Source: Hyalella azteca (lineage: Eukaryota; Arthropoda; Malacostraca; Amphipoda; Hyalellidae). Taken from it: 64,000 bases of DNA. Positions 1 to 64,000 of the stretch are shown here, piece by piece (the first letter of the stretch is position 1; every line of letters starts with the position of its first letter). Position numbers and translations under genes: made by a program. The stretch lies in assembly GCF_000764305.2 (NCBI RefSeq), contig NW_025936561.1, positions 15,301-79,300 of the forward strand. Direction: 5' to 3'. The notes under the pieces are model-generated. The model saw only the letters and a list, made by a program, of their open reading frames with translations, was not told the origin of the DNA and did not search any database.

Positions 1-1
1 A

Positions 2-45
<44 letters not shown>

Positions 46-85
46 TTTTATTTTATTTATATTTAATTTAATATTTTTAAACAGA
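1..85. repeat. A-run, (TA)n microsatellite and AT-rich DNA
   Basis: An A run followed by about 30 bases of alternating TA, then T/A-rich sequence. Simple repeat; no coding signal. Confidence 0.9.
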
Positions 86-305
86 GATTTAGCTTTTAGC
101 TCTTACCCGCTTGAAATTGTAAATAGATAGGTTTTACAGCTTAGGTTTTTTGTTGCAATCATGACTGTACTAATTACTGATTTATCTGTGTTCTAGAATT
201 TTCGAACTGACGATGGAGCTGGACTCCGAAACGTTTTCTTTAAAGATACTATGAATTTTTGTGGTGTTTTCTTTGCTTTTAAGTTCTTAGTGAATTTGCG
301 ATTAA
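86..305 (+). mobile_element. Penelope-like element, 3' end remnant (copy 1)
   Basis: This segment resembles the 3' part of the two inverted copies at 9862-10835. All three share the end of the coding region (reading like PLEIVNR followed by a stop), a segment with CTGACGATGGAGCTGG, and the closing GTGGTGTTTTCTTTGCTTTT. The coding ends at 10119-10636 resemble the C-terminal end of the GIY-YIG domain of Penelope-like retroelements, and the family call rests on that. Only the 3' untranslated part survives here. Confidence 0.55.
207..232 (+). ncRNA. Hammerhead-like ribozyme core in Penelope-like 3' end
   Basis: CTGACGA (207-213) is followed by a short stem GGAG/CTCC (215-218 with 224-227, loop CTGGA) and then GAAAC (228-232). 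This is the order of the conserved hammerhead core: CUGANGA, stem II, GAAA. One extra unpaired T lies between the first block and stem II. Hammerhead motifs are known in Penelope-like elements. I did not establish stems I and III or the cleavage site, so activity is not claimed. Confidence 0.45.
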
Positions 306-314
306 AGCAAACAA

Positions 315-915
315 GTGACATTATTACTTAGAATAGGTTAGGTTATGTAGGATTTAGTTGAGATAGGATAGGATATTTTAGGGTAGGTTAGCTTAGGTTA
401 GGTAACGTTAGTTAAAGTTGGTTAGGGGACGTTAAGTGAAGTTAGGTTGGGTCAAGTCAGGTAAGGTTGTGTTATGTTACGTGAGGTTATGTAGGATTAT
501 GTTGTGTTGTGTTTTGATATGTAATGTTGTTACATATTATGTTATGATATGTTATTAAATGTTGCAAAATAATAAGTTATGTAAGGTATTGTAGTGTGAG
601 TTGGGCGAATCATTAGGAGAGAGTAGTACTAATTTGTTTTGAGAATACACGGCGGGTGTTTGTTAGATGTTTTATTTTTTTTTTATTTCTAGTGTTTTTT
701 TTCATGGAAGTAGGTATAGATAGGAGTGACGAGTGTTGAGAGATACGTGCGCGGGCATGTATTTAGTATATATTTGTGTATTGTTTAAAGTAAATTTGAT
801 TGTTGTATGTTTGTTAATAGTATTTAATGTATTGTATGTATGGTTCTATGTATGTAGTGGTTTAATGTTGTAGCTTAGGAATGATTGGGGCTATGTTCGG
901 TTATCTGGATTCGCA
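315..915 (+). repeat. ~600 bp GGTTA-rich dispersed repeat, copy A
   Basis: Closely matches 5060-5670 over its whole length. Shared landmarks are GGATATTTTAGGGTAGGTTA, ATATTATGTTATGATATG, the segment around GTTGGGC(G/A)AATCATTAGG, and the closing GTTCGGTTATCTGG. The first third is built from degenerate GGTTA words; the rest is ordinary AT-rich sequence. No ORF of note. It is a repeat family of unknown type. Confidence 0.8.
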
Positions 916-934
916 GTGTGCAAGGAATTCATCC

Positions 935-1390
935 TAAAACACTGAACCGATATGAACCAAACTTCGTATGTGAATACCTAACCTTCCAGCGGTGATGTTT
1001 AGCTCGTGACAGTTTTTTCGATTTCGCCTTCGTTCGCGAGTTATACGGATATACGAAGAAACGACCGGCAATTCTTAGGCCGATTCGTAAACCTGCATTG
1101 AACATGAGCCGTATACGTAAAGCCGTATAACTTGCAAAAGAAGGCAAAATCGAAAAAAGTCGTGAGTTGAACATCATCGTTGGGAGGTTAGGTTTATATG
1201 TTCAAAGTTTCGTTTGAATCTGTACAGTAGTTTAGAAGAAATTTCTTGCTCACCTCGAATTTCGACACGTATCGCCATATAATTCACAAATGAAGGTGGA
1301 ATTCCAAAAAATTTCACGAGCTAAACATCACCGTTACGTCCTAATAAATACGTGTACCAAGTTTCATCGAGTTACGTTCATTGCTTTTGG
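935..1390. repeat. Imperfect inverted repeat with a third direct copy
   Basis: A ~110 bp block (about 935-1050, landmarks ATGTTTAGCTCGTGAC and GCGAGTTATACGG) returns as its reverse complement at about 1120-1240. A more diverged copy of the second block follows at about 1265-1385 (CACGAGCTAAACATCACCG). Short ORFs here are by-products. Probably a decayed element or foldback; class not recognised. Confidence 0.55.
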
Positions 1391-2348
1391 AGATATTTGT
1401 TGCTCAATGAATTTGAAGATTTGCCGCGAGACCGGCCGCAAGTCCGGCCGTAAATTTGTCCGAGACGTTTTATTATGAAGCTAGAAATTATCTCGTCTCC
1501 TATTTTTGATAACGAATATTAAGATGTAACTTGGGTTCATTCATAGAGACGTTTTCGATGCTTCAAAAATGAATCGTTCGAACGAAACTAATTTAATGTG
1601 ATTCGATATCTACTTCAAGTCGTCTACAAAATAGGTTCTCGAAATGACATATTAATATCGAGTAAATTACACTGTTTCAGCATCTCAAGCTTGTTTTTTG
1701 TTAGCATATGTCCTCTCTTCCAAGCGTCTAGGGTTGACGTGCTTATTTATTCACGAGGTGCTTTGGTTGAAATCATATAAATGCACTTAGCTCACTTGTA
1801 CTAAACGAAAATCTAGCTGCATTCGATAAATTGAGATTTTAGATCGGACAGATTTGACAGTATCGTTTGCGAGAATTAATCTTCTTCGGGTGGTTGTAAA
1901 TTATCCGGTAGTTAAATATTTATCTATCAACGTTTAAATAAATAAGAAAAATTATAAACAAATCTCTCGAAAAACTATTATCAAAATTAGACAAAACTAA
2001 AACGCTTATGATATTTTCCGGATAAGCAAGTATCATGCACAAAAAGCTGCGAGGAAAGCCATGAGCCTTCCAGACAGTTTTGGCGACTCAGGGCGGAAAG
2101 AGAGTCAGCTGCGTTAATACGGTAAACACCTTACGATTGTGCTCTGTACCCGTGAGACGGTGAGAGTGGCGTTCATGCAGATGCAGTAAACATTAATTGA
2201 TTTTGCTCTGAAATGAACGTAACAAAGTTTATTTGTGACTATCGTGATTCGTGAATACTCATAGTTCCATAATTTTTTTTTTCATTCTTAATCACACTTC
2301 TCTGTATACCGTGAGTATACTGGCTGAGCTATGTATGAGACTTTAAGT
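1391..2348. other. Intergenic, nothing recognised
   Basis: AT-rich DNA without a convincing ORF, repeat or splice-bounded exon. The block around 2040-2220 is slightly more GC-rich but does not read as protein. Confidence 0.5.
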
Positions 2349-2525
2349 TTAAGGGACCCCCGGGGAGGTATACCCTAAAATTTTCAGATTTGGCATTTTT
2401 GGGTTTTAATCTCATCTTAAAGCTGAAATTCTGCTCTTTCCAATGGTACCACTGCCATCTCTGCACGTAAATATTTACGTTCATGACGTTCTCTTTAAAG
2501 GGAAGCGGGTGGGCGAGTTCTTTAA
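2349..2525 (+). mobile_element. Left-end fragment of a TTAA-flanked DNA element
   Basis: Starts TTAA then GGGACCCCCGGGG and continues with words shared with the complete element at 11344-12549: TACCCTAAA-TTTTCA, CTCATCTTAAAGCT and a conserved AATGGTACCA/AACGGTACCA block. No matching right end was found; the LINE fragment begins directly after it. Confidence 0.5.
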
Positions 2526-3533
2526 AATCCAGTTCCACCTTGGTGCAGTCTGTCTGCTCTCATTTGTCTTGATTTCCAATCCAGTACTGAGGTCGCCACA
2601 CCTTGTCTTTTTGCTGCTCATTTGGATGAGAAATATCGGAATTACAGGGCAATTTACTGTGATGGCTCGAAACTTGTTGATGGTACATCTACTTCATGTG
2701 GTCTCTACATTCCATCTGTGAAACAAGCTGTTGCTTCGAGGTTGAATCCCCATCACATTCACAGCATGTTGTCTTCTGAACTGATTGCAATACTACAGGC
2801 CTTGAGGCTCATTGAAGCTGACTCCTTCCCTCAATGGGTCATCTGTTCTGACTCTCAAGTAGCTTTACAGCTTTTGATATCACCTACTAGCACTTGCTGT
2901 AATCTTGTCTATGACATACGCAAGCAGCTCCTACAATTGAATGAATCAAAGTCAGTGCGTCTGCAATGGGTCAAGGCCCACAGTGGCATTGTAGGTAATG
3001 AACGTGCTGATGCTGTTGCCAAACTGGGACATCACTTACATCACTCTGCCTGGTTTCCTCTACCTTGTACAGACGCCTTAGCTGTGCTTTGGTCTTGCTT
3101 CCTTAGTTTTTGGGAATTGGATTGGATTTCTACAGTGGCTACTGATGGAAGGGGCCATCATCTTGCTTCCATTCGATCAGGGTTGTCTCCAGTCCCATGG
3201 GTAGCATGTCATTCTCGCCGTATTACAGTGGTCTTAAATCGCCTTCATCTAGGACATGTTGGAATTCGATCTTACCTCCATCGATTTGGGATGACTGACA
3301 CTCCCATGTGCCTGCATTGTGGGCTAGAAGAAACAATTGAACACTTCCACCTGACATGTGCTCTATACAACTGTGAGAGACGGGTGATGGTATCAAGCAT
3401 GAATGCCCTGGGAGTTCCTCAAATGTCTCTGCACGTGCTTCTTAGTGGAGGCAATTTCCCTAGAAGAGTTCAGCACTCCATTTTGCAAGCAACTGCTACT
3501 TATCTTACCCAAACTGGCTGCCTAGCTACCTAA
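2526..3533 (+). pseudogene. RNase H domain and C-terminus of a LINE ORF2
   Basis: An open frame runs from just after a TAA (2523-2525) to TAA at 3531-3533. It has no true start: the protein enters in mid-domain, and 2622 is a TTG (Leu) codon. RNase H catalytic positions are visible in order: D in YCDGSK, E in SSELIAI, D in CSDSQVAL, then H and D in WVKAHSGIVGNERAD. A distal CLHCGLEETIEHFHLTC motif fits the CCHC-like terminus of I-clade LINE proteins. The domain would cleave RNA in RNA-DNA hybrids during target-primed reverse transcription. The frame is intact over ~335 codons, so the insertion is fairly young, although the reverse transcriptase is absent. Confidence 0.8.
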
Positions 3534-3752
3534 TAGCTACTGAAGAGCACTGGATCTATCACCGATTTGCCTCGCATCACTACACATCATGAGAGACTGC
3601 TGACAACTTGGAGAGTAAGCATCAGCAGAGAGAAGAGTGCAACTGAAAGTGAGAAGATGAAGTCTTTAATTTAATAATCATTGCTGAGTCCAGGTGTTAC
3701 AAGTGGTCTGCGCTGGACTTCTTCATAACCTACAACCTGTCATCATCATCAT
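2526..3752 (+). mobile_element. 5'-truncated non-LTR retrotransposon (RNase H-bearing, I/LOA-like)
   Basis: Holds the C-terminal RNase H region and a terminal zinc-knuckle-like motif of a LINE, then a ~200 bp 3' untranslated stretch ending at a (CAT)n run near 3735-3752. The endonuclease and reverse transcriptase are missing, so the copy is dead on arrival, as is usual for LINEs that truncate during insertion. The type (I, LOA or R1-like) is inferred from the presence of RNase H and was not tested. Confidence 0.75.
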
Positions 3753-4560
3753 CAAGAGCTTCTCCAAGTATGTTTAATGAGATGGTCTTGCAAAAATTTG
3801 GTCAATACGTGGACTTTCTTCATAAATTGAAAAACCTGAAGCACCCATTCAAAATCGAAGTTTCAGGTAAAATCGAAGTCCAAAGTCCAAGCTCCTAGGT
3901 AATTGACTCTGACTCCCTACTTGGAGATGGGTGAAATGGTGTACACATTCACATTCATTTTTTCGGTCATGACGGAAGACGCAGGTTCCAAGCTTTGCAA
4001 GCATGTCAGCCATAATCATGTGCCCTCTTTTAAACTCCTTTGGCCAGGCAACTGACCAGAGGGCAGTTGCCTGGCCGGGGGCCCCATGACCATGTCACAG
4101 TGCCCCCTGTCAATCTATTGCTCCCGTGAGGGGGCGGGCGCTGGGCAGAGTTGGGAAAATAGATATTGATGTGATTGCATATAAATATTTAATCCATATA
4201 TAATAGTGATTAGGTCGTGCATTTTGGAATGAATTGTGGCAAAAACTTTCATTGGGTAATGGCATCGGGTCATCGGCCATCGGGAGCTCATCAGGAGCTG
4301 AGCTACATTTTGCAAAAGGATGCAAGATATTAATTTTACAACAGATTAGCCTGAGTAGGGTTTCAAGGTGCCAGGGCTATATATGCCAGTTATCACTCTC
4401 TCTTAAATCACCTGTGAGAATTGTGCTAAAGCGAGGTACATTGGTGACATCAGATCGCATATGGATATATTTTCGTGATCGATTATTGTGATGAACTTTA
4501 CTAACTGGAATGCAAATTTAAACTCACTAGATATTCTTAACCAGATTTTTGTCTCTTGTA
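3753..4560. other. Intergenic, nothing recognised
   Basis: Mostly unique DNA. A GC-rich patch near 4040-4150 contains AGGGCAGTTGCCTGGC-type short inverted words but no gene signal. Small ORFs at 4110-4491 overlap on both strands and show no family feature. Confidence 0.5.
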
Positions 4561-5059
4561 GTGATAGTGAGACATTTTAACATTATCATAGGTTAGATTA
4601 GGCTAGGTGTTGTCGGGTTAGAGGAGGTCAGGGTAAGTAAGGGTTGGTTAGGAAAGGTTAGGATGGGTTATGTTACGTTAAATTAGGTTAAGTTTGGCTA
4701 ATTTATATTAGAAAAGGTTAAGTTGGGATGAACTAGGTCAGATTTGTATAGACTATTATATGTTAGATTATTTTGAGTTTATTTACGTTAGATTATGTTA
4801 GACTAGGTCAAATTATGTTAGATCATGTTCTGATAGGTTAGTTAAGGTTAGATTAGGTTAGGTAAAGTTAGGTCAAGTTAGATCAGGTTAGGTAAGGGTA
4901 GGTTAGATTAAGTTAGGTTAGGTTAGATCAGGTTAGGTAAGGGTAGGTTAGGTAAAGTTAGGTTAGATCAGGTTAGGTTAGGGAAAGTTCATTTAGGTTA
5001 GATCAATTCAGGTAAAGTTAGGTTATGTTTAGTAATGTTATAATAGGTTAGGTTATGTT
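4561..5059 (+). repeat. Degenerate (TTAGG)n-like interstitial array
   Basis: Dense words such as GGTTAGGTTAGATCAGG, AGGTTAGGTAAAG and GGTTAGATTA, derived from TTAGG with many substitutions. TTAGG is the canonical arthropod telomere repeat. This is not a perfect telomere tract; it is a degenerate interstitial array that runs directly into repeat copy B. Confidence 0.65.
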
Positions 5060-5670
5060 AGGTTAGAATCAGTTAGAATAGGTTAGGTTATGTAGGATTT
5101 AGTTAAGATTGCTTAGATTGGATAGGATATTTTAGGGTAGGTTAGCTTAGGTTAGGTTACGTTAGTTGAAGTTGGTTAGGGGACGTTAGGTAAAGTTAGG
5201 TTGGGTCAAGTCTGGTAAGTTTGGGTTATGTTACGTGAGGTTATGTGATATTATGTTGTGTTGTATTATGATGTGTAATGTTGTTACATATTATGTTATG
5301 ATATGTTATTAAATGTTGCAATATGAAAAATTATGTAAGGTATTGTGTGAGTTGGGCAAATCATTAGGAGAAAGTAATACTAATGTGTTTTGAGAATACA
5401 TGGCGTGTGTTTGTTAGATGTTTAATTTTTTTATTTCTGGTGTTTTTTCATGGAAGTGTAGCTATGAGTGACGAGTGGTGAGAGAGATGTGCACGGGCAC
5501 ATCTCTCATTTAGTATATATTTGTGTATTGTTTAAAGTAAATTTGATTGTTGTGTGTTTGTTAATAGTATTGGATATTTTGTATATGTGTATGTTTTAGT
5601 ATAGTTGGATGTTGCAGATAATAATTGTAAATGATAGGGGGTGTGTTCGGTTATCTGGTTACGCAATCGG
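5060..5670 (+). repeat. ~600 bp GGTTA-rich dispersed repeat, copy B
   Basis: Direct-orientation copy of 315-915, with small indels. It carries one extra inverted GAGAGATGTGC/GCACATCTCTC pair near 5490-5510. It ends at GTTCGGTTATCTGG like copy A. Confidence 0.8.
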
Positions 5671-8536
5671 TGGGTGAGACCGTGAGGTAACTGCATTAAC
5701 TGCAGATAAAGCTCCCAAACTTGGAGATGATAATTGAGTGAAAACTTTTTGTGTTATATTGTGAGCCTTCTAAAGTTTTAATAATGAAGAAATCACAAGG
5801 TTCACAGAATCTAAAGGTTTGAATGCTAAATTTTTGAGTATGGTACTCTATTCTAATCAGTCAACTGAGTCAAGTGTCATCATGTCATGTTGTGCATTGC
5901 CTTTTCTTTGAGAAGTTTCTTTGATTGCTGATGACTTTATCCTCAATTTGAAAGCTGATGTAAAGAATAAGTGTAATAAATGTCTTTTATATTTAATCTG
6001 GAACCATAATGTTATGAGTAAATAGTATTTCTTTCTGTAGATCCATCTTGCTTATCTGTGAGTGATGTGCACAATTAACAATTTTGGGACCTTCACTGTG
6101 TTGCGCTGTTTCCTGATGTAACGTTCATGCCGATTGCCAAGGCTGATTTCTGACAGTCTACAAACCTGTTTCTAGTTGCCTAGAACATTTTTTTAAGGCA
6201 GAATGCTTTTTTTAAGTGAACCACTAATTTTAAAATTCCACCCTGCCCTCTAGGGCCTCAACTCTCAAGTTCATTTATGAGTCCTATTAGTAGACCTGTA
6301 AAGTATCATGTATACCACATACCATACCACATGCCACTCAGCATGGGAGGTTGTCTGGTTGTCTGCTCCTCTAATTTAAGAGTGATGTTCCCAAAACCCC
6401 AAATTACCAAGGTAATTTAAAATGAATATCAAATTGCACCATGCTTTGAAGTTGGAACCATGCATGTAGTCTGTAGATGTAGAAGATGTACAACTATACG
6501 AGTGAATTGCCAAGAAGGATTGCTTGCTGTCCAGCTATTAAATGATAATGAAGAAGATATTGCTTATCTTTTGCAGCTGCCTTAGCTTGGCCCTTGGTCA
6601 GTTATGTGCACTTGACCTAATCAGCCTTAAACCAGGGAAGATATATGGTAATGATATTGTTATGGAGTTATCACTCCTGTTGATATTGGGGCTGAGTGTC
6701 TGCTGATGTTGTCGCCTAATGAATAGTCCATTTCAGGGATTTTGAAATATGAATCAAATTACAATACTTACCTCAACTCAGCCTTCCTTCTTGCAGCTTG
6801 TGAACCAAAAGCTTTTGCTCCACCTGTTACATTCCTTTTCTCTTCCAGCCTAGTGGGTTGCTTGACAGATTTGTTTTCCATTCCTTTACACAATGAATCT
6901 CCTTCCAAAATTTGCTTTTTGATAAACCATGCAATTCAAATTATTTTGGTGTTACTCATACTGCCACTTTAAGGCTGGTAGTCAGAATGCAGTGAAGTCT
7001 GAGAGCAAAGTTTTTGCAACCATCCTGTGAAATTCGTGATCTGCCCAAAGCGCGGCCAATCGCTACCCTTGAGCTTGTACTCTTTGTAATATGATATCCT
7101 AGCCAGTCCCTTTCTTGCAACAACTGATGGCTGAGGAATGGCCAACGGTTGGCTATAACTAATTGAACTAGGCTGACCACTGGCCACGTATTAGTCCTCG
7201 CCCCTCATTGAGTTTGCCTTCACCATGCCGCCCATTGTGAACTTGACAGTTCAGTAATTTATAACATCTCTTTCCCCCTCATACCTTCCACAACGCCTAC
7301 ATTTGAGCAGTTGGTATTTGGGATTTTCCCTCCGCGTATCAGTATGCTTGATCATAACTATTTTTTGGTAGATAATATCTGCAACAACTAGACTGACCAA
7401 GAAATGCTGAATATACCATTCAAAGAATAAAAATTTCAACCCATTTTTACAACACTTTTCTTTAACTTCACTTCTTGTTGTTTGTTTGTTTGTCTGCTAC
7501 AAATCTTATAATCGATATTTAACTCACTTCTACCTGTCCAATCGATCTGAAATTTTGCACACTTGCATAAAGTTGGAGACAATGCATGAATCATATGACA
7601 AAATGAATAATTAATAAAAATTTCTATTATTAAAAAAATTAGAAAATGTAACTTTTTAATATTTAAAAATAAAATCTGAAATTCATTTTACATGTGCAAC
7701 ATCAGAGACACTGGCCTCTTTAGAAGTGTTGTAATTAAAAAGTAATTTTTAAACGTATATTATTATCTTGAAAAAAGTGTAAAAGTCGCAGACTTGATGA
7801 ACAATAATATTAAAAGTTTCTTGACATGTCCTTTTATTTCATGTTCCTGGTCACCATTTATAAATAAATAGGTGGATTGGCATGGAAAAATCCATATCAC
7901 CATCTCATTTATGAGTAGAGTAAAGTCCAGCCTAATTTGTGAAGAAACACATTGGGAAAAGCCAAACCTGTTTGAAGCCTTGCGGTTCTCAATCAGAGCC
8001 TTAATAAATAGAATTACTCCAAACTCATCTGCTGCTAATTTGGAAACAATTGAGAGGGCTCCTAATATATCCATGCCATGCCCCAGTCCCAATATGGTTC
8101 TCTCTAATGATGAAAACTCGACTCAACAAAATGCCCTAAGCCAATTACTACTGAGGAGCCTGCACGTTATTAACTCCCACAAAACAAGAGGCATGAATAC
8201 TGCAGGATCTAGCCACACTAAGATGCCTACAAATATGCTCAAGTGCAAAGAGTATTAGCCCCCACAACACAAGAGGTGCGCTCGTTATAGATATGAGCCG
8301 CATCAGAGCGCTGCCACCTGCCAGCAGCTGGGACTAACCAAGAACACTGCCTGTGCTGTATTTAGTCTGTCAATGGTATCTTGTGCTTACACCAGCTATA
8401 AGCAATTGCCCTCTGAGTTAGTTAGGCTTGTGAGATTTGTCCACAACTAGGTAAGGCAGAGTCTTAGTAGCACAGATCAGGCTCTCTAAATTTGACTTGA
8501 AAACTTTGGACTCCATGTTGCCACTACTAAGCACAT
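5671..8536. other. Intergenic, no gene recognised
   Basis: AT-rich DNA. A ~120 bp segment at 6240-6370 (landmarks GAGTCCTATTAGTAG, GTAAAGTATCATG) resembles 27720-27840 and marks a minor dispersed repeat. An ORF on each strand overlaps at 7763-8258; neither shows a domain I recognise. The first exon of the downstream phosphatidyltransferase gene may lie here but was not found. Confidence 0.45.
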
Positions 8537-8732
8537 GCAAAATAAAACAAACAAAAAAAATTAAAAAAAAACACATTTTCTTAACGGACAAAAGAGAAAA
8601 ACATTTACTCTTACATAACATTCCAGTTATGTAAAATGTTATATAATGTTATGTAAGAGTAAATGTTTTTCTTTTTTGTCCATTAAGAAAAGGTGATTTT
8701 TAAAATTTTTTGTATTTGTTTTATTTTACTAA
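8537..8732. repeat. Long hairpin (foldback), ~87 bp arms
   Basis: The left arm (8537-8622) and right arm (8645-8732) are near-perfect reverse complements around ACATTTACTCTTACATAAC / GTTATGTAAGAGTAAATGT, with a loop of about 22 bases. Likely a foldback MITE; no target duplication was found. Confidence 0.75.
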
Positions 8733-9861
8733 TTTTAGTTTTGTAAAAACCAGAATAACCTGGTTTTTGAAAATATTCTTATATTTATTTATTTTCTACT
8801 TTTAAGTTAGCAATTTTAGCAATTCAAATCAATTTCCAGGGTTGGCAAGTGTGGATGTTTGAGAAAAAACTCAACTCCAAACCGTGAATTTGTGTTTTTT
8901 TCTTTTTATATTAAAAAATTTTTTTTTAATTACTGTTTCTGATGATCAAATCTTGAATTGTTAGGCAGCATAAACATGCATGCCAAATTTCAACTTACTA
9001 GGATGTTTTGAAGTGCTCTAAATTAAGGTTTGAATTTTTGATGACAGACACACGAAATGAAGTCAAGAAAAATGTGGTAATAATAAACAGTGATTTTTGA
9101 GGGATGCCTCAATCATAATATTCTCGTAACAGGACATTGATTAGTGCAACAAAATGGACTAGCATTGTAATTCATGTTTCACAATTTTATGACTGGCTTC
9201 AGTGGCTTGCCTCATTCAATTTTTGATGCTAACTTTTCTATAGTTAAGTTCTCAATCTCTTGTTCATCATTCTCTACTCTATTTTTAACGTGGATATTTT
9301 AAAGGAGTTGAAAGTTAATTTCTATACATATAGTCTGGTTGCCCCCTAGTCAACTGGACATGAGCAAAAAATGTGGCTTGATGTGGAAGCTATTTCAATA
9401 TCATAGCTGAAATGCTCAAGAAAACATATATTGATGAAAATGAAGATGTGTAGTATTTATATATAGATGAGTATGGACTTAGTTAAACCCGACTTGAGCA
9501 TTCTTCTGTACCTGCCTAATTTGATAGGTGAGTGTTAAGTTAAATAAACAGTACTATCAACTTTTGTATAAATATTGCAGTAAATGCCATATCTCGCCTT
9601 AATTTTGTTCGCATCAAACTAAAATTGTATACTTTTATTCATTATATTTATATTTGTTTTCTTTAATTGATATAATTTAGGAAGGAAATTACATTTCAAT
9701 TCTTATATCTCTTGTTATTGCTGAAAAACATTCTTAAGCAAAAGCATTGATGTATAGCATTCAAATTCTAAAAATATTTGTGAACTTTTTGTTTTATTAT
9801 CTAATTTTAGAATTCTAATCTCTATTAAAAAAGTCACTAGATTGCTTTAATCGCAGATTCA
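8733..9861. other. AT-rich intergenic DNA
   Basis: No coding or repeat structure that I can support, apart from short A/T runs. Confidence 0.5.
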
Positions 9862-9918
9862 CTAGAAATTTAAAAGCAAAGAAAACACCCCAAAAATTTA
9901 GCATATCTCTTTTGAAAA

Positions 9919-9945
9919 CGTTTTGGAGACCAGCTCCATCGTCAG
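9919..9945 (-). ncRNA. Hammerhead-like core, copy 2 (decayed)
   Basis: On the minus strand: CTGACGA, then GGAG/CTCC with loop CTGGT, then AAAAC where copy 1 has GAAAC. The G12-equivalent is changed, so this copy should be inactive. Confidence 0.4.
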
Positions 9946-10047
9946 TTCGATAAATCTAGAACACAGATAAATGCAGAAATTTAGTTTGGAGTTAATAAAA
10001 AAACACAGAAGTTAAAAAACATAAATTTACAGACAAAGGGCAGAATA

Positions 10048-10163
10048 ATAAAGTAAGTACCTATCTATTCACAATTTCTAATGGATAAGAACTATAGGCA
10101 GCATTATAAAGTAAGTACCTATCTATTCACAATTTCTAATGGATAAGAACTATAGGCAGCATT
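10048..10163. repeat. 58-bp tandem duplication in the left arm
   Basis: Two near-identical 58-base units (starting 10048 and 10106), each with TAAGTACCTATCTATTCAC and ending GGCAGCATT. They are absent from the right arm, so the duplication arose after the palindrome or in one parent copy only. Confidence 0.85.
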
Positions 10164-10334
10164 TAAACTAGGCTTCTCTTTACAAATATACAATGATTCC
10201 AAAATATGCAGAGCAGAAGCACCAGAACTATAAGCTAAAACCTTAAAGTCTGTGTCGGACACTGGAATGCTGCACTGTTTGGCATGAGTGCGCACAGCCG
10301 AATGAGGAGGGCGCGATAGTAACTGCCCAGTCAT
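10119..10334 (-). pseudogene. Penelope-like GIY-YIG C-terminus, left arm
   Basis: 71 codons ending in LEIVNR-stop. The distal part carries a Glu in LESLYI followed by KEKPSLNAA, which resembles the last conserved block (E...I...kPsLN) of GIY-YIG endonucleases of Penelope-like elements. The reverse transcriptase and the GIY-YIG residues are not present. Only the extreme C-terminus remains, so it is a fragment. Confidence 0.5.
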
Positions 10335-10363
10335 ATAACTCCTCCCTCTATGCTCAGCGACCC

Positions 10364-10636
10364 TTGTGTAAAAGTTGCGTGCCAGTCACAAGGGTCACTG
10401 AGCATAGAGGGAGGAGTTATAGGACTGGGCTGTTACTATTGCGCCCTCCTCATTCGGCTGTGTGCACTCACGCCGAACAGTGCAGCGTTCCAGTGTCCGA
10501 CACAGACTTCAAGGTTTTAGCTTATAGTTCTGGTGCTTCCAATCTGCGTATTTTGGAATCATTGTATATTTTTAAAGAGAAGCCTAGTTTAAATGCTGCC
10601 TATGGTTCTTATCCATTAGAAATTGTGAATAGATAG
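10364..10636 (+). pseudogene. Penelope-like GIY-YIG C-terminus, right arm
   Basis: A 90-codon frame. Its last ~70 residues match the left-arm fragment at most positions, including LESLYI and KEKPSLNAA, and end LEIVNR-stop. The apparent start lies in the spacer and is not a real gene start. It is a fragment for the same reasons as its mirror copy. Confidence 0.5.
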
Positions 10637-10751
10637 GTACCTACTTTATTATTCTGCCCTTTGTCTGTAAATTTAGGTTTTTTAACGTCTGTGTTTTTTT
10701 ATTAACTCCAAACTAAATTTCTGCATTTATCTGTGTTCTAGATTTATCAAA

Positions 10752-10777
10752 CTGACGATGGAGCTGGTCTCCAAAAT
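10752..10777 (+). ncRNA. Hammerhead-like core, copy 3 (decayed)
   Basis: CTGACGA, GGAG/CTCC with loop CTGGT, then AAAAT in place of GAAAC. The conserved GAAA is lost, so it is probably inactive. Confidence 0.4.
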
Positions 10778-11085
10778 ATTTTCAAAAGAGATATGCTAAA
10801 TTTTTGTGGTGTTTTCTTCGCTTTTAAATTTCTAGCTAATCTCTATTGTTATACTCTGATCTATACTTCAGAATTTAAGATTAGATTAAATAAATTTCAA
10901 TGAATAATCCACTTCAATTTCCTTCGTAATTCTTTCTTATTAATTTAAATAAGGTTTTTATTATGATGAATTTTGCCTAATCATGCCAAATTAGTTTGTA
11001 TTCAAATGATTAGCCAAGTTTTTCCAATAATCAGCCACGCAATGGGAACCATATTCTCCTAAGTGTTGAAAGGATTTTTTGCCAG

Positions 11086-14000
11086 GATATGTTCGTCTTG
11101 TGTGTGTGGTTGCTGCATTCTGGCTGCTGACATTGGGGCATAATGGATGCTTTGTCATCTTTTATGCTGTGTCTATCATACTAGATGGAATTGATGGCTG
11201 GGTCGCTCGTAAACTGCAACAATGTTCACAATTTGGGGCCTGGGTAAGTCAATAGACAATTTAAAAGTGGTTTGTCATTATAATATGATTTAATAATTTA
11301 AATCATTACCTATGATTTTTTTATTCAAAATTGATTTCTTTAAGGGGACCAGCTACCCTAAATTTTCAATTTTGGCGTTTTCTGGTTTATGTGCTCATCT
11401 TAAAGCTTACTTTCTGATGCATCAAACGGTACCAGAATCATCTATCTACATCGAAAAATGATTTCGTGACAGCTCTCCAAAGGGGGGCGGTTTTGAGGGC
11501 CCTTCAGTAAAGTCTATGGGATTAATTTGACGGCTGGACACACTAAAAAGGAACGTCTGGCGTAAAGCTGCCAATTATGGCATTATCCGGTGCTTATACT
11601 CATCTTAAAGCTTACTTTCTGAGGCGTCAAACGGTACTAGAATCATCTTCCTACATGCATTTTTACGTACACAATACGCGTACACGGAGGGACTATAAAT
11701 ACAGCCTGCTGTTGCCAAGCAGTCAGCCACTCATGACAGCGAGGTGAGAGGTGTGCAGCCAGTTGCTCTATGCCTTCCTGACTTGGTTTGAGGCTTAGTT
11801 ATGGTATCTAGGCTACGTTACGACTATTTTACGTCTATTTACTTGCCGCACAGGCATTTTTTTTGGGCGTGGTAAAAACCTCCTATTGCTCTCACGGCAA
11901 ACCTATCTCCTCCTACAGTTTTCAAGCTACAGCAATGAGACATATACCATTCGATTTGTAAAGACCATACCTATCGACTCTGTGATCATTTTTTTGAATT
12001 TGTGTATGGTTTGTCTTATATATGGGGGAGAAGGGGGGGGGAGGGGGGGAAAAATGAAAAAAAAGAGAAAAATGGGAAAACGCACATAAAAAAAAACTAT
12101 GGGGAAAATGAGAAAAATGATCACCAAATCGATAGGTATGGTCTTTACGAATCGAATGATACGTGTCGATGTTGTAGGATGATATTTGTAGGAGATAGAT
12201 TTTCTGGGGGGGGGGGGGCAGGGGGGAAAAATGAAAAGAAGAGAAAAATGAGAAAATGCACATAAAAAAAACTATGGGGAAAATGAGAAAAATGATCACC
12301 AAATCGATAGGTATGGTCTTAACGAATCAAATGATACGTGTCAATGTTGTAGGATGATATTTGTAGGAGATAGATTTTCTAAAGTACCCCCTTTTTTAGC
12401 CGTTTACTATGAATTTCACGTTTTCTATCAATTTTTTCAAAAAATTTAAATGAGCAAAATGTTATTGTTTTTACATTTTACGTATGTATGTGAAATTTCA
12501 TGATGATCGGATAATAACTAGAAGTTTTTCCGGAAGGTAGCCGGTCCCCTTAAGAAACCTAGAAGCTTCTATATTTGTGTTGAGTTGAAAGTATGAAATG
12601 GGTGTTTTCAACATGACTATTGCGAGCAGTGAATATTTTAAATTTTGATATTGATTGAAAGATAGCCATAAGATGTGGATCATATCATTTATATTACTTC
12701 TTGTGCAAAATATTATATATAGCTGCATGCATAAATTTTGAATTGTAAGACCTGTTTGCAGCTGGATGTTGTGATTGACAATACAAGCCGAGCACTCCTG
12801 TGGGCCCACATACACCCAGTGAGTTTGAATGCAGTTCACTTTTCATAGTTTTATTGCCTGCTCCATATTTTGTAATTTGAGCCAAACACCAATGAATAAC
12901 TTTGATTACCTTGTTTTAAGTCACAAAATTCAATCTTTGTGTTTCATAACGTGAAATTCTAAAAAATTGTACTTCCAACAGTTTGACATATTAAATACAA
13001 TTATATACCTATATTATGGAATTAGAATGATCTGTCCTGCTTATATACATGCATATATATCTTTACCTTGGCTTAAGCTACATAGTTTATTGTTCTTTTT
13101 GAACATGAAAATAATGACATAGAGTAAACTTTGTTTGCCTGCCAGATGGGCACCTTAGTGTCAGCACTAGAGTGGACTGTGTTTGTGTGTAATCATCAGC
13201 TGGGGGAAAATTGGCGCACTCACCTGTCATCTGATGTCTATGGTGTGTTCTTCTAATTCCAATACCTATGTATGTATACTTATATTCATAGGTTAGATCT
13301 GCTGTACATGCTCTTTATCTGGGACTGTCTCAAATAAACATAGGTTGTTGCACTTTACCAGTAATGATGAATTAATAGAATTTCCATTTTATTTTACGGC
13401 AGTGTTTCATCCCTCAAAACTGCATTTGTATGTATTTAGTCTCTGAATTTTATTTATGATATTTAGAAGCATCAACTATCCTTTTTATCTTAGTTCTAAC
13501 ATTAAAATTATATGGCTTTGTCTCGATTCCTCAGGTAGTCTCTCATCAATCAGCCTTGGTGAGTCAACATTTTCAGTACACTCTAACCTCATTGGCACAA
13601 AAAGAAGTGGCAAGAAAAGCCCTGTTGGGTCAACTGCTAATTCTGTGCTTAGGAAGCAAGCTGACATCTGCCAACCTCCTCAATTGGTTCAATGGATTTT
13701 GAAAAATGGTTAGTTTTTTCTAGATGATACATTGTTTTTGCCTTGAAGTTATTCTATACAAAATGCTTTTTTTGAATAGAAATGAGCATTAAAAAAATGT
13801 TATGAATTTCATCCATTGCTTCAGCTGCCATCTCAGTGTGTTTTACAAGTGTGTTTTGCTATATTCTATCAGTCTGCATTGTGAGAGATTTTCTTATAAA
13901 CTAATAAATATAAATGCCCTCTTTTAAAAATGATGACATTAAAAGAAAACCAGCAAGCCATTAAATCCAAAAGCCTTCTTTTTGTATGCTAGTTCAAAGT

Positions 14001-17000
14001 GTAAAACAAATGATGGTATTTCTGATTTGAAAGAATACTAACAAAAGATATCCTCTGATGAGGGCCAGGCTAACATTCTTAATGAGTTCTTTAGCAGTGT
14101 GTTCACAGATAAGGATTGAACAGCATTCCAGCTATTGAGAAGTGCCCAGTAGGCTCAAAGTCAACATGTTTTGAAGTAACAGAGAAGAGGTTCTCAAGGG
14201 CCTGGTTGCTCTGAATCCCAACAAGCCATGTGGACCATACAGCTTCCACCTTAGATTGCTCTAAGAATTAGCAACCATCCTGGCTGGCCCTTTCAAAGTG
14301 TCTTTTTGGAAAATCTTGGATGAAGGAAATTAGCTGGTTGATTGGAAATAAGCTCAAGTGAAACCAGTGTTCAAAAATGGTGACTAGAGTAGTTCCGGTA
14401 ACTATCACCCTATCAATCTTATAAGTGTTGTTTGAAAGGTAATGGAATCTGTTGTAAAGGATAGCATTGTCAATCACTTAATTGTTCACCATCTCCAAGC
14501 AGTCTTGTCAGCATGGCTTTATTGCCAGTAGATTCTGCACCTCTAACCTCTTGTCTACATTGACCGTTGCATTGTACCTCAATTTTGCCAAACCATTTGA
14601 AAGTGTTATGCGTGAGTGGCTGTTGTGTTGTAGCGGTTCAATCAACTGGGTTTCCACAAAACCTATGTGGATATGAGCCTCCTCACCCCAAGAGACTATC
14701 CCACTCAAGATGGTTAGACTGAGTTTGGGACAGTGAAAAATAGGTGAATACAAACACCAATATACTTAAGACTAAGAACCTAAACAATGACAGTAAAGGA
14801 TCATTCTCATGCAGCAAAGCATATTTTTTTAAAGATAATCTAAGCCACCCTAGGGGAGAAAGCCCTTGTAACGAATTTACGGTACGCAAATTCGAGATTA
14901 CTATTACAACATTGGGAAGCTGTTACACCACCTGAAAATTTGAAAAACACATCTTAGCCTACCACATACGGATCAATAATAATAGTCAGGTAAGCAGCAT
15001 AACATGGGCTTGCTAGACATGGGCAAAGGGAAATATCTGGTTAAGCAAAACAGTGAGTATTGGCTTGATTTCTGGAGAATAGAGCGGTATGCCTGCAGGA
15101 TACTTTACCAGGTCCCAGGATCACTCCTGGAGCACAGCTAGAAGACAAGTTAGTTTGATCACTTCTGGCCAACTTTGCAGTCATACACAGGCACACACAT
15201 CTGAGTACTCACCAATCTAGTAGCAGGGATACCAAGATGTCACTGACTGCAGAAGATTCCAGAAGGTGCACCGCCCAGAGAACCAGAAACCTTGAGTACT
15301 AGGAAACAGCAGGATGCTCACTATGCTTTGCAGTGAACAAGAAAAAAGATACTGGGAATGGCACAGTGTTGCCGGCGCTATGGAATGCTTATGTCGGGTT
15401 CTTTAGTCTCTGGCAACAATTTAGGTGAATGAAAGTTTTCTTCTTGCTATGGATGTATTGTTAAAGCACGGGGCAGTGATTACAGATGCAGTTGCGAATG
15501 GAATGAAATGTAACCAGACATTGGGAGCATGAGCAAGGTATTTCAGCTGCAAGAGATAAAACATATAATCAATAAAAGTAAAATCAATAAAAGAACCTCA
15601 CTCACAGCAGTTATCAAAACCAAAAACCCTTAGCATTGACATAACAATCAAGCAGCAAGCGGTAGTTAAACTTAGTTTGAATAAATTGATAATATGAGCA
15701 CGCATGAGTAATACGAGAGAACACACAAGAGATTAAAGTGAACCAAGGTAAACAGGCACTATTGCAATTGTGGTAATAACTACAACTTATTGGGTGAAAC
15801 TAGAGATGCAAAAAAAAAAACGTTTTTTTTCCAGAGTGTTTTTTGTAGTAAAAAAAACGTTTTTTATGTGTTTTTTTTTGTTTTTTATTGTTTTTTTTTC
15901 TTTCGTGTATTTATTTGGGATCAATATATCTATACCCTTAATATACATTGAAATGATGTGTTTTTAGCCCTCAGGTAAAGTGATTATGGATTTATTTGCA
16001 TTTATTTATGTTTTTCTAAAAAAAAACAATAAAAAACATGTTTTTTTAGGCTGATGTTTTTTATTAAAAAAATTTTTTTTTATTAAAAAAAACATGAGTG
16101 TTTTTTTTACGTCGCATCTCTAGGTGAAACACATTCGTAAATTGAAAACAGTTTGGTATTCTCATAATAAAATAGCAAGTATTGAAATTAGAAGATTGAA
16201 ATAGCAAAGCAATTAAAGTAAAATCATGTTAACAACTCATTATTGTGCCATTAACATTCTTTAGATTAAAAGCAAGCATTGCCAGAAGTGGATAAATGTA
16301 TGTGCAAAGTATAAACATAAGCATGAATAAAGTAAATCAATTATTAAGCTAAATGGTGTGAGCACAAGCAAACATGATAACACTTATACTACTCCTAGTC
16401 AGAACCCCTCCAGGTATAGCTCAATCTAGAACGTCAGGAATGGCAAGGTTCATTGAGGCATGAATAAACAGCTGGCACAACCTGGACAGCCTAGCAACTA
16501 ATACCACCTAATATTAATGTAACTAAACTATTCTAATCACATGGACATTATCTAGTCTAAGTAAGGCTCTGGACTAGTGAAGTCAGGTTATTTCAGGCAC
16601 CAAATCAAGTCATGGTCCTAACCAATGCAGTCAACAAGAGGCATAGGCTACTAACACTATGCAATTATCTACCCTAATTAGGAGACCATGAAAAGAGCAC
16701 AGAAATGGCTAATGAGTTGGCTTGGTAAGATTGGTCAGTTATGTAGTCAATTAGAGTTACATCCAATTTGGTGCAATATATGAGCATGAGCACTGCGCTC
16801 TTCAAGGAGTTCAGATTAGTGAAGACATGGTACTCAGGAGAGGAAGGTCAAGAGCTTGCAGTCAGGGACTCCAGGTCTCCACAACAGCATGCCAGCTGGG
16901 TCCCAAACCGACTGCTATCAAATTATAAAATACAAAACTTGAGTAAGTTGAGTCTATTGCCTTTTATGGCAAATAAAGAGGACTCATACTTCAGGTGAAT

Positions 17001-20000
17001 AAAGTTAAGATTAAATTTAGCAAGCGGGTATAAAGCATCAGCAAAAGCAGGACACTTACTCAGTACAGTATAGCAAGAGGGAACACAAAGCATAACACAA
17101 GACTTAATGCTGTAATGCAAATGTCACAATGTAAACACTCAAAAGCAAACACTCAATAACTGTAATAGCAACCAAAGATTTACCAAGATCACAAGCCAAA
17201 TTGTGTGCATTTTAGTTTAAAGCATGATAATGGGTAGGACAGGAAATTAATGCATCATATTACCAGTTCACTGCAACTCACCCTTAAGGAGTGTTGAAGT
17301 GGCTTAGGAAACAGGAGTATGGGAAAGAACCAGAGTATAGGCAGTTTGGCAAGCAGGATTAGATTAACAATCACTTCACGGTAAATTGAAATTCAGGCAA
17401 TGGATGCAGACATTGATAGACAATCAGGTGCAGATAGGCATAAGTTCAAGCATGACCATGCTGGTGCATGTTAAAGGTACACTCTTTTTCACTGGCAATA
17501 CCAGACATGTGTATTGGTAATCCCAATAACAAAGGTATATGTCTGTAACAAACACAGAAGAAACACATACATTATTGGTTACCAAATAAAATTTAAACCA
17601 CTCCTTCTAAGGGAGAAAACCAGATGATATTAGGAGGCATGGCCTAGAAGTAAGACAATACACTATGATACAATACAGCTAATGTTCTGCGGCCCTCTTC
17701 AGCATAAAGTGAAGTCCTTGGGAATAGAGGGAGATGTACTTCAATGGAGTACATCTCCAAATGATTATGATGCTTCCAAGCCTCTGTTGTCAATGTCTGC
17801 ATGGTGACCTCTTTGAAGTATACAAGTATATTCATGATTAATACAAGGTCCCAGAAAGATTACTAGAATTTGAAACAAGAATTAACACCAGAGGCCATGA
17901 CTATAAACTAAAAAAACTGCGTTGCAGCTCATCCACACTCAATGTTTTTTCTTGCTTTGAGTCACCGACATGTGGCATCCTAACAGATTACAGTGTTGGC
18001 GCTCCAAGTATAAATGTGTTCAAGAACACACTAGATAAAGCTATGAAGAAATATATGTTCAGACTTCAAATGCTTAGCACCCTATCAAACCTGGTGCAAG
18101 TCTAGTAGCTATTTCAAACTATTGTCTGTCTTGAAAAGATATGGTCATAGGACTTTTTTTTATATCTCCTGTGAACAAGTCATGAAAAATACATAGATCG
18201 GCAACAGGCCACATCAGGCCTATTCTTCAGCACTGACATCATTATGATATTATATAATAAGCTGTTAAAAAATACAATTGTAAAAATGGACATAACCTAA
18301 ACTAAGGTGTGTAATATTCTGATTTTCTCTTTGAAAATAGAAAATGTTTGAAAATGACAATTAGGTTTTGTAGATCCCAAGTTATTGGACGTTCTCAAGT
18401 GATTTTTGTATCAAATGATGAGACCCTCTCATAAAATAAATGTTCTTAACACGTTGACTACAAAGTGGTACATATGCGTAATACAAAATGTATTTCTCCA
18501 GGACGTAGTGGTACATAATTCAGGTTGCCTAAAATTGGCCAAATCTGAGAACAAAAAGGGCCAAAAAAGGCCAATAACTCAAAATATACTAGTTTATTTG
18601 TAGGTTCCAGTATAAAAATTCCATTCATTTTCTTTTTGCAGTATTTAAAATTTAATTAGGAAGTACCCCTATCATAAATTTTAGCCAGCCAACGCAATTG
18701 AGAGAAACTAAATCACGGAATTTGTCCAGAAAAAATGACCGCCTGGCAACCCTGTTGAAAAACGGTACAAAAAAATGAAATAATAGTACAAGATGAAGCA
18801 ATTGTAGTCGATGTGTTAAGCTAAATAGAAGGTTCAATAAACAGTTTTCAAACATTTTACACAACCTGTGGCACAGCCATAATTTCTTGGATGATCTCCT
18901 AATTTTTGCCCTGCAAATAATTTATGCAAGGACTTAATTTTTACACTCAAAATGGTACTTAACAGGGTTGGCGATTTTTTTTATTTTTTTTTTTAAATCA
19001 AAAATCAAAATTTTTTTTTATTTTTTCATGATTTATTTGATTTTTTTATTTTTTCAGTTTTTTTGTCTTTTTGAGGTGTTATTTTTTATGTTGCAATTAG
19101 CCTACTAACAATAACAGTATATGAACCATAATGGATGGCTAAAAAGGGCTCTTATTGCCTTCAATAATGGCCAACAGGCCAAGGTGATGTTTACCACTTA
19201 GGGATTTTTGGGTAAACAATTATTGATAAGTCTATTCATTACGTAGCTTTGTAAAGTTTGTATGGAGCAAGGCAATGAGCTAAATATTGACCATTTAACT
19301 GGCTTCAATATACAAAAACACTTCGGGAATGCAGATCTCCTAAACATTGAAGAGTCACATAACAGATAGGTAGCTGATAGTACAGTGCACAGCACTAGGT
19401 ATCAATAGATCTACTAGTTTTATGTCCTATAAATCTACCAGACTCTACCTTCTATACACACCGACTAGTAGTGACTGAGTGACTGCACTGTTCCCATTTA
19501 ATTCAGACCAATAAACCAATGCTAAACATAAACTGAACGATAACCAAACAAACCTCATACGACTTGCAACAAGACTTAAGTTATGAGAAAAGCTAACACT
19601 GTTTGAAATAAACATGTCCACAATTCAAATATTTTATATCCATTCACTGCATTTAATTATTTTATATATAGTCTTGTAATTGTAATTGTTTCGTTTCTAC
19701 TTTTAAATTCACATATTTAAAAATTGAATTTAAATATTTTAATTAGAATACGTACTCGTATTAGGGTGGAAAATCTTTCTAATTGCGTAAAAGGTCAATA
19801 CAATCTCAACCTCTCAATATACAGGGTGCAGCAGAACCGATTGAGCAGCTTTGAGGTAAAATAAGAGTAATGGAGGTACATAAAGAAGAAAGTTTATTTT
19901 CCTAGAGGTTAGCATAACATACCATTTAGAATACTTATGTTTTGAAAACAATATCTGGAAGATGGGGGCTGTTAGCTGCAACACACTGTTGGAGTCGTTC

Positions 20001-22118
20001 TCAGAGGAGGGAGTAACCATAACAGTGAATTCCGATCGCTATGCTGCAATATTGCAAAATTTCTTGCAGCCCAGGATGGAAAACATTGTTGAAAATGAAG
20101 CATTGGGAGACGTGTGGTTCCAGCAGGATGGGGCTACAGCTCACCCAGCCCGAATATCACTCAATGTTTTGAACACATGTTTCCCGGATATCTGGTGTCG
20201 ATGAGGGGTGATTTACAGTGGCCTGTGAGGTCACCTGATTTGAGCATTTGCGATTTCTTTCTTTGGGGACTTCTAAAAGAAAGGGTGTTCAGAAGTCACC
20301 CTCACACCCTACCACAGCTAAGGGAACGGATTATTGCAGCAGAGGTTGTGGCCATACCTTGCCATATGTGTGAACGTGCTGTAGAAAACTTCCGAGAACA
20401 ACTCCAACAGTGTGATGCAGCTAACAAACCCCATCTTCCTGATATTGTTTTTAAAACATAGGTATTTTAAATGGTATGTTATGCTAATCATGAGGAAAAT
20501 AAACTTTCTTCTTTATGTACCTCCATTACTCTTTTATTTTGCCTCAAAGTCAAAACTGTTCAATCAGTTCTGTCCCACCCTGTATAAGCTAGCTAACACA
20601 TTTAAATTGTATATTGTAATCAATATATAACAAATAGTCAAATAGTTAGACTACTTATAGCCTTATAAGAATTAGCTAAGCTGCTAGCTACGTACAATGT
20701 ATTGCACACTTGATGCCTCTGTACCAAAAACATTCCATTTGTTGGAACCTAATACACCCTAAAGGCAGCAAGTTTATATACAAATTTGTCATTTACATTT
20801 GTCATTTTACATTTATACTAAACCATGAATAACAATACCTCAATATAAATTAAAGACTGCCACTCAATATTTTTAAATATATGAAAAAAATCAAAAAAAA
20901 TAAAAAAAAATCATGATTTTTTTATAAAAAAATCAAGTGATTTAATCATTTTGATTTAATCATTGCCAACCCTGGTACTTAATGTAAAGACTCTTATTTT
21001 TCACGCTCCAAATACGTTATGTTAGCTTATTTATATATCACGCTGCAAATACATTATGTTAGCTTTTTATTTTTCACCCTGCAAATACATTATGTTAACT
21101 CTTTTATTTTTTAACCTTCAATCACTTTATGCAGACTTCAGGTCGCCAGGAGGCGTGTGGGCAGTGGCGGGGCTACACGTCCTCCCTCTATGGCTGGCTG
21201 GGCTGAAATACAAGGTGTTCCAGACAAGCCTGTACTTCCTCCCAGACTTAGTGCCTTTTTGGGGTAAGTTCTGGACTGAAAAACTTTTGTCTTATTTTAA
21301 TTTCTTTAAATCTGTCAAAGAAACCTTAAAAATAATATGCAACGTAATGAGAATTTGTAACCTTATTTAATTGATTAATATATAGGTAATGATTTTTGAA
21401 TACAGTTGAAATTATGCCATAAGTCAAATTTGAGTGGCCATTATTTTTCTTTCAACAGAATAATAATTCAAAATCTTATAAAGTGTTATATCATGCTAGT
21501 GGATACTGCACGCCATAAATACCACAATGGATTATGTGAATTTGTCCTGAGAAGTAAAAAAAAAATCATCAGAAAAGCATGACCAAGGCTATTTTGACAT
21601 CTCAATAATAGACTGCCCACTTTATTATTGTTATTATTATTATTATTCTATGAAGCATTTTTTTGTGGCTTCTGGTTCAAATGAACTTTGAGGGCACGTC
21701 ACAAATAAAATTCATAAGGATTGTCTTGAAACTGCTCTATGTGATTGATTTTGAGTCTGCAGCTCAACAATTAAAATAGATCAATTTTCATTGAGTTTGG
21801 CAATTCTTGCATGATTAATGTAAATAGACAGAGCTTCAGCGCTGCTAGGCTCATCATGTTATCTCCTTTCATCTTGATTTTGGCATTTTGGTTTGATGGT
21901 AAATTACTTAATTTCTATTATCAGCATGGATTGGTTTTATAATTTTAGCTTACTGTGTCAAATATTATATTAAAAATAGTCCAAATTTGCTGATGATTCT
22001 CTGAACACTAGGTTTGTGCGTGCTGGTACTGGGACGCCTGCTGTGTGCCTATGCTGAGCTGTGGTGTCTGTGGCATCACATCGTCCTCTTGACCACGCAT
22101 GCTGTTCACCCACGCTGA
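11086..22118 (+). CDS. CDP-alcohol phosphatidyltransferase family protein (5' exon missing)
   Basis: Five exons read: 11086-11243, 12762-12818, 13146-13242, 21135-21263 and 22012-22118 (TGA), all with AG/GT borders and compatible phases (exon 3 end and its GTGTGT donor are the least sure). Joining exons 1 and 2 gives the complete class I CDP-alcohol phosphotransferase signature D-G-x2-A-R-x8-G-x3-D-x3-D, split by intron 1. Such enzymes move a phosphoalcohol from a CDP-linked donor to an acceptor in membranes. Hydrophobic stretches before the motif (VVAAFWLLTLG, FVIFYAVSIIL) and in exons 4-5 fit a multi-pass ER protein. The start (YVRLV) resembles the Gly-Tyr-x-Arg entry of PI synthase-like enzymes. 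Substrate (inositol or other) is not decidable. The exon encoding the N-terminus was not found. The C-terminus is disturbed by a 61-bp duplication. Introns are loaded with transposons; intron 3 is about 7.9 kb. Confidence 0.8.
11344..12549 (+). mobile_element. 1.2 kb TTAA-flanked non-autonomous DNA transposon
   Basis: Ends are inverted repeats: GGGGACCAGCTACC at the left and GGTAGCCGGTCCCC at the right. Each is flanked by TTAA (11340-11343 and 12550-12553), the target duplication of piggyBac-type elements. No transposase frame. Subterminal blocks are repeated (CTCATCTTAAAGCTTACTTT near 11395 and 11606). It lies inside intron 1 of the phosphatidyltransferase gene. piggyBac relationship is inferred from TTAA alone. 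Confidence 0.8.
11895..12385. repeat. Inverted plus direct internal repeats with G-tracts
   Basis: A block reading ATCGATAGGTATGGTCTT...GGAGATAGATTTTCT occurs at about 12120-12200 and 12297-12381. Its reverse complement occurs at about 11905-11990. Between them lie G-runs (12026-12050 and 12206-12228) and AAAAATGA-AAAGA segments. The inverted copies could pair into a long hairpin, and the G-runs could form a quadruplex; both are structural inferences. Confidence 0.75.
13243..14039. other. Intron 3, first part: nothing recognised
   Basis: Ordinary AT-rich intron. An 85-codon ORF (13456-13713) has no recognisable family feature. Confidence 0.5.
14040..14900 (+). pseudogene. Decayed LINE reverse transcriptase (CR1/jockey-like)
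   Basis: Reading through stops and frame changes gives reverse transcriptase landmarks in order: LNEFFSSVFTD, ALNPNKPCGPY (usual kaSGPDgi), PVFKNGD, NYHPINLISVV with KVMES and NHL, then QHGFIASRFCTSNLL (usual QhGFr.grSt.tnLL) and YLNFAKPFESV (usual DfakAFDsV). The catalytic YADD block is not recognisable. Several in-frame stops show it is dead. Probably the same family as the 3' ends at 17838, 24525 and 51655, but that is inference. Confidence 0.75.
15801..16122. mobile_element. 322-bp hAT-type MITE with exact 8-bp target duplication
   Basis: Starts TAGAGATGC and ends GCATCTCTA, flanked on both sides by GGTGAAAC (15793-15800 and 16123-16130). An 8-bp target duplication with short TIRs is the hAT signature. 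The interior is A/T-run rich (AAAAAACGTTTTTT motifs), which makes spurious K/F-rich ORFs. Confidence 0.85.
16131..17837. other. Intron 3, middle part: nothing recognised
   Basis: A-rich unique DNA. An inverted pair GGAGATGTACTTC/ATGGAGTACATCTCC lies near 17728-17758. No exon with proper borders was seen. Confidence 0.5.
17838..18245 (+). mobile_element. 5'-truncated LINE, 3' end copy 1
   Basis: Reads as a LINE protein C-terminus: ETRINTRGHDYKLKKLRC, then NVFKNTLDKAMKKYMF, then stops. This is the usual closing region of CR1-like ORF2. It is followed by a 3' untranslated block with CAACAGGCCACATCAGGCCT and ACATCATTATGATATTATA. The block recurs at 24525-24670 and 51760-51900. Confidence 0.7.
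18450..18815. mobile_element. 366-bp TTAA MITE, copy 1
   Basis: TIRs CACGTTGACTAC and GTAGTCGATGTG, flanked by TTAA (18446-18449, 18816-18819). A clear relative of 41481-41841. Non-coding. TTAA duplication suggests piggyBac-type mobilisation. Confidence 0.85.
19822..20582 (+). mobile_element. Internally deleted mariner-type transposon
   Basis: 761 bp with inverted repeats of about 110-120 bp (CAGGGTG...at left, CACCCTG at right; inner landmarks AGGTACATAAAGAAGAAAG and its complement) and TA target duplications (19820-19821, 20583-20584). It keeps only the C-terminal half of a transposase. Confidence 0.85.
19962..20461 (+). pseudogene. Mariner-like transposase C-terminal half, frameshifted
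   Basis: First frame (19962-20204) ends with VWFQQDGATAHPARISL, containing the second catalytic Asp (QQD). The second frame (20114-20461) continues with WPVRSPDLSICDFFLWG, containing the third catalytic Asp (CD), then KERVF and a HLPDIVFKT end typical of this mariner group. A frame change between about 20150 and 20200 separates them. The N-terminal DNA-binding half and first Asp are missing. Confidence 0.85.
20983..21134. repeat. Short tandem repeat before exon 4
   Basis: Four copies of a ~40 base word with AATAC(A/G)TTATGTTA(G/A)CT and TTATTTTTCAC at about 20990-21120, ending just upstream of the AG of exon 4. Confidence 0.6.
21264..22011. other. Intron 4 of the phosphatidyltransferase gene
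   Basis: AT-rich; includes a (TTA)n run near 21626-21648. Nothing else recognised. Confidence 0.6.
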
Positions 22119-22174
22119 GCTGTGGTGTCTGTGGCATCACATCATCCTCTTGAACAAGCATACCACCTCCAAAC
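22053..22174 (+). repeat. 61-bp tandem duplication inside the last exon
   Basis: GCTGAGCTGTGGTGTCTGTG begins at 22053 and again at 22114, with the following CATCACATC-TCCTCTTGA also repeated. Because 61 is not a multiple of three, the first copy reads AELWCLWHHIVLL and then hits TGA. The second copy continues the same peptide in another frame (AELWCLWHHIILLNKHTTS, onwards to a stop at about 22356). Confidence 0.9.
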
Positions 22175-22356
22175 ACCAACACACTCCTCACCTCCAAACC
22201 CCAACACACTCCTCACCCCCAAACAAACATGATTCTCATTCATGCCATTCTTATTTGATCTCAAAGCAGTTTACAATGACCTCTCGTATAGCCAGTGTAA
22301 CTTCCATCATTTCTGTATGTGTTGCATTTTTGTCATTGGCTAAGGTAGAGGAATAG

Positions 22357-22929
22357 TTAGTTAATTAGTATGTAAAAGATTACTCATCACATACACCATA
22401 GCAAATATTAGAGTAGATTAGGTCTTTAGTGGAACAAACCAAAGTATTCTTCACGTGAATGCAATCTCAAGACACTATATTTAAGTAGTTCCAGAGTTTT
22501 CTCATATATCTCTTATTATTATTTAAATTAATAGTGTCAGCGCTCAAATATTAATATAAACAAACCCAGTATATTTATGAGCCTAGCCATAAGGTTGTTT
22601 ATTTTATACCCTGCTTGTAATATGCAAATTTTATTGTTTAACTCAGTTACTTGCATCACTTGTACCTGACTGGACATTGCAACCTGTCGTTAATTAACAC
22701 ACAGTCAATAAGTGTGACTGTGTTCATTATAACGTCAGTAGCGTAGATAGACATTGTATGGGAATTAGTGAACTTCTAAAAGAATTAAGCTTGATTTGTA
22801 GCAATTAATTAGTAGTTTCCTCGGCAGCTCATTAGTACGTTCTAGTTGAAGCTTAGTTCTACCTGTTGTCACATGTTTTGCCATTTTCCCTGCTGCCAAG
22901 ATTATTCAGAGTTCTCTTTATATTCTAAT
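22357..22929. other. 3' flank of the phosphatidyltransferase gene
   Basis: AT-rich with no gene signal. The transcript end was not identified. Confidence 0.4.
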
Positions 22930-23425
22930 CTAAATCATCCATAGACTTTTACATAGACATATACTTAGGTAGACTTTGACATAGACATATGTAGACTTTT
23001 ATAAAGACATAGACTTTTGTAAAGACATAAACTTAAATAGACTTTTACATAGACATAGGCTTACATAGGCTTTTATATAGACATAGACTTGCGTAGACTT
23101 TTACATAGACATCAACTTGCATAAACTTTTATGTAGACATAGACTTGCATAAACTTTTACATAGACATTGACTTACATAGACATAGTCACATAGATGTAG
23201 ACTTATGCGGCCTTAAAATAGACTTGCATAAACTTTTACATAGGTATAGACTTACGTAGACTTTTACATATACATAAACTTACATTGACATAGACTTATG
23301 TAGACTCTTACATAGACTTAGACTTACATAGAATTTCGCATTGATATAGACTTACATAGACTTTTACATAGACATATACTTACATAGACTTTTACATAGA
23401 CATAGACTTACATAGACTTTTACCA
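22930..23425 (+). repeat. Minisatellite, ~28-bp ACATAGACTT-based unit
   Basis: About 500 bp of imperfect repeats of TTTTACATAGACATAGACTT. Units vary in length and many have deletions. Confidence 0.9.
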
Positions 23426-24524
23426 CATTCAACTCCTGCAAGTGAGCACATTTTCAACAAATTTGTTGCCGTGTTGTGCTCAGGCTTTCTCTACTTGCAA
23501 TGAACATCTTTTACTCAGAGATATAATCCATGGTGTTAACTTTTGAATATTCTCTCTATTACTAAGTTTTTTTTCTTAATCTCTAGACAGAGATCTTTAT
23601 TTTATACGGAAAGGTATTCATTAAGATAATTATTCTATTCAATTGGAATAACTTCCTATGCGTGATGCAACCTGTAGACAAATGACGATGCAGATTCTAT
23701 TAATTTAAAGCCTCTCGTATGTGTGCAATGCCTCTTATTTAATGTGAAATAGCCTCAAGTACATTGTTATTTACTATGTTGCAGGGACTGCTGTGATTCT
23801 GGTAACACTGTTCTATGTATCAGTAATTTCTCTCGTGTTTATCTTAGATATTTATGGGACGATTGATTATTTCTTAAATTAAATTCTCTATTAATGTTGA
23901 ACTCACCGCAGGTTGATCACAAGCAACAAGATTACCAGTCTCCCATATTAAACTCACTACTAATCTGTACTATTAGTGCTTTATTACCGCACCAGTCATG
24001 AAGACATCACATCCTGCAACGGTCGTAAAAGGAGACAGTTCGGTGAGACTCAACTTTACCTCTCAGCTAAGGCCCGCAGTCGGTTACTTTTCAGCTGACA
24101 AATGACGTTGAAACAATGTTTGATTAACAAGGGTTCAACGAAGCAACGTTCAATTCAACGTCCAATTTCCGGTGGGTTAGAGTGGTCTGAGCTGGGGTGC
24201 TGGCACGCGTCATTGAACCCTCCTGTTAGAGAATTTGTCATTTAAGGATTTGTTGTAAATCCATAAAAGCGCAAATATAGTATGGAGTTTGTCGTGTATT
24301 AGTGTTCGGGAACGGGAAGGCATGTATAAGCTGGATTGCTGTACGGAAGAAATTTGTTTAGGCAATTGGGCATTGTAAAATTGCAAGGTAATTAATAGGT
24401 CATTGATACTGAAGCCGATGTACGGACAATCTCGTGTTTACTTTCTGCTATTCATCAAAAAATAGCAAAGTATCGTGTTGCATTTTCGGTGATGTTTCTG
24501 TACGTTATCCCGGTGAAAGTCTAG
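23426..24524. other. Intergenic, nothing recognised
   Basis: No ORF, TIR or array that I can support. Confidence 0.45.
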
Positions 24525-24685
24525 TAGCTATTTCAAACTACCGTCAGTCATGTAAAGATCCGGTCAAATGACACGATTATAGATCTTCTGGGAACAAGTC
24601 ACGAAAAGTTCAAGAATCGGCGACAGGCCACATCAGGCCTACTCTTCAGCGCCGACATCATTATGTTATGTTATCTTATAATCCC
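24525..24685 (+). mobile_element. LINE 3' end, copy 2
   Basis: Shares AGCTATTTCAAACTA, GGAACAAGTCACGAAAAGT and GACAGGCCACATCAGGCCTA with 18100-18245. It ends in a TTATG-type short tandem tail (ATCATTATGTTATGTTATC), as CR1-like LINEs end in short 3' repeats. Confidence 0.7.
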
Positions 24686-25754
24686 ATGTTACATTTGCGT
24701 TCTGCGCTGTCATTATTTCTCGTACTCTTATTATGCGCCGTCATTATTGCATTTTGTTTCGCGCGGCCAAGGCAAGGCTTATTTCATTAGGACCTATTTT
24801 CCGTATAACTTGCAAATCATATTTGTATTTTGCGCAGTCATTGCTAATAATCTTTTTGTTGCTGTCATAACCAATGAATTTGAATTTCTCCTCAAGTTCT
24901 GGAATGAGTTGATTTAGCTTCGTATTTGTTGCTCAGTTTCTGCTATCCACGAGACCGAAACGAGCTCACTTAACAATCACCTAAAATTATTGTTAATGAA
25001 TTCAAACTTACGATTATATGTGATATCTCATGAAGTTCGCTGTAAGTGACAGCAAAACACTTCTACTGTCTGGCTGTAAAGACGTCCATCTTAGAAATTA
25101 TCACGAAGCTTATAAATTTAAATTGTATCATTATCATTATTATCCTTGTCTTTTATTTTCTGACAACATGACTTTTTCACATTAAGGCCATGTTATGACG
25201 ATTCTAATATCAAATGTTCAATTGACACTCACTTTGGAGGGCTGAGTTATTTTGAACTCAACATTCTACGGTAGTTGAAGAAAGGCATCTTGGAGTCTAA
25301 TTACGGGTCGGCAATGTAAACAACTCAATTCTGCCCACGTTTGAAATCGTACCCGCTATCCCAAAGTATGCCCCGGTTCATTTAATGTAGAACTTTTTCT
25401 CGACTTATCGGGGCAACCATACAACCAAGAAGAAAGAAATTTCATTCATGGGATTAGTCATTCTTTTTCTAAACTCTCATTTGTAAATAATACCTAAATG
25501 AGCAGGGCCTTTGTTACATCGCTATACAGTATCGCTGCATCGCGAATATTGCAAAAGTGCGTATTTTGGAAAGAATCGCGACCGTTAACTGTCTGACGTG
25601 AACAGGCAGCGTGCGGGACGTTAGTCGTAGGTGTCAACAAAAAGACTTGGAATTTATATTTCCATTCATTAAATGTAATTGAAGCAAGATTTTTTCAAAG
25701 GAGTTGTTAAGGAAATACTTACCATAATTAGTTCTACTATTAACTTCTCCACAG
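24686..25754. other. Intergenic, nothing recognised
   Basis: Unique AT-rich DNA. An 84-codon ORF at 24663-24917 has repeated TTCTGCGC(T/C)GTCATTATT words but no family feature. Confidence 0.4.
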
Positions 25755-25930
25755 GAACTTGGTCATTTATATACGTCGGGCATTCCAAAGTGCCAGAAGT
25801 GGAAAAACGCAAGCACCCCAAGTCAAAATGTAAGCAATCGGATGATGTGCACTTAAAATACCAAAATTGTGATAAAAGAGGCAATTGGAAATCACTGGCA
25901 CAGAAGAACTGGTTGGAACGAATGTTATGA
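25755..25930 (+). CDS. Possible terminal exon of an unknown gene
   Basis: A pyrimidine-rich tract and CTCCACAG precede an open frame beginning GTWSFIYVGHSKVPEV, rich in Lys further on (KRKHPKSKCK), ending LERML-stop. I do not recognise the protein and saw no partner exon, so this may be chance. Confidence 0.2.
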
Positions 25931-28632
25931 GCTTAATTAATGCAGCGAACTAAAGCTGCGTCTCTGCGTAATAATCTTTCTTCAAAAAGCCGAGTTAGGA
26001 CATTTTCCAACACTAGTATGTATCTATTAGTCAGAGTTTGTTTGAAGCCTGGCGCTGTAAATTCTAATGTTAATGGTTAATGGCAGTAACGGTTAATGAC
26101 CATAGATTTTATTGATTGTTGCAGAATTTCAGGGTCGGACAATTCTTCAGATGACGTTAGTTGATCAAAATGCGGGTGTCTTCTACGGTCATGAACCACC
26201 CATGTTTAATAAATTAATGATTTATGTATTTTTCAAATAGAAGTATTTCAAGTAAGACTACTTCATTGGATTTTATAAAGTTTATTTCGTCCCCTAACTG
26301 AGTCCTAATTAAAAAAAGCTGTTGTAGTTGCACCGTAATTTAAAAGTTGCATTCCTTCTCTAATTAGCAATTACTTCGCCGACACACAATTGCAGTTACA
26401 TAGTTCCCTGCTGATACGCGAAACAGCTCACTCGGTGGTAAAAGTTCATACGTAGTTTGCTAAATGATCTACCTAATTTTAATAGATTTAAATTCCTAAA
26501 ATATTATTGATCCGACACCAAGAATAGATATCAATTGAAGTGTTTCTCGACAGACAAGGCTCTGGAATATGTTTTTTTACGTAGGTTCTTAGAAAAGAAG
26601 GGCGTTTTCCCGCCCACCCGACGCGATTAGGGTTAATCTACTTCAATGGATGTGATCTGTCTTGTGGCTTGCGACTGAATCGACACTTTTGCGGGTCGGT
26701 TGGCTCCATTCAGGGTTGATTGGTGCACAAAATTGACGGTACACGGCAACATTCCTTCAGTGATGACCCTCGAAACATAATTTGATCCAGACACAGATAA
26801 ATATAAATAGTTGTAAAGAAAACAGTAGCATGCGCAGCTCTCAAATGACACCAAAAGCTGTCAACCTGCGTTTAAATGTTCTTTTATTTTCATTCCTGAA
26901 ATGAAAAAAAATGTATTCATTGTAATACAGACGTGCATGAATCATGTTCTGGGAAAACAATTATCTAGTTGATTCATTAAACTGAATTAGTTTTGCTCAC
27001 TATACTCATCCATTCATAGTCAATAAAATCTAATAATAATTTTTTTTACAGTTGCCAAGAATTTGATTGTCTACCGTAGAGTTATATTGCCTTTTCCAAA
27101 TATTGCAAAGTTTCACCGCTAGGAGATTGATCTTTACGGTATTTTCTCGTTATTTGACATCTTGCGGCAGCAGTGTGGCTGTGCCCGTACATTGCTTGTC
27201 ATTCTGGATTTTGTTGTGGAAAGCACTGGCGATTACCTGAATTAAAGTATTTTTTCTCACCATTAGGAAATGATGGGATGTATTACATCTGCAGGTATAA
27301 CTAACTTTGATAATGTACAAGTTGCTCTCATGTATTTGTATGAAGAAATGTTAAAGTTTGAAATTATTTGGTTCCTGACACTTGACAGAATTTGAGTAGG
27401 TAATGATTCGCACCTTGATAATCCTTCAATAAAGTTCGATATTTTGAACTTGATGTATTTACGAAGGACGAAGCAGATCAATGTTATATATAAGATACTA
27501 AATCTATCCTTTCATTTACCACAAATATGATATTCTCAAATTCCAAAGAATATTTTATATCTGAATCTGATAGGAAATAGCTACACTTCCTAAGTTTCTA
27601 ACAAAATAAACAAACTAAGACAGACAAAATACCTAATAAGGTAAATAATTTACCTTATTAGGTAAATTATTTACCTTATTATTACATAGTGGCAAAGCAG
27701 AGTTTTTTTAGACTCTCTCTCGCCTCAAGTTTATTTTTGAGTCCTATAAGTACTATAGGCCTGGCCCCTAAGGCTATTAGTAGGTATATCAGTAAAGTAT
27801 CATGACCTATCATCAATACCTACCACTTGGCACTACCCCACACTCAGAATGATGTATGTTTTCGGTGGATTTTCCCGCACATTTTCACTTTTTTATGCTA
27901 TTGCTGTGCACAGTTGGCGCAATGTAATGAAAATTGATTCTCTTCGAGACTTCGCGCACGTGTTCACGCAATCCCGTCCATCAATTCTACGTTGCGCTGC
28001 CGTGCACGAGCAGTTTGTGGAGGAACAGACGTAATAGTAATACTCACATTACTCAGTACAGTATGCCTTTAATTATCTTTCAATAATATACCTATGATTT
28101 TTCTTGATACGGAAATTTGGTGAATGAGAAATCTAGAACTTTATTTTAGAAGAAATTTTCTCCAAAGTCATATGGCAACACTGAACACCATCTGTTTACA
28201 TTTCGTATGTATAATAGCCGCAGTTTACGATTACCGTACGTTCCGTATCTGACAAGGCAGACAAGCGGAAGAGTCAGAAGTAACCCGGACATGTCTTACA
28301 TTTTATTATTGTTAGGTAGTTTGACTCGTGTAGTCAATATACTTGCGTATATTGTCTTATCTTGTCTTATCTTTCTAAAGTACAGCGCATGGCACATTTT
28401 TTTACCAGCATAGTATGGCGCACCGTGCAGGTCGTTAAAATGACAAAATAAATTCCCACGCACCTGGCACATCTTCCTGACCATGGCCACTACCAGCATT
28501 ATCATACTCAAGAAATTAGTTTTAATCTTGAGTAAATGAGTAAACTAGAAATGAACTTATTCTAAAAAATCTCTGGTTTGTCACTAGTCGCAGTATAGTC
28601 GTAAGTCGGTAGTCTATACTCATTACTCAATA
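25931..28632. other. Intergenic; minor repeats only
   Basis: Contains a short palindrome AAGGTAAATAATTTACCTT at 27639-27657, partly repeated to 27678. A ~120 bp repeat at 27720-27840 is shared with 6240-6370. A GC-richer patch lies at 27940-28030. The missing first exon of PSMD1 could lie in this or the following repeat-rich region but was not found. Confidence 0.4.
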
Positions 28633-29606
28633 CCGTAAAATGGGGTAACTTAGACCGGTGGGGTAACTTAGACCACTTTTCGTTTTTTTAACAAAAAACC
28701 CCACAACTCAAAAACTATTTGACATAGAAAAATTTTGTCAATGGGCATTAAAGGCCTAATACTGAGGCTACATAACACAATAGAAAGATTTGAAAAGTTT
28801 GCATATCTAATAGGTATAGGTTAAAAAATTAAAAATGTGACACATGAAAAAAAGCTATTATTTGAAGCCTGTCAGAGTACCCCCTTCAATTTTTTTATTT
28901 TTTGGTTAAATAACTCCAGGTTTTGATGCATTGTAGTAGAACTCTTCTAGTTACATATGCAAATGACAAATTTTAGGAAAGTGTCATAGTTTGCAAATGG
29001 GGGGCGCTGCCCCCAAATGGGGTAACTTAGACCACCTATTGTCAGCCCTGACGGGCTAACATAGACCGGCTTGGAAGTTAATATAAAATTACCATATATA
29101 ACATATTTTATGTTTGACAGCCTATTTATGTTTTTTCTTTGTTTCAGACTCGACAGAGTCTTATACATGGTAATTTTAACTTAATTTCCAAGCCAGTCAA
29201 TATTACCCCATCAGGGGCTGCCATTAGGTAGTCACATTTTCCTCATTATGGGGCGGCGCCCCCCATTTGCAAACTATGACACTTTCCTCAAGTTTGTCAT
29301 TTGCATATGTAACTAGAAGAGTTCTACTACAATGCACCAAAACCTGGAGTTATTTGGAGTTATTTTACCAAAAAATATAATTGATTTTACCACCCGGTCT
29401 AAGTTACCCCAAGAGCTGGGGTAACAAAGACCACAACTTTTTTTGAAATTACATAAAGACTATGAGAGGCTGGAGCCAGCAATTTATGGTGAGTGAAGCT
29501 AGAGTATAGACCTGTATTTTGCAGGTTTCAATTCAAGTTTAATTTAGCTAGTAAAAAAATGGCATCATTTATAAAAAAAAGTGGTCTAAGTTACCCCATT
29601 TTACGG
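28633..29606. mobile_element. Long-TIR pogo-like MITE, family P1, complete copy
   Basis: Starts CCGTAAAATGGGGTAACTTA and ends in its reverse complement, flanked by TA (28631-28632, 29607-29608). Much of the element is inverted repeat: for example ACTCTTCTAGTTACATATGC near 28941 returns as the complement near 29305. The end carries GGGGTAACTTAGACC twice, 18 bases apart. Non-coding. TA target and TIR layout suggest Tc1/mariner/pogo mobilisation. Confidence 0.85.
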
Positions 29607-29909
29607 TACTCACTATGTAATAACTTTTTGTGTTTGAAAAATTGAAGTTAGATTTTGCCTCTTATCGAGTTAATACCAATCATAATTTATTGCAAAATAA
29701 TGGTGCTGGAAAAATAACTAGATTGAATATTTCCCCAAACAGCCAGACCTTAATATTGGTTATGGTTACCGTTAGATTAATATTAGAAAAGTCATCCATT
29801 GACCACCACTAAAGTCCTCCACCACCCAGAAAAATATTAAATATTTTATGAGAAAAATTTTTAAATTCATTTGTTGGTTAAATTTGCAATGAATATGCTG
29901 TATTAGGTA
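29607..29909. other. Unique DNA between two transposons
   Basis: Nothing recognised; a 60-codon ORF (29630-29812) shows no family feature. Confidence 0.5.
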
Positions 29910-31236
29910 CCGTCAAAGTCAAACAGGGTAAGAAGGGATGGGCGGAGGTAAATAGGGATGCGCATCCTACATTTTGTAGAAATGTTGTAGCTCAAACTAA
30001 TAAAAATATTGTAAAACTAAAAATAGTGGCGTAAACTTCAACATTTTTACTATCTATTTTGTATAAAGCTAGTCAAGAAATCAAACATTTACTATCTCTA
30101 AAAAATCACTGAAAAAAAGTGTGAAAAGTGAAATTTTGGAAAAGTACCTCTGCTAAGATCTGGAGCAAAAAAAAAAAAAAAAATATTCGCCATATTGAAA
30201 AATTTTACTTACATAAAAGTTGCACCCAGGTGCCGGCTTGAAAACGTAATTGAAGAATTTGCCTATCTCACTCCAAAAAGAAAAAAATGGCAGCCATTTC
30301 TGCGCGATGGGGTAAAAAGGGCCTCCCCCCGTGGGGTAATTAGGGACACCCTTAAAAATGCATTTACAATAGAACCTCGGTTAGCAAGGGCTCCAGTTAA
30401 CAAAAAAAAAAAAAAAATTTGATTAACAACAAAGAAATTTGATTACATTTACCTCGCTTGGCGAAAAAAATTCACTTGTTGAAAAATTAGTGTATCATCG
30501 GTCATCACAAAATTGTACATAGAATGCTATATATAGAATTGTGCACCGGGCATCATAGAATTTGAAAGTAATTGACTTAAACTATGATTTATTTCTTCAA
30601 AACATATGATGTTTGTCACTAAAACATTATTTTCTGTTTCAGGTATGTTTTTCACGATCTTTTTTGTTGTAGTGAAATCACTAGAAGTGATTAAAATTGT
30701 GCAAAATTACAAACCATCCTGTAAGCTTACAGATACAGAAGAAATGCTACATGGCTGCTGAAATGAAGCTTGCAGTGGACAAGGTCGTTGTCAATGCTCA
30801 ATGGCATGTCCATGGATACAGCAATATCACGTTAATAATACGGTAATTAATGAATATGGTAATATCATATCAATAAAGGAAAAAAGTAAAAATCACAGAA
30901 AATGTCATTTATTTTACATCTACATTATCTACAATGAAAGAGGAGGACTTCAGAGTACTGTTAGTAATAGATGAGTACACTCTGCATGCTTTAAGTGTTT
31001 GAAATTGAGTTTTACTTCAAGTGTCCCTTTTTATCCCATTTCAAGATTAATTCAGGAGCCTTTTATATTGCGTCTAGCGCCTGACAAATAGCATATGGAA
31101 TTTTTTTGAAGATGCCATTCGATAGCCCTCGCAAAGACCTTTAAAATGAGCCTAAATTTGTTTCTGAAATGTTTCATGGTAAGAAGTTATTAACTAAAAA
31201 TGCTCAAAACCATCCCTTTTTACCCCCATTTGACAG
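29910..31236 (+). mobile_element. Pogo-like element, family P2, copy A
   Basis: Starts CCGTCAAAGTCAAACAGGG and ends CCCCCATTTGACAG, flanked by TA (29908-29909, 31237-31238). The end has AGGGTAAGAAGGGATG followed 20 bases on by AGGTAAATAGGGATG. About 30690-30800 reads YKPSCKL and (another frame) AAEMKLAVDKV, matching the helix-turn-helix start preserved at 61420 (YKPTGKL, TADIKLAVDSV). The transposase is otherwise gone. Confidence 0.75.
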
Positions 31237-33581
31237 TATAACTTAAAGTAGATTTGTGCCCAAAAAAATTTTTTCCTCTGACTGTAAGGAAAATTATATG
31301 GCTGAAATGAGAAAAAAATTCAGAGGATACCATATAAATATAAGTGGAATACATTTAAAAGTGACAAAGCTACAAATGTTTTCCTTTATTAGGCTAAATT
31401 ACATCTCCTAAATGGACCAATTTTTGGCACTTTTTGGAAAAACTTTTATTTCTAGGTTTCCTATGAGCCAATTTAAAAGATTTTAGCCCCATTAGAAAAC
31501 TCATGTTGTAGGTTACCATATCTATTATAACTGAAATGAAATATCTGTGTTGAGACTTTTGACAGTTTGACTGCTGGTAGGTAGGAGGAAAATTTCATAA
31601 AGGAGTTTGGGCTTGATTTAAATTTATTTGCAATGGCTACAGCTACCTTATGACATCTCCAAGAAAATTCCATATGCTATACGTAATGTGCCATATGCAA
31701 ATGAAAAGTGTCCCAAATTGCTCCTGTGATCTGGCTAATTTGGGACACTTGATATAAAACGTGATTTTAAAGCATTTGAAGTTTGACTGCTCAATGCCAG
31801 TCTCTGTGTCTAGATAGCTGCTAACAACCTCTTGCTGCTAGTCTCTTTGAACCTTGCAGAGTGTACTCATGCTCATCCATTACTAATAGTACTCCAAAGT
31901 CCTTCTCTTCCTTGGTAGATGATGTAGATGTAGGATAAATTACATTTCCTGTGATTTGTACTTGGTTTTAGTTTATTGATGAAATTAGCATATCCATACA
32001 TTACCGCATTATTGATGTGATATTACCGTATCCATGAACATGCATTGTACCGTAAAATGGGGTAACTTAGACTACTTTATTTTTAATGATGCAATTTTTT
32101 TACTAGCTGAATTAAACATGAATTGCTGGCTCCTGCCTCTCATAGTTTTTATGTAATTAAAAAAAAGTGATGGTCTTTGTTATCCCAGCTCTTGGGGTAT
32201 CTTAAACTGGGTGGTAAAATCAATTATATTTTTTAGTAAAATAATTCCAGGTTTTGGTGCATTGTAGTAAAACTCTTCTAGTTACATATGCAAATGACAA
32301 ATTTGAGGAAAGTGTCATAGTTTGCAAATGGGGGTACCGCCTCCCAATGGGGAACTTAGACCACCTAATGTCAGCCGTGAAGGGGTAATATTGACCAGCT
32401 TGGAAATTAAGTTAAAATTAGCATATATAAGACTATGTAGAGTCTGAAGCATGAAGAAAAAACATTACTAGTTGTATCAAACATGAAATATGTTATATAT
32501 GGTAATTTAAAATTAATTCACAAGCCGGTCTATGTTACCCCATCAGGGCTGATATTAGGTGCCGTAAAATGGGGTAACTTAGACCGGCGGGGTAACTTAG
32601 ACCAATTTTCGTTTTTTTTACAAGAACCCCCACAACTCAAAAATATTTGACATAGACAAATTTTGTCAATGGGCATTAAAGGCCTAATACTGAGGCTACA
32701 TAACACAATAGAAAGATTTAAAAAGTTTGCATATCTAATAGGTTAAAAAATTAAAACTGTGACCCACGAAAAAAAGCTATTATTTAAAGCCTGTCAGAGT
32801 ACCCCCTCCAATTTTTTTATTTTTTGGTTAAATAACTCCAGGTTTTGATGCATTGTAGTAGAACTCTTCTAGTTACATATGCAAATGACAAATTTTAGGA
32901 AAGTGTCATAGTTTGCAAATGGGGGGCGCCACCCCCAAATGGGGTAACTTAGACCACCTAATGTCAGCCCTGATGGGGTAACATAGACCGGCTTGGAAGT
33001 TAATATAAAATTACCATATATAACATATTTTATGTTTAACAGCCTATTTATGTTTTTTCTTTATGTTTCAGACTCTACAGAGTCTTATATATGGTAATTT
33101 TAACTTAATATCCAAGCCAGTCAATATTACCCCATCAGGACTGCCATTAGGTAGTCACATTTCCCTCATTATGGGGTGGTGCCCCCCATTTGCAAACTAT
33201 GACACTTTCCTCAAGTTTGTCATTTGCATATGTAACTAGAAGAGTTCTACTACAATGCACCAAAACCTGGAGTTATTTTACCAAAAAAAAAATAATTGAT
33301 CTTACCACCCGGTCTAAGTTACCCCAAGAGCTGGGGTAACAAAGACCATCACTTTTTTTTAAATTACATAAAGACTATGAGAGGCAGGAGCCAGCAATTT
33401 ATGGTGAGTGAAGCTAGAGTATAGACCTGTAAATTGCATGTTTCAATTGAAGTTTAATTTAGCTAGTAAGAAAATGGCATCATTTATAAGAAAAAAAGTG
33501 GTCTAAGTTCCCCCATTCAGGGGCAGTGCTCCCTTATGACCTTATGACCTTATGATGAGTTTAGGACGTCGCAGTCCACGG

Positions 33582-33762
33582 TCACGCTGATGCGCCGCCT
33601 TCGTCGTCCTCCGTCTCCGAGTCGTCGTCGGATGTAACGTTGGACGTGTTCCGTCTATTAGCCCTCATTTGGGCACGCTGATGCAAGATGCTGTTGCTTG
33701 TCGCTTGCTGATGGTAGTTTCCCATAACTGGACAGTCCGGGATCTTGCTCAACCACTTGTCC
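33582..33762 (-). pseudogene. Unidentified coding fragment with acidic C-terminus
   Basis: On the minus strand an open frame reads DKWLSKIPDCPVMGNYHQQ and ends with Asp/Glu-rich DDDSETEDDEGGASA-stop. It starts at the N (33763) and is more GC-rich than its surroundings. I do not recognise the family. It does not follow naturally from the LINE protein on the other side of the N, so the two are probably unrelated pieces. Confidence 0.4.
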
Positions 33763-33763
33763 N
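33763..33763. other. Single ambiguous base (N), likely contig join
   Basis: The only N in the window. It lies between two coding fragments that do not belong to one protein, near a sequencing-adapter motif; probably a scaffold or consensus join. Confidence 0.7.
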
Positions 33764-34304
33764 ACACATGCCCTGGTCATCTCCGACAATGACTTCGTTA
33801 TCCTTAAGCGGGCCTACTGGCGTCTTTATTTTAGCCTTGGACTGAGCATATTTAAAAAAATACTTGGGGTTCTCTTTGATGACCTCAACCACTAGATGTG
33901 TATAAGAGACAGCTTCCATCCTGTGCGAGACCTGCAGCCTGAGTTCAATTTTCTTGTGCAAAGTTACTAGCCTCTGTCTTCTCGTATCACTAGTGGATTC
34001 AGCTATTTGTTTATTTAATCGTTTGCGTCTTCTCATAAGGATTCGTCTGTCTCTCGGAATGCTGCGGACTTTAGACCCTGTTTTTCTTGGTGTATGACGC
34101 ACACATACCTGTGCTAGTTTCTCACACAGTTTTTTGTAGATTTCCTCAGCATTCATCTCGTGAAACTCCGCTCTCCAATCGATTTCGTCTATTTCATTCC
34201 AAATTTCCCCCCAATCCGTTCTTTGATTGTGAAAGTTAAGTCCTGCCAGTCCCTCTTGGGGTATAGCCCTGGGCAGGGTTTCAATTCCAATTGTCGTTTC
34301 CACC
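33764..34304 (-). pseudogene. LINE ORF2 linker fragment (between endonuclease and reverse transcriptase)
   Basis: Minus-strand frame with RTDWGEIWNEIDEIDW, an Arg/Lys-rich PRDRRILMRRRKRLNKQI segment, then ENPKYFFKYAQSKAKIKT and GPLKDNEVIVGDDQGMC. This pattern (W..., basic helix, eNPk.FfkYaksK, ...gpL) is typical of the region between the endonuclease and reverse transcriptase in non-LTR retrotransposons. The frame is interrupted by a block VSYTHL encoded by an adapter sequence. The GC content is higher than in the surrounding P1 DNA. Confidence 0.75.
33894..33912 (+). other. Tn5 mosaic end / Nextera adapter sequence (artifact)
   Basis: AGATGTGTATAAGAGACAG is the exact 19-base Tn5 mosaic end used in Nextera libraries. 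Its reverse complement encodes the well-known contaminant peptide VSYTHL seen in the LINE frame. It is therefore almost certainly unremoved adapter and marks a chimeric read or misjoin. Confidence 0.97.
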
Positions 34305-35455
34305 ATCACTCCCCATTTGCTAACTATGACATTTTCCTCAAATTTGTCATATGCATATGTAACTAGAAGAGTTCTACTACAATTTACCAAAACCTGGAGT
34401 TATTTTACCAAAAAATAAAAAAATTGGAGGGGGTTCTATGACAGGCTTTAAATAATAGCTCTTTTTTTGTGGGTCACATTATTCATTTTTTAACCTATTA
34501 GATATGCATAATTTTATTATCTTTCTATTGTGTTACGTAGCCTCAGTATTAGGCCTTTAATGCCCATTGACAAAATTTTTCTATGTCAAATAGTTTTTGA
34601 GTTTTGGAGGTTTTTGTTGAAAAAACTAAAAGGGGTCTAAGTTACCCTGGGAGTCTAAGTTACCCCATTTTACGGTATAGCATTTCTTCTGTATCTGTAG
34701 GCCTACAGGCCTACAGGCTTGTAATTTTGCACCATTTTAATTGGGTCAAGTGAATTCACTGTAACATAAAAAGACCTTAAAAAAATGTACCTACATGAAA
34801 CAGATAGGAATATTTTAGTGACAACCATCATATTTTTTGTAGAAATAAATCATAGTTTAGGTTATCTACTTTTCATTCTATGTTGCCCAGTGCACAATTC
34901 TATCTATAACATTCTTTGCACAATTTTGTGGCCACTGATGATGCATTAATTTTTTGTTAAGTGAATTTTTTTTGCTGAGTGAGGTAAATGTAATCAAAAT
35001 TCTTTGTTGCTATACATAAATGGGTTTTTAGGGGTGTCCTGTAATACCCTGGGGGGGGGGTGTTTCTTATAACCCAGTCTTGTGGAAGTGGCTGCTGTTT
35101 TAATTTTTGATTGAGATATGAAAATTCCAGCAATGAAGTTTTAAAGCCAACACTAATCTGCTACTTTTTTTCCAAACAAAATATTTTAATACTACAAATA
35201 TTATTTTACTACAGACCTTAGCAGAAGTACCTTTTCAAGATATCACTTTTCAACATTGTTTTCAGGGATTTTCAGAGCTAGTAAATGTATGATTCCTTAA
35301 CTTCCTTTATGCTACATAGGTAGCAAAAATGTTGAAGTTTATGTCACTATTTTTAGTTATGCAATATTTCAATTGGGTTTACTGCTATTATATTTTTATG
35401 CCGTGGTGGACTATCCTGATTTACCCCGCCCATCCCTTATTACCCTGTTTAATGG

Positions 35456-35847
35456 TTTCCAAAATCCACGTTATTGAATAAATTTATTTCAACTCAACAA
35501 GTGTCAAAACTTCAAACTTAATTAGCAAGAAACCATATCAAGCAGAATATCAGGATAATTTTTTTTACTTAATTCCTTCTGCAGAAGTCAGTGATTGAGT
35601 ATTCTATACATGATAATGTTGAAGTTACTGCATAGTTTTTACTGTCATGATTACAGTATCATCTGAATATAAGTATTGGATGAATGGTTCTGAGTCTAAT
35701 GAGCCAACCCTGGAGCAGTAACTTCTCAAATTGTCTGCAAAATTGGTTCAGAGATTCCTTGAGAGATGTTATACTCAGCACTTAAAGAAGGCTCTGGTAA
35801 ATAAGGCTCTGGGTGTGATGTTTTAATGTTCCTTTCTTCTTTTGCAG
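35456..35847. other. Unique DNA before the first PSMD1 exon read
   Basis: AT-rich, with a normal polypyrimidine tract and TTTTGCAG acceptor at the end. It is the 3' part of PSMD1 intron upstream of 35848; the short first coding exon was not located. Confidence 0.55.
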
Positions 35848-38800
35848 CGGGCATCCTTGCTTTGCTGGATGAGCCAGAAGCTGAGCTTCAAGTCTTTGCT
35901 CTGGAGAGGCTCAATGAGATCATTGATGTCTTCTGGCCTGAGATTGCTGATTCAGTTCAGAAAATGTAAGTATTGTTCACATGAATATAATTTTTAGATA
36001 GCTTGCTTAGGACAAGTCAATATTTGGCCTTGATGCAGCATTGTGTAGGGCACATAGCAAATTGCATTGGCATTGTCAAACTCACTTTCCATTCCAGTCA
36101 ACCAGTTTTTAACAAAGTAATTTCAGTAGTAAAATATTAAGTTGTGTCCTAAATTGTTACCAGATTCATTTATTTGTAGTTAAATTTCACTAACGAGGCT
36201 TAGAGATGATAAAAAAATTTTTTACCTAGGACCAATGATGAATTAGCTTCACTGTTATTCCTGTTGACTGGAATATTTTGACATTCTTGTATATATATAT
36301 AATCCATCTGATATTGATTCAACACTTGTACACCTCCTAGTAGGACATACAGTACTGGTACTTCTCTTATGGAACTTACAAATTGGATTTAGCTTATAAT
36401 TGGAAAATATTTTATCACTAACATATTAAGGAACTTGAAAGCATTTGAAGCATGAACATCCATGGCCTGGGCTAGTCATGCACTATTAATGTAGGCATCA
36501 TCAAGGTTAGACTACTGCATCTTTTGGAATCTAGTGTAAGCAGTGCTTTTCTCCTGCTTATTTATTTTTATTGCAGCTCTTTTTTTTTATATAAACTGAA
36601 CCTACTTTTTAATATTAATTAGACTTTATTCTCTCCATTAGTTTTTTGCTATAAATTTGATTGTAAACTACCTCAATTTATTTGAAAATTTTGCTGCAGA
36701 AAATGTCGAATTATTCAGTATTTCATTATTTAGTAATTTAGCATGTAGTAATTTTTGCATTGTATTTAACAATACTAGGATTTCCTACTGAGAAGCTATG
36801 AAGTTATTCTGCCTCTGCCTGTTTTGCCCCAGTTTCAATACCTGCCTTTTTTTTACTGTGAACAGTTTTAAATAATGGAGGAACATTGGAACATGGTGTA
36901 TAACTTAGGTCCTCTGACACTCATCTACCTACATACAATTTTTGAAACACAGCTGGCACAGATATGGAACTTAGGAAATGATGAAATTTTAAATTGTAAA
37001 AAATGTCATGCAAATATAGTATGTTAATAAACATTAATATAGAATATGTGTACTGATATTAATTTATTCATTTTTTGTACAGTGAAGCACTGCAAGAAAA
37101 TGAGACCTTTGCAAAGCGGGAATTGGCTGCCCTTGTTGTGTCAAAAGTCTACTTCCATCTTGGCTCCTACTTGGACTCCCTTAACTTTGCTCTGCGATCT
37201 GGCTCTCTGCTCTCAAAGGATCCCAACACTCTCTACATCGACACTATCAAAGGTATTATTGCTGCTCAGGATCCCAACACTACATCAACACTATCAAAGG
37301 TATTATTGCTGATCAGGATCCCAACACTACATCGACACTATCAAAGGTATTATTGCTGCTCAGGATCCCAACACTACATCAACACTATCAAAGGTATTAT
37401 TGCTGCCCAGGATCCCAACACTACATCAACACTATCAAAGGTATTATTGCTGATCAGGATCCCAACACTACATCAACACTATCAAAAGTATTATTGCTAC
37501 TCAGGATCCCAACACACTCTACATCAACACTATCAAAGGTATTATTGCTGCTCAGGATCCCAACACACTCTACATCAACACTATCAAAGGTATTATTGCT
37601 GCTCAGGATCCCAACACATTCTACATCGACAGTAAGAAAGGTATTGATAATGTCAAAAGAACTATAGTGTCAATTTGGTTGGGTCAATAATTTGGGTTGC
37701 ATGAGATCCAATTATAAAGGCCATTGTAACAGTGAATTTCTGTAAATCACAGAATTGTCTTTTTTGATTGTAAGATCAAAAGTATACTAGTAAGAATGGT
37801 TTCATAATATCAGGACTAAAAGATTATGTAGCTGAGATAATGCATTGTTTTATCTTGAGGCTATTTGCAAAAAAATATTTTTGAAAAGTAAAACTCAATA
37901 CCACCTCTTAAAGTACCTACCTAACTGTGCATTAAGTTCTAAGTTGACAATGGTTGTGTCCGACAGTTTTCCTTGTACCATGCTTTCTGTAAATTTTCTG
38001 CCAGCAGTAGTCAGCTTGTATCTGATCCATTGGTAAATATTGCAGTCAATGCCATCGACCACTATGTTGGGCTGCGGAGGGACGCAGAGAAGATGGACCC
38101 AAGACTTGAGGCGTTGCTGAATGGCTTGTTTGAACACAGCCTGCAGGAGCACCAGTATAGACACGCACTTGGTATTGCCATCGAGACCCAGCGGATGGAC
38201 TGGTTCAGTCAAGCCATTGCAGCTTCGGTGCGTGCACAGAACATTAACAATGTCTCTGGGTTGGGACTGAACTTATCCCAAGCTCTGCTTAAACTAGAAT
38301 TTTGCCTTAACTGCTGTGATTCTCTGTGTAATTCCACCCTAGAAATTTTCAGCGCTCATCAAGTTTCACTACCTTTTAGCACCAATGCTGTTGCAATAGT
38401 AGTTTTTGAAAACAAACTTGACAAATGATGCTCCTGATTGTCAACCGCTAACAATCAAACGTTTCAAAATAGCACCTGCACATGGGTTGCTCATTGGGAT
38501 AAGAGTATATGCCTAGTAGTGTTTTTTTTAATATTCAGTGCACAGCATTTAAATATTAATAGCTTTATTTGTCTTCTGCTCAGATTTTAATTTCATAGTT
38601 GAACATGATTTCTATTAATGTAGCACTATCATATGATATTAAAAATAAGCAGATCAGTTTTTTGTTTGTTTGATTTTTTGTACTTTGGAGACATGTATAG
38701 AGAGACTCCGTGCATGATTTTTTGCATATTCCGTATTGCTCTATTGAAGGCTACTGATGTTCTGCCAAGAATCAATGCATTGGCTTTACAGGACGACCGC

Positions 38801-41800
38801 GTGGGCAGCATGCAGTACAGCTACCGCATGGCCATGCAGTATGTAGAGCAGAAACTCTTCAGAGATACTGTGCTGGAGGAGCTGGTTCGCCTCTACCAGA
38901 AAGACACTCATAGGCCTGACTACGTTAATATGTGCCAGTGCCTCATTCATCTCGACAGACCTTCTCACATTGCCACTATACTCGACTCCCTTATTAAAGA
39001 TGACTCCCTTAAAACTGCAGCCATGGTGAGTTTTTTTCAATTTTACAGTTAATTATATATCTTCTTGATGAACAGCAACTCCTTTCTACTTGTAAGCTTC
39101 TTGCAATTTAGGATCAACTATTGGTAAACTTTGGCACTTGGTATAAAACCTATTGGTATGTGTTTCTTCATCTGGAATGAAAATACTTGAATGTACGTCA
39201 CAGACTTGAAAAAAGTGTATAATTTGTTGTACTCTGCAAACAGGACAACGAGTTGATGGCATACCAGATTGGTTTTGATCTTTATGAGAGCGCAACACAG
39301 GACTTGCTGTGCCAAATACACAGAGAGCTCTGCGCTACTGCCCCTGTACCATCTCTGATCAAGGCTATGCAGCACCAGGTACGTGACTACACACTAAAAT
39401 ATCTCTGCCCTACTGCCCCTGTACCGTCTCTGATCAAGGCTATGCAGCACCAGGTACGTGACTACACACTAAAATATCTCTGCGCTACTGCTCCTGTACC
39501 ATCTCTGATCAAGGCTATGCAGCACCAGGTACGTGACTACACAGTAACACATCTCTGCGCTACTGCCCCTGTACCATCTCTGATCAAGGCTATGCAGCAC
39601 CAGGTACGTGACTACACAGTAACACATCTCTGCGCTACTGCTCCTGTACCGTTCGTTCACAAATTTGATTGCATTCTATGGTTTGTTTTTTGTTATATTT
39701 TTGTTAGATTACTAAGATGATATTCTAGTATAATATTGAAAACTTGTAAATTAAGAAAGCTTATTTTAAGAGACCTCAGTTTATGTTAAGGTTATATTGT
39801 TGGGATAATTACATTTATAATGTGCCACAATTTTTTACAAATATGTTATCTAACGTGGATATCACATCACTACACCAGTTATAAGACTACCCTAAAGGCC
39901 TCTACACTTTTTTGACTTTGCTATGCCACTCAATATGCTGGACCAACCAAAATTTGGAGGCCATTGGTATTTTCCCCATAAATCAAGCGATTATATATTA
40001 ATCAAGGCCCATAGCTTACAGTTCGTACCTATTGCAGATTTACAGCTACCGAGAGGTGTGTGTTGAAGCGTGTTAATTCACCTTAAATGCCTCGACATGC
40101 ATGCATCTTTTTTGATACAAGAATACTGTACAGTTGATCCTTATTTAAAAGCTCGTGTTGCATAACTAGAGCCATGGAGCTCTAAGGTTGAGGGTATCAG
40201 AAGCCCTTGATTATTTGACATCAGCTACTATGACTTCAGTTCCATTATCTGAGGCAGGGAACTGAAAACCGGGCTGTTGGAGCGTTGCTGTGCCTTTAAG
40301 GCCAATCAAACCTTTTACGCAAAACATGAATCATCCAATGCCAGGAACGTGTCGAGAAAGCTGGTTTTTATTTTTTTTTTTTGGGCGAAAAACCTTACAA
40401 AACAATAAAAAAAGTATATAAAAAATTGAATGACTTATTTTTCAAAAAAATTGCTGCACTTAATACCTGTACCTTATTGTGCTTCAAATTTTCTATGTAT
40501 ACTGCAAGCTTATTCCACAATTCATAGTCACCCATTCCTAAGCAGCAGTAATGCGAGCCCCGTAGCGTTAACCTCGTTATAGTAGGATGATATGTGTGCC
40601 CCCATAGGGACCCTCACCTTAAGTGGTTGCTTTGCCTTATGTCTCATATTGCTTCACTTGTACTCAGGAGCCTAGGAAAGGAAAAGATGGCGATGATGAC
40701 GGTGAGGACAAGAAGGAAGACGAGGAAGAAGAAGCAATGGAAGCCGAGAACCTGGCTTCAAAGGATGAAGCGGAAGGAGATGTCGCGTTACCGGAGGAAG
40801 AGAAATTATCTGATAAAGTTGACACAGCCTCTGCTGACCTGAAGTTGCTCGAGGATTTGGTGAGTGTTAACGCTAGATTATGTAGAGGGCAATCAAACAA
40901 TTGATTGGTCTGTCATCTGAGAGAGTTCTGCGCATTATTTTCCATTTAAACGATTGAATGAATTGCAAGGCCATCCTTTGTAAGATGCAGCTTAATATTT
41001 CTTTTCATTGAATCAAATCACCTGGAACTACAGTCACTATTCTGTCCACATGTATTTTCATTCTGTCCATATGTATTGGATTTTCATTTCTGTTCTGTTG
41101 AATGCATTTTTCAGAGCCCCGAAGAGAAAATTCATCAAAGCCGCTGCGAGAAAATGTCTCAGATTTTATCAGGGGAGGCAACGATCCAGCAACACCTGCA
41201 GTTCCTGATCAGCAACAACCACAGTGACCTGCTGATCTTGCGCCACACCAAGGACGCGGTGCGGGCCTCAGTGTGCCACACAGCCACCGTCATCGCCAAC
41301 GGCTTCATGCACTGCGGCACCACATCGGACCAGTTCCTCAGGGAGAACCTGGACTGGCTCTCTCGAGCCACCAATTGGGCTAAGATGACCGCCACGGCGT
41401 CCCTGGGAGTCATCCATCGTGGACACGAGAAGGAGGCCCTCACGCTCATGCAGGTGCGATTGATTTCAATTTTGGCTTAACACGTTGACTACGTATTGGT
41501 ACATATGCGTACCACGAAATGTATTTCTCCTGGTACATAATTCAGGGTTGCCAGATGGCCTAAAAAACGGCCAATTAAGTCCGTGAACAAAAAGGCCAAA
41601 AAAGCCTATAACTCAATATATACTAGTATATTTGTAGGTTCCGGTGTAAAAATTCAATTTTTTTAGTTAATTAGGAAGCGCCCCTTACAACCCCAATCAT
41701 AAATTTTAGCCGACCACCTAAATTGAAAAAACTAAATCGCGGAATTTGTCCGATAAAAAAAGAAAGTCAGGCAACCCTGTTCCATAATAGTACTAGAAAA

Positions 41801-44800
41801 ATGAAACAAAAGTACAAGATGAACCAATCGTAGTCAACGTGTTAACAGTGCACGTATACAGTATCTTATTTTTGCTTATTTTTTCAGTAATGTGGTCGGT
41901 GTTTTTTTTTGGAAGTGTAAATACCAACTTTCAAGCATGCAGGAGCCAACTTATAAGCATGCATCACCGCGATCAGCCGCTATGCAGTCCGATTTATCTC
42001 CCGTGGTATTCCTTCACTGAGTCTTCACGCTATTACTCCACTCGTGAATAAGATAGCTGTTTGAATTTCTAAATGCTATTCCAGCTATTTATTTTAAACT
42101 GTTGATACTTTGATAATAGTTGTGAACTTTTTATTATAACTGCCAATGATGCTTGTGTAAAGTAGGCAACTAATGCAGTTTTGAGATGTTACGTTGGTTT
42201 TAATATTCATTCTCTACTGACCGGCATGCCGCTCTTTACTGAATCAGAATCGTTGTGGTAGATGAAAACGAACTGAACTAGTAGGAACTGGTAACGAGGA
42301 ATGTGTTGACCATGGTTGAATTACATAAGGTTGACCCACGAGGATTTCCGTATTTCAGTTCAGCTTTCTTGTTACGTCACTGAGATCGAGAAACGTAAAC
42401 AATCCCGTCATTCCTATTACGGATTGGTTGACTGGTTTGTCACATTTCGGTGATTGGTTAATGCCCGTGACGTCACTGAGATCAGTGACGTCACAGACGA
42501 ACAACAAACTACATCCGCAAAAATGAGCTTCTCATGGGTCAACCTTATAGTACTTCAACCATGGTGTTGACAGCCGTGCTCAACCTCGCGGCTGCGGGCC
42601 GATGATACGGGGTAGGGGTGAGAGCTCACGGAAAAGCAAGTGGAAAAAGATGGCGGCCGCCTGGACACTGCTTGTTTCCTTAAAGCGCTCCAGTCACAGA
42701 AATGTGTTGATTGTGACGAGGCGATTGAGGGCATATGATGACTGAAATACAACGGGCCTCATTTTACAGCATAGTCCTGCTCATGGTGTCTCACAGTTCA
42801 TGCCTCGCGGCCGTACTTTCTTGAGAAAAATATTTGTTAATACAGAATGCCCGCGATACTTCGCTGGTTTACTTCCCGGATTTTTTCTAAATACTCATAT
42901 CGCACATATTGTTTTTCATAGTAAATTCTGAATTCGCCTTAATTCCTTCAAAATGTAAAACATGTAAGTGCTGAATTTTTGTGGAGTTTAGAACATCGTT
43001 GAAAGTTTTCACTTGTGTGGAATTAGTTGTAGAATGATTTGAAGGTTTAAGATTGTTAGCATTGTAAGATGGAGGAAACTTTCGTATACGTGCTTCTTTA
43101 GACTTGACAACGTAGTCAGTAACCTTAATTGTGTTGGAAATCTTCACTTAGAAGAGAATGAGGAATGTTCTAAAATGCACTGACTTACAGCTATACAAGA
43201 TACATAGATACTAACACAGACACCACGTTTTTCTTATGACGTATTTCAGGGAGCGTAGCATTCGAGGGAACACTGTATGTAACTGTTGAATTATTTTTAC
43301 GTTGATCACACAGATACGTTCAAGGATCCTAAGCACAAAAGATTTACAGATGCTATCTCTTGCTTTTATTTCTGGTTTGAAACTTTTGCCTCTGGTAGAG
43401 ACGGCAATAAATAATGATGGTAAATATTGCAGGCATATCTGCCCCGCGAGAGCAACAGCCCAGGCTATGTGGAGAGTGGCTCGCTCTACGCCCTTGGTCT
43501 GATCCACGCGAACCACGGAGGTGCCATCATTGACTACCTCCTGACGCAGACGAAGGAGACCAACAGCGAGGTTGTGAGGCATGGAGGTTGTCTGGGTCTC
43601 GGTCTGGCAGCGCTGGGCACGCAGCGCGTCGACATCTACGAGCAGCTGCACAAGTGCCTCCTTACTGACGACGCGGTCACTGGCGAGGGCGCTGGTCTTG
43701 CCATGGGACTCGTCATGATGGGCTCCAACCACACCAGAGTGATCAGGGGTGAGTGGTGTTAGCTGGGGTGAGTGGCGTGTTGGCAGGGGTGAGTGGTGTT
43801 AGCTGGGGTGAGTGGTGTGATCAGGGGTAAGTGGTGTTAGCAGGGATGAGTGGTGTGTTGGCAGGGGTGAGTTGTGTGATCAGGGGTGAGTGGTGTGATC
43901 AGGAGTGAGTGGTGTGATCAGGGGTGAGTGGTGTTGGCAGGGGTGAGTGGTGCGTGGTGTGATCAGGGGTGAGTGGTGTTAGCAGGGGTGAGTGGTGTGT
44001 TGGCAGGGGTGAGTGGTGTGATCAGGGGTGAGTGGCGTTAGCAGGGGTGAGTGGTGTGATCAGGGGTGAGTGGTGTGATCAGGGGTGAGTGGTGTGTTAG
44101 CAGGGGTGAGTGATGTGTTGGCAGGGGTGAGTGGTGTGTTGGCAGGGGTGAGTGGTGTGTTAGCAAGGGTGAGTGGTGTGATCAGGGGTGAGTGGTGTGA
44201 TCATGGGGTGAGTGGTGTGATCATGGGTGAGTGGTGTTGGCAGGGGTGAGTGGTGTTGGCAGGGGTGAGTGGTGTTAGCAGGCGTGAGTGGTGTGTGATC
44301 AGGGGTGAGTGGTGTGATAGGAGGTTAGTTTTGTGTTAGCAGGGGTGAGTGGTGTGATAGGAGATTAGTTTTGTTTTAGCAGGGGTGAGTGGTGTGTTAG
44401 CAGGGGTGAGTGGTGTGATAAGGGGTGAGTGGTGTGATCAGGGGTAAGTGGTGTGATCAGGGATGAGTGGTGTTAGCAGGGGTGAGTGGTGTTAGCAGGG
44501 GTAAGTGGTGTGATCAGGGGTAAGTGGTGTGATCAGGGGTGAGTGGTGTGATCAGGGGTGAGTGGTGTGATCAGGGGTGAGTGGTGTGATCAGGGGTGAG
44601 TGGTGTTAGCAGGGGTAAGTAGTGTGATCAGGGGTGAGTGGTGTTAGCAGGAGTGAGTGGTGTGTTGGCAGGGGTGAGTGGTGTGTTGGCAGGGGTGAGT
44701 GGTGTGATCAGAGGTGAGTGGCGTTAGCAGGGGTGAGTGGTGTGATCAGGGGTGAGTGGTGTGTGATCAGGGGTGAGTGGTGTATGATCAGGGGTGAGTG

Positions 44801-47800
44801 GTGTGTGATCAGGGGTGAGTGGTGTGTGATCAGCGGTGAGTGGTGTGTGATCAGGGGTGAGTGGTGTGATCAGGGTGAGTGGTGTGATCAGGGGTGAGTG
44901 GTGTGATCAGGGTGGGTGGTGTTAGCAGGATGATGTTGCCGGCACCGTGGGAGAGGGTGTGGTCTGAAATGCTCTTACTTCACGTCTCTGGCCGCTGTAT
45001 TGTAAATTTTGTCATTTACTTGATGAAAGAATAACAGCGGTAAGTATAAATTATACTGGATTATGGATTGTTCGTTAACAGCGGAGTAGTTACATGGTAA
45101 AGAATTAGTTGAATTATAAAATTGAAAGATTTAAATTAATGGTGTAAATCAAAGAGTATTTTTAGGAGCACACGAGGAGCAAGCAGTAACTTTAGGAGAA
45201 ATTAATACCTAATCAATACACTTGCCATGACATGTTGAATGTACATAAAATACGTAGTTTCCTTTATAAAAATAAATAGAACGCAGCATTCATGAGTTCA
45301 ATTTAGCGATGAAGTCAAGGCAGTGAAGACAATAGTTTACTGACTAGCCTAATGTATCTATGTCACAATTTAATAAAATATTCACAATTCAATAGGAATT
45401 GACTCACCAAAAATACAAATTAGAAAACTTTTTTTAGAATCGAATGAATGAAAAGCAATTCATGAGAACCAGTAAAAGTAAAACGGTGCAGTAAATATTG
45501 AAATAGTTTGGCTAGCATTAGATGCAACAGTAATAATTACAGCTGGTAGAATGGAGTGACAGTTAACTGGCAGTGAATAAGTTTAAATCGTTACAGAAGT
45601 TTGGTAAATGAACAAAACATTTTAAGTTCAAACCAAGTTAACTCATGGGCAATTATTGTACCATTCACAACTTATATTTTGCTATTAAAAGGCCCTACCT
45701 ATGAACTCACATAAGTATCAGGTCCTTTTAAGGCAAACCACCGACATAAAGTAGACAGCCTGTTAAAGGATACTGCGGACAAGTACTAACACTCGGATAG
45801 CCAGAGTAAGAAAACCAATCGGGGTTAGAAATGAAATTAACATGATTATGAAAATACAGATTTTATTTGTGTCGAGAAAGTCATGGTACCCCAGGTTATA
45901 GTGTGTTGAGAATTTTATTTACTTTCCTATAAATAAACAGAAATCTGTTTAAATAATTTTTTTGTGATGTCAAAATGACGGCTAATTTATATAATGTTCT
46001 CAGAAATGGTCGAACACGCTAGGGAAACTAGCCACGAGAAGATAACTCGTGGCCTTGCTGAGGGTATCGCCATAGCCATGTATGGTCAGCAGGATCAGGC
46101 TGAGGACCTCATCACCGAACTGCTGGCTGATAAGAATGCCATCCTGCGGCGTTGTGGCATGTACACCATAGCCATGGCGTACTGTGGCACAGCTTCTACG
46201 TCTGCCATGCGGCGCCTTCTACACGTCGCGGTCTCTGACGTAGACAATGACGTGCGCCGAGCGGCGGTTGAGGCCCTCGGCTTCCTGCTGTTCAGGTCGC
46301 CTGATCAGGTAAAAAATATATAACTCAGTACTCTCTGCAGTGAGTGACAGAGCGAGCATTTTCTCGTCGACGGAAATGTGAAGTCATGGACAGACGGACG
46401 GACATGACGAGCACAATAGCGCCTTTTTTCCATAAACGAGAAAATGCGCTAACAATCAAGGCTGCGTTCGTTGATGTGTCAATAAGTGCCTCGTGACAGT
46501 TGTATGCCGTCGTTGTTGCTGTTAGCTATTAGTAAGTATTGAAGATCCGGCAGCACCGTGAGCTACAGACGGGCGGCATTCTTTCTCATGGTTGTCTCTC
46601 AGTGGGTTAGCCGTATCTTGACTTGTTCATGAGACGACATTCTAACATTTTTATTTCTTCTTTCTTTAATTCGAAACTATAAAAATAAACAAATAATCTC
46701 ACACTAGTACGGCCAGACACTTTTTTTTAGAAATTTGTATCAGTCGAAAGGCAACATTCTGCCTTTTTTTATAAAAATCCAGCTATTTATTCATTTTTCT
46801 TGAATTTGAAACTAGAAAAACAAACAAATAATCTCACACTTCTACGGCCAGACACTTGAATTTTTTTTTTAAATTTGTGTCGGTCGAAGGAGAGTGTAAA
46901 CAAGGTTGTAAGTTACCCAGTTGTCGCTGTCATGAGGTCATGCCCTCCATGAGCATGAGTAAGCCGAAATGTTCCTACATCGGGTGCCTGAACATCAAGC
47001 AGCTAATAACTAAGGTTGCATAGTCATGAGAGGGAGGATGATGAATCAGAACTGAACGTGGAATGCACGGCAGAGTCCCGAACATTGCGCATTCAGCACA
47101 AACGCGTTCCCGAACATTTGCGCGTTCAGTATAAATATTGCGCGTGCTATTTTCCAGCTCTGGGATCAGATCCCTCAAGTGCTTGTCAATTCTGACTAAT
47201 AACGTATGCTTTCTCTTCGTTCATTGCAGTAATGCTAGTAGGGCTTGTATTATTGGTACTAGTCGGCTTGTACTATTACTACCTGTCTCAAGTTGCATAT
47301 CTTAGAAACATCTTTATACACCAATTACGTATAACGTGTTGTCATTAAAATTACTCACATTCCCAAATTTCTATTCTTGACACTCATTATGTGACGATAT
47401 TGATTTTTTGATGCTTATTTGGATCTCCAAAACCTATGGTATGTCTAACTGTTATCTCTGAATGCTCCACGTGGCAAGCGACGTTAGATTGATTAGATCT
47501 GAAATGCCAGTAAATGTGGCCTCAAGAATAACTAGTATAAAGGTAGTTGATGGGCAGCAATGATGTATCTTATAACTCACACCTGTATGTTGCAGGTGCC
47601 GAGCATGGTGTCGCTACTGTCGGAGTCATACAACCCCCACGTGCGCTACGGAGCGGCCATGGCGCTGGGTATTGCCTGCTCCGGCACAGGACACAAGGAG
47701 GCCCTCAATTACCTTGAGCCTCTCACCAACGATCCTGTTAACTTTGTCCGTCAAGGAGCCCTGCTGGCGTCGGCTCTCGTTCTCATACAACAAACCGAAG

Positions 47801-48690
47801 TCACGTGCACTAAAGTCAAGGATTTCAGGCAGCTTTATGCTAAAGTGGTCGCTGATAAACATGAAGATTCCATCGCTAAGTTTGGGGCGATTTTGGCGCA
47901 AGGTATCATTGATGCGGGTGGTCGCAACATGACGATCTCGTTGCAGTCCAGAACTGGCCACACGAACATGACCTCCGTTGTTGGTATGTTTGTTTTCACT
48001 CAGTTTTGGTACTGGTTCCCTCTTGCCCATTTCCTCTCCATGGCTTTCACTCCTACTTGCCTCATCGGACTGAACCATGAACTGAAAATGCCCAAGATGA
48101 ACTTCGTTTCCAATGCAAAACCATCGATGTTCGGTTATCCTGCTCCTCTCGAAGAGAAAAAGAAAGAAATCGCCGAAAAAGTCACTGCCGTGCTTTCGAT
48201 TACGGCCAAAGCCAAGAAGAAAGACGACGAAAGAAAGAGAAAAGAACATAAGGAAGAAAAAATGGATGTGGATGAAGATGCAAAAGACGACAAAGAGCCT
48301 AAAGAAAAAACCGACAAAAAAGAGACAAAGGAAAAAGATAACAAGGGTAAGAAGAAAGAGAAGGAAACCAAGGATAAAGATGCAAAGGAAATTAAGGGTG
48401 AGATCAGCAAGAAAGAAAGCGAGGAGAAGAAGAAGGAAGAGCCGAGCATGGATATACTGAACAACCCTGCGCGTGTGATGAAGCAGCAGCTTCGCGTGAT
48501 GCGCATCCCTGACAACTGCCGCTACCAGCCCGTCAAGGATGTGGGCATCGGCGGCATCATCCTGATGAGGGACAGCACCCCCGACACCAGGCAGGAGCTC
48601 GTGCAGCCTGTGCCTGCCATGGGGCCTAAGACTGAGGATGAAAACGAGCCCGAACCTCCCGAACCCTTCGAGTACATCGACGAAGATTAG
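35848..48690 (+). CDS. PSMD1: 26S proteasome non-ATPase regulatory subunit 1 (Rpn2/PSMD1)
   Basis: Exons 35848-35965, 37083-37252, 38046-38227, 38792-39025, 39244-39378, 40668-40859, 41115-41453, 43433-43748, 46004-46308, 47596-48690 (TAG) join in frame to ~1028 residues; the animal protein is about 950, and this one has longer charged segments. The protein is a base scaffold of the 19S particle, next to Rpn1/Rpn13. Visible features: N-terminal helical part ([31 protein letters not shown]), an acidic insert in exon 6, then proteasome/cyclosome repeats ([60 protein letters not shown]). [15 protein letters not shown], a long Lys/Glu-rich segment and the [11 protein letters not shown] end are diagnostic. 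The first exon (a few codons: exon 1 read starts in phase 2) is missing. Introns 2, 5 and 8 begin with arrays that repeat the donor; introns 7 holds two MITEs. Confidence 0.97.
35966..37082. other. PSMD1 intron 1 (first read)
   Basis: AT-rich intron bounded by GTAAGT and TTGTACAG. No element recognised. Confidence 0.8.
37218..37640 (+). repeat. 47-51 bp minisatellite spanning the PSMD1 exon 2 donor
   Basis: Nine units of GGATCCCAACACT...CTATCAAAGGTATTATTGCT. The first unit contains the last 35 bases of exon 2 and its donor (AAAG/GTATTA, exon end 37252). Each later unit repeats the exon tail, a donor-like AAAGGTATTA (one is AAAAGTATTA) and an AG before GATCCC that could act as an acceptor. 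Early units are 47 bp; later ones 51 bp because of an added TCTA-like insertion. Confidence 0.95.
37641..38045. other. PSMD1 intron 2, 3' part
   Basis: Unique AT-rich intron ending ATATTGCAG. Nothing else recognised. Confidence 0.7.
38228..38791. other. PSMD1 intron 3
   Basis: Starts GTGCGT, ends GCTTTACAG. Exon-like ORFs reading out of the flanking exons stop inside it. No repeat recognised. Confidence 0.7.
39328..39651 (+). repeat. 75-bp tandem array spanning the PSMD1 exon 5 donor
   Basis: Units start at 39328, 39403, 39478, 39553 and 39628 (last partial), an exact 75-bp period. Each of the first four contains the last 51 bases of exon 5 ([15 protein letters not shown]) and the donor CAG/GTACGTGAC. 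As 75 is divisible by three, the frame stays open across the array to a stop near 39718. Use of any of the four donors keeps the frame with exon 6 and adds 0, 25, 50 or 75 residues. Confidence 0.96.
39652..40667. other. PSMD1 intron 5, unique part
   Basis: AT-rich; ends TTGTACTCAG. No element recognised. Confidence 0.7.
41481..41841. mobile_element. 361-bp TTAA MITE, copy 2, in PSMD1 intron 7
   Basis: TIRs CACGTTGACTACG and CGTAGTCAACGTG are near perfect, flanked by TTAA (41477-41480, 41842-41845). It aligns along its length with 18450-18815, including GTATTTCTCC, GGCCAAAAAAGGCC-like and GGAATTTGTCC words. It lies 27 bases after the exon 7 donor. Confidence 0.9.
42308..42565. mobile_element. 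258-bp MITE with ~36-bp TIRs in PSMD1 intron 7
   Basis: The left end ACCATGGTTGAATTAC plus TAAGGTTGACCCACGAG is mirrored at the right by CTCATGGGTCAACCTTA and GTACTTCAACCATGGT. No coding content. The superfamily is not clear; a target duplication was not resolved. Confidence 0.75.
42468..42493. promoter_or_regulatory. Pair of CRE palindromes (TGACGTCA)
   Basis: Perfect TGACGTCA octamers at 42468-42475 and 42486-42493, 18 bases apart, within a near-palindrome (GTGACGTCACTGAG / ATCAGTGACGTCAC). Another near-match, TTACGTCACTGAG, lies at about 42373. TGACGTCA is the CREB/ATF site. They are carried by the MITE; regulatory use is inference. Confidence 0.5.
42566..43432. other. PSMD1 intron 7, 3' part
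   Basis: Unique intron; ends AATATTGCAG. ORFs on the minus strand at 42887-43147 and 43211-43732 are shadows or unsupported. Confidence 0.6.
43737..44937 (+). repeat. ~19-21 bp minisatellite (about 60 units) seeded on the PSMD1 exon 8 donor
   Basis: Units of GATCAGGGGTGAGTGGTGT and the variants TAGCAGGGGTGAGTGGTGT and TTGGCAGGGGTGAGTGGTGT run for 1.2 kb. The first is the end of exon 8 (GTGATCAGGG) plus its donor GTGAGT at 43749. Every unit therefore carries AGGG/GTGAGT, close to the consensus 5' splice site. Some units are GTAAGT. Downstream donors would add in-frame stops. Confidence 0.97.
44938..46003. other. PSMD1 intron 8, unique part
   Basis: AT-rich, no element recognised; ends AATGTTCTCAG. 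Confidence 0.65.
46309..47595. other. PSMD1 intron 9 with a two-copy direct repeat
   Basis: Two ~135-bp copies (about 46665-46800 and 46801-46890) share AACAAATAATCTCACACT and ACGGCCAGACACTT and T-runs. The rest is unique, ending TGTATGTTGCAG. Confidence 0.7.
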
Positions 48691-50037
48691 AAGCTGCACT
48701 TGACACTTGTATACCTTCTTGTTGATGAGAGCTGGACAAATTAACGATTGGGACAAAACTTGAAGGCAGTTTTTTGTATAATTTTTAAGTTTCTTGCTCT
48801 TAAAAGCTTTAGCGGTAGGTACGGCGCAGAAAAACCTTTTTCAGTGATGGTTGATTGGACTCCGTGCTAGGAGAAAATGAACGAACCTTCACGAAAAAAT
48901 AGTTTCTCATCTCGGCAAAAAAATTATGTACAGCATTGGATATAAATTAAACATACGTTACTAGGTCAGTTTATTTTGAATTATTTTGAAAGAGCGTCGT
49001 TCTCCTTACAATGGAAGTGCAAGGTTCAAATACTATTTGATATTTCATCGGTTATCTCACTTTCCTCCCCGGGAATCAACTCAAGTATTTGATTAGGGTG
49101 GTTATTCAAGTACTATTGGTTTAGAGCCAGTTACTGGCTGTGGAATTTATGTGAAAAAAAAAAGAATGCTTCAACGATATAATTTAAATGTCAACATTTT
49201 AAGCTGGGTTTAAGTGACATCGTTCATTCATCTGTCTGCCACTATAGTCTCTTACTCTTCGTTCTTGAGGTTTTCTGTAGTCACTAATCGACCTAAATTT
49301 AGTGAATGCGTCCAAAAAAATATGGCACCATGTGTTTGCCATGGACTAGTAAGATGCTCAATAGTATGCATTTCTAAAACAACTTCAACTTATGCGCCAC
49401 AAGTAAACGTGTGGGGCCATACTTTCAAAACTCGCTAGATGAACGTGAGTACTAAAGCTCTATTTTCTTGTCTATGATTGACAGATTTTGCTTGAAAGGC
49501 CGTCAATGATTGGCTGATGAACTTACGATCTCTTAACTTTTTTTGAAACTGGTCTTTGACTCGCTAACGACCGACTTTGGCGTAACTATGCACTAGACAA
49601 GGTCCGCTTCATACAATCGCATACGCGTAACATTATTGCTTCGGTTTACTGTTTAAATAAAAAACTCTGAAGCCCTTAGGGCTTGAGGTCGAGGCATTCA
49701 AAGGCTCGTGTAGTAGCAGGACGCAAATGAATTACGGTATATCGGTTGGCTATACACCAACGTACAATGTACGGCAGAAGCGGAATCTTTGTGTACGCCA
49801 ATGAAAATTCAATTAGCTACGCTATGAATTAAAGGAATTAGATCCTGTTGAAAATGACATTTCGAGTTTATTGAATGGAATGTCTGGAGTGATGAACGTG
49901 ATGTTAAGATTATTAACATGTAAACCACAGGGATAGGGAAGAATCCTGCAATAATAATATGCAGGGCTTGAATGAATAGTAATCGTTTATTTTCTCAAGT
50001 ACAGGATTATTTCGCGTGGCGATTGGTCAGTCTAGAA
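48691..50037. other. Intergenic tail between convergent PSMD1 and MIPEP
   Basis: Contains the PSMD1 3' untranslated region. An AATAAA at about 49656-49661 is the first clear poly(A) signal noticed on the plus strand; transcript end not proven. No ORF of note. Confidence 0.5.
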
Positions 50038-50400
50038 CAGTGATTCCCAAACTTTTGTAGGCTGGAGTCCCCGTGGCTCCCAGTGAATTCCTAGCACCCC
50101 TCACAGACGCATAATATTCACATAGCGCTTCCCACAGACAAAGAAAAAACCCTGATTTTTAATATTTTCTAAATTTCACACAATACATCCAGGAGATGTT
50201 AAAAAAATAGATCTGGGTGGAAAAAACCATCGCTGGGAGCCGTTTTAGCTGCTCATGTGTACAAATCGTCAAATAAACATTCGAACTTCTGACTTCGATT
50301 TTGGACTGCCGCTTCCTAACCGCCTCCTTCTTCGTCAGCGCCCCCTCGGATCTTTCCACAGCCCCAAAGGGGGCGGTACCGCCCACTTTGGGAACCACTG
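50038..50400. mobile_element. 363-bp hAT (Charlie-type) MITE
   Basis: Starts CAGTGATTCCCAAAC and ends TTTGGGAACCACTG, the classic CAGTGGTTCCCAAA hAT terminus. Flanks GTCTAGAA and ATCTAAAG match at 5 of 8 positions, so an eroded 8-bp duplication is possible. It sits between the two convergent genes. Confidence 0.85.
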
Positions 50401-50640
50401 ATCTAAAGCAATACTAGATTATCACATTCTTGCGCATTCCAGCTTTAGGTTGGTTGTATGCTTTCTCATAAGCATCAATAACTTGAGAGGTTGCTGATAA
50501 TAAATTCTATGGACAATTTTTACAAACAAATCACTTACGAATAAGGTAGTTATTGTATGTACTTCTTACAACAGAAGTCCTGTTTATGGAGAAGAAAGCA
50601 TCATGTCTACTGGTGGTACATGTGGATTTTAGCATCATGT

Positions 50641-53600
50641 CTACTGGTCTAGAAGTTGTCTTTTCCTGTCGAGGTCAGCCATGAGGGCGCCGGCGAGGTT
50701 GCGGGGGGTCAGGTCGCGGTGCAGGAAGTTCTCCACGAGGGTCCTGGGGGGCACGCCGCCCCCGTGCTCTAGAACCTCCCGCCTGTAGCGCTCGCCAGCG
50801 ATCCTGTCACGTGTTACCAACGGAGGTATAACATCTTTTGATGGAGTAAATGATGAGTAAAGTGTAAACTGGGCATCTAACACTACAGCTACGGCATGAT
50901 ATGTGGTGATTTGATGTCGCAGGTCCTGGCGAAATAATGAACCCAAAAGCGATATAGGAACAGCGAAATAATGAAGGCAATAGAGCAAATATGTGAACAA
51001 TATTCGCAAAATAAAATTGTGCATTGATGAAGAGCGTGAAATATTCATAATAATAATGATTTGAACTTGAGCTGTGTTCTGAAACACGAAGAATTGCGTT
51101 TTGGTGATCAAACTGCGGTGTGATCTTGATGAGATCTAAAGAGAACAGGAAAGAAGGTGCAATTCCATCGTCGAGTGGAAATTCTCAGAGAAGGACAAGA
51201 AACTTGAGAAATGAAGCGCCTGTCGAGGAAAGGTTATCCTCTGAAATTGTACCTGATTTTTTATTTGGAATATATGAAAGATACAAAATATGAGGATTGA
51301 ACAAATTTATTTGAACAATTACTGAAAAGAAACAAGAAATTGGAATACAATTGCTCACCTGGAGAAAGGATCGTCCTTGAAGTACTGCTGCCAGATCCAG
51401 GACGCAACGGACCGGCTGACGAGGTAAGCGTAATACTTGCCGCCGTAGCCGACGAAGTGACTAAACCTGTGCTGCCATGCCGTATTGGGGACGTGGGGCA
51501 GACTACAGTGCTTCTCATGCTCCTCCTGCAGCACGTCACTCGTCGTCACGCCAGACTCCCAGGGCACCGTGTTGCTGTGGTACCTCTGGTCCACGGCGGC
51601 GTAGTATACCTGCGCCAGGGGCGTCATAATCATAGGAACATTGACTGCCATAAAGGACAAACGAGAACACTCCGCCTATAACAGACTAGACGAAGCTATG
51701 CAGGAGCATATGTTCAGTCTTAAAATGCCTAGCACCTTACGGACCAGGCAATAAGGCCAGCAGCTATCTCAATCAATCGTCAGTTATGGAAAGATCGGGT
51801 TCCATAGGCCGGATCCCTTGTGAATCAAGTCACGAAAAGTACAAGAATCGGCAGCAGGCCATGGACCTATTTCTTCAGTGCCGACACTTCTATTCTATGT
51901 TGAGAGCACCTCATTCAAATGTATTAAGTGAGATGCAAAAATTGTATGAAGATGATATTAGCAGAATAAAAACATAAATTGATTCCGTATGTAATCTACT
52001 TGAGAAAATTCCATTTTTAAAAGCTGCACATTCGAAGCAAACCCAGAAAACTACAACTGCATACGCCTGTCAGTACTCAAGAACGACATTGTTAACATTG
52101 ATATTCAATGTTAACATTGATATTCAATGCTAGCAATGATATTAAATGAGATATTCAATGTTAGCAACAATTCATATCCTGCTCAACAGGACATGAATTA
52201 TTCCCAAGTGCGCGGTTTGAGTCTGTTCAATCTGAGGACCCTAACCTGCGTCTGGAGTTCACTGGAAGCGAAGACGGCTCTGCTCCTGACGAGGTTGTGG
52301 AGCAAAAGCTCGGGCACCGCGTCGCCCGTCTTGTAGTGGCGACCAAATGAGCCCAGCACGCGGGCGTCGCTCGCGAAGAACTCCATCAGTATAGAAGGAA
52401 CCTCGGCGAAATCGGTGCTGCAGCGCGTGCCCGTCACGTGCTGGTAACGCGTCCTGTGGATGTTAGGAGTGTCAACGAGGGCCGGTCACGTGCTGGTAAC
52501 GCGTCCTGTGGATGTTAGGAGTGTCAGCGAGGGCCTGTCACGTGCTGGTAACGCGTCCTGTGGGTGTTAGGAGAGTCAGTGAGTGCCCGTGACATGCTGG
52601 TAACGCGTCTTGTGGGTGTTAGGAGAGTCAGTGAGTGCCCGTGACATGCTGGTAACGCGTCCTGTGGGTGTTAGGAGAGTCAGTGAGTGCCCGTGACGTG
52701 CTGGTAACGCGTCCTGTGGGTGTTAGGAGACTCGGCGAGTGCCTGTCACGTGCTGGTAACGCGTCCTGTGGGTGTTAAGAGTAAGCAAGTAACACTTTGC
52801 TGTGTAAATTATGCCAGTGTAGGAGGCTCGGGCTCTGTCCCCTCATAAACGAAGCCCCAATTGATGATTTGGATTAGAGTTGCATCTGTGAAGAGTGAGA
52901 GTTGATTTGGGAGCGTTAGCGAGTCATGACTGCTCGACCACGATGATCCTCGGACAAGAGAAAACATCTCCAGGCTCTGGATTCAAGAAGGCTGTAAGAA
53001 GAATCATTGAAGGCTGTACGACAAAAAAGTTCATCAATTGAGAAATGTGTAGCAAATTTGATGCGAGTTATATTGTTGTTGAGGTTTATATTGATGGTTT
53101 AATGATAGTTCTCACCGCGCCATCATGGAGTGGAGCGCGTGCCCCATCTCATGAAAGAGATTCTCGACCATCCCGGGCGACAGGAGAGGAGGTCCTGACC
53201 AGGACGCCGCAGGCAGGGACAGCTGCACCACCACGCACGGCGTCTGTGCAGGGCAAGAGTCAGGCACGCGGTACAACGTACCAATAATCACAGATTGCGT
53301 CAATAAGGGCAAAAAAAATGATCTCGATTTTTGCTTTTCACGAGAGTAACGTCATATGCAAGTAAACATGACTCATGGACAAGAAAAATCTAAATAAATT
53401 ACTTTAATACGAGTGACTCAGGACTCGAGGTTATTCAGAGATGTGATAATTTATTTCGTAAAATGGAAACTTTCATGGTACGCACACTCGTAGCTGGACG
53501 GAAAATTATCAAAATAAAGCTCAATAGAGCTAACAAGCCACCAGTCTCTGGCCCTATATATTTATCAGAACAAAGTAGTCAATATTAGTTTAGGTCAGTT

Positions 53601-56600
53601 TATCACAGAAATAGCTGATTGGACCCTAACAGGACCTGGGTGGCTTGTCCAGGGCGTTGTGTGCAATGTGATTCTGGCGGGTCAGCGAGCAGTGATGGTC
53701 GTAGAACTACCAGTGGCATTAAGTGCCCGGAAAAACTGACCTATTACTCCCTCCCTTACCTAGTTGCTACTACCAGGATAGGCAATTACACAGACACATA
53801 TCAAAATGCGAATAGCTTTTAAACAGCCAGCAAAATCGAACACGTTGACCATGTAAAATCAACAAAGTGACACGGTCTCTCAGTGTCAGGCAAGTGACAC
53901 GGTCTCACAGGGTCAGGCAAGTGACACGGTCTCAAAGGGTCAGACAAGTGACACGGTCTCACAGGGTCAGGCAAGAGACACGGTCTCACAGGGTCAGGCA
54001 AGTGACACGGTCTCACAGGGTCAGGCAAGTGACACGGTCTCACAGGGTCAGGCAAGTGACACGGTCTCACAGTGTCAGGCAAGTGACACGGTCTCTCAGA
54101 GTCAGGCAAGTGACAGTCTCACAGTGACAGTCAAGTCACCTGATAGTCTCCCTGGGGCATAACTTTGCCGCCGCGGATGGTGAAGTGGCAGTCCTGGTTG
54201 GGTTTGCCAGCGCGCTCTGAGAAGTCGCAGTAAATGTGGCCGAGAAGCGAGCCGTCTTCCTCCACCACTGTAAACATAAGACATCATTACCATCACTGAC
54301 CCGTTCAATACAATACGTTACTATCGTATCCATAAACAGGAGACAACAATCAACAACCATTTCCGAGCACACCAACCTGTTGCTTAAATGCAGGTTGGGA
54401 TGTCCATGATGCTCAAGGCAATGGTTTCAGTGGCATTTTTCAACTTCATGTCCCCTTTCTATCAAGAGTCTCATTTTACTAATTAAAATATTAATAAGAT
54501 TAGATCATCTGTAATTGAGACGTAATATTCACTAGACGTGGTAAAGATTGATAGAAAAGTACTAAAATTGAATCAGCATTTACATCACGTGACAGATCAC
54601 GCGATTAAGACCTCAGTAGTGGGCGGAAGCCGTGATTCCATAAAAGGGCTGTGAACCTTAGTAAGGCCCCCAATACCGTCGCCATGTAACATTCGTTAGA
54701 GTTTCTCCGACCTAACGGTTGCCGTCTTAACCTATACCTCTATCGTATCCCTCACATATAACCACCCGGTATCAAGATAAGTTCGCTAGACAGATAATGT
54801 CTTTCTTATTCCTTAGTCAACGAATCCTGTCCTCAGGTATAAATATATAATCAGTCAGGTGTCTCTTAATATGACCGCCTGACATTAAAACAAATTATAT
54901 AAGATATTGAATGATTTTTAAGAAGTAGTTAGCACCACGATGGACAAACAAAATGGACACTTTGGACAGTTAAATAAAACATAGGTTTCTAAAAGTAGTT
55001 ATTTAACGGAGGTTTTGTTGAAGACCAGACCGTAATTCTTACTAAGAACTTTTAAAATTTGTTTACATTGATTTTGCAAATTAGCCTTTTAGTAGGGCTT
55101 AATGGTTGAAATACGGGGTTTCTAAGGGGTATTTGGTATAATGATAAGTAGTAGTAGTAGTAGAAAGGTTTGCTAGCGCTTCAGCTTTCAAGCTATTTCG
55201 CGCCGGAGGTCAAAATGTAACATCGCCAGAAGGCGAAAGGTCTCAAATTATTCATCACTCAAAAGGGGCGGAAGGTCTCAGTTGTCCAGCCCGCTGAAGC
55301 TGGCTCGAGAGAAGCAGCGTTAGCATCTCAAAGAGACGAAGTGACAAGGAGGGACAGGTGAAAAGCAGCAGAAACTAAGACACTCGAACAAGAGGTCGCT
55401 TACACGGGACGTCGGCCGCCCGCACGAGAGAGACAGAGAAGGGAAATGTAAGGTATCCTGCCTACATGATAACTTAACCCCACAACTGAGACCTACAGTC
55501 AGACACCGCGAGCTTAGCGGTGGGGCACTCAGGAACAATCCCCCTAGGAGCGCGAAATCCCATAAGACTTCTGACGAGCACAGACACACGTCAGAAGTCC
55601 CCCCCTGAGGGGGGTATAATGATAAGATATTTCAAATAAACATCACTCATCATCAAGTGAAAGGAAAGTTTTGTCGCACTTTAAATTTCAGGATTTTGGA
55701 ATGCGATGAGCGGTCACTCTACCAAACATCATCAGAAATAGACTCGATAATATTTATTTCAATTAAGCTTTACTCAAATATAGACTCGATAATATTTATT
55801 TCAATTGAGCTTTACTCAAATAATAGACTCGATAATATTTATTTCAATTAAGCTTTACTCAAATATAGACTCAATAATATTTATTTCAAATAAGCATGAC
55901 TCAAATATAGACTCAATAATATTTATTTCAAACATAAATTTATGATAACATTTATGACTCAATAACATTTATTGCGAGTTAAATGTAAGTTCTATGCTAG
56001 TTGTTCGTTTTAAAATGTTTTCCAGTAGTTCATAATACCTTAACATTAAAATAATAACCAGATAACGGGATTCACGCCTCTGAAATTTTATACATAGCAC
56101 CGTCAGGTTAAATTGCAAGTATATAGTAAACTGGACACAATATCTTAACCTTGTTAGTTGAGTTACGGTATCAATATATAATTGCAAGTATATAGTAAAC
56201 TGGATACAATATCTGAACCTTGTTAGTTAGTTGAGTTATCAAGTATATAATAGCAAGTATATAGTAAACTGGAGATGATATCTGAACCTTGTTAGTTGAG
56301 TTATCAAGTACATAATAGAAATTATATAATAAACTGGACATAATATCTGAACCTTGTTAGTTGAGTTATCAAGTATATAATTGCAAGTAAATAATAAACT
56401 GGACACAATATCTGAACCTTGTTAGTTGAGTTATCAAGTATATGATTGCAAGTAAATAATAAACTGGACACAATAGAGGCTAATAGATGACCTAACAAAC
56501 CTGTGAGCAAATGAAGGGAAGCCACAGAGGTCGGCCATGTCTCGCCGCGCTATAAGCAGACGCGACAACAGCAGCTCTTGCTGGCTGTCAGGCATTTGGT

Positions 56601-59600
56601 AGACACGATACGCGGCCTCGCGTGCTCCTTCACTTGACGAGTCTGATAGAAGTCCGTTAACTGTGATGCTGGACCCTGAGAGACTAAGACTGTCGGGAGA
56701 ATTGTTCATGGCAGTGAAGAACACACAACAATGAACATTACATTACATAGGATGATATGCATCTCAATATGCATTATTACAGAAGCCTCAAACCACAAAT
56801 TCTTGAACAGATCGCAATGCAAACAGTTGAACGCAACCAAAGAATCCCAATTGTTGCACTAGATGTCAAATACTCAACAGGAATGAAATATTTTTAACAA
56901 TGAGTCTGATTTTCAATATTATTTCACTTGAGCGTGTATGAGTTAGTTTAGTTACATTACATGTTAAGTTATCTGTACAAACCATTTGCAATACTGACTA
57001 GTTTTGCAGTTCTAGAGGTAATTGTGAACGTTCAACTTTTCTCGGTTTGTGGCAGTTGGCCATAAAATGCTGTCCCACAGCCAGGATATATTCATTCAGC
57101 TCAAATACTTTTTGGCGCTTACTGTCTTCCAAGTGGATACCTGAAAGTCAAAATTACAAAATTCACTTTATTTAGTTTGCTTTAACTATATATTCAATGA
57201 TGGCTAATAGTATAGAGAATTTGTAACAATGAATCATATTTACATCACATGAAATCAATTGAACTTGTTTATCTACAAAATTTAAATCAAAGGTCTCAGA
57301 AAATGAGAATTTATAATATATTTTGACAATAAAAATTTATTTACTTATAAATCAAAACAATGAGAGGTTCAGAGCCTTTAACGAGGCCGAGTAAAATTAA
57401 AGTTAAGAATATTTAAGCAAATGTGAAAAGGTAGTGATTTTCACACAACATGATCCCCACCTCATTCATCTCAGAGACTCACCACTTTGTTCAAAATCAA
57501 AAAGAAAAAGTCGTGCAACATGTTCATCAACTGGAGTAGTGGGTACTACATCTCCATCTTCAACAACCTTACGTAAGGCGTCATACAGCTTTCGGTTGAC
57601 ATTCAATCTGAAAATAAACACAAAATTCTAATGATAGTGAATGAAATGGTGGCCATAGGTACTAGTAGTTTAGAAGCTGTTAGCCTGATGCAAAATTAAC
57701 TAACTATTCACCAGCAAACATGGGGAAGGCCAGCATGCTTCAGCCAGCAGGTAAATATGGTGTAGGTAAATATAAACGACCCAGAAGCCATAAAATCAAG
57801 GTGACATTTCACAATTTTCCCCATGTTGATGCCAGTTGTTGCTCATCATTATCTTGAAAAAAATTTCAACATTAATCCATACCAAGTACACATGTATAAT
57901 TAGCATTAGAAGTCAAAGAACATAAGATGAATTAAATGTACATATAGGTATATCTAGTCTAATGTAATACTTGTACAACACATCCAGCAATGTACCCAAA
58001 ATAACTGACGATATTGTACTCAATACAATCATTTCCACCCAGTATTTTTCTTCACTCAATTTCAACCCAAGTATTTCACTCCTAAAGGAAATGAAATAAT
58101 TTAGTAGCAACGTGTTCCCCCAAAATATAATAAAGTACATCAATATAGGCCAACAGAATTAATTGAACAATATTACTAATTCTCTACACATCAATGCATC
58201 TGTATAACAAGTTATGAGCAAGCTAAACCTACTTCTCAACTAAAGTTCCAATAGAAAAAGCAGCATCATGAGCAGGGCATAGGTAGTGAGAGTCTGGATG
58301 AGCCAGTTGATGCATCTATATAAAAAGTTATGAGTGAGCAGAACTCACTTCTCAACTAAAGCTCCAATAGAAAAGGCAGCATCTTGAGCAGCACATTGGT
58401 AGTGAGAGTCTGGATGAGCCAGGCGCACAAATTCTGCCAGATCCGCCACACAGCAGAGGACGTTGCTTAGTTCATCAAACACCTGGAATAACTCTCTTCT
58501 GTTATTATGCTCATTGAATATATATATATACTAATCATTGAGATAAAGAAGAATTCATTATTTAATCTTTCGAAGAACATGAAATGTGCTATAATTTCAA
58601 AAATAATTCCCACAGAACTGAAAATTGAACACTTTTTTCAACACATCACTTTGTATTTGTGACTAGAAACACCTGACATTAACTTTGAGACATGTAGAAG
58701 TAAACTTTCACAAGCTGTGATGTTGTGTTCAAATATCATAACTTTCTATGATGATTTTCATTTAATCTAAGAACTGCATAAAAATGAGAGATGCAAATTC
58801 CACTTCATTGCCAGGAAGCTAAAAAATTGAAAATCCCGGGGATGCTGATTCTATTTTAAACTAATATATTACTTGAGGGATCATACATAATTTCTATAAG
58901 GCAAACTAAGACCTCTGAGTTTATATAACAAAATCAATTTTAAGGCCAAGATACATAAAAAAAAATTTAGATTTAATTTTGAAGTAGTACTGTATAGGTA
59001 GTGTTATAAGCAGTCCTTTTAGTCAAATCATTTGATTTTGTATAGGATAAAAGAATAGTATATATGAAAAAAACTATTTGACTGTTGACTGCACTATAGT
59101 AATCATTACAGTGACAGTTACTGATTATTCCACAAAGGGCATTGCTACCTCCATGATGTAAATGAACGCAGAAAAACCACAAATTTTGGTGACAGGGCCA
59201 ATATTTTTCAATACCTACCTAATTCTTGTCTAAATTCACATGCTTGCTGGAGGGTGACATTACACATGAGAGATAGTTACTGTTGATAGCCATAGATGTA
59301 ATAGCATAGACTTAAAATAAGTCTGAGGACACAGGTTTGTTTTTTTCAAACTAACATACATGTCTGATCACTTGCACAATGAAAAGTTGATAACTCGAGG
59401 ACACATGAGGATTATAAGAGAAACATAAATAAACAGAGTGATCACAAGTTGAATGAACAGAAAATAGCTCGACAGCCTAGAAAAGATTGGCATCAAATGT
59501 TACAATTAGTTGCATCATTGGAGCCAGAAATAGCCTTGCAGCCAAAAGGTTTGGTGAGGAATATATTCTTGGTATATAGCACTTCCAGACATTTCAAATG

Positions 59601-60358
59601 TAGAGAATATAAGCACCTCCACCATTTTCCTTTTTCTCTCTGGAGAGCAGCCCTCTTCCACAAGGTCTTCAGCCTCAAAAGTAGCATTCTGTTTCATAAG
59701 ATGAAATCCTTGGTAGGATCGCAGAATTGCTAATCCAAACAAGCCCTGGGAGAAAAAACCCACATGAAGAATATCCATAATATATATAATTATATTATAC
59801 ATGTACACTCTGCAGACTAGATTTCCCAAGCATTCAATAGCCAATATGTGCTATGCCAAATGACTTGGGTAGCATGTAATGACAAGAATCAAGAATGTAT
59901 ATAAATATATATCATAGAATATTGCAGTGATGAATAAATGAACAGGTTAACTTGAATAATAATAATAAAAAAATTAATAATAATAATAATAATGAATAAC
60001 TTGGAGTTTGACATGTGCTAAAAAGTACTGGAATTTTATAAAATGAATTTGAATATATTTCAATTATATTTCATGCTTGCATTATATGAAGGTGAAATAA
60101 AATTAAATAATTCCAGCTGATTGTACTTACCACAGAATCTCTTGTAATAGAAAAATTTACAAAAACATTAGGTTTTGAGTTGAATACAGAAGTCAGAGGT
60201 GAAAGAGTATTGACTTCCCTTTTGGAGGTGGCTCTTACATTGCAGGGAAATAATTTTATAAGTCTATTTAGTAAGAAATAATGCCTTGAAAATATATATG
60301 GCTTGGTAGCATGCCAACTGCTCATGCACACTTGAGAGCTGGACAATAATCTTCTCAT
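50641..60358 (-). CDS. MIPEP: Mitochondrial intermediate peptidase (M3 family)
   Basis: Minus-strand exons in gene order: 60358-60131, 59745-59617, 58482-58349, 57607-57483, 57140-56999, 56689-56501, then 54267-54140, 53243-53116, 52453-52246, 51609-51359 and 50803-50641 (TAG). The enzyme removes an octapeptide from imported precursors after MPP cleavage, in the matrix. Seen: basic Arg/Leu-rich start (MRRLLSS) fitting a presequence; [43 protein letters not shown]; zinc motif HEMGH in [56 protein letters not shown]. Start chosen at 60358 because ATG has A at -3 and a good acceptor (TTTCAG) lies just upstream. Borders are phase-consistent except between 56501 and 54267, where phases clash and about 140 expected residues are missing. 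Confidence 0.95.
51655..51905 (+). mobile_element. LINE 3' end, copy 3, in MIPEP intron
   Basis: Reads [15 protein letters not shown] (compare TLDKAMKKYMFRLQM in copy 1), then the 3' block AATCAAGTCACGAAAAGTAC and AAGAATCGGC-GCAGGCC, ending with an ATTCTATG-type tail. It is antisense to MIPEP. Confidence 0.7.
52440..52803 (-). repeat. 52-bp array (7 units) spanning a MIPEP 3' splice site
   Basis: GCTGGTAACGCGTCCTGTG recurs at 52440, 52492, 52544, 52596, 52648, 52700 and 52752: an exact 52-bp period. On the gene strand each unit is CCTAACA-CCACAG/GACGCGTTACCAGCACGTGA, that is polypyrimidine-poor acceptor plus the first codons (TRYQHV) of exon 52453-52246. The unit nearest the exon body is the one that joins in phase with the HEMGH exon (53116). 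Confidence 0.96.
52804..53115. other. MIPEP intron between exons at 53116 and 52453, unique part
   Basis: No element recognised beyond the adjoining 52-bp array. Confidence 0.6.
53244..53857. other. MIPEP intron, unique part
   Basis: AT-rich intron DNA; a 67-codon ORF at 53619-53822 has no family feature. Confidence 0.55.
53858..54127 (-). repeat. 27-bp minisatellite just inside a MIPEP donor
   Basis: About ten units of GTCAGGCAAGTGACACGGTC (+ CTCACAG), exact 27-bp steps (53885, 53912, 53939, 53966, ...). On the gene strand it begins about 10 bases after the donor CAG/GTGACTTG of exon 54267-54140. It does not clearly contain the splice site. Repeat peptides read through it are spurious. Confidence 0.95.
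54268..55134. other. MIPEP intron, where central exons are expected
   Basis: Scanned on the minus strand for the missing central part of the peptidase; no matching exon was found. AT-rich. Confidence 0.5.
55149..55612 (-). mobile_element. 464-bp retroposon with 14-bp target duplication
   Basis: GGTATAATGATAAG flanks both ends (55135-55148, 55613-55626). The plus-strand left edge is a (TAG)n run, which is a (CTA)n tail on the minus strand, so the element points left. Its minus-strand head has a strong hairpin, GACTTCTGACG paired with CGTCAGAAGTC, after a CCCCTCAGGGGG foldback. GC content exceeds the surrounding intron. It is a SINE or truncated LINE of unknown family. Confidence 0.75.
55736..55965 (+). 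repeat. 42-bp minisatellite in MIPEP intron
   Basis: TAGACTC(G/A)ATAATATTTATTTC units begin near 55741, 55783, 55826, 55868 and 55910; period 42-43. Confidence 0.9.
56090..56490 (+). repeat. 65-69 bp minisatellite close to a MIPEP donor
   Basis: About six units containing ATCTGAACCTTGTTAGTTG and CAAGTATAT-TAGTAAACTGG (unit marks at 56133, 56202, 56271, 56336, 56401, 56466). It stops ~10-25 bases inside the intron from the donor of exon 56689-56501. Confidence 0.9.
57608..58189. other. MIPEP intron, nothing recognised
   Basis: AT-rich intron. The ORF at 57913-58143 (minus) has no supported function. Confidence 0.55.
58190..58421 (-). repeat. 116-bp tandem duplication of a MIPEP exon 3' end and its donor
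   Basis: The distal half of exon 58482-58349 ([19 protein letters not shown]) and its donor GAGAA/GTGAGT are repeated downstream as [19 protein letters not shown] with donor GAGAA/GTAGGT (ending near 58233). The downstream copy lacks the exon's acceptor and its start, so it is a pseudo-exon tail. Confidence 0.95.
58483..59616. other. MIPEP intron 2
   Basis: AT-rich with a (TA)n run near 58520-58530. No element recognised. Confidence 0.6.
59746..60130. other. MIPEP intron 1 with (TAA)n microsatellite
   Basis: A TAA/AAT tract at about 59956-59997; otherwise AT-rich. Confidence 0.7.
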
Positions 60359-60802
60359 TCTGATGTTGGCAAGAACTCCATGCAAAACTTTACCTAGTAG
60401 TGAATACTGAAAGCAGGGGAGAAACAATTATGTTATCACCAACTTGTAAGCAAGAGTTTAAATTTCAAGAAAAACAAAATTTTAGCATTAGAGAGACAGA
60501 TATATATTCGCGGAATTGCTGATTCTCTGTAAATGTAATCAGCAGCCACCGATAGTGTGGAATCAGCATTTTATTGCTGATTCAGAAAATTGGATGCGAG
60601 TTAGAGTTAGAACACAAATTTACAGAGTTAGAAAAGGTTAAGTCAAGTTTCTTCATATTTAAATATTTGAAAAAAATCTTGGCTGACTAACCTAACCACC
60701 AGCTTTTTTTAGTATAGAAATTAGAAATGCTGATTCTACAGAATCGGCAAACTGGCTGCCAATTCCATAGAATTGGCAATGCCACAATTTTAGCATGACA
60801 TA
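60359..60802. other. Upstream of MIPEP
   Basis: On the minus strand, TTCTCCCCTGCTTTCAG at about 60408-60424 looks like an acceptor, suggesting a 5' untranslated exon further upstream. No promoter motif identified. Confidence 0.45.
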
Positions 60803-62470
60803 CCATCAACCGGGGCTACTCGGGACGGGCGGGGTAACTCGGGACAGTCCCCCGACATGGCATAAAACTGTTTTTTAGTAGCAAAACTAATTGGAATATC
60901 GCAAAACTAAATATAGTACTGTAAACATCAACATTTTTCCTATCTATGTAGTATAAAGGAAGTTCAAAAATACTACATTTACTAGCTTTGAAAAATTCCT
61001 GAAAAAATGGTGAAGAACTATATTTTGAAAAGTTACTTCTGCTAAGGTCTGTAGTAAAAAAAATATTTGCCATATTAAAAAATTTTGCTTAGAAAAAATT
61101 GGCAGACAAGTGTCAGCATGAAAATTGTATTTGCGGAATTTACATACCTCAATAAAAAAAAATGGTGGCCATTTCCGCACAGCAGGGCTAATCGAGACAC
61201 CCCATAAAACCCGTTCACAGCATAACCTTGGTTAGCAAAGGCTCCAGTAAATAAGAATTCTCATTTCATAGCCATAATTGTGCACCGGGCAACATAGAAT
61301 GAAAAATATTACCTAAACTATGATCTATTTCTCCAAAAATATGATGCTTGTCTCTGAATTATCCCTTTATTTTTCAGGCTTTTTATGATCTTTTTCTCTT
61401 ACAGAAAATTCAGTTGAGCCTATTAAAATGATGAGACATTATAAGCCCACAGGCAAACTCGTACAAAGGAAATCCTATACAACTGCTGATATCAAGCTGG
61501 CAGTAGACAGTGTCATTGTTGATGATGAGATGCAGCGTAAATGCATAATGTGCCTCGAAATACGCTGCATAGATATGCCAGACAATGCAGGACATCTCTA
61601 AGACATCGCAGGACAAGGACATCTCTAAAGTCATCGTTAATGAAGATGATTTTAGCCTTGTTTGGTTTGAGTTAGATGGAAGGGTACAACGTGAGAAATT
61701 TCATGTTGCACGTGTGAGAGAACAACCACAAGACGACTGCAATGTCATGGTTGAATTCCTAAAGAAGAGCAGTGATACAAAAAAGCTATCATTTCTCTAC
61801 CCTGTTCAGCATGACATGGCTGCTGTTGAACGAAAGAACATCAGGCTCAAACTAACCCTAATCAGCACAAACCGAGGGAAGCACGTTTTTACTAAGATGC
61901 TTAGCAGGTTGGCTGATACTGGTAGCCTTGGTTAGGTGTACTCCATAAAAACATGTAGGCACCAGCACAGTTTACTTTCAAGTTGTTAAGTCAAGTGCAA
62001 ACATTACTGTATGAAAAGGAAGTTTTTCTATTTGTTTTGAAATTTTTCGTTACAAAATGGAAAAATAATTTTTGTTAGTGAAAAATGGATTTATATGTAT
62101 AGAAATAGAGGAAAATTGGGAACAAATTACAGAAAACATCTTTTATTTTACATTTTCATCATCAACAAATGAAGAAGAGGACTTCAGAGTACTTTTTGTA
62201 ATGGGTGAGTACATTCTGCATGCTTTAAAAGTTCTAAAATGAAGTTTTATTCCAAGTGTCCCAAGTAGCCCCATTCGACAGGGCTACTTGGGACACTCTT
62301 TTTTTGCTTCTGGCACCTTACGAATAGCATATGGATTTTTTTGGAGAAGCCATGTGATAGTCCTTGCAAAGAGCTTTGAAATGAGCCTAAACTTGTTGAT
62401 GAAATGTTTCATGGTAAGAAGTTATGAATGAAAAACGTTTGAAATTGTCCCGAGTAGCCCCAGTTGATGG
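60803..62470 (+). mobile_element. Pogo/Tigger-like element, family P3, internally deleted
   Basis: Starts CCATCAACCGGGGCTACTCG and ends in CGAGTAGCCCCAGTTGATGG, flanked by TA (60801-60802, 62471-62472). The interior is homologous to P2 copies A and B (TTACTTCTGCTAAGGTCTG, GCACCGGGCAACATAGAATG, TAGCATATGGA). Ends carry GGGGCTACTCGGGAC and GGGGTAACTCGGGAC about 19 bases apart. Confidence 0.85.
61420..61935 (+). pseudogene. Pogo-like transposase remnants (N-terminal helix and C-terminal tail)
   Basis: Positions 61420-61530 read MMRHYKPTGKL and TTADIKLAVDSV, resembling the N-terminal pipsqueak-type helix-turn-helix of pogo-like transposases. An ORF at 61585-61935 reads WFELDGRVQREKFHVARVRE, VMVEFLKKSSDTKKLSFLYP and DMAAVERKNIRLKL. 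That resembles the C-terminal tail of DDE_1/pogo-type transposases in animals. The central DDE domain is absent, so the copy depends on a relative for movement. Confidence 0.6.
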
Positions 62471-62834
62471 TACCTATAGCTAGTCTCTACAAGTTTAAAC
62501 AAAACATCACAAAATCATGGTTCCATATACATGGGATATGGATTAGAAAATTGCATTTTAAAGGGTTGCCTGTTACTGTCAGAGACCCAGTCTATAGAGT
62601 ATGGCACAACATAGGTCGAGAACGCTGTTTTTCTGCCCTAAAGACGCCAAGGCACCATCTAAACGGACAGTGGACACCGATGTTTGCAGCAGACGGCAAT
62701 GATGCCAAAATTGATTGCCCATGGTCTGGAAGGTATTGCATGGGCCCCGGAAGTTCACCATGTACACCACCAGTATGCCAAGGAAGAAAATTGCCAGTAT
62801 GTTTGCTAGAAAAACAAAAGTGCATTGCTGACTG
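62471..62834. other. Unique DNA with overlapping unsupported ORFs
   Basis: ORFs on both strands (62464-62835 and 62579-62863) show no convincing family features. Confidence 0.45.
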
Positions 62835-63780
62835 ATGCCTGATAATTGCGTGCATTTGCACAATCAATGCGGCTGTTGCACGATGATTGACATAGATGCC
62901 GTGCTTCACAATCAATGATCGACATAGATGCCCGTACCTTACAGTCAATGACCAATATGGATGCCACATTTCATGATCAACGTGGCCAACGCTCACGGTT
63001 TGCACAAATGATGCGGCATGATTAAAATGGATGCACGCATTTTACGATCGATGTGGCCAATGCCCAATGATCAATACTGTAGCTTGCGCTTCGCAATGAA
63101 TATGGCATGATCAACACGGATGCACACATTTTACGATCAATGTGGCAGATGCACCATGATCGATTCCAACATTCACGATTTGCAAACAATGCGGCAAGAT
63201 TGACATGGATGCAAGCCTTCTACGATCGATGTGGCTGATGACCAATGATCAATTCCGACGCTCACAATTTGCAAACAATGCAGCATGATTGACATGAATG
63301 CAAGGATTCTACAATCAATGTGGCCGATGCCCAATGATCAATTCAGATGCTCACGATTCGCGAATGATGCAGCATGATTGACATGAATGCAAGCATTCTA
63401 CAATCGATGTGGCCAATGCCCAATGATCGATTCCGATGCTCGCGCTTCACAAACAATGCGGCATGATTGACATGGATGCACTTATTTTGCAATCAATGTG
63501 GCCAATGCGGGATGCCCCATAATCTATTCCGATGTTCGCGATCAATGCGGCATGATTGACATGGATGCACGCATTTTAAGATCAATGTGACTGATGCCCC
63601 ATGATCGATTCCAACATTCATGATTCACGATAGATGCGGCATGATTGACATGGATGCACGCATATTATTATCAATGTGGCTGATGCCTCACGATCGATTC
63701 CGACATTCACGATTCGCAAACGATGTGCATGATTGACATGAATGCAAGCATTCAACGATCAATGTGACCAATGCCCAATG
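62835..63780 (+). repeat. 89-bp satellite (about 10.5 units)
   Basis: Units contain GCGGCATGATTGACATGGATG, a TTTTACGATCAATGTGGC-type block and GCCCAATGATCGATTCC. The CATGATT mark recurs at 63018, 63106, 63195, 63284, 63373, 63462, 63551, 63640 and 63728, so the period is 88-89. The first units are shorter and more diverged. Confidence 0.95.
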
Positions 63781-63784
63781 AGGA

Positions 63785-64000
63785 GACGCTTCGTGCGTCA
63801 CTGTAACGCAGTGGTTATAAGGCCGCTGTATGCGCAGTGACGACGGTAGAGCGGCACCGAGATGGAGGAGCTAGGCGTGGGTTCGAGCCCCGGGAAGTTC
63901 AGTTAAAGTCTTGGTGTCGCTAGTGGACGGCGCATAGTCGCCGTCAAAAGGTGGTGCTTTCAGCATGGCCTTGGGTGTGTGTCCCTAAACACTCTGGGTA
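63785..64000 (+). mobile_element. tRNA-derived SINE-like head (runs off the window)
   Basis: TAACGCAGTGG (63804-63814) fits a Pol III A box, and GGTTCGAGCCC (63880-63890) is a near-perfect B box (GGTTCGANNCC). The spacing (~65 bases) is longer than in a normal tRNA gene, and no complete cloverleaf is evident. A tRNA-derived SINE is more likely than a tRNA gene. The element follows the satellite directly and is cut by the window end. Confidence 0.55.

Follow-up and report, generated by a model that had tools for sequence, protein, structure and literature searches.

Minisatellite arrays at exon–intron junctions of PSMD1 and MIPEP in the amphipod Hyalella azteca

Results

Gene models of PSMD1 and MIPEP

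The window, the whole stretch of DNA analysed here, comprises 64,000 nucleotides of the Hyalella azteca genome (assembly GCF_000764305.2, contig NW_025936561.1, positions 15,301 to 79,300), and its right half contains two neighbouring genes. The first encodes PSMD1 (RPN2, a proteasome subunit), with exons P2–P11 on the forward strand at 35848–48690. The second encodes MIPEP (mitochondrial intermediate peptidase), for which nine exons were found on the reverse strand (58482–50641). Human PSMD1 and MIPEP served as references for locating exons by similarity, and the exons were then joined. Exons P2–P11 form a single reading frame that is open throughout, with joins that are consistent with the proteins of Trinorchestia longiramus and Hirondellea gigas; identity to the T. 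longiramus protein is 90%. The last five MIPEP exons likewise join into a single open frame. The border between MIPEP exons 3 and 4 was shifted by hand, and the joined exons are 100% identical to the public H. azteca protein in the alignment (99% in the BLASTP column). Roughly 108 conserved MIPEP residues that are present in other malacostracans were not found between 54268 and 56500 and are absent from the public H. azteca protein too, which indicates local damage to either the assembly or the gene.

Tandem arrays at the junctions

Tandem arrays were detected with TRF, which recovered all of those named in the initial annotation. Five of them, with units of 47, 75, 19, 52 and 116 bp, span a junction (four at donors, one at an acceptor), and the proposal that arrays lie on genuine exon–intron junctions is confirmed for these five by TRF together with the joined exon models. 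Three belong to PSMD1 and lie on the forward strand. At exon P3 (37083..37252, donor after 37252) an array of about eight units of 47–51 bp (37233..37617) copies the last 20 nt of the exon and the donor AAAG/GTATT, the slash marking the exon border. At exon P6 (39244..39378, donor after 39378) 4.3 units of 75 bp (39328..39650) copy the last 51 nt of the exon and the donor CAG/GTACGTG, leaving three more in-frame donors downstream. Finally, at the donor of exon P9 (43433..43748, donor after 43748) there are about 60 units of 19–21 bp, most with a donor-like core (43742..44929).

The other two lie in MIPEP, on the reverse strand. A 52 bp array of 6.9 units (52421..52781) contains the acceptor CCACAG/GACGCG and the first 33 nt of exon Mz (52246..52453, acceptor before 52453), and a 116 bp array of two units (58194..58422) contains the last 74 nt of exon Ma (58349..58482, donor after 58349) with about 39 nt of intron including the donor. 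All five spanning arrays lie on the intron side with at most one unit extending into the exon. Each of the five introns has only one border inside the array, the opposite border being 334 to 1,074 nt away.

Two further arrays had been placed 10–25 bases from a donor, and this holds for one of them. The 65 bp array (5.5 units, 56111..56475, reverse strand) begins 25 nt into the intron after MIPEP exon Md (56501..56689, donor after 56501); a match spanning this junction was looked for and none was found, so that the array is near and not spanning. The 27 bp array (10.1 units, 53865..54136, reverse strand) follows exon Mx (54140..54267, donor after 54140) without any such distance, as its first unit, a diverged one, matches from intron base +1 onward with no exon bases matched. 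With this case counted, a strong nearby intronic duplicate is present at 6 of the 36 window junctions. Two more reverse-strand arrays complete the picture: three copies of a 19 bp unit (52090..52148) lie 97 nt from a donor, beyond 30 nt and within 100 nt, and a 42 bp array (55737..55931) is a mid-intron counter-example more than 500 nt from both junctions (569 nt from the nearest).

Variation and relatedness of the units

The units within an array are not uniform. The four units of the 75 bp array are all distinct, and several variants occur in the 47, 52 and 19 bp arrays. In the 47 bp array the longer form is found in the first and the last two units, while the middle five have a 4-base loss in common, a distribution that suggests stepwise growth in which the inner units would be a later expansion.

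This variation bears on the possibility that an assembly or gap-filling error copied the exon edges. The assembly does have flaws, given a perfect 19-nt sequence at 33894 that we take to be a Nextera mosaic end and an N at 33763. An assembler looping over one copy would not yield differing units, however, and the pattern is also present in other contigs (see below). Assembler error, which the initial annotation had listed among the causes, is thus improbable. The existence of the arrays appears credible; their copy numbers are less so, as they depend on the assembly.

The arrays do not form one repeat family. When 11 units were compared in 55 pairs, only one among the best six pairs exceeded the best of 100 shuffles, and by a single point, and no copy of any unit was found elsewhere at E values up to 1e-3 in the 316 kb of window and sample. 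Related copies at many loci, the mark of an introner-like or dispersed element, were therefore not seen. As the units show no relation in the best pairs and have no copy elsewhere in these 316 kb, the arrays most likely arose one by one, and the earlier view of a recurrent process stands, the more so as further contigs of the assembly show the pattern too. The suggestion that R-loops are the general cause is not supported: on the coding strand only the 19 bp array is strongly G-skewed (+0.81), whereas values of −0.11 to −0.38 were obtained for the remaining six arrays that lie at or close to junctions. The distant 42 bp array has a G skew of +0.32.

Splice sites within the arrays

Many of the units contain a potential splice site. 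In the 19 bp array GTGAGT is present in 50 of 58 units and GTAAGT in five, giving 55 GTRAGT sites in about 1.2 kb; only the first of these keeps the reading frame, and a stop codon would result from 54 of the 55 donor-like sites. The frame is kept at the first and fourth of the nine sites of the 47 bp array, with most inner sites leading to stop codons. In the 75 bp array all four donors are in frame, and every later donor would add 25 residues more. Comparison at the protein level shows that the public H. azteca MIPEP and the PSMD1 proteins of relatives are compatible with use of the exon-abutting site.

It is conceivable that the rows of donors are kept by selection, as a splicing regulator, a backup or a source of protein variation. 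The four in-frame donors of the 75 bp array would fit such a role, as would the human ABCA7 VNTR, which alters splicing when expanded and whose length is associated with loss of the following exon from the transcript in the account available (PMC5954066). On the other hand, conservation of the splice cores does not significantly exceed that of the remaining array sequence (circular-shift P 0.10, 0.31, 0.25 and 0.88), which speaks against selection for extra sites. The inner sites of the 19 and 47 bp arrays mostly lead to stop codons, and the PSMD1 proteins of five aligned relatives contain no such repeats. Maintenance by selection is accordingly given little credence.

Chance tests within the window

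The number of junction-spanning arrays was compared with several models of random placement. With the seed unit free to lie within introns or over a single junction, 0.83 junction-spanning arrays would be expected among the nine of the gene region, compared with the five observed (P = 4e-4). When whole arrays are placed and no more than one unit may enter an exon, the mean is 0.88 (P = 5e-4). These models already allow for splice neutrality and the excess remains, so that selection for splice-neutral duplications, previously offered as an explanation, is not the sole cause. When arrays may fall anywhere, exons included, the mean rises to 3.36 and the excess is not significant (P = 0.20), although with this unrestricted model the seven arrays within 30 nt of a junction still give P = 0.028. 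The unrestricted model ignores selection on coding sequence; none of the nine gene-region arrays is internal to an exon, though the model predicts some. For the window as a whole, with GC matched, 5 of 18 arrays span a junction against 0.71 expected (P = 2.8e-4). The window was chosen by its reader for its look, and therefore its P values alone are no test.

Arrays in a sample of the same assembly

A sample of 28 stretches of 10 kb (280 kb, or 252 kb without N) was taken from the same H. azteca assembly. The first 13 stretches were picked by contig number before any reading and the other 15 extend three long contigs; the last ten were added after the arrays, not the genes, of the earlier stretches had been listed. 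Exons were located from coding segments ranked by codon use, giving 52 junctions in seven genes, 35 placed by hand and 17 by splice-site score, with five candidates below the cut-off discarded. Pfam supports the identity of the AMP-binding enzyme (ACS) and citrate synthase genes, and more weakly that of a C69 peptidase (secernin); two others are presumably a neprilysin (C160) and a cuticle gene.

Four of the 57 sample arrays span one of the 52 placed junctions, one of the four being uncertain: arrays of 42 and 28 bp at P450 donors, one of 47 bp at an ACS acceptor and one of 128 bp at an ACS donor. Chance would give 0.61 (P = 0.0032), or 0.76 with GC matched (P = 0.0065). Pooling window and sample, 9 of 75 arrays span a junction against about 1.5 expected (P = 3e-6; GC-matched 8e-6). 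GC content does not account for the junction excess.

The P450 arrays lie at real exon joins, as the eight joined exons form one open frame with a Pfam p450 match at 1.3e-56 and alignments to mitochondrial P450 structures run without a gap through the two joins that bear arrays; searched singly, the two array-bearing exons gave no Pfam match. In the ACS gene exons 1 and 2 join in frame with an AMP-binding match at 6e-20. Exon 3 has an AMP-binding match of its own (1.6e-7) but is out of frame after exon 2, and hence an exon may lie between them. The array was in view when the ACS donor (C1:5088) was assigned, and among the four cases this one is the least secure; leaving it out gives three cases and a hand-estimated Poisson probability of about 0.02–0.04. 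All four cases come from two of the seven genes. A further six arrays of the sample, outside the junction count, are no more than 150 bp from segments that resemble coding sequence.

The excess might be due to chance combined with the choice of a striking window, in a minisatellite-rich genome where exonic arrays are purged and a few of the remainder fall on junctions. Arrays are indeed frequent (57 in 252 kb, or 0.226 per kb), unrestricted placement leaves the window excess without significance, and the secernin-like, citrate synthase and neprilysin-like (C160) genes have no TRF array at any junction. The sample was not chosen for the pattern, however, and yet exceeds expectation, and the donor bias described below is strong, though it comes mostly from window arrays. 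Chance is thus an unlikely explanation, albeit the most serious of the alternatives. The enrichment for which the initial annotation had proposed a genome-wide test is present in these 252 kb, which are a small sample and do not amount to genome-wide proof.

Position of the arrays within introns

Array position was analysed in 33 annotated introns totalling 26.6 kb, which hold 14 arrays, nine of them from the window that had been picked for its pattern; the two junction-spanning ACS arrays lie outside annotated introns and were left out. The distance to a junction is at most 30 nt for nine of the 14 (simulated mean, 2.70) and at most 100 nt for 12 of them (simulated mean, 4.80). A donor lies no more than 100 nt from ten of the arrays (simulated mean, 2.65), and an acceptor no more than 100 nt from two. 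None of 3,001 simulated runs reached the observed number for junctions at either distance or for donors. The excess in annotated introns is therefore mainly at donors, a bias that is strong and observed mostly on window arrays. A counter-example is a 41 bp array 606 nt from the nearest junction. The GC step is 0.194 at spanning arrays, and 0.100 at non-spanning arrays compared with 0.085 at random places (p = 0.025); since even non-spanning arrays lie at slightly raised GC steps, a compositional edge may contribute.

Discussion

The initial annotation knew of no named system with this pattern, but it is displayed by several human loci, ABCA7 and CBS among them, as far as the available accounts describe them. 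In a splice-site VNTR the unit includes a splice site, donor or acceptor, that belongs to the exon next to the array. This is true of the five spanning arrays of the window and of four in the sample, one of them uncertain; the 27 bp array starts at +1. By the title of a 1995 report from Turri et al., the human IFI6 (6-16) minisatellite is said to contain multiple splice donors. Intron gain by tandem duplication likewise duplicates sequence that carries splice signals, but there both splice sites come from the copies, whereas here only one border of each intron lies in the array.

The closest parallel is the 25 bp VNTR in intron 18 of human ABCA7, which is described as having from about 12 to about 427 slightly varying repeats, as being intronic and as beginning with the GT of the exon donor (PMC5954066). 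This layout is that of the 27 bp array and is close to that of the 19 bp array. In the same account the donor of the second unit is used and the next exon is skipped (PMC5954066). ABCA7 is a single locus, in humans, for which both polymorphism in length and effects on splicing are known, whereas the present arrays occupy several loci in a short stretch. Human CBS contains a 31 bp VNTR (c.1444_1467+7) and the insertion c.844_845ins68, the latter with a splice-neutral outcome (PMC2630376). Read from its name, the VNTR unit consists of 24 exonic and 7 intronic nucleotides and is junction-spanning as here. Both are single human polymorphisms in the text available, and ins68 has two copies only. 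A survey of internal tandem repeats that alter human gene structure reported units averaging 30 bp in four copies, some at exon–intron boundaries, with 27 intron modifications after inspection (PMC2812944). Those boundary repeats were detected through comparison of recent paralogs in segmental duplications, and the accessible text of the survey gives neither a junction enrichment test nor a donor bias. Within the literature searched, part of it available in excerpt, the anatomy is thus already known singly in people or among recent paralogs, and what is new is its rate and the donor preference in one animal genome.

The explanation that we favour, with moderate confidence, is that the arrays arose independently of one another as small tandem duplications, with 5′ splice sites as the preferred starting points, and then grew into the intron. 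Errors of replication or repair would duplicate 19–128 bp across or beside junctions, mainly donors, more often than elsewhere in the intron. The array then sits on the intron side with at most one unit in the exon, an arrangement seen in the sequence, although the order of events is conjectural. The exon-abutting site is predicted to be the one spliced, so that the copies would leave with the intron and the protein would be unchanged. Selection would remove duplications that disrupt coding, which may be what leaves the one-sided anatomy. Tolerance by itself should make donor-spanning copies no commoner than mid-intron ones, and a mutational bias therefore seems to be needed.

The wider form of this explanation, in which mutation targets 5′ splice sites genome-wide in H. 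azteca, and perhaps across amphipods, converting exon ends into minisatellites and giving an appreciable fraction of introns a row of identical, competing donors at their start, is put forward tentatively, at slightly less than even odds. If the donor excess is genome-wide, splice sites would be linked to small tandem duplication. Such a link, if true, would be a source of new repeats, of longer introns and, as in the in-frame 75 bp case, of new coding repeats. The array in ABCA7 is already relevant to human disease risk according to the account cited (PMC5954066). The arrays of H. azteca may also serve as natural tests of how the spliceosome chooses among dozens of near-identical donors, as with the 55 GTRAGT sites of PSMD1.

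The MIPEP exons at window positions 56501-56689 (-) and 54140-54267 (-) do not join in phase, which is consistent with the loss of one or more exons from the interval between them (54268-56500). MIPEP of other malacostracans has a segment of approximately 108 residues for which no coding sequence was detected in this interval, and the same residues are missing from the public H. azteca protein.

The window also contains an array of 8.7 copies of an 89-bp unit (63011-63781), for which no adjoining gene was identified. A long palindromic element, read by eye, lies at 9900-10700, and one of its arms contains a tandem repeat with a 58-bp unit. The degenerate TTAGG-rich array at 4783-5165 resembles the arthropod telomere repeat; no sign of a telomere was noted nearby. 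A 216-aa ORF (33749-34399, -), with no Pfam match, includes a single N (33763) and a perfect 19-nt Nextera mosaic end (33894-33912), probably a library adapter left in the assembly.

In the sample of the same assembly (252 kb without N) minisatellites occur at 0.226 per kb and occupy 4.6% of bases. Upstream of the acceptor of a cuticle-like exon (stretch L019, about 9325; C2:49325, -) lies a diverged junction-spanning match, with 36 identical bases over a 50-base junction window, that may be either an old duplicate or a paralog. The donor of a secernin-like gene (GGTAAGTTAT) has a short copy approximately 50 nt downstream (stretch L022, 4737-4790; C2:74737), which perhaps represents a first step of the process of junction duplication.
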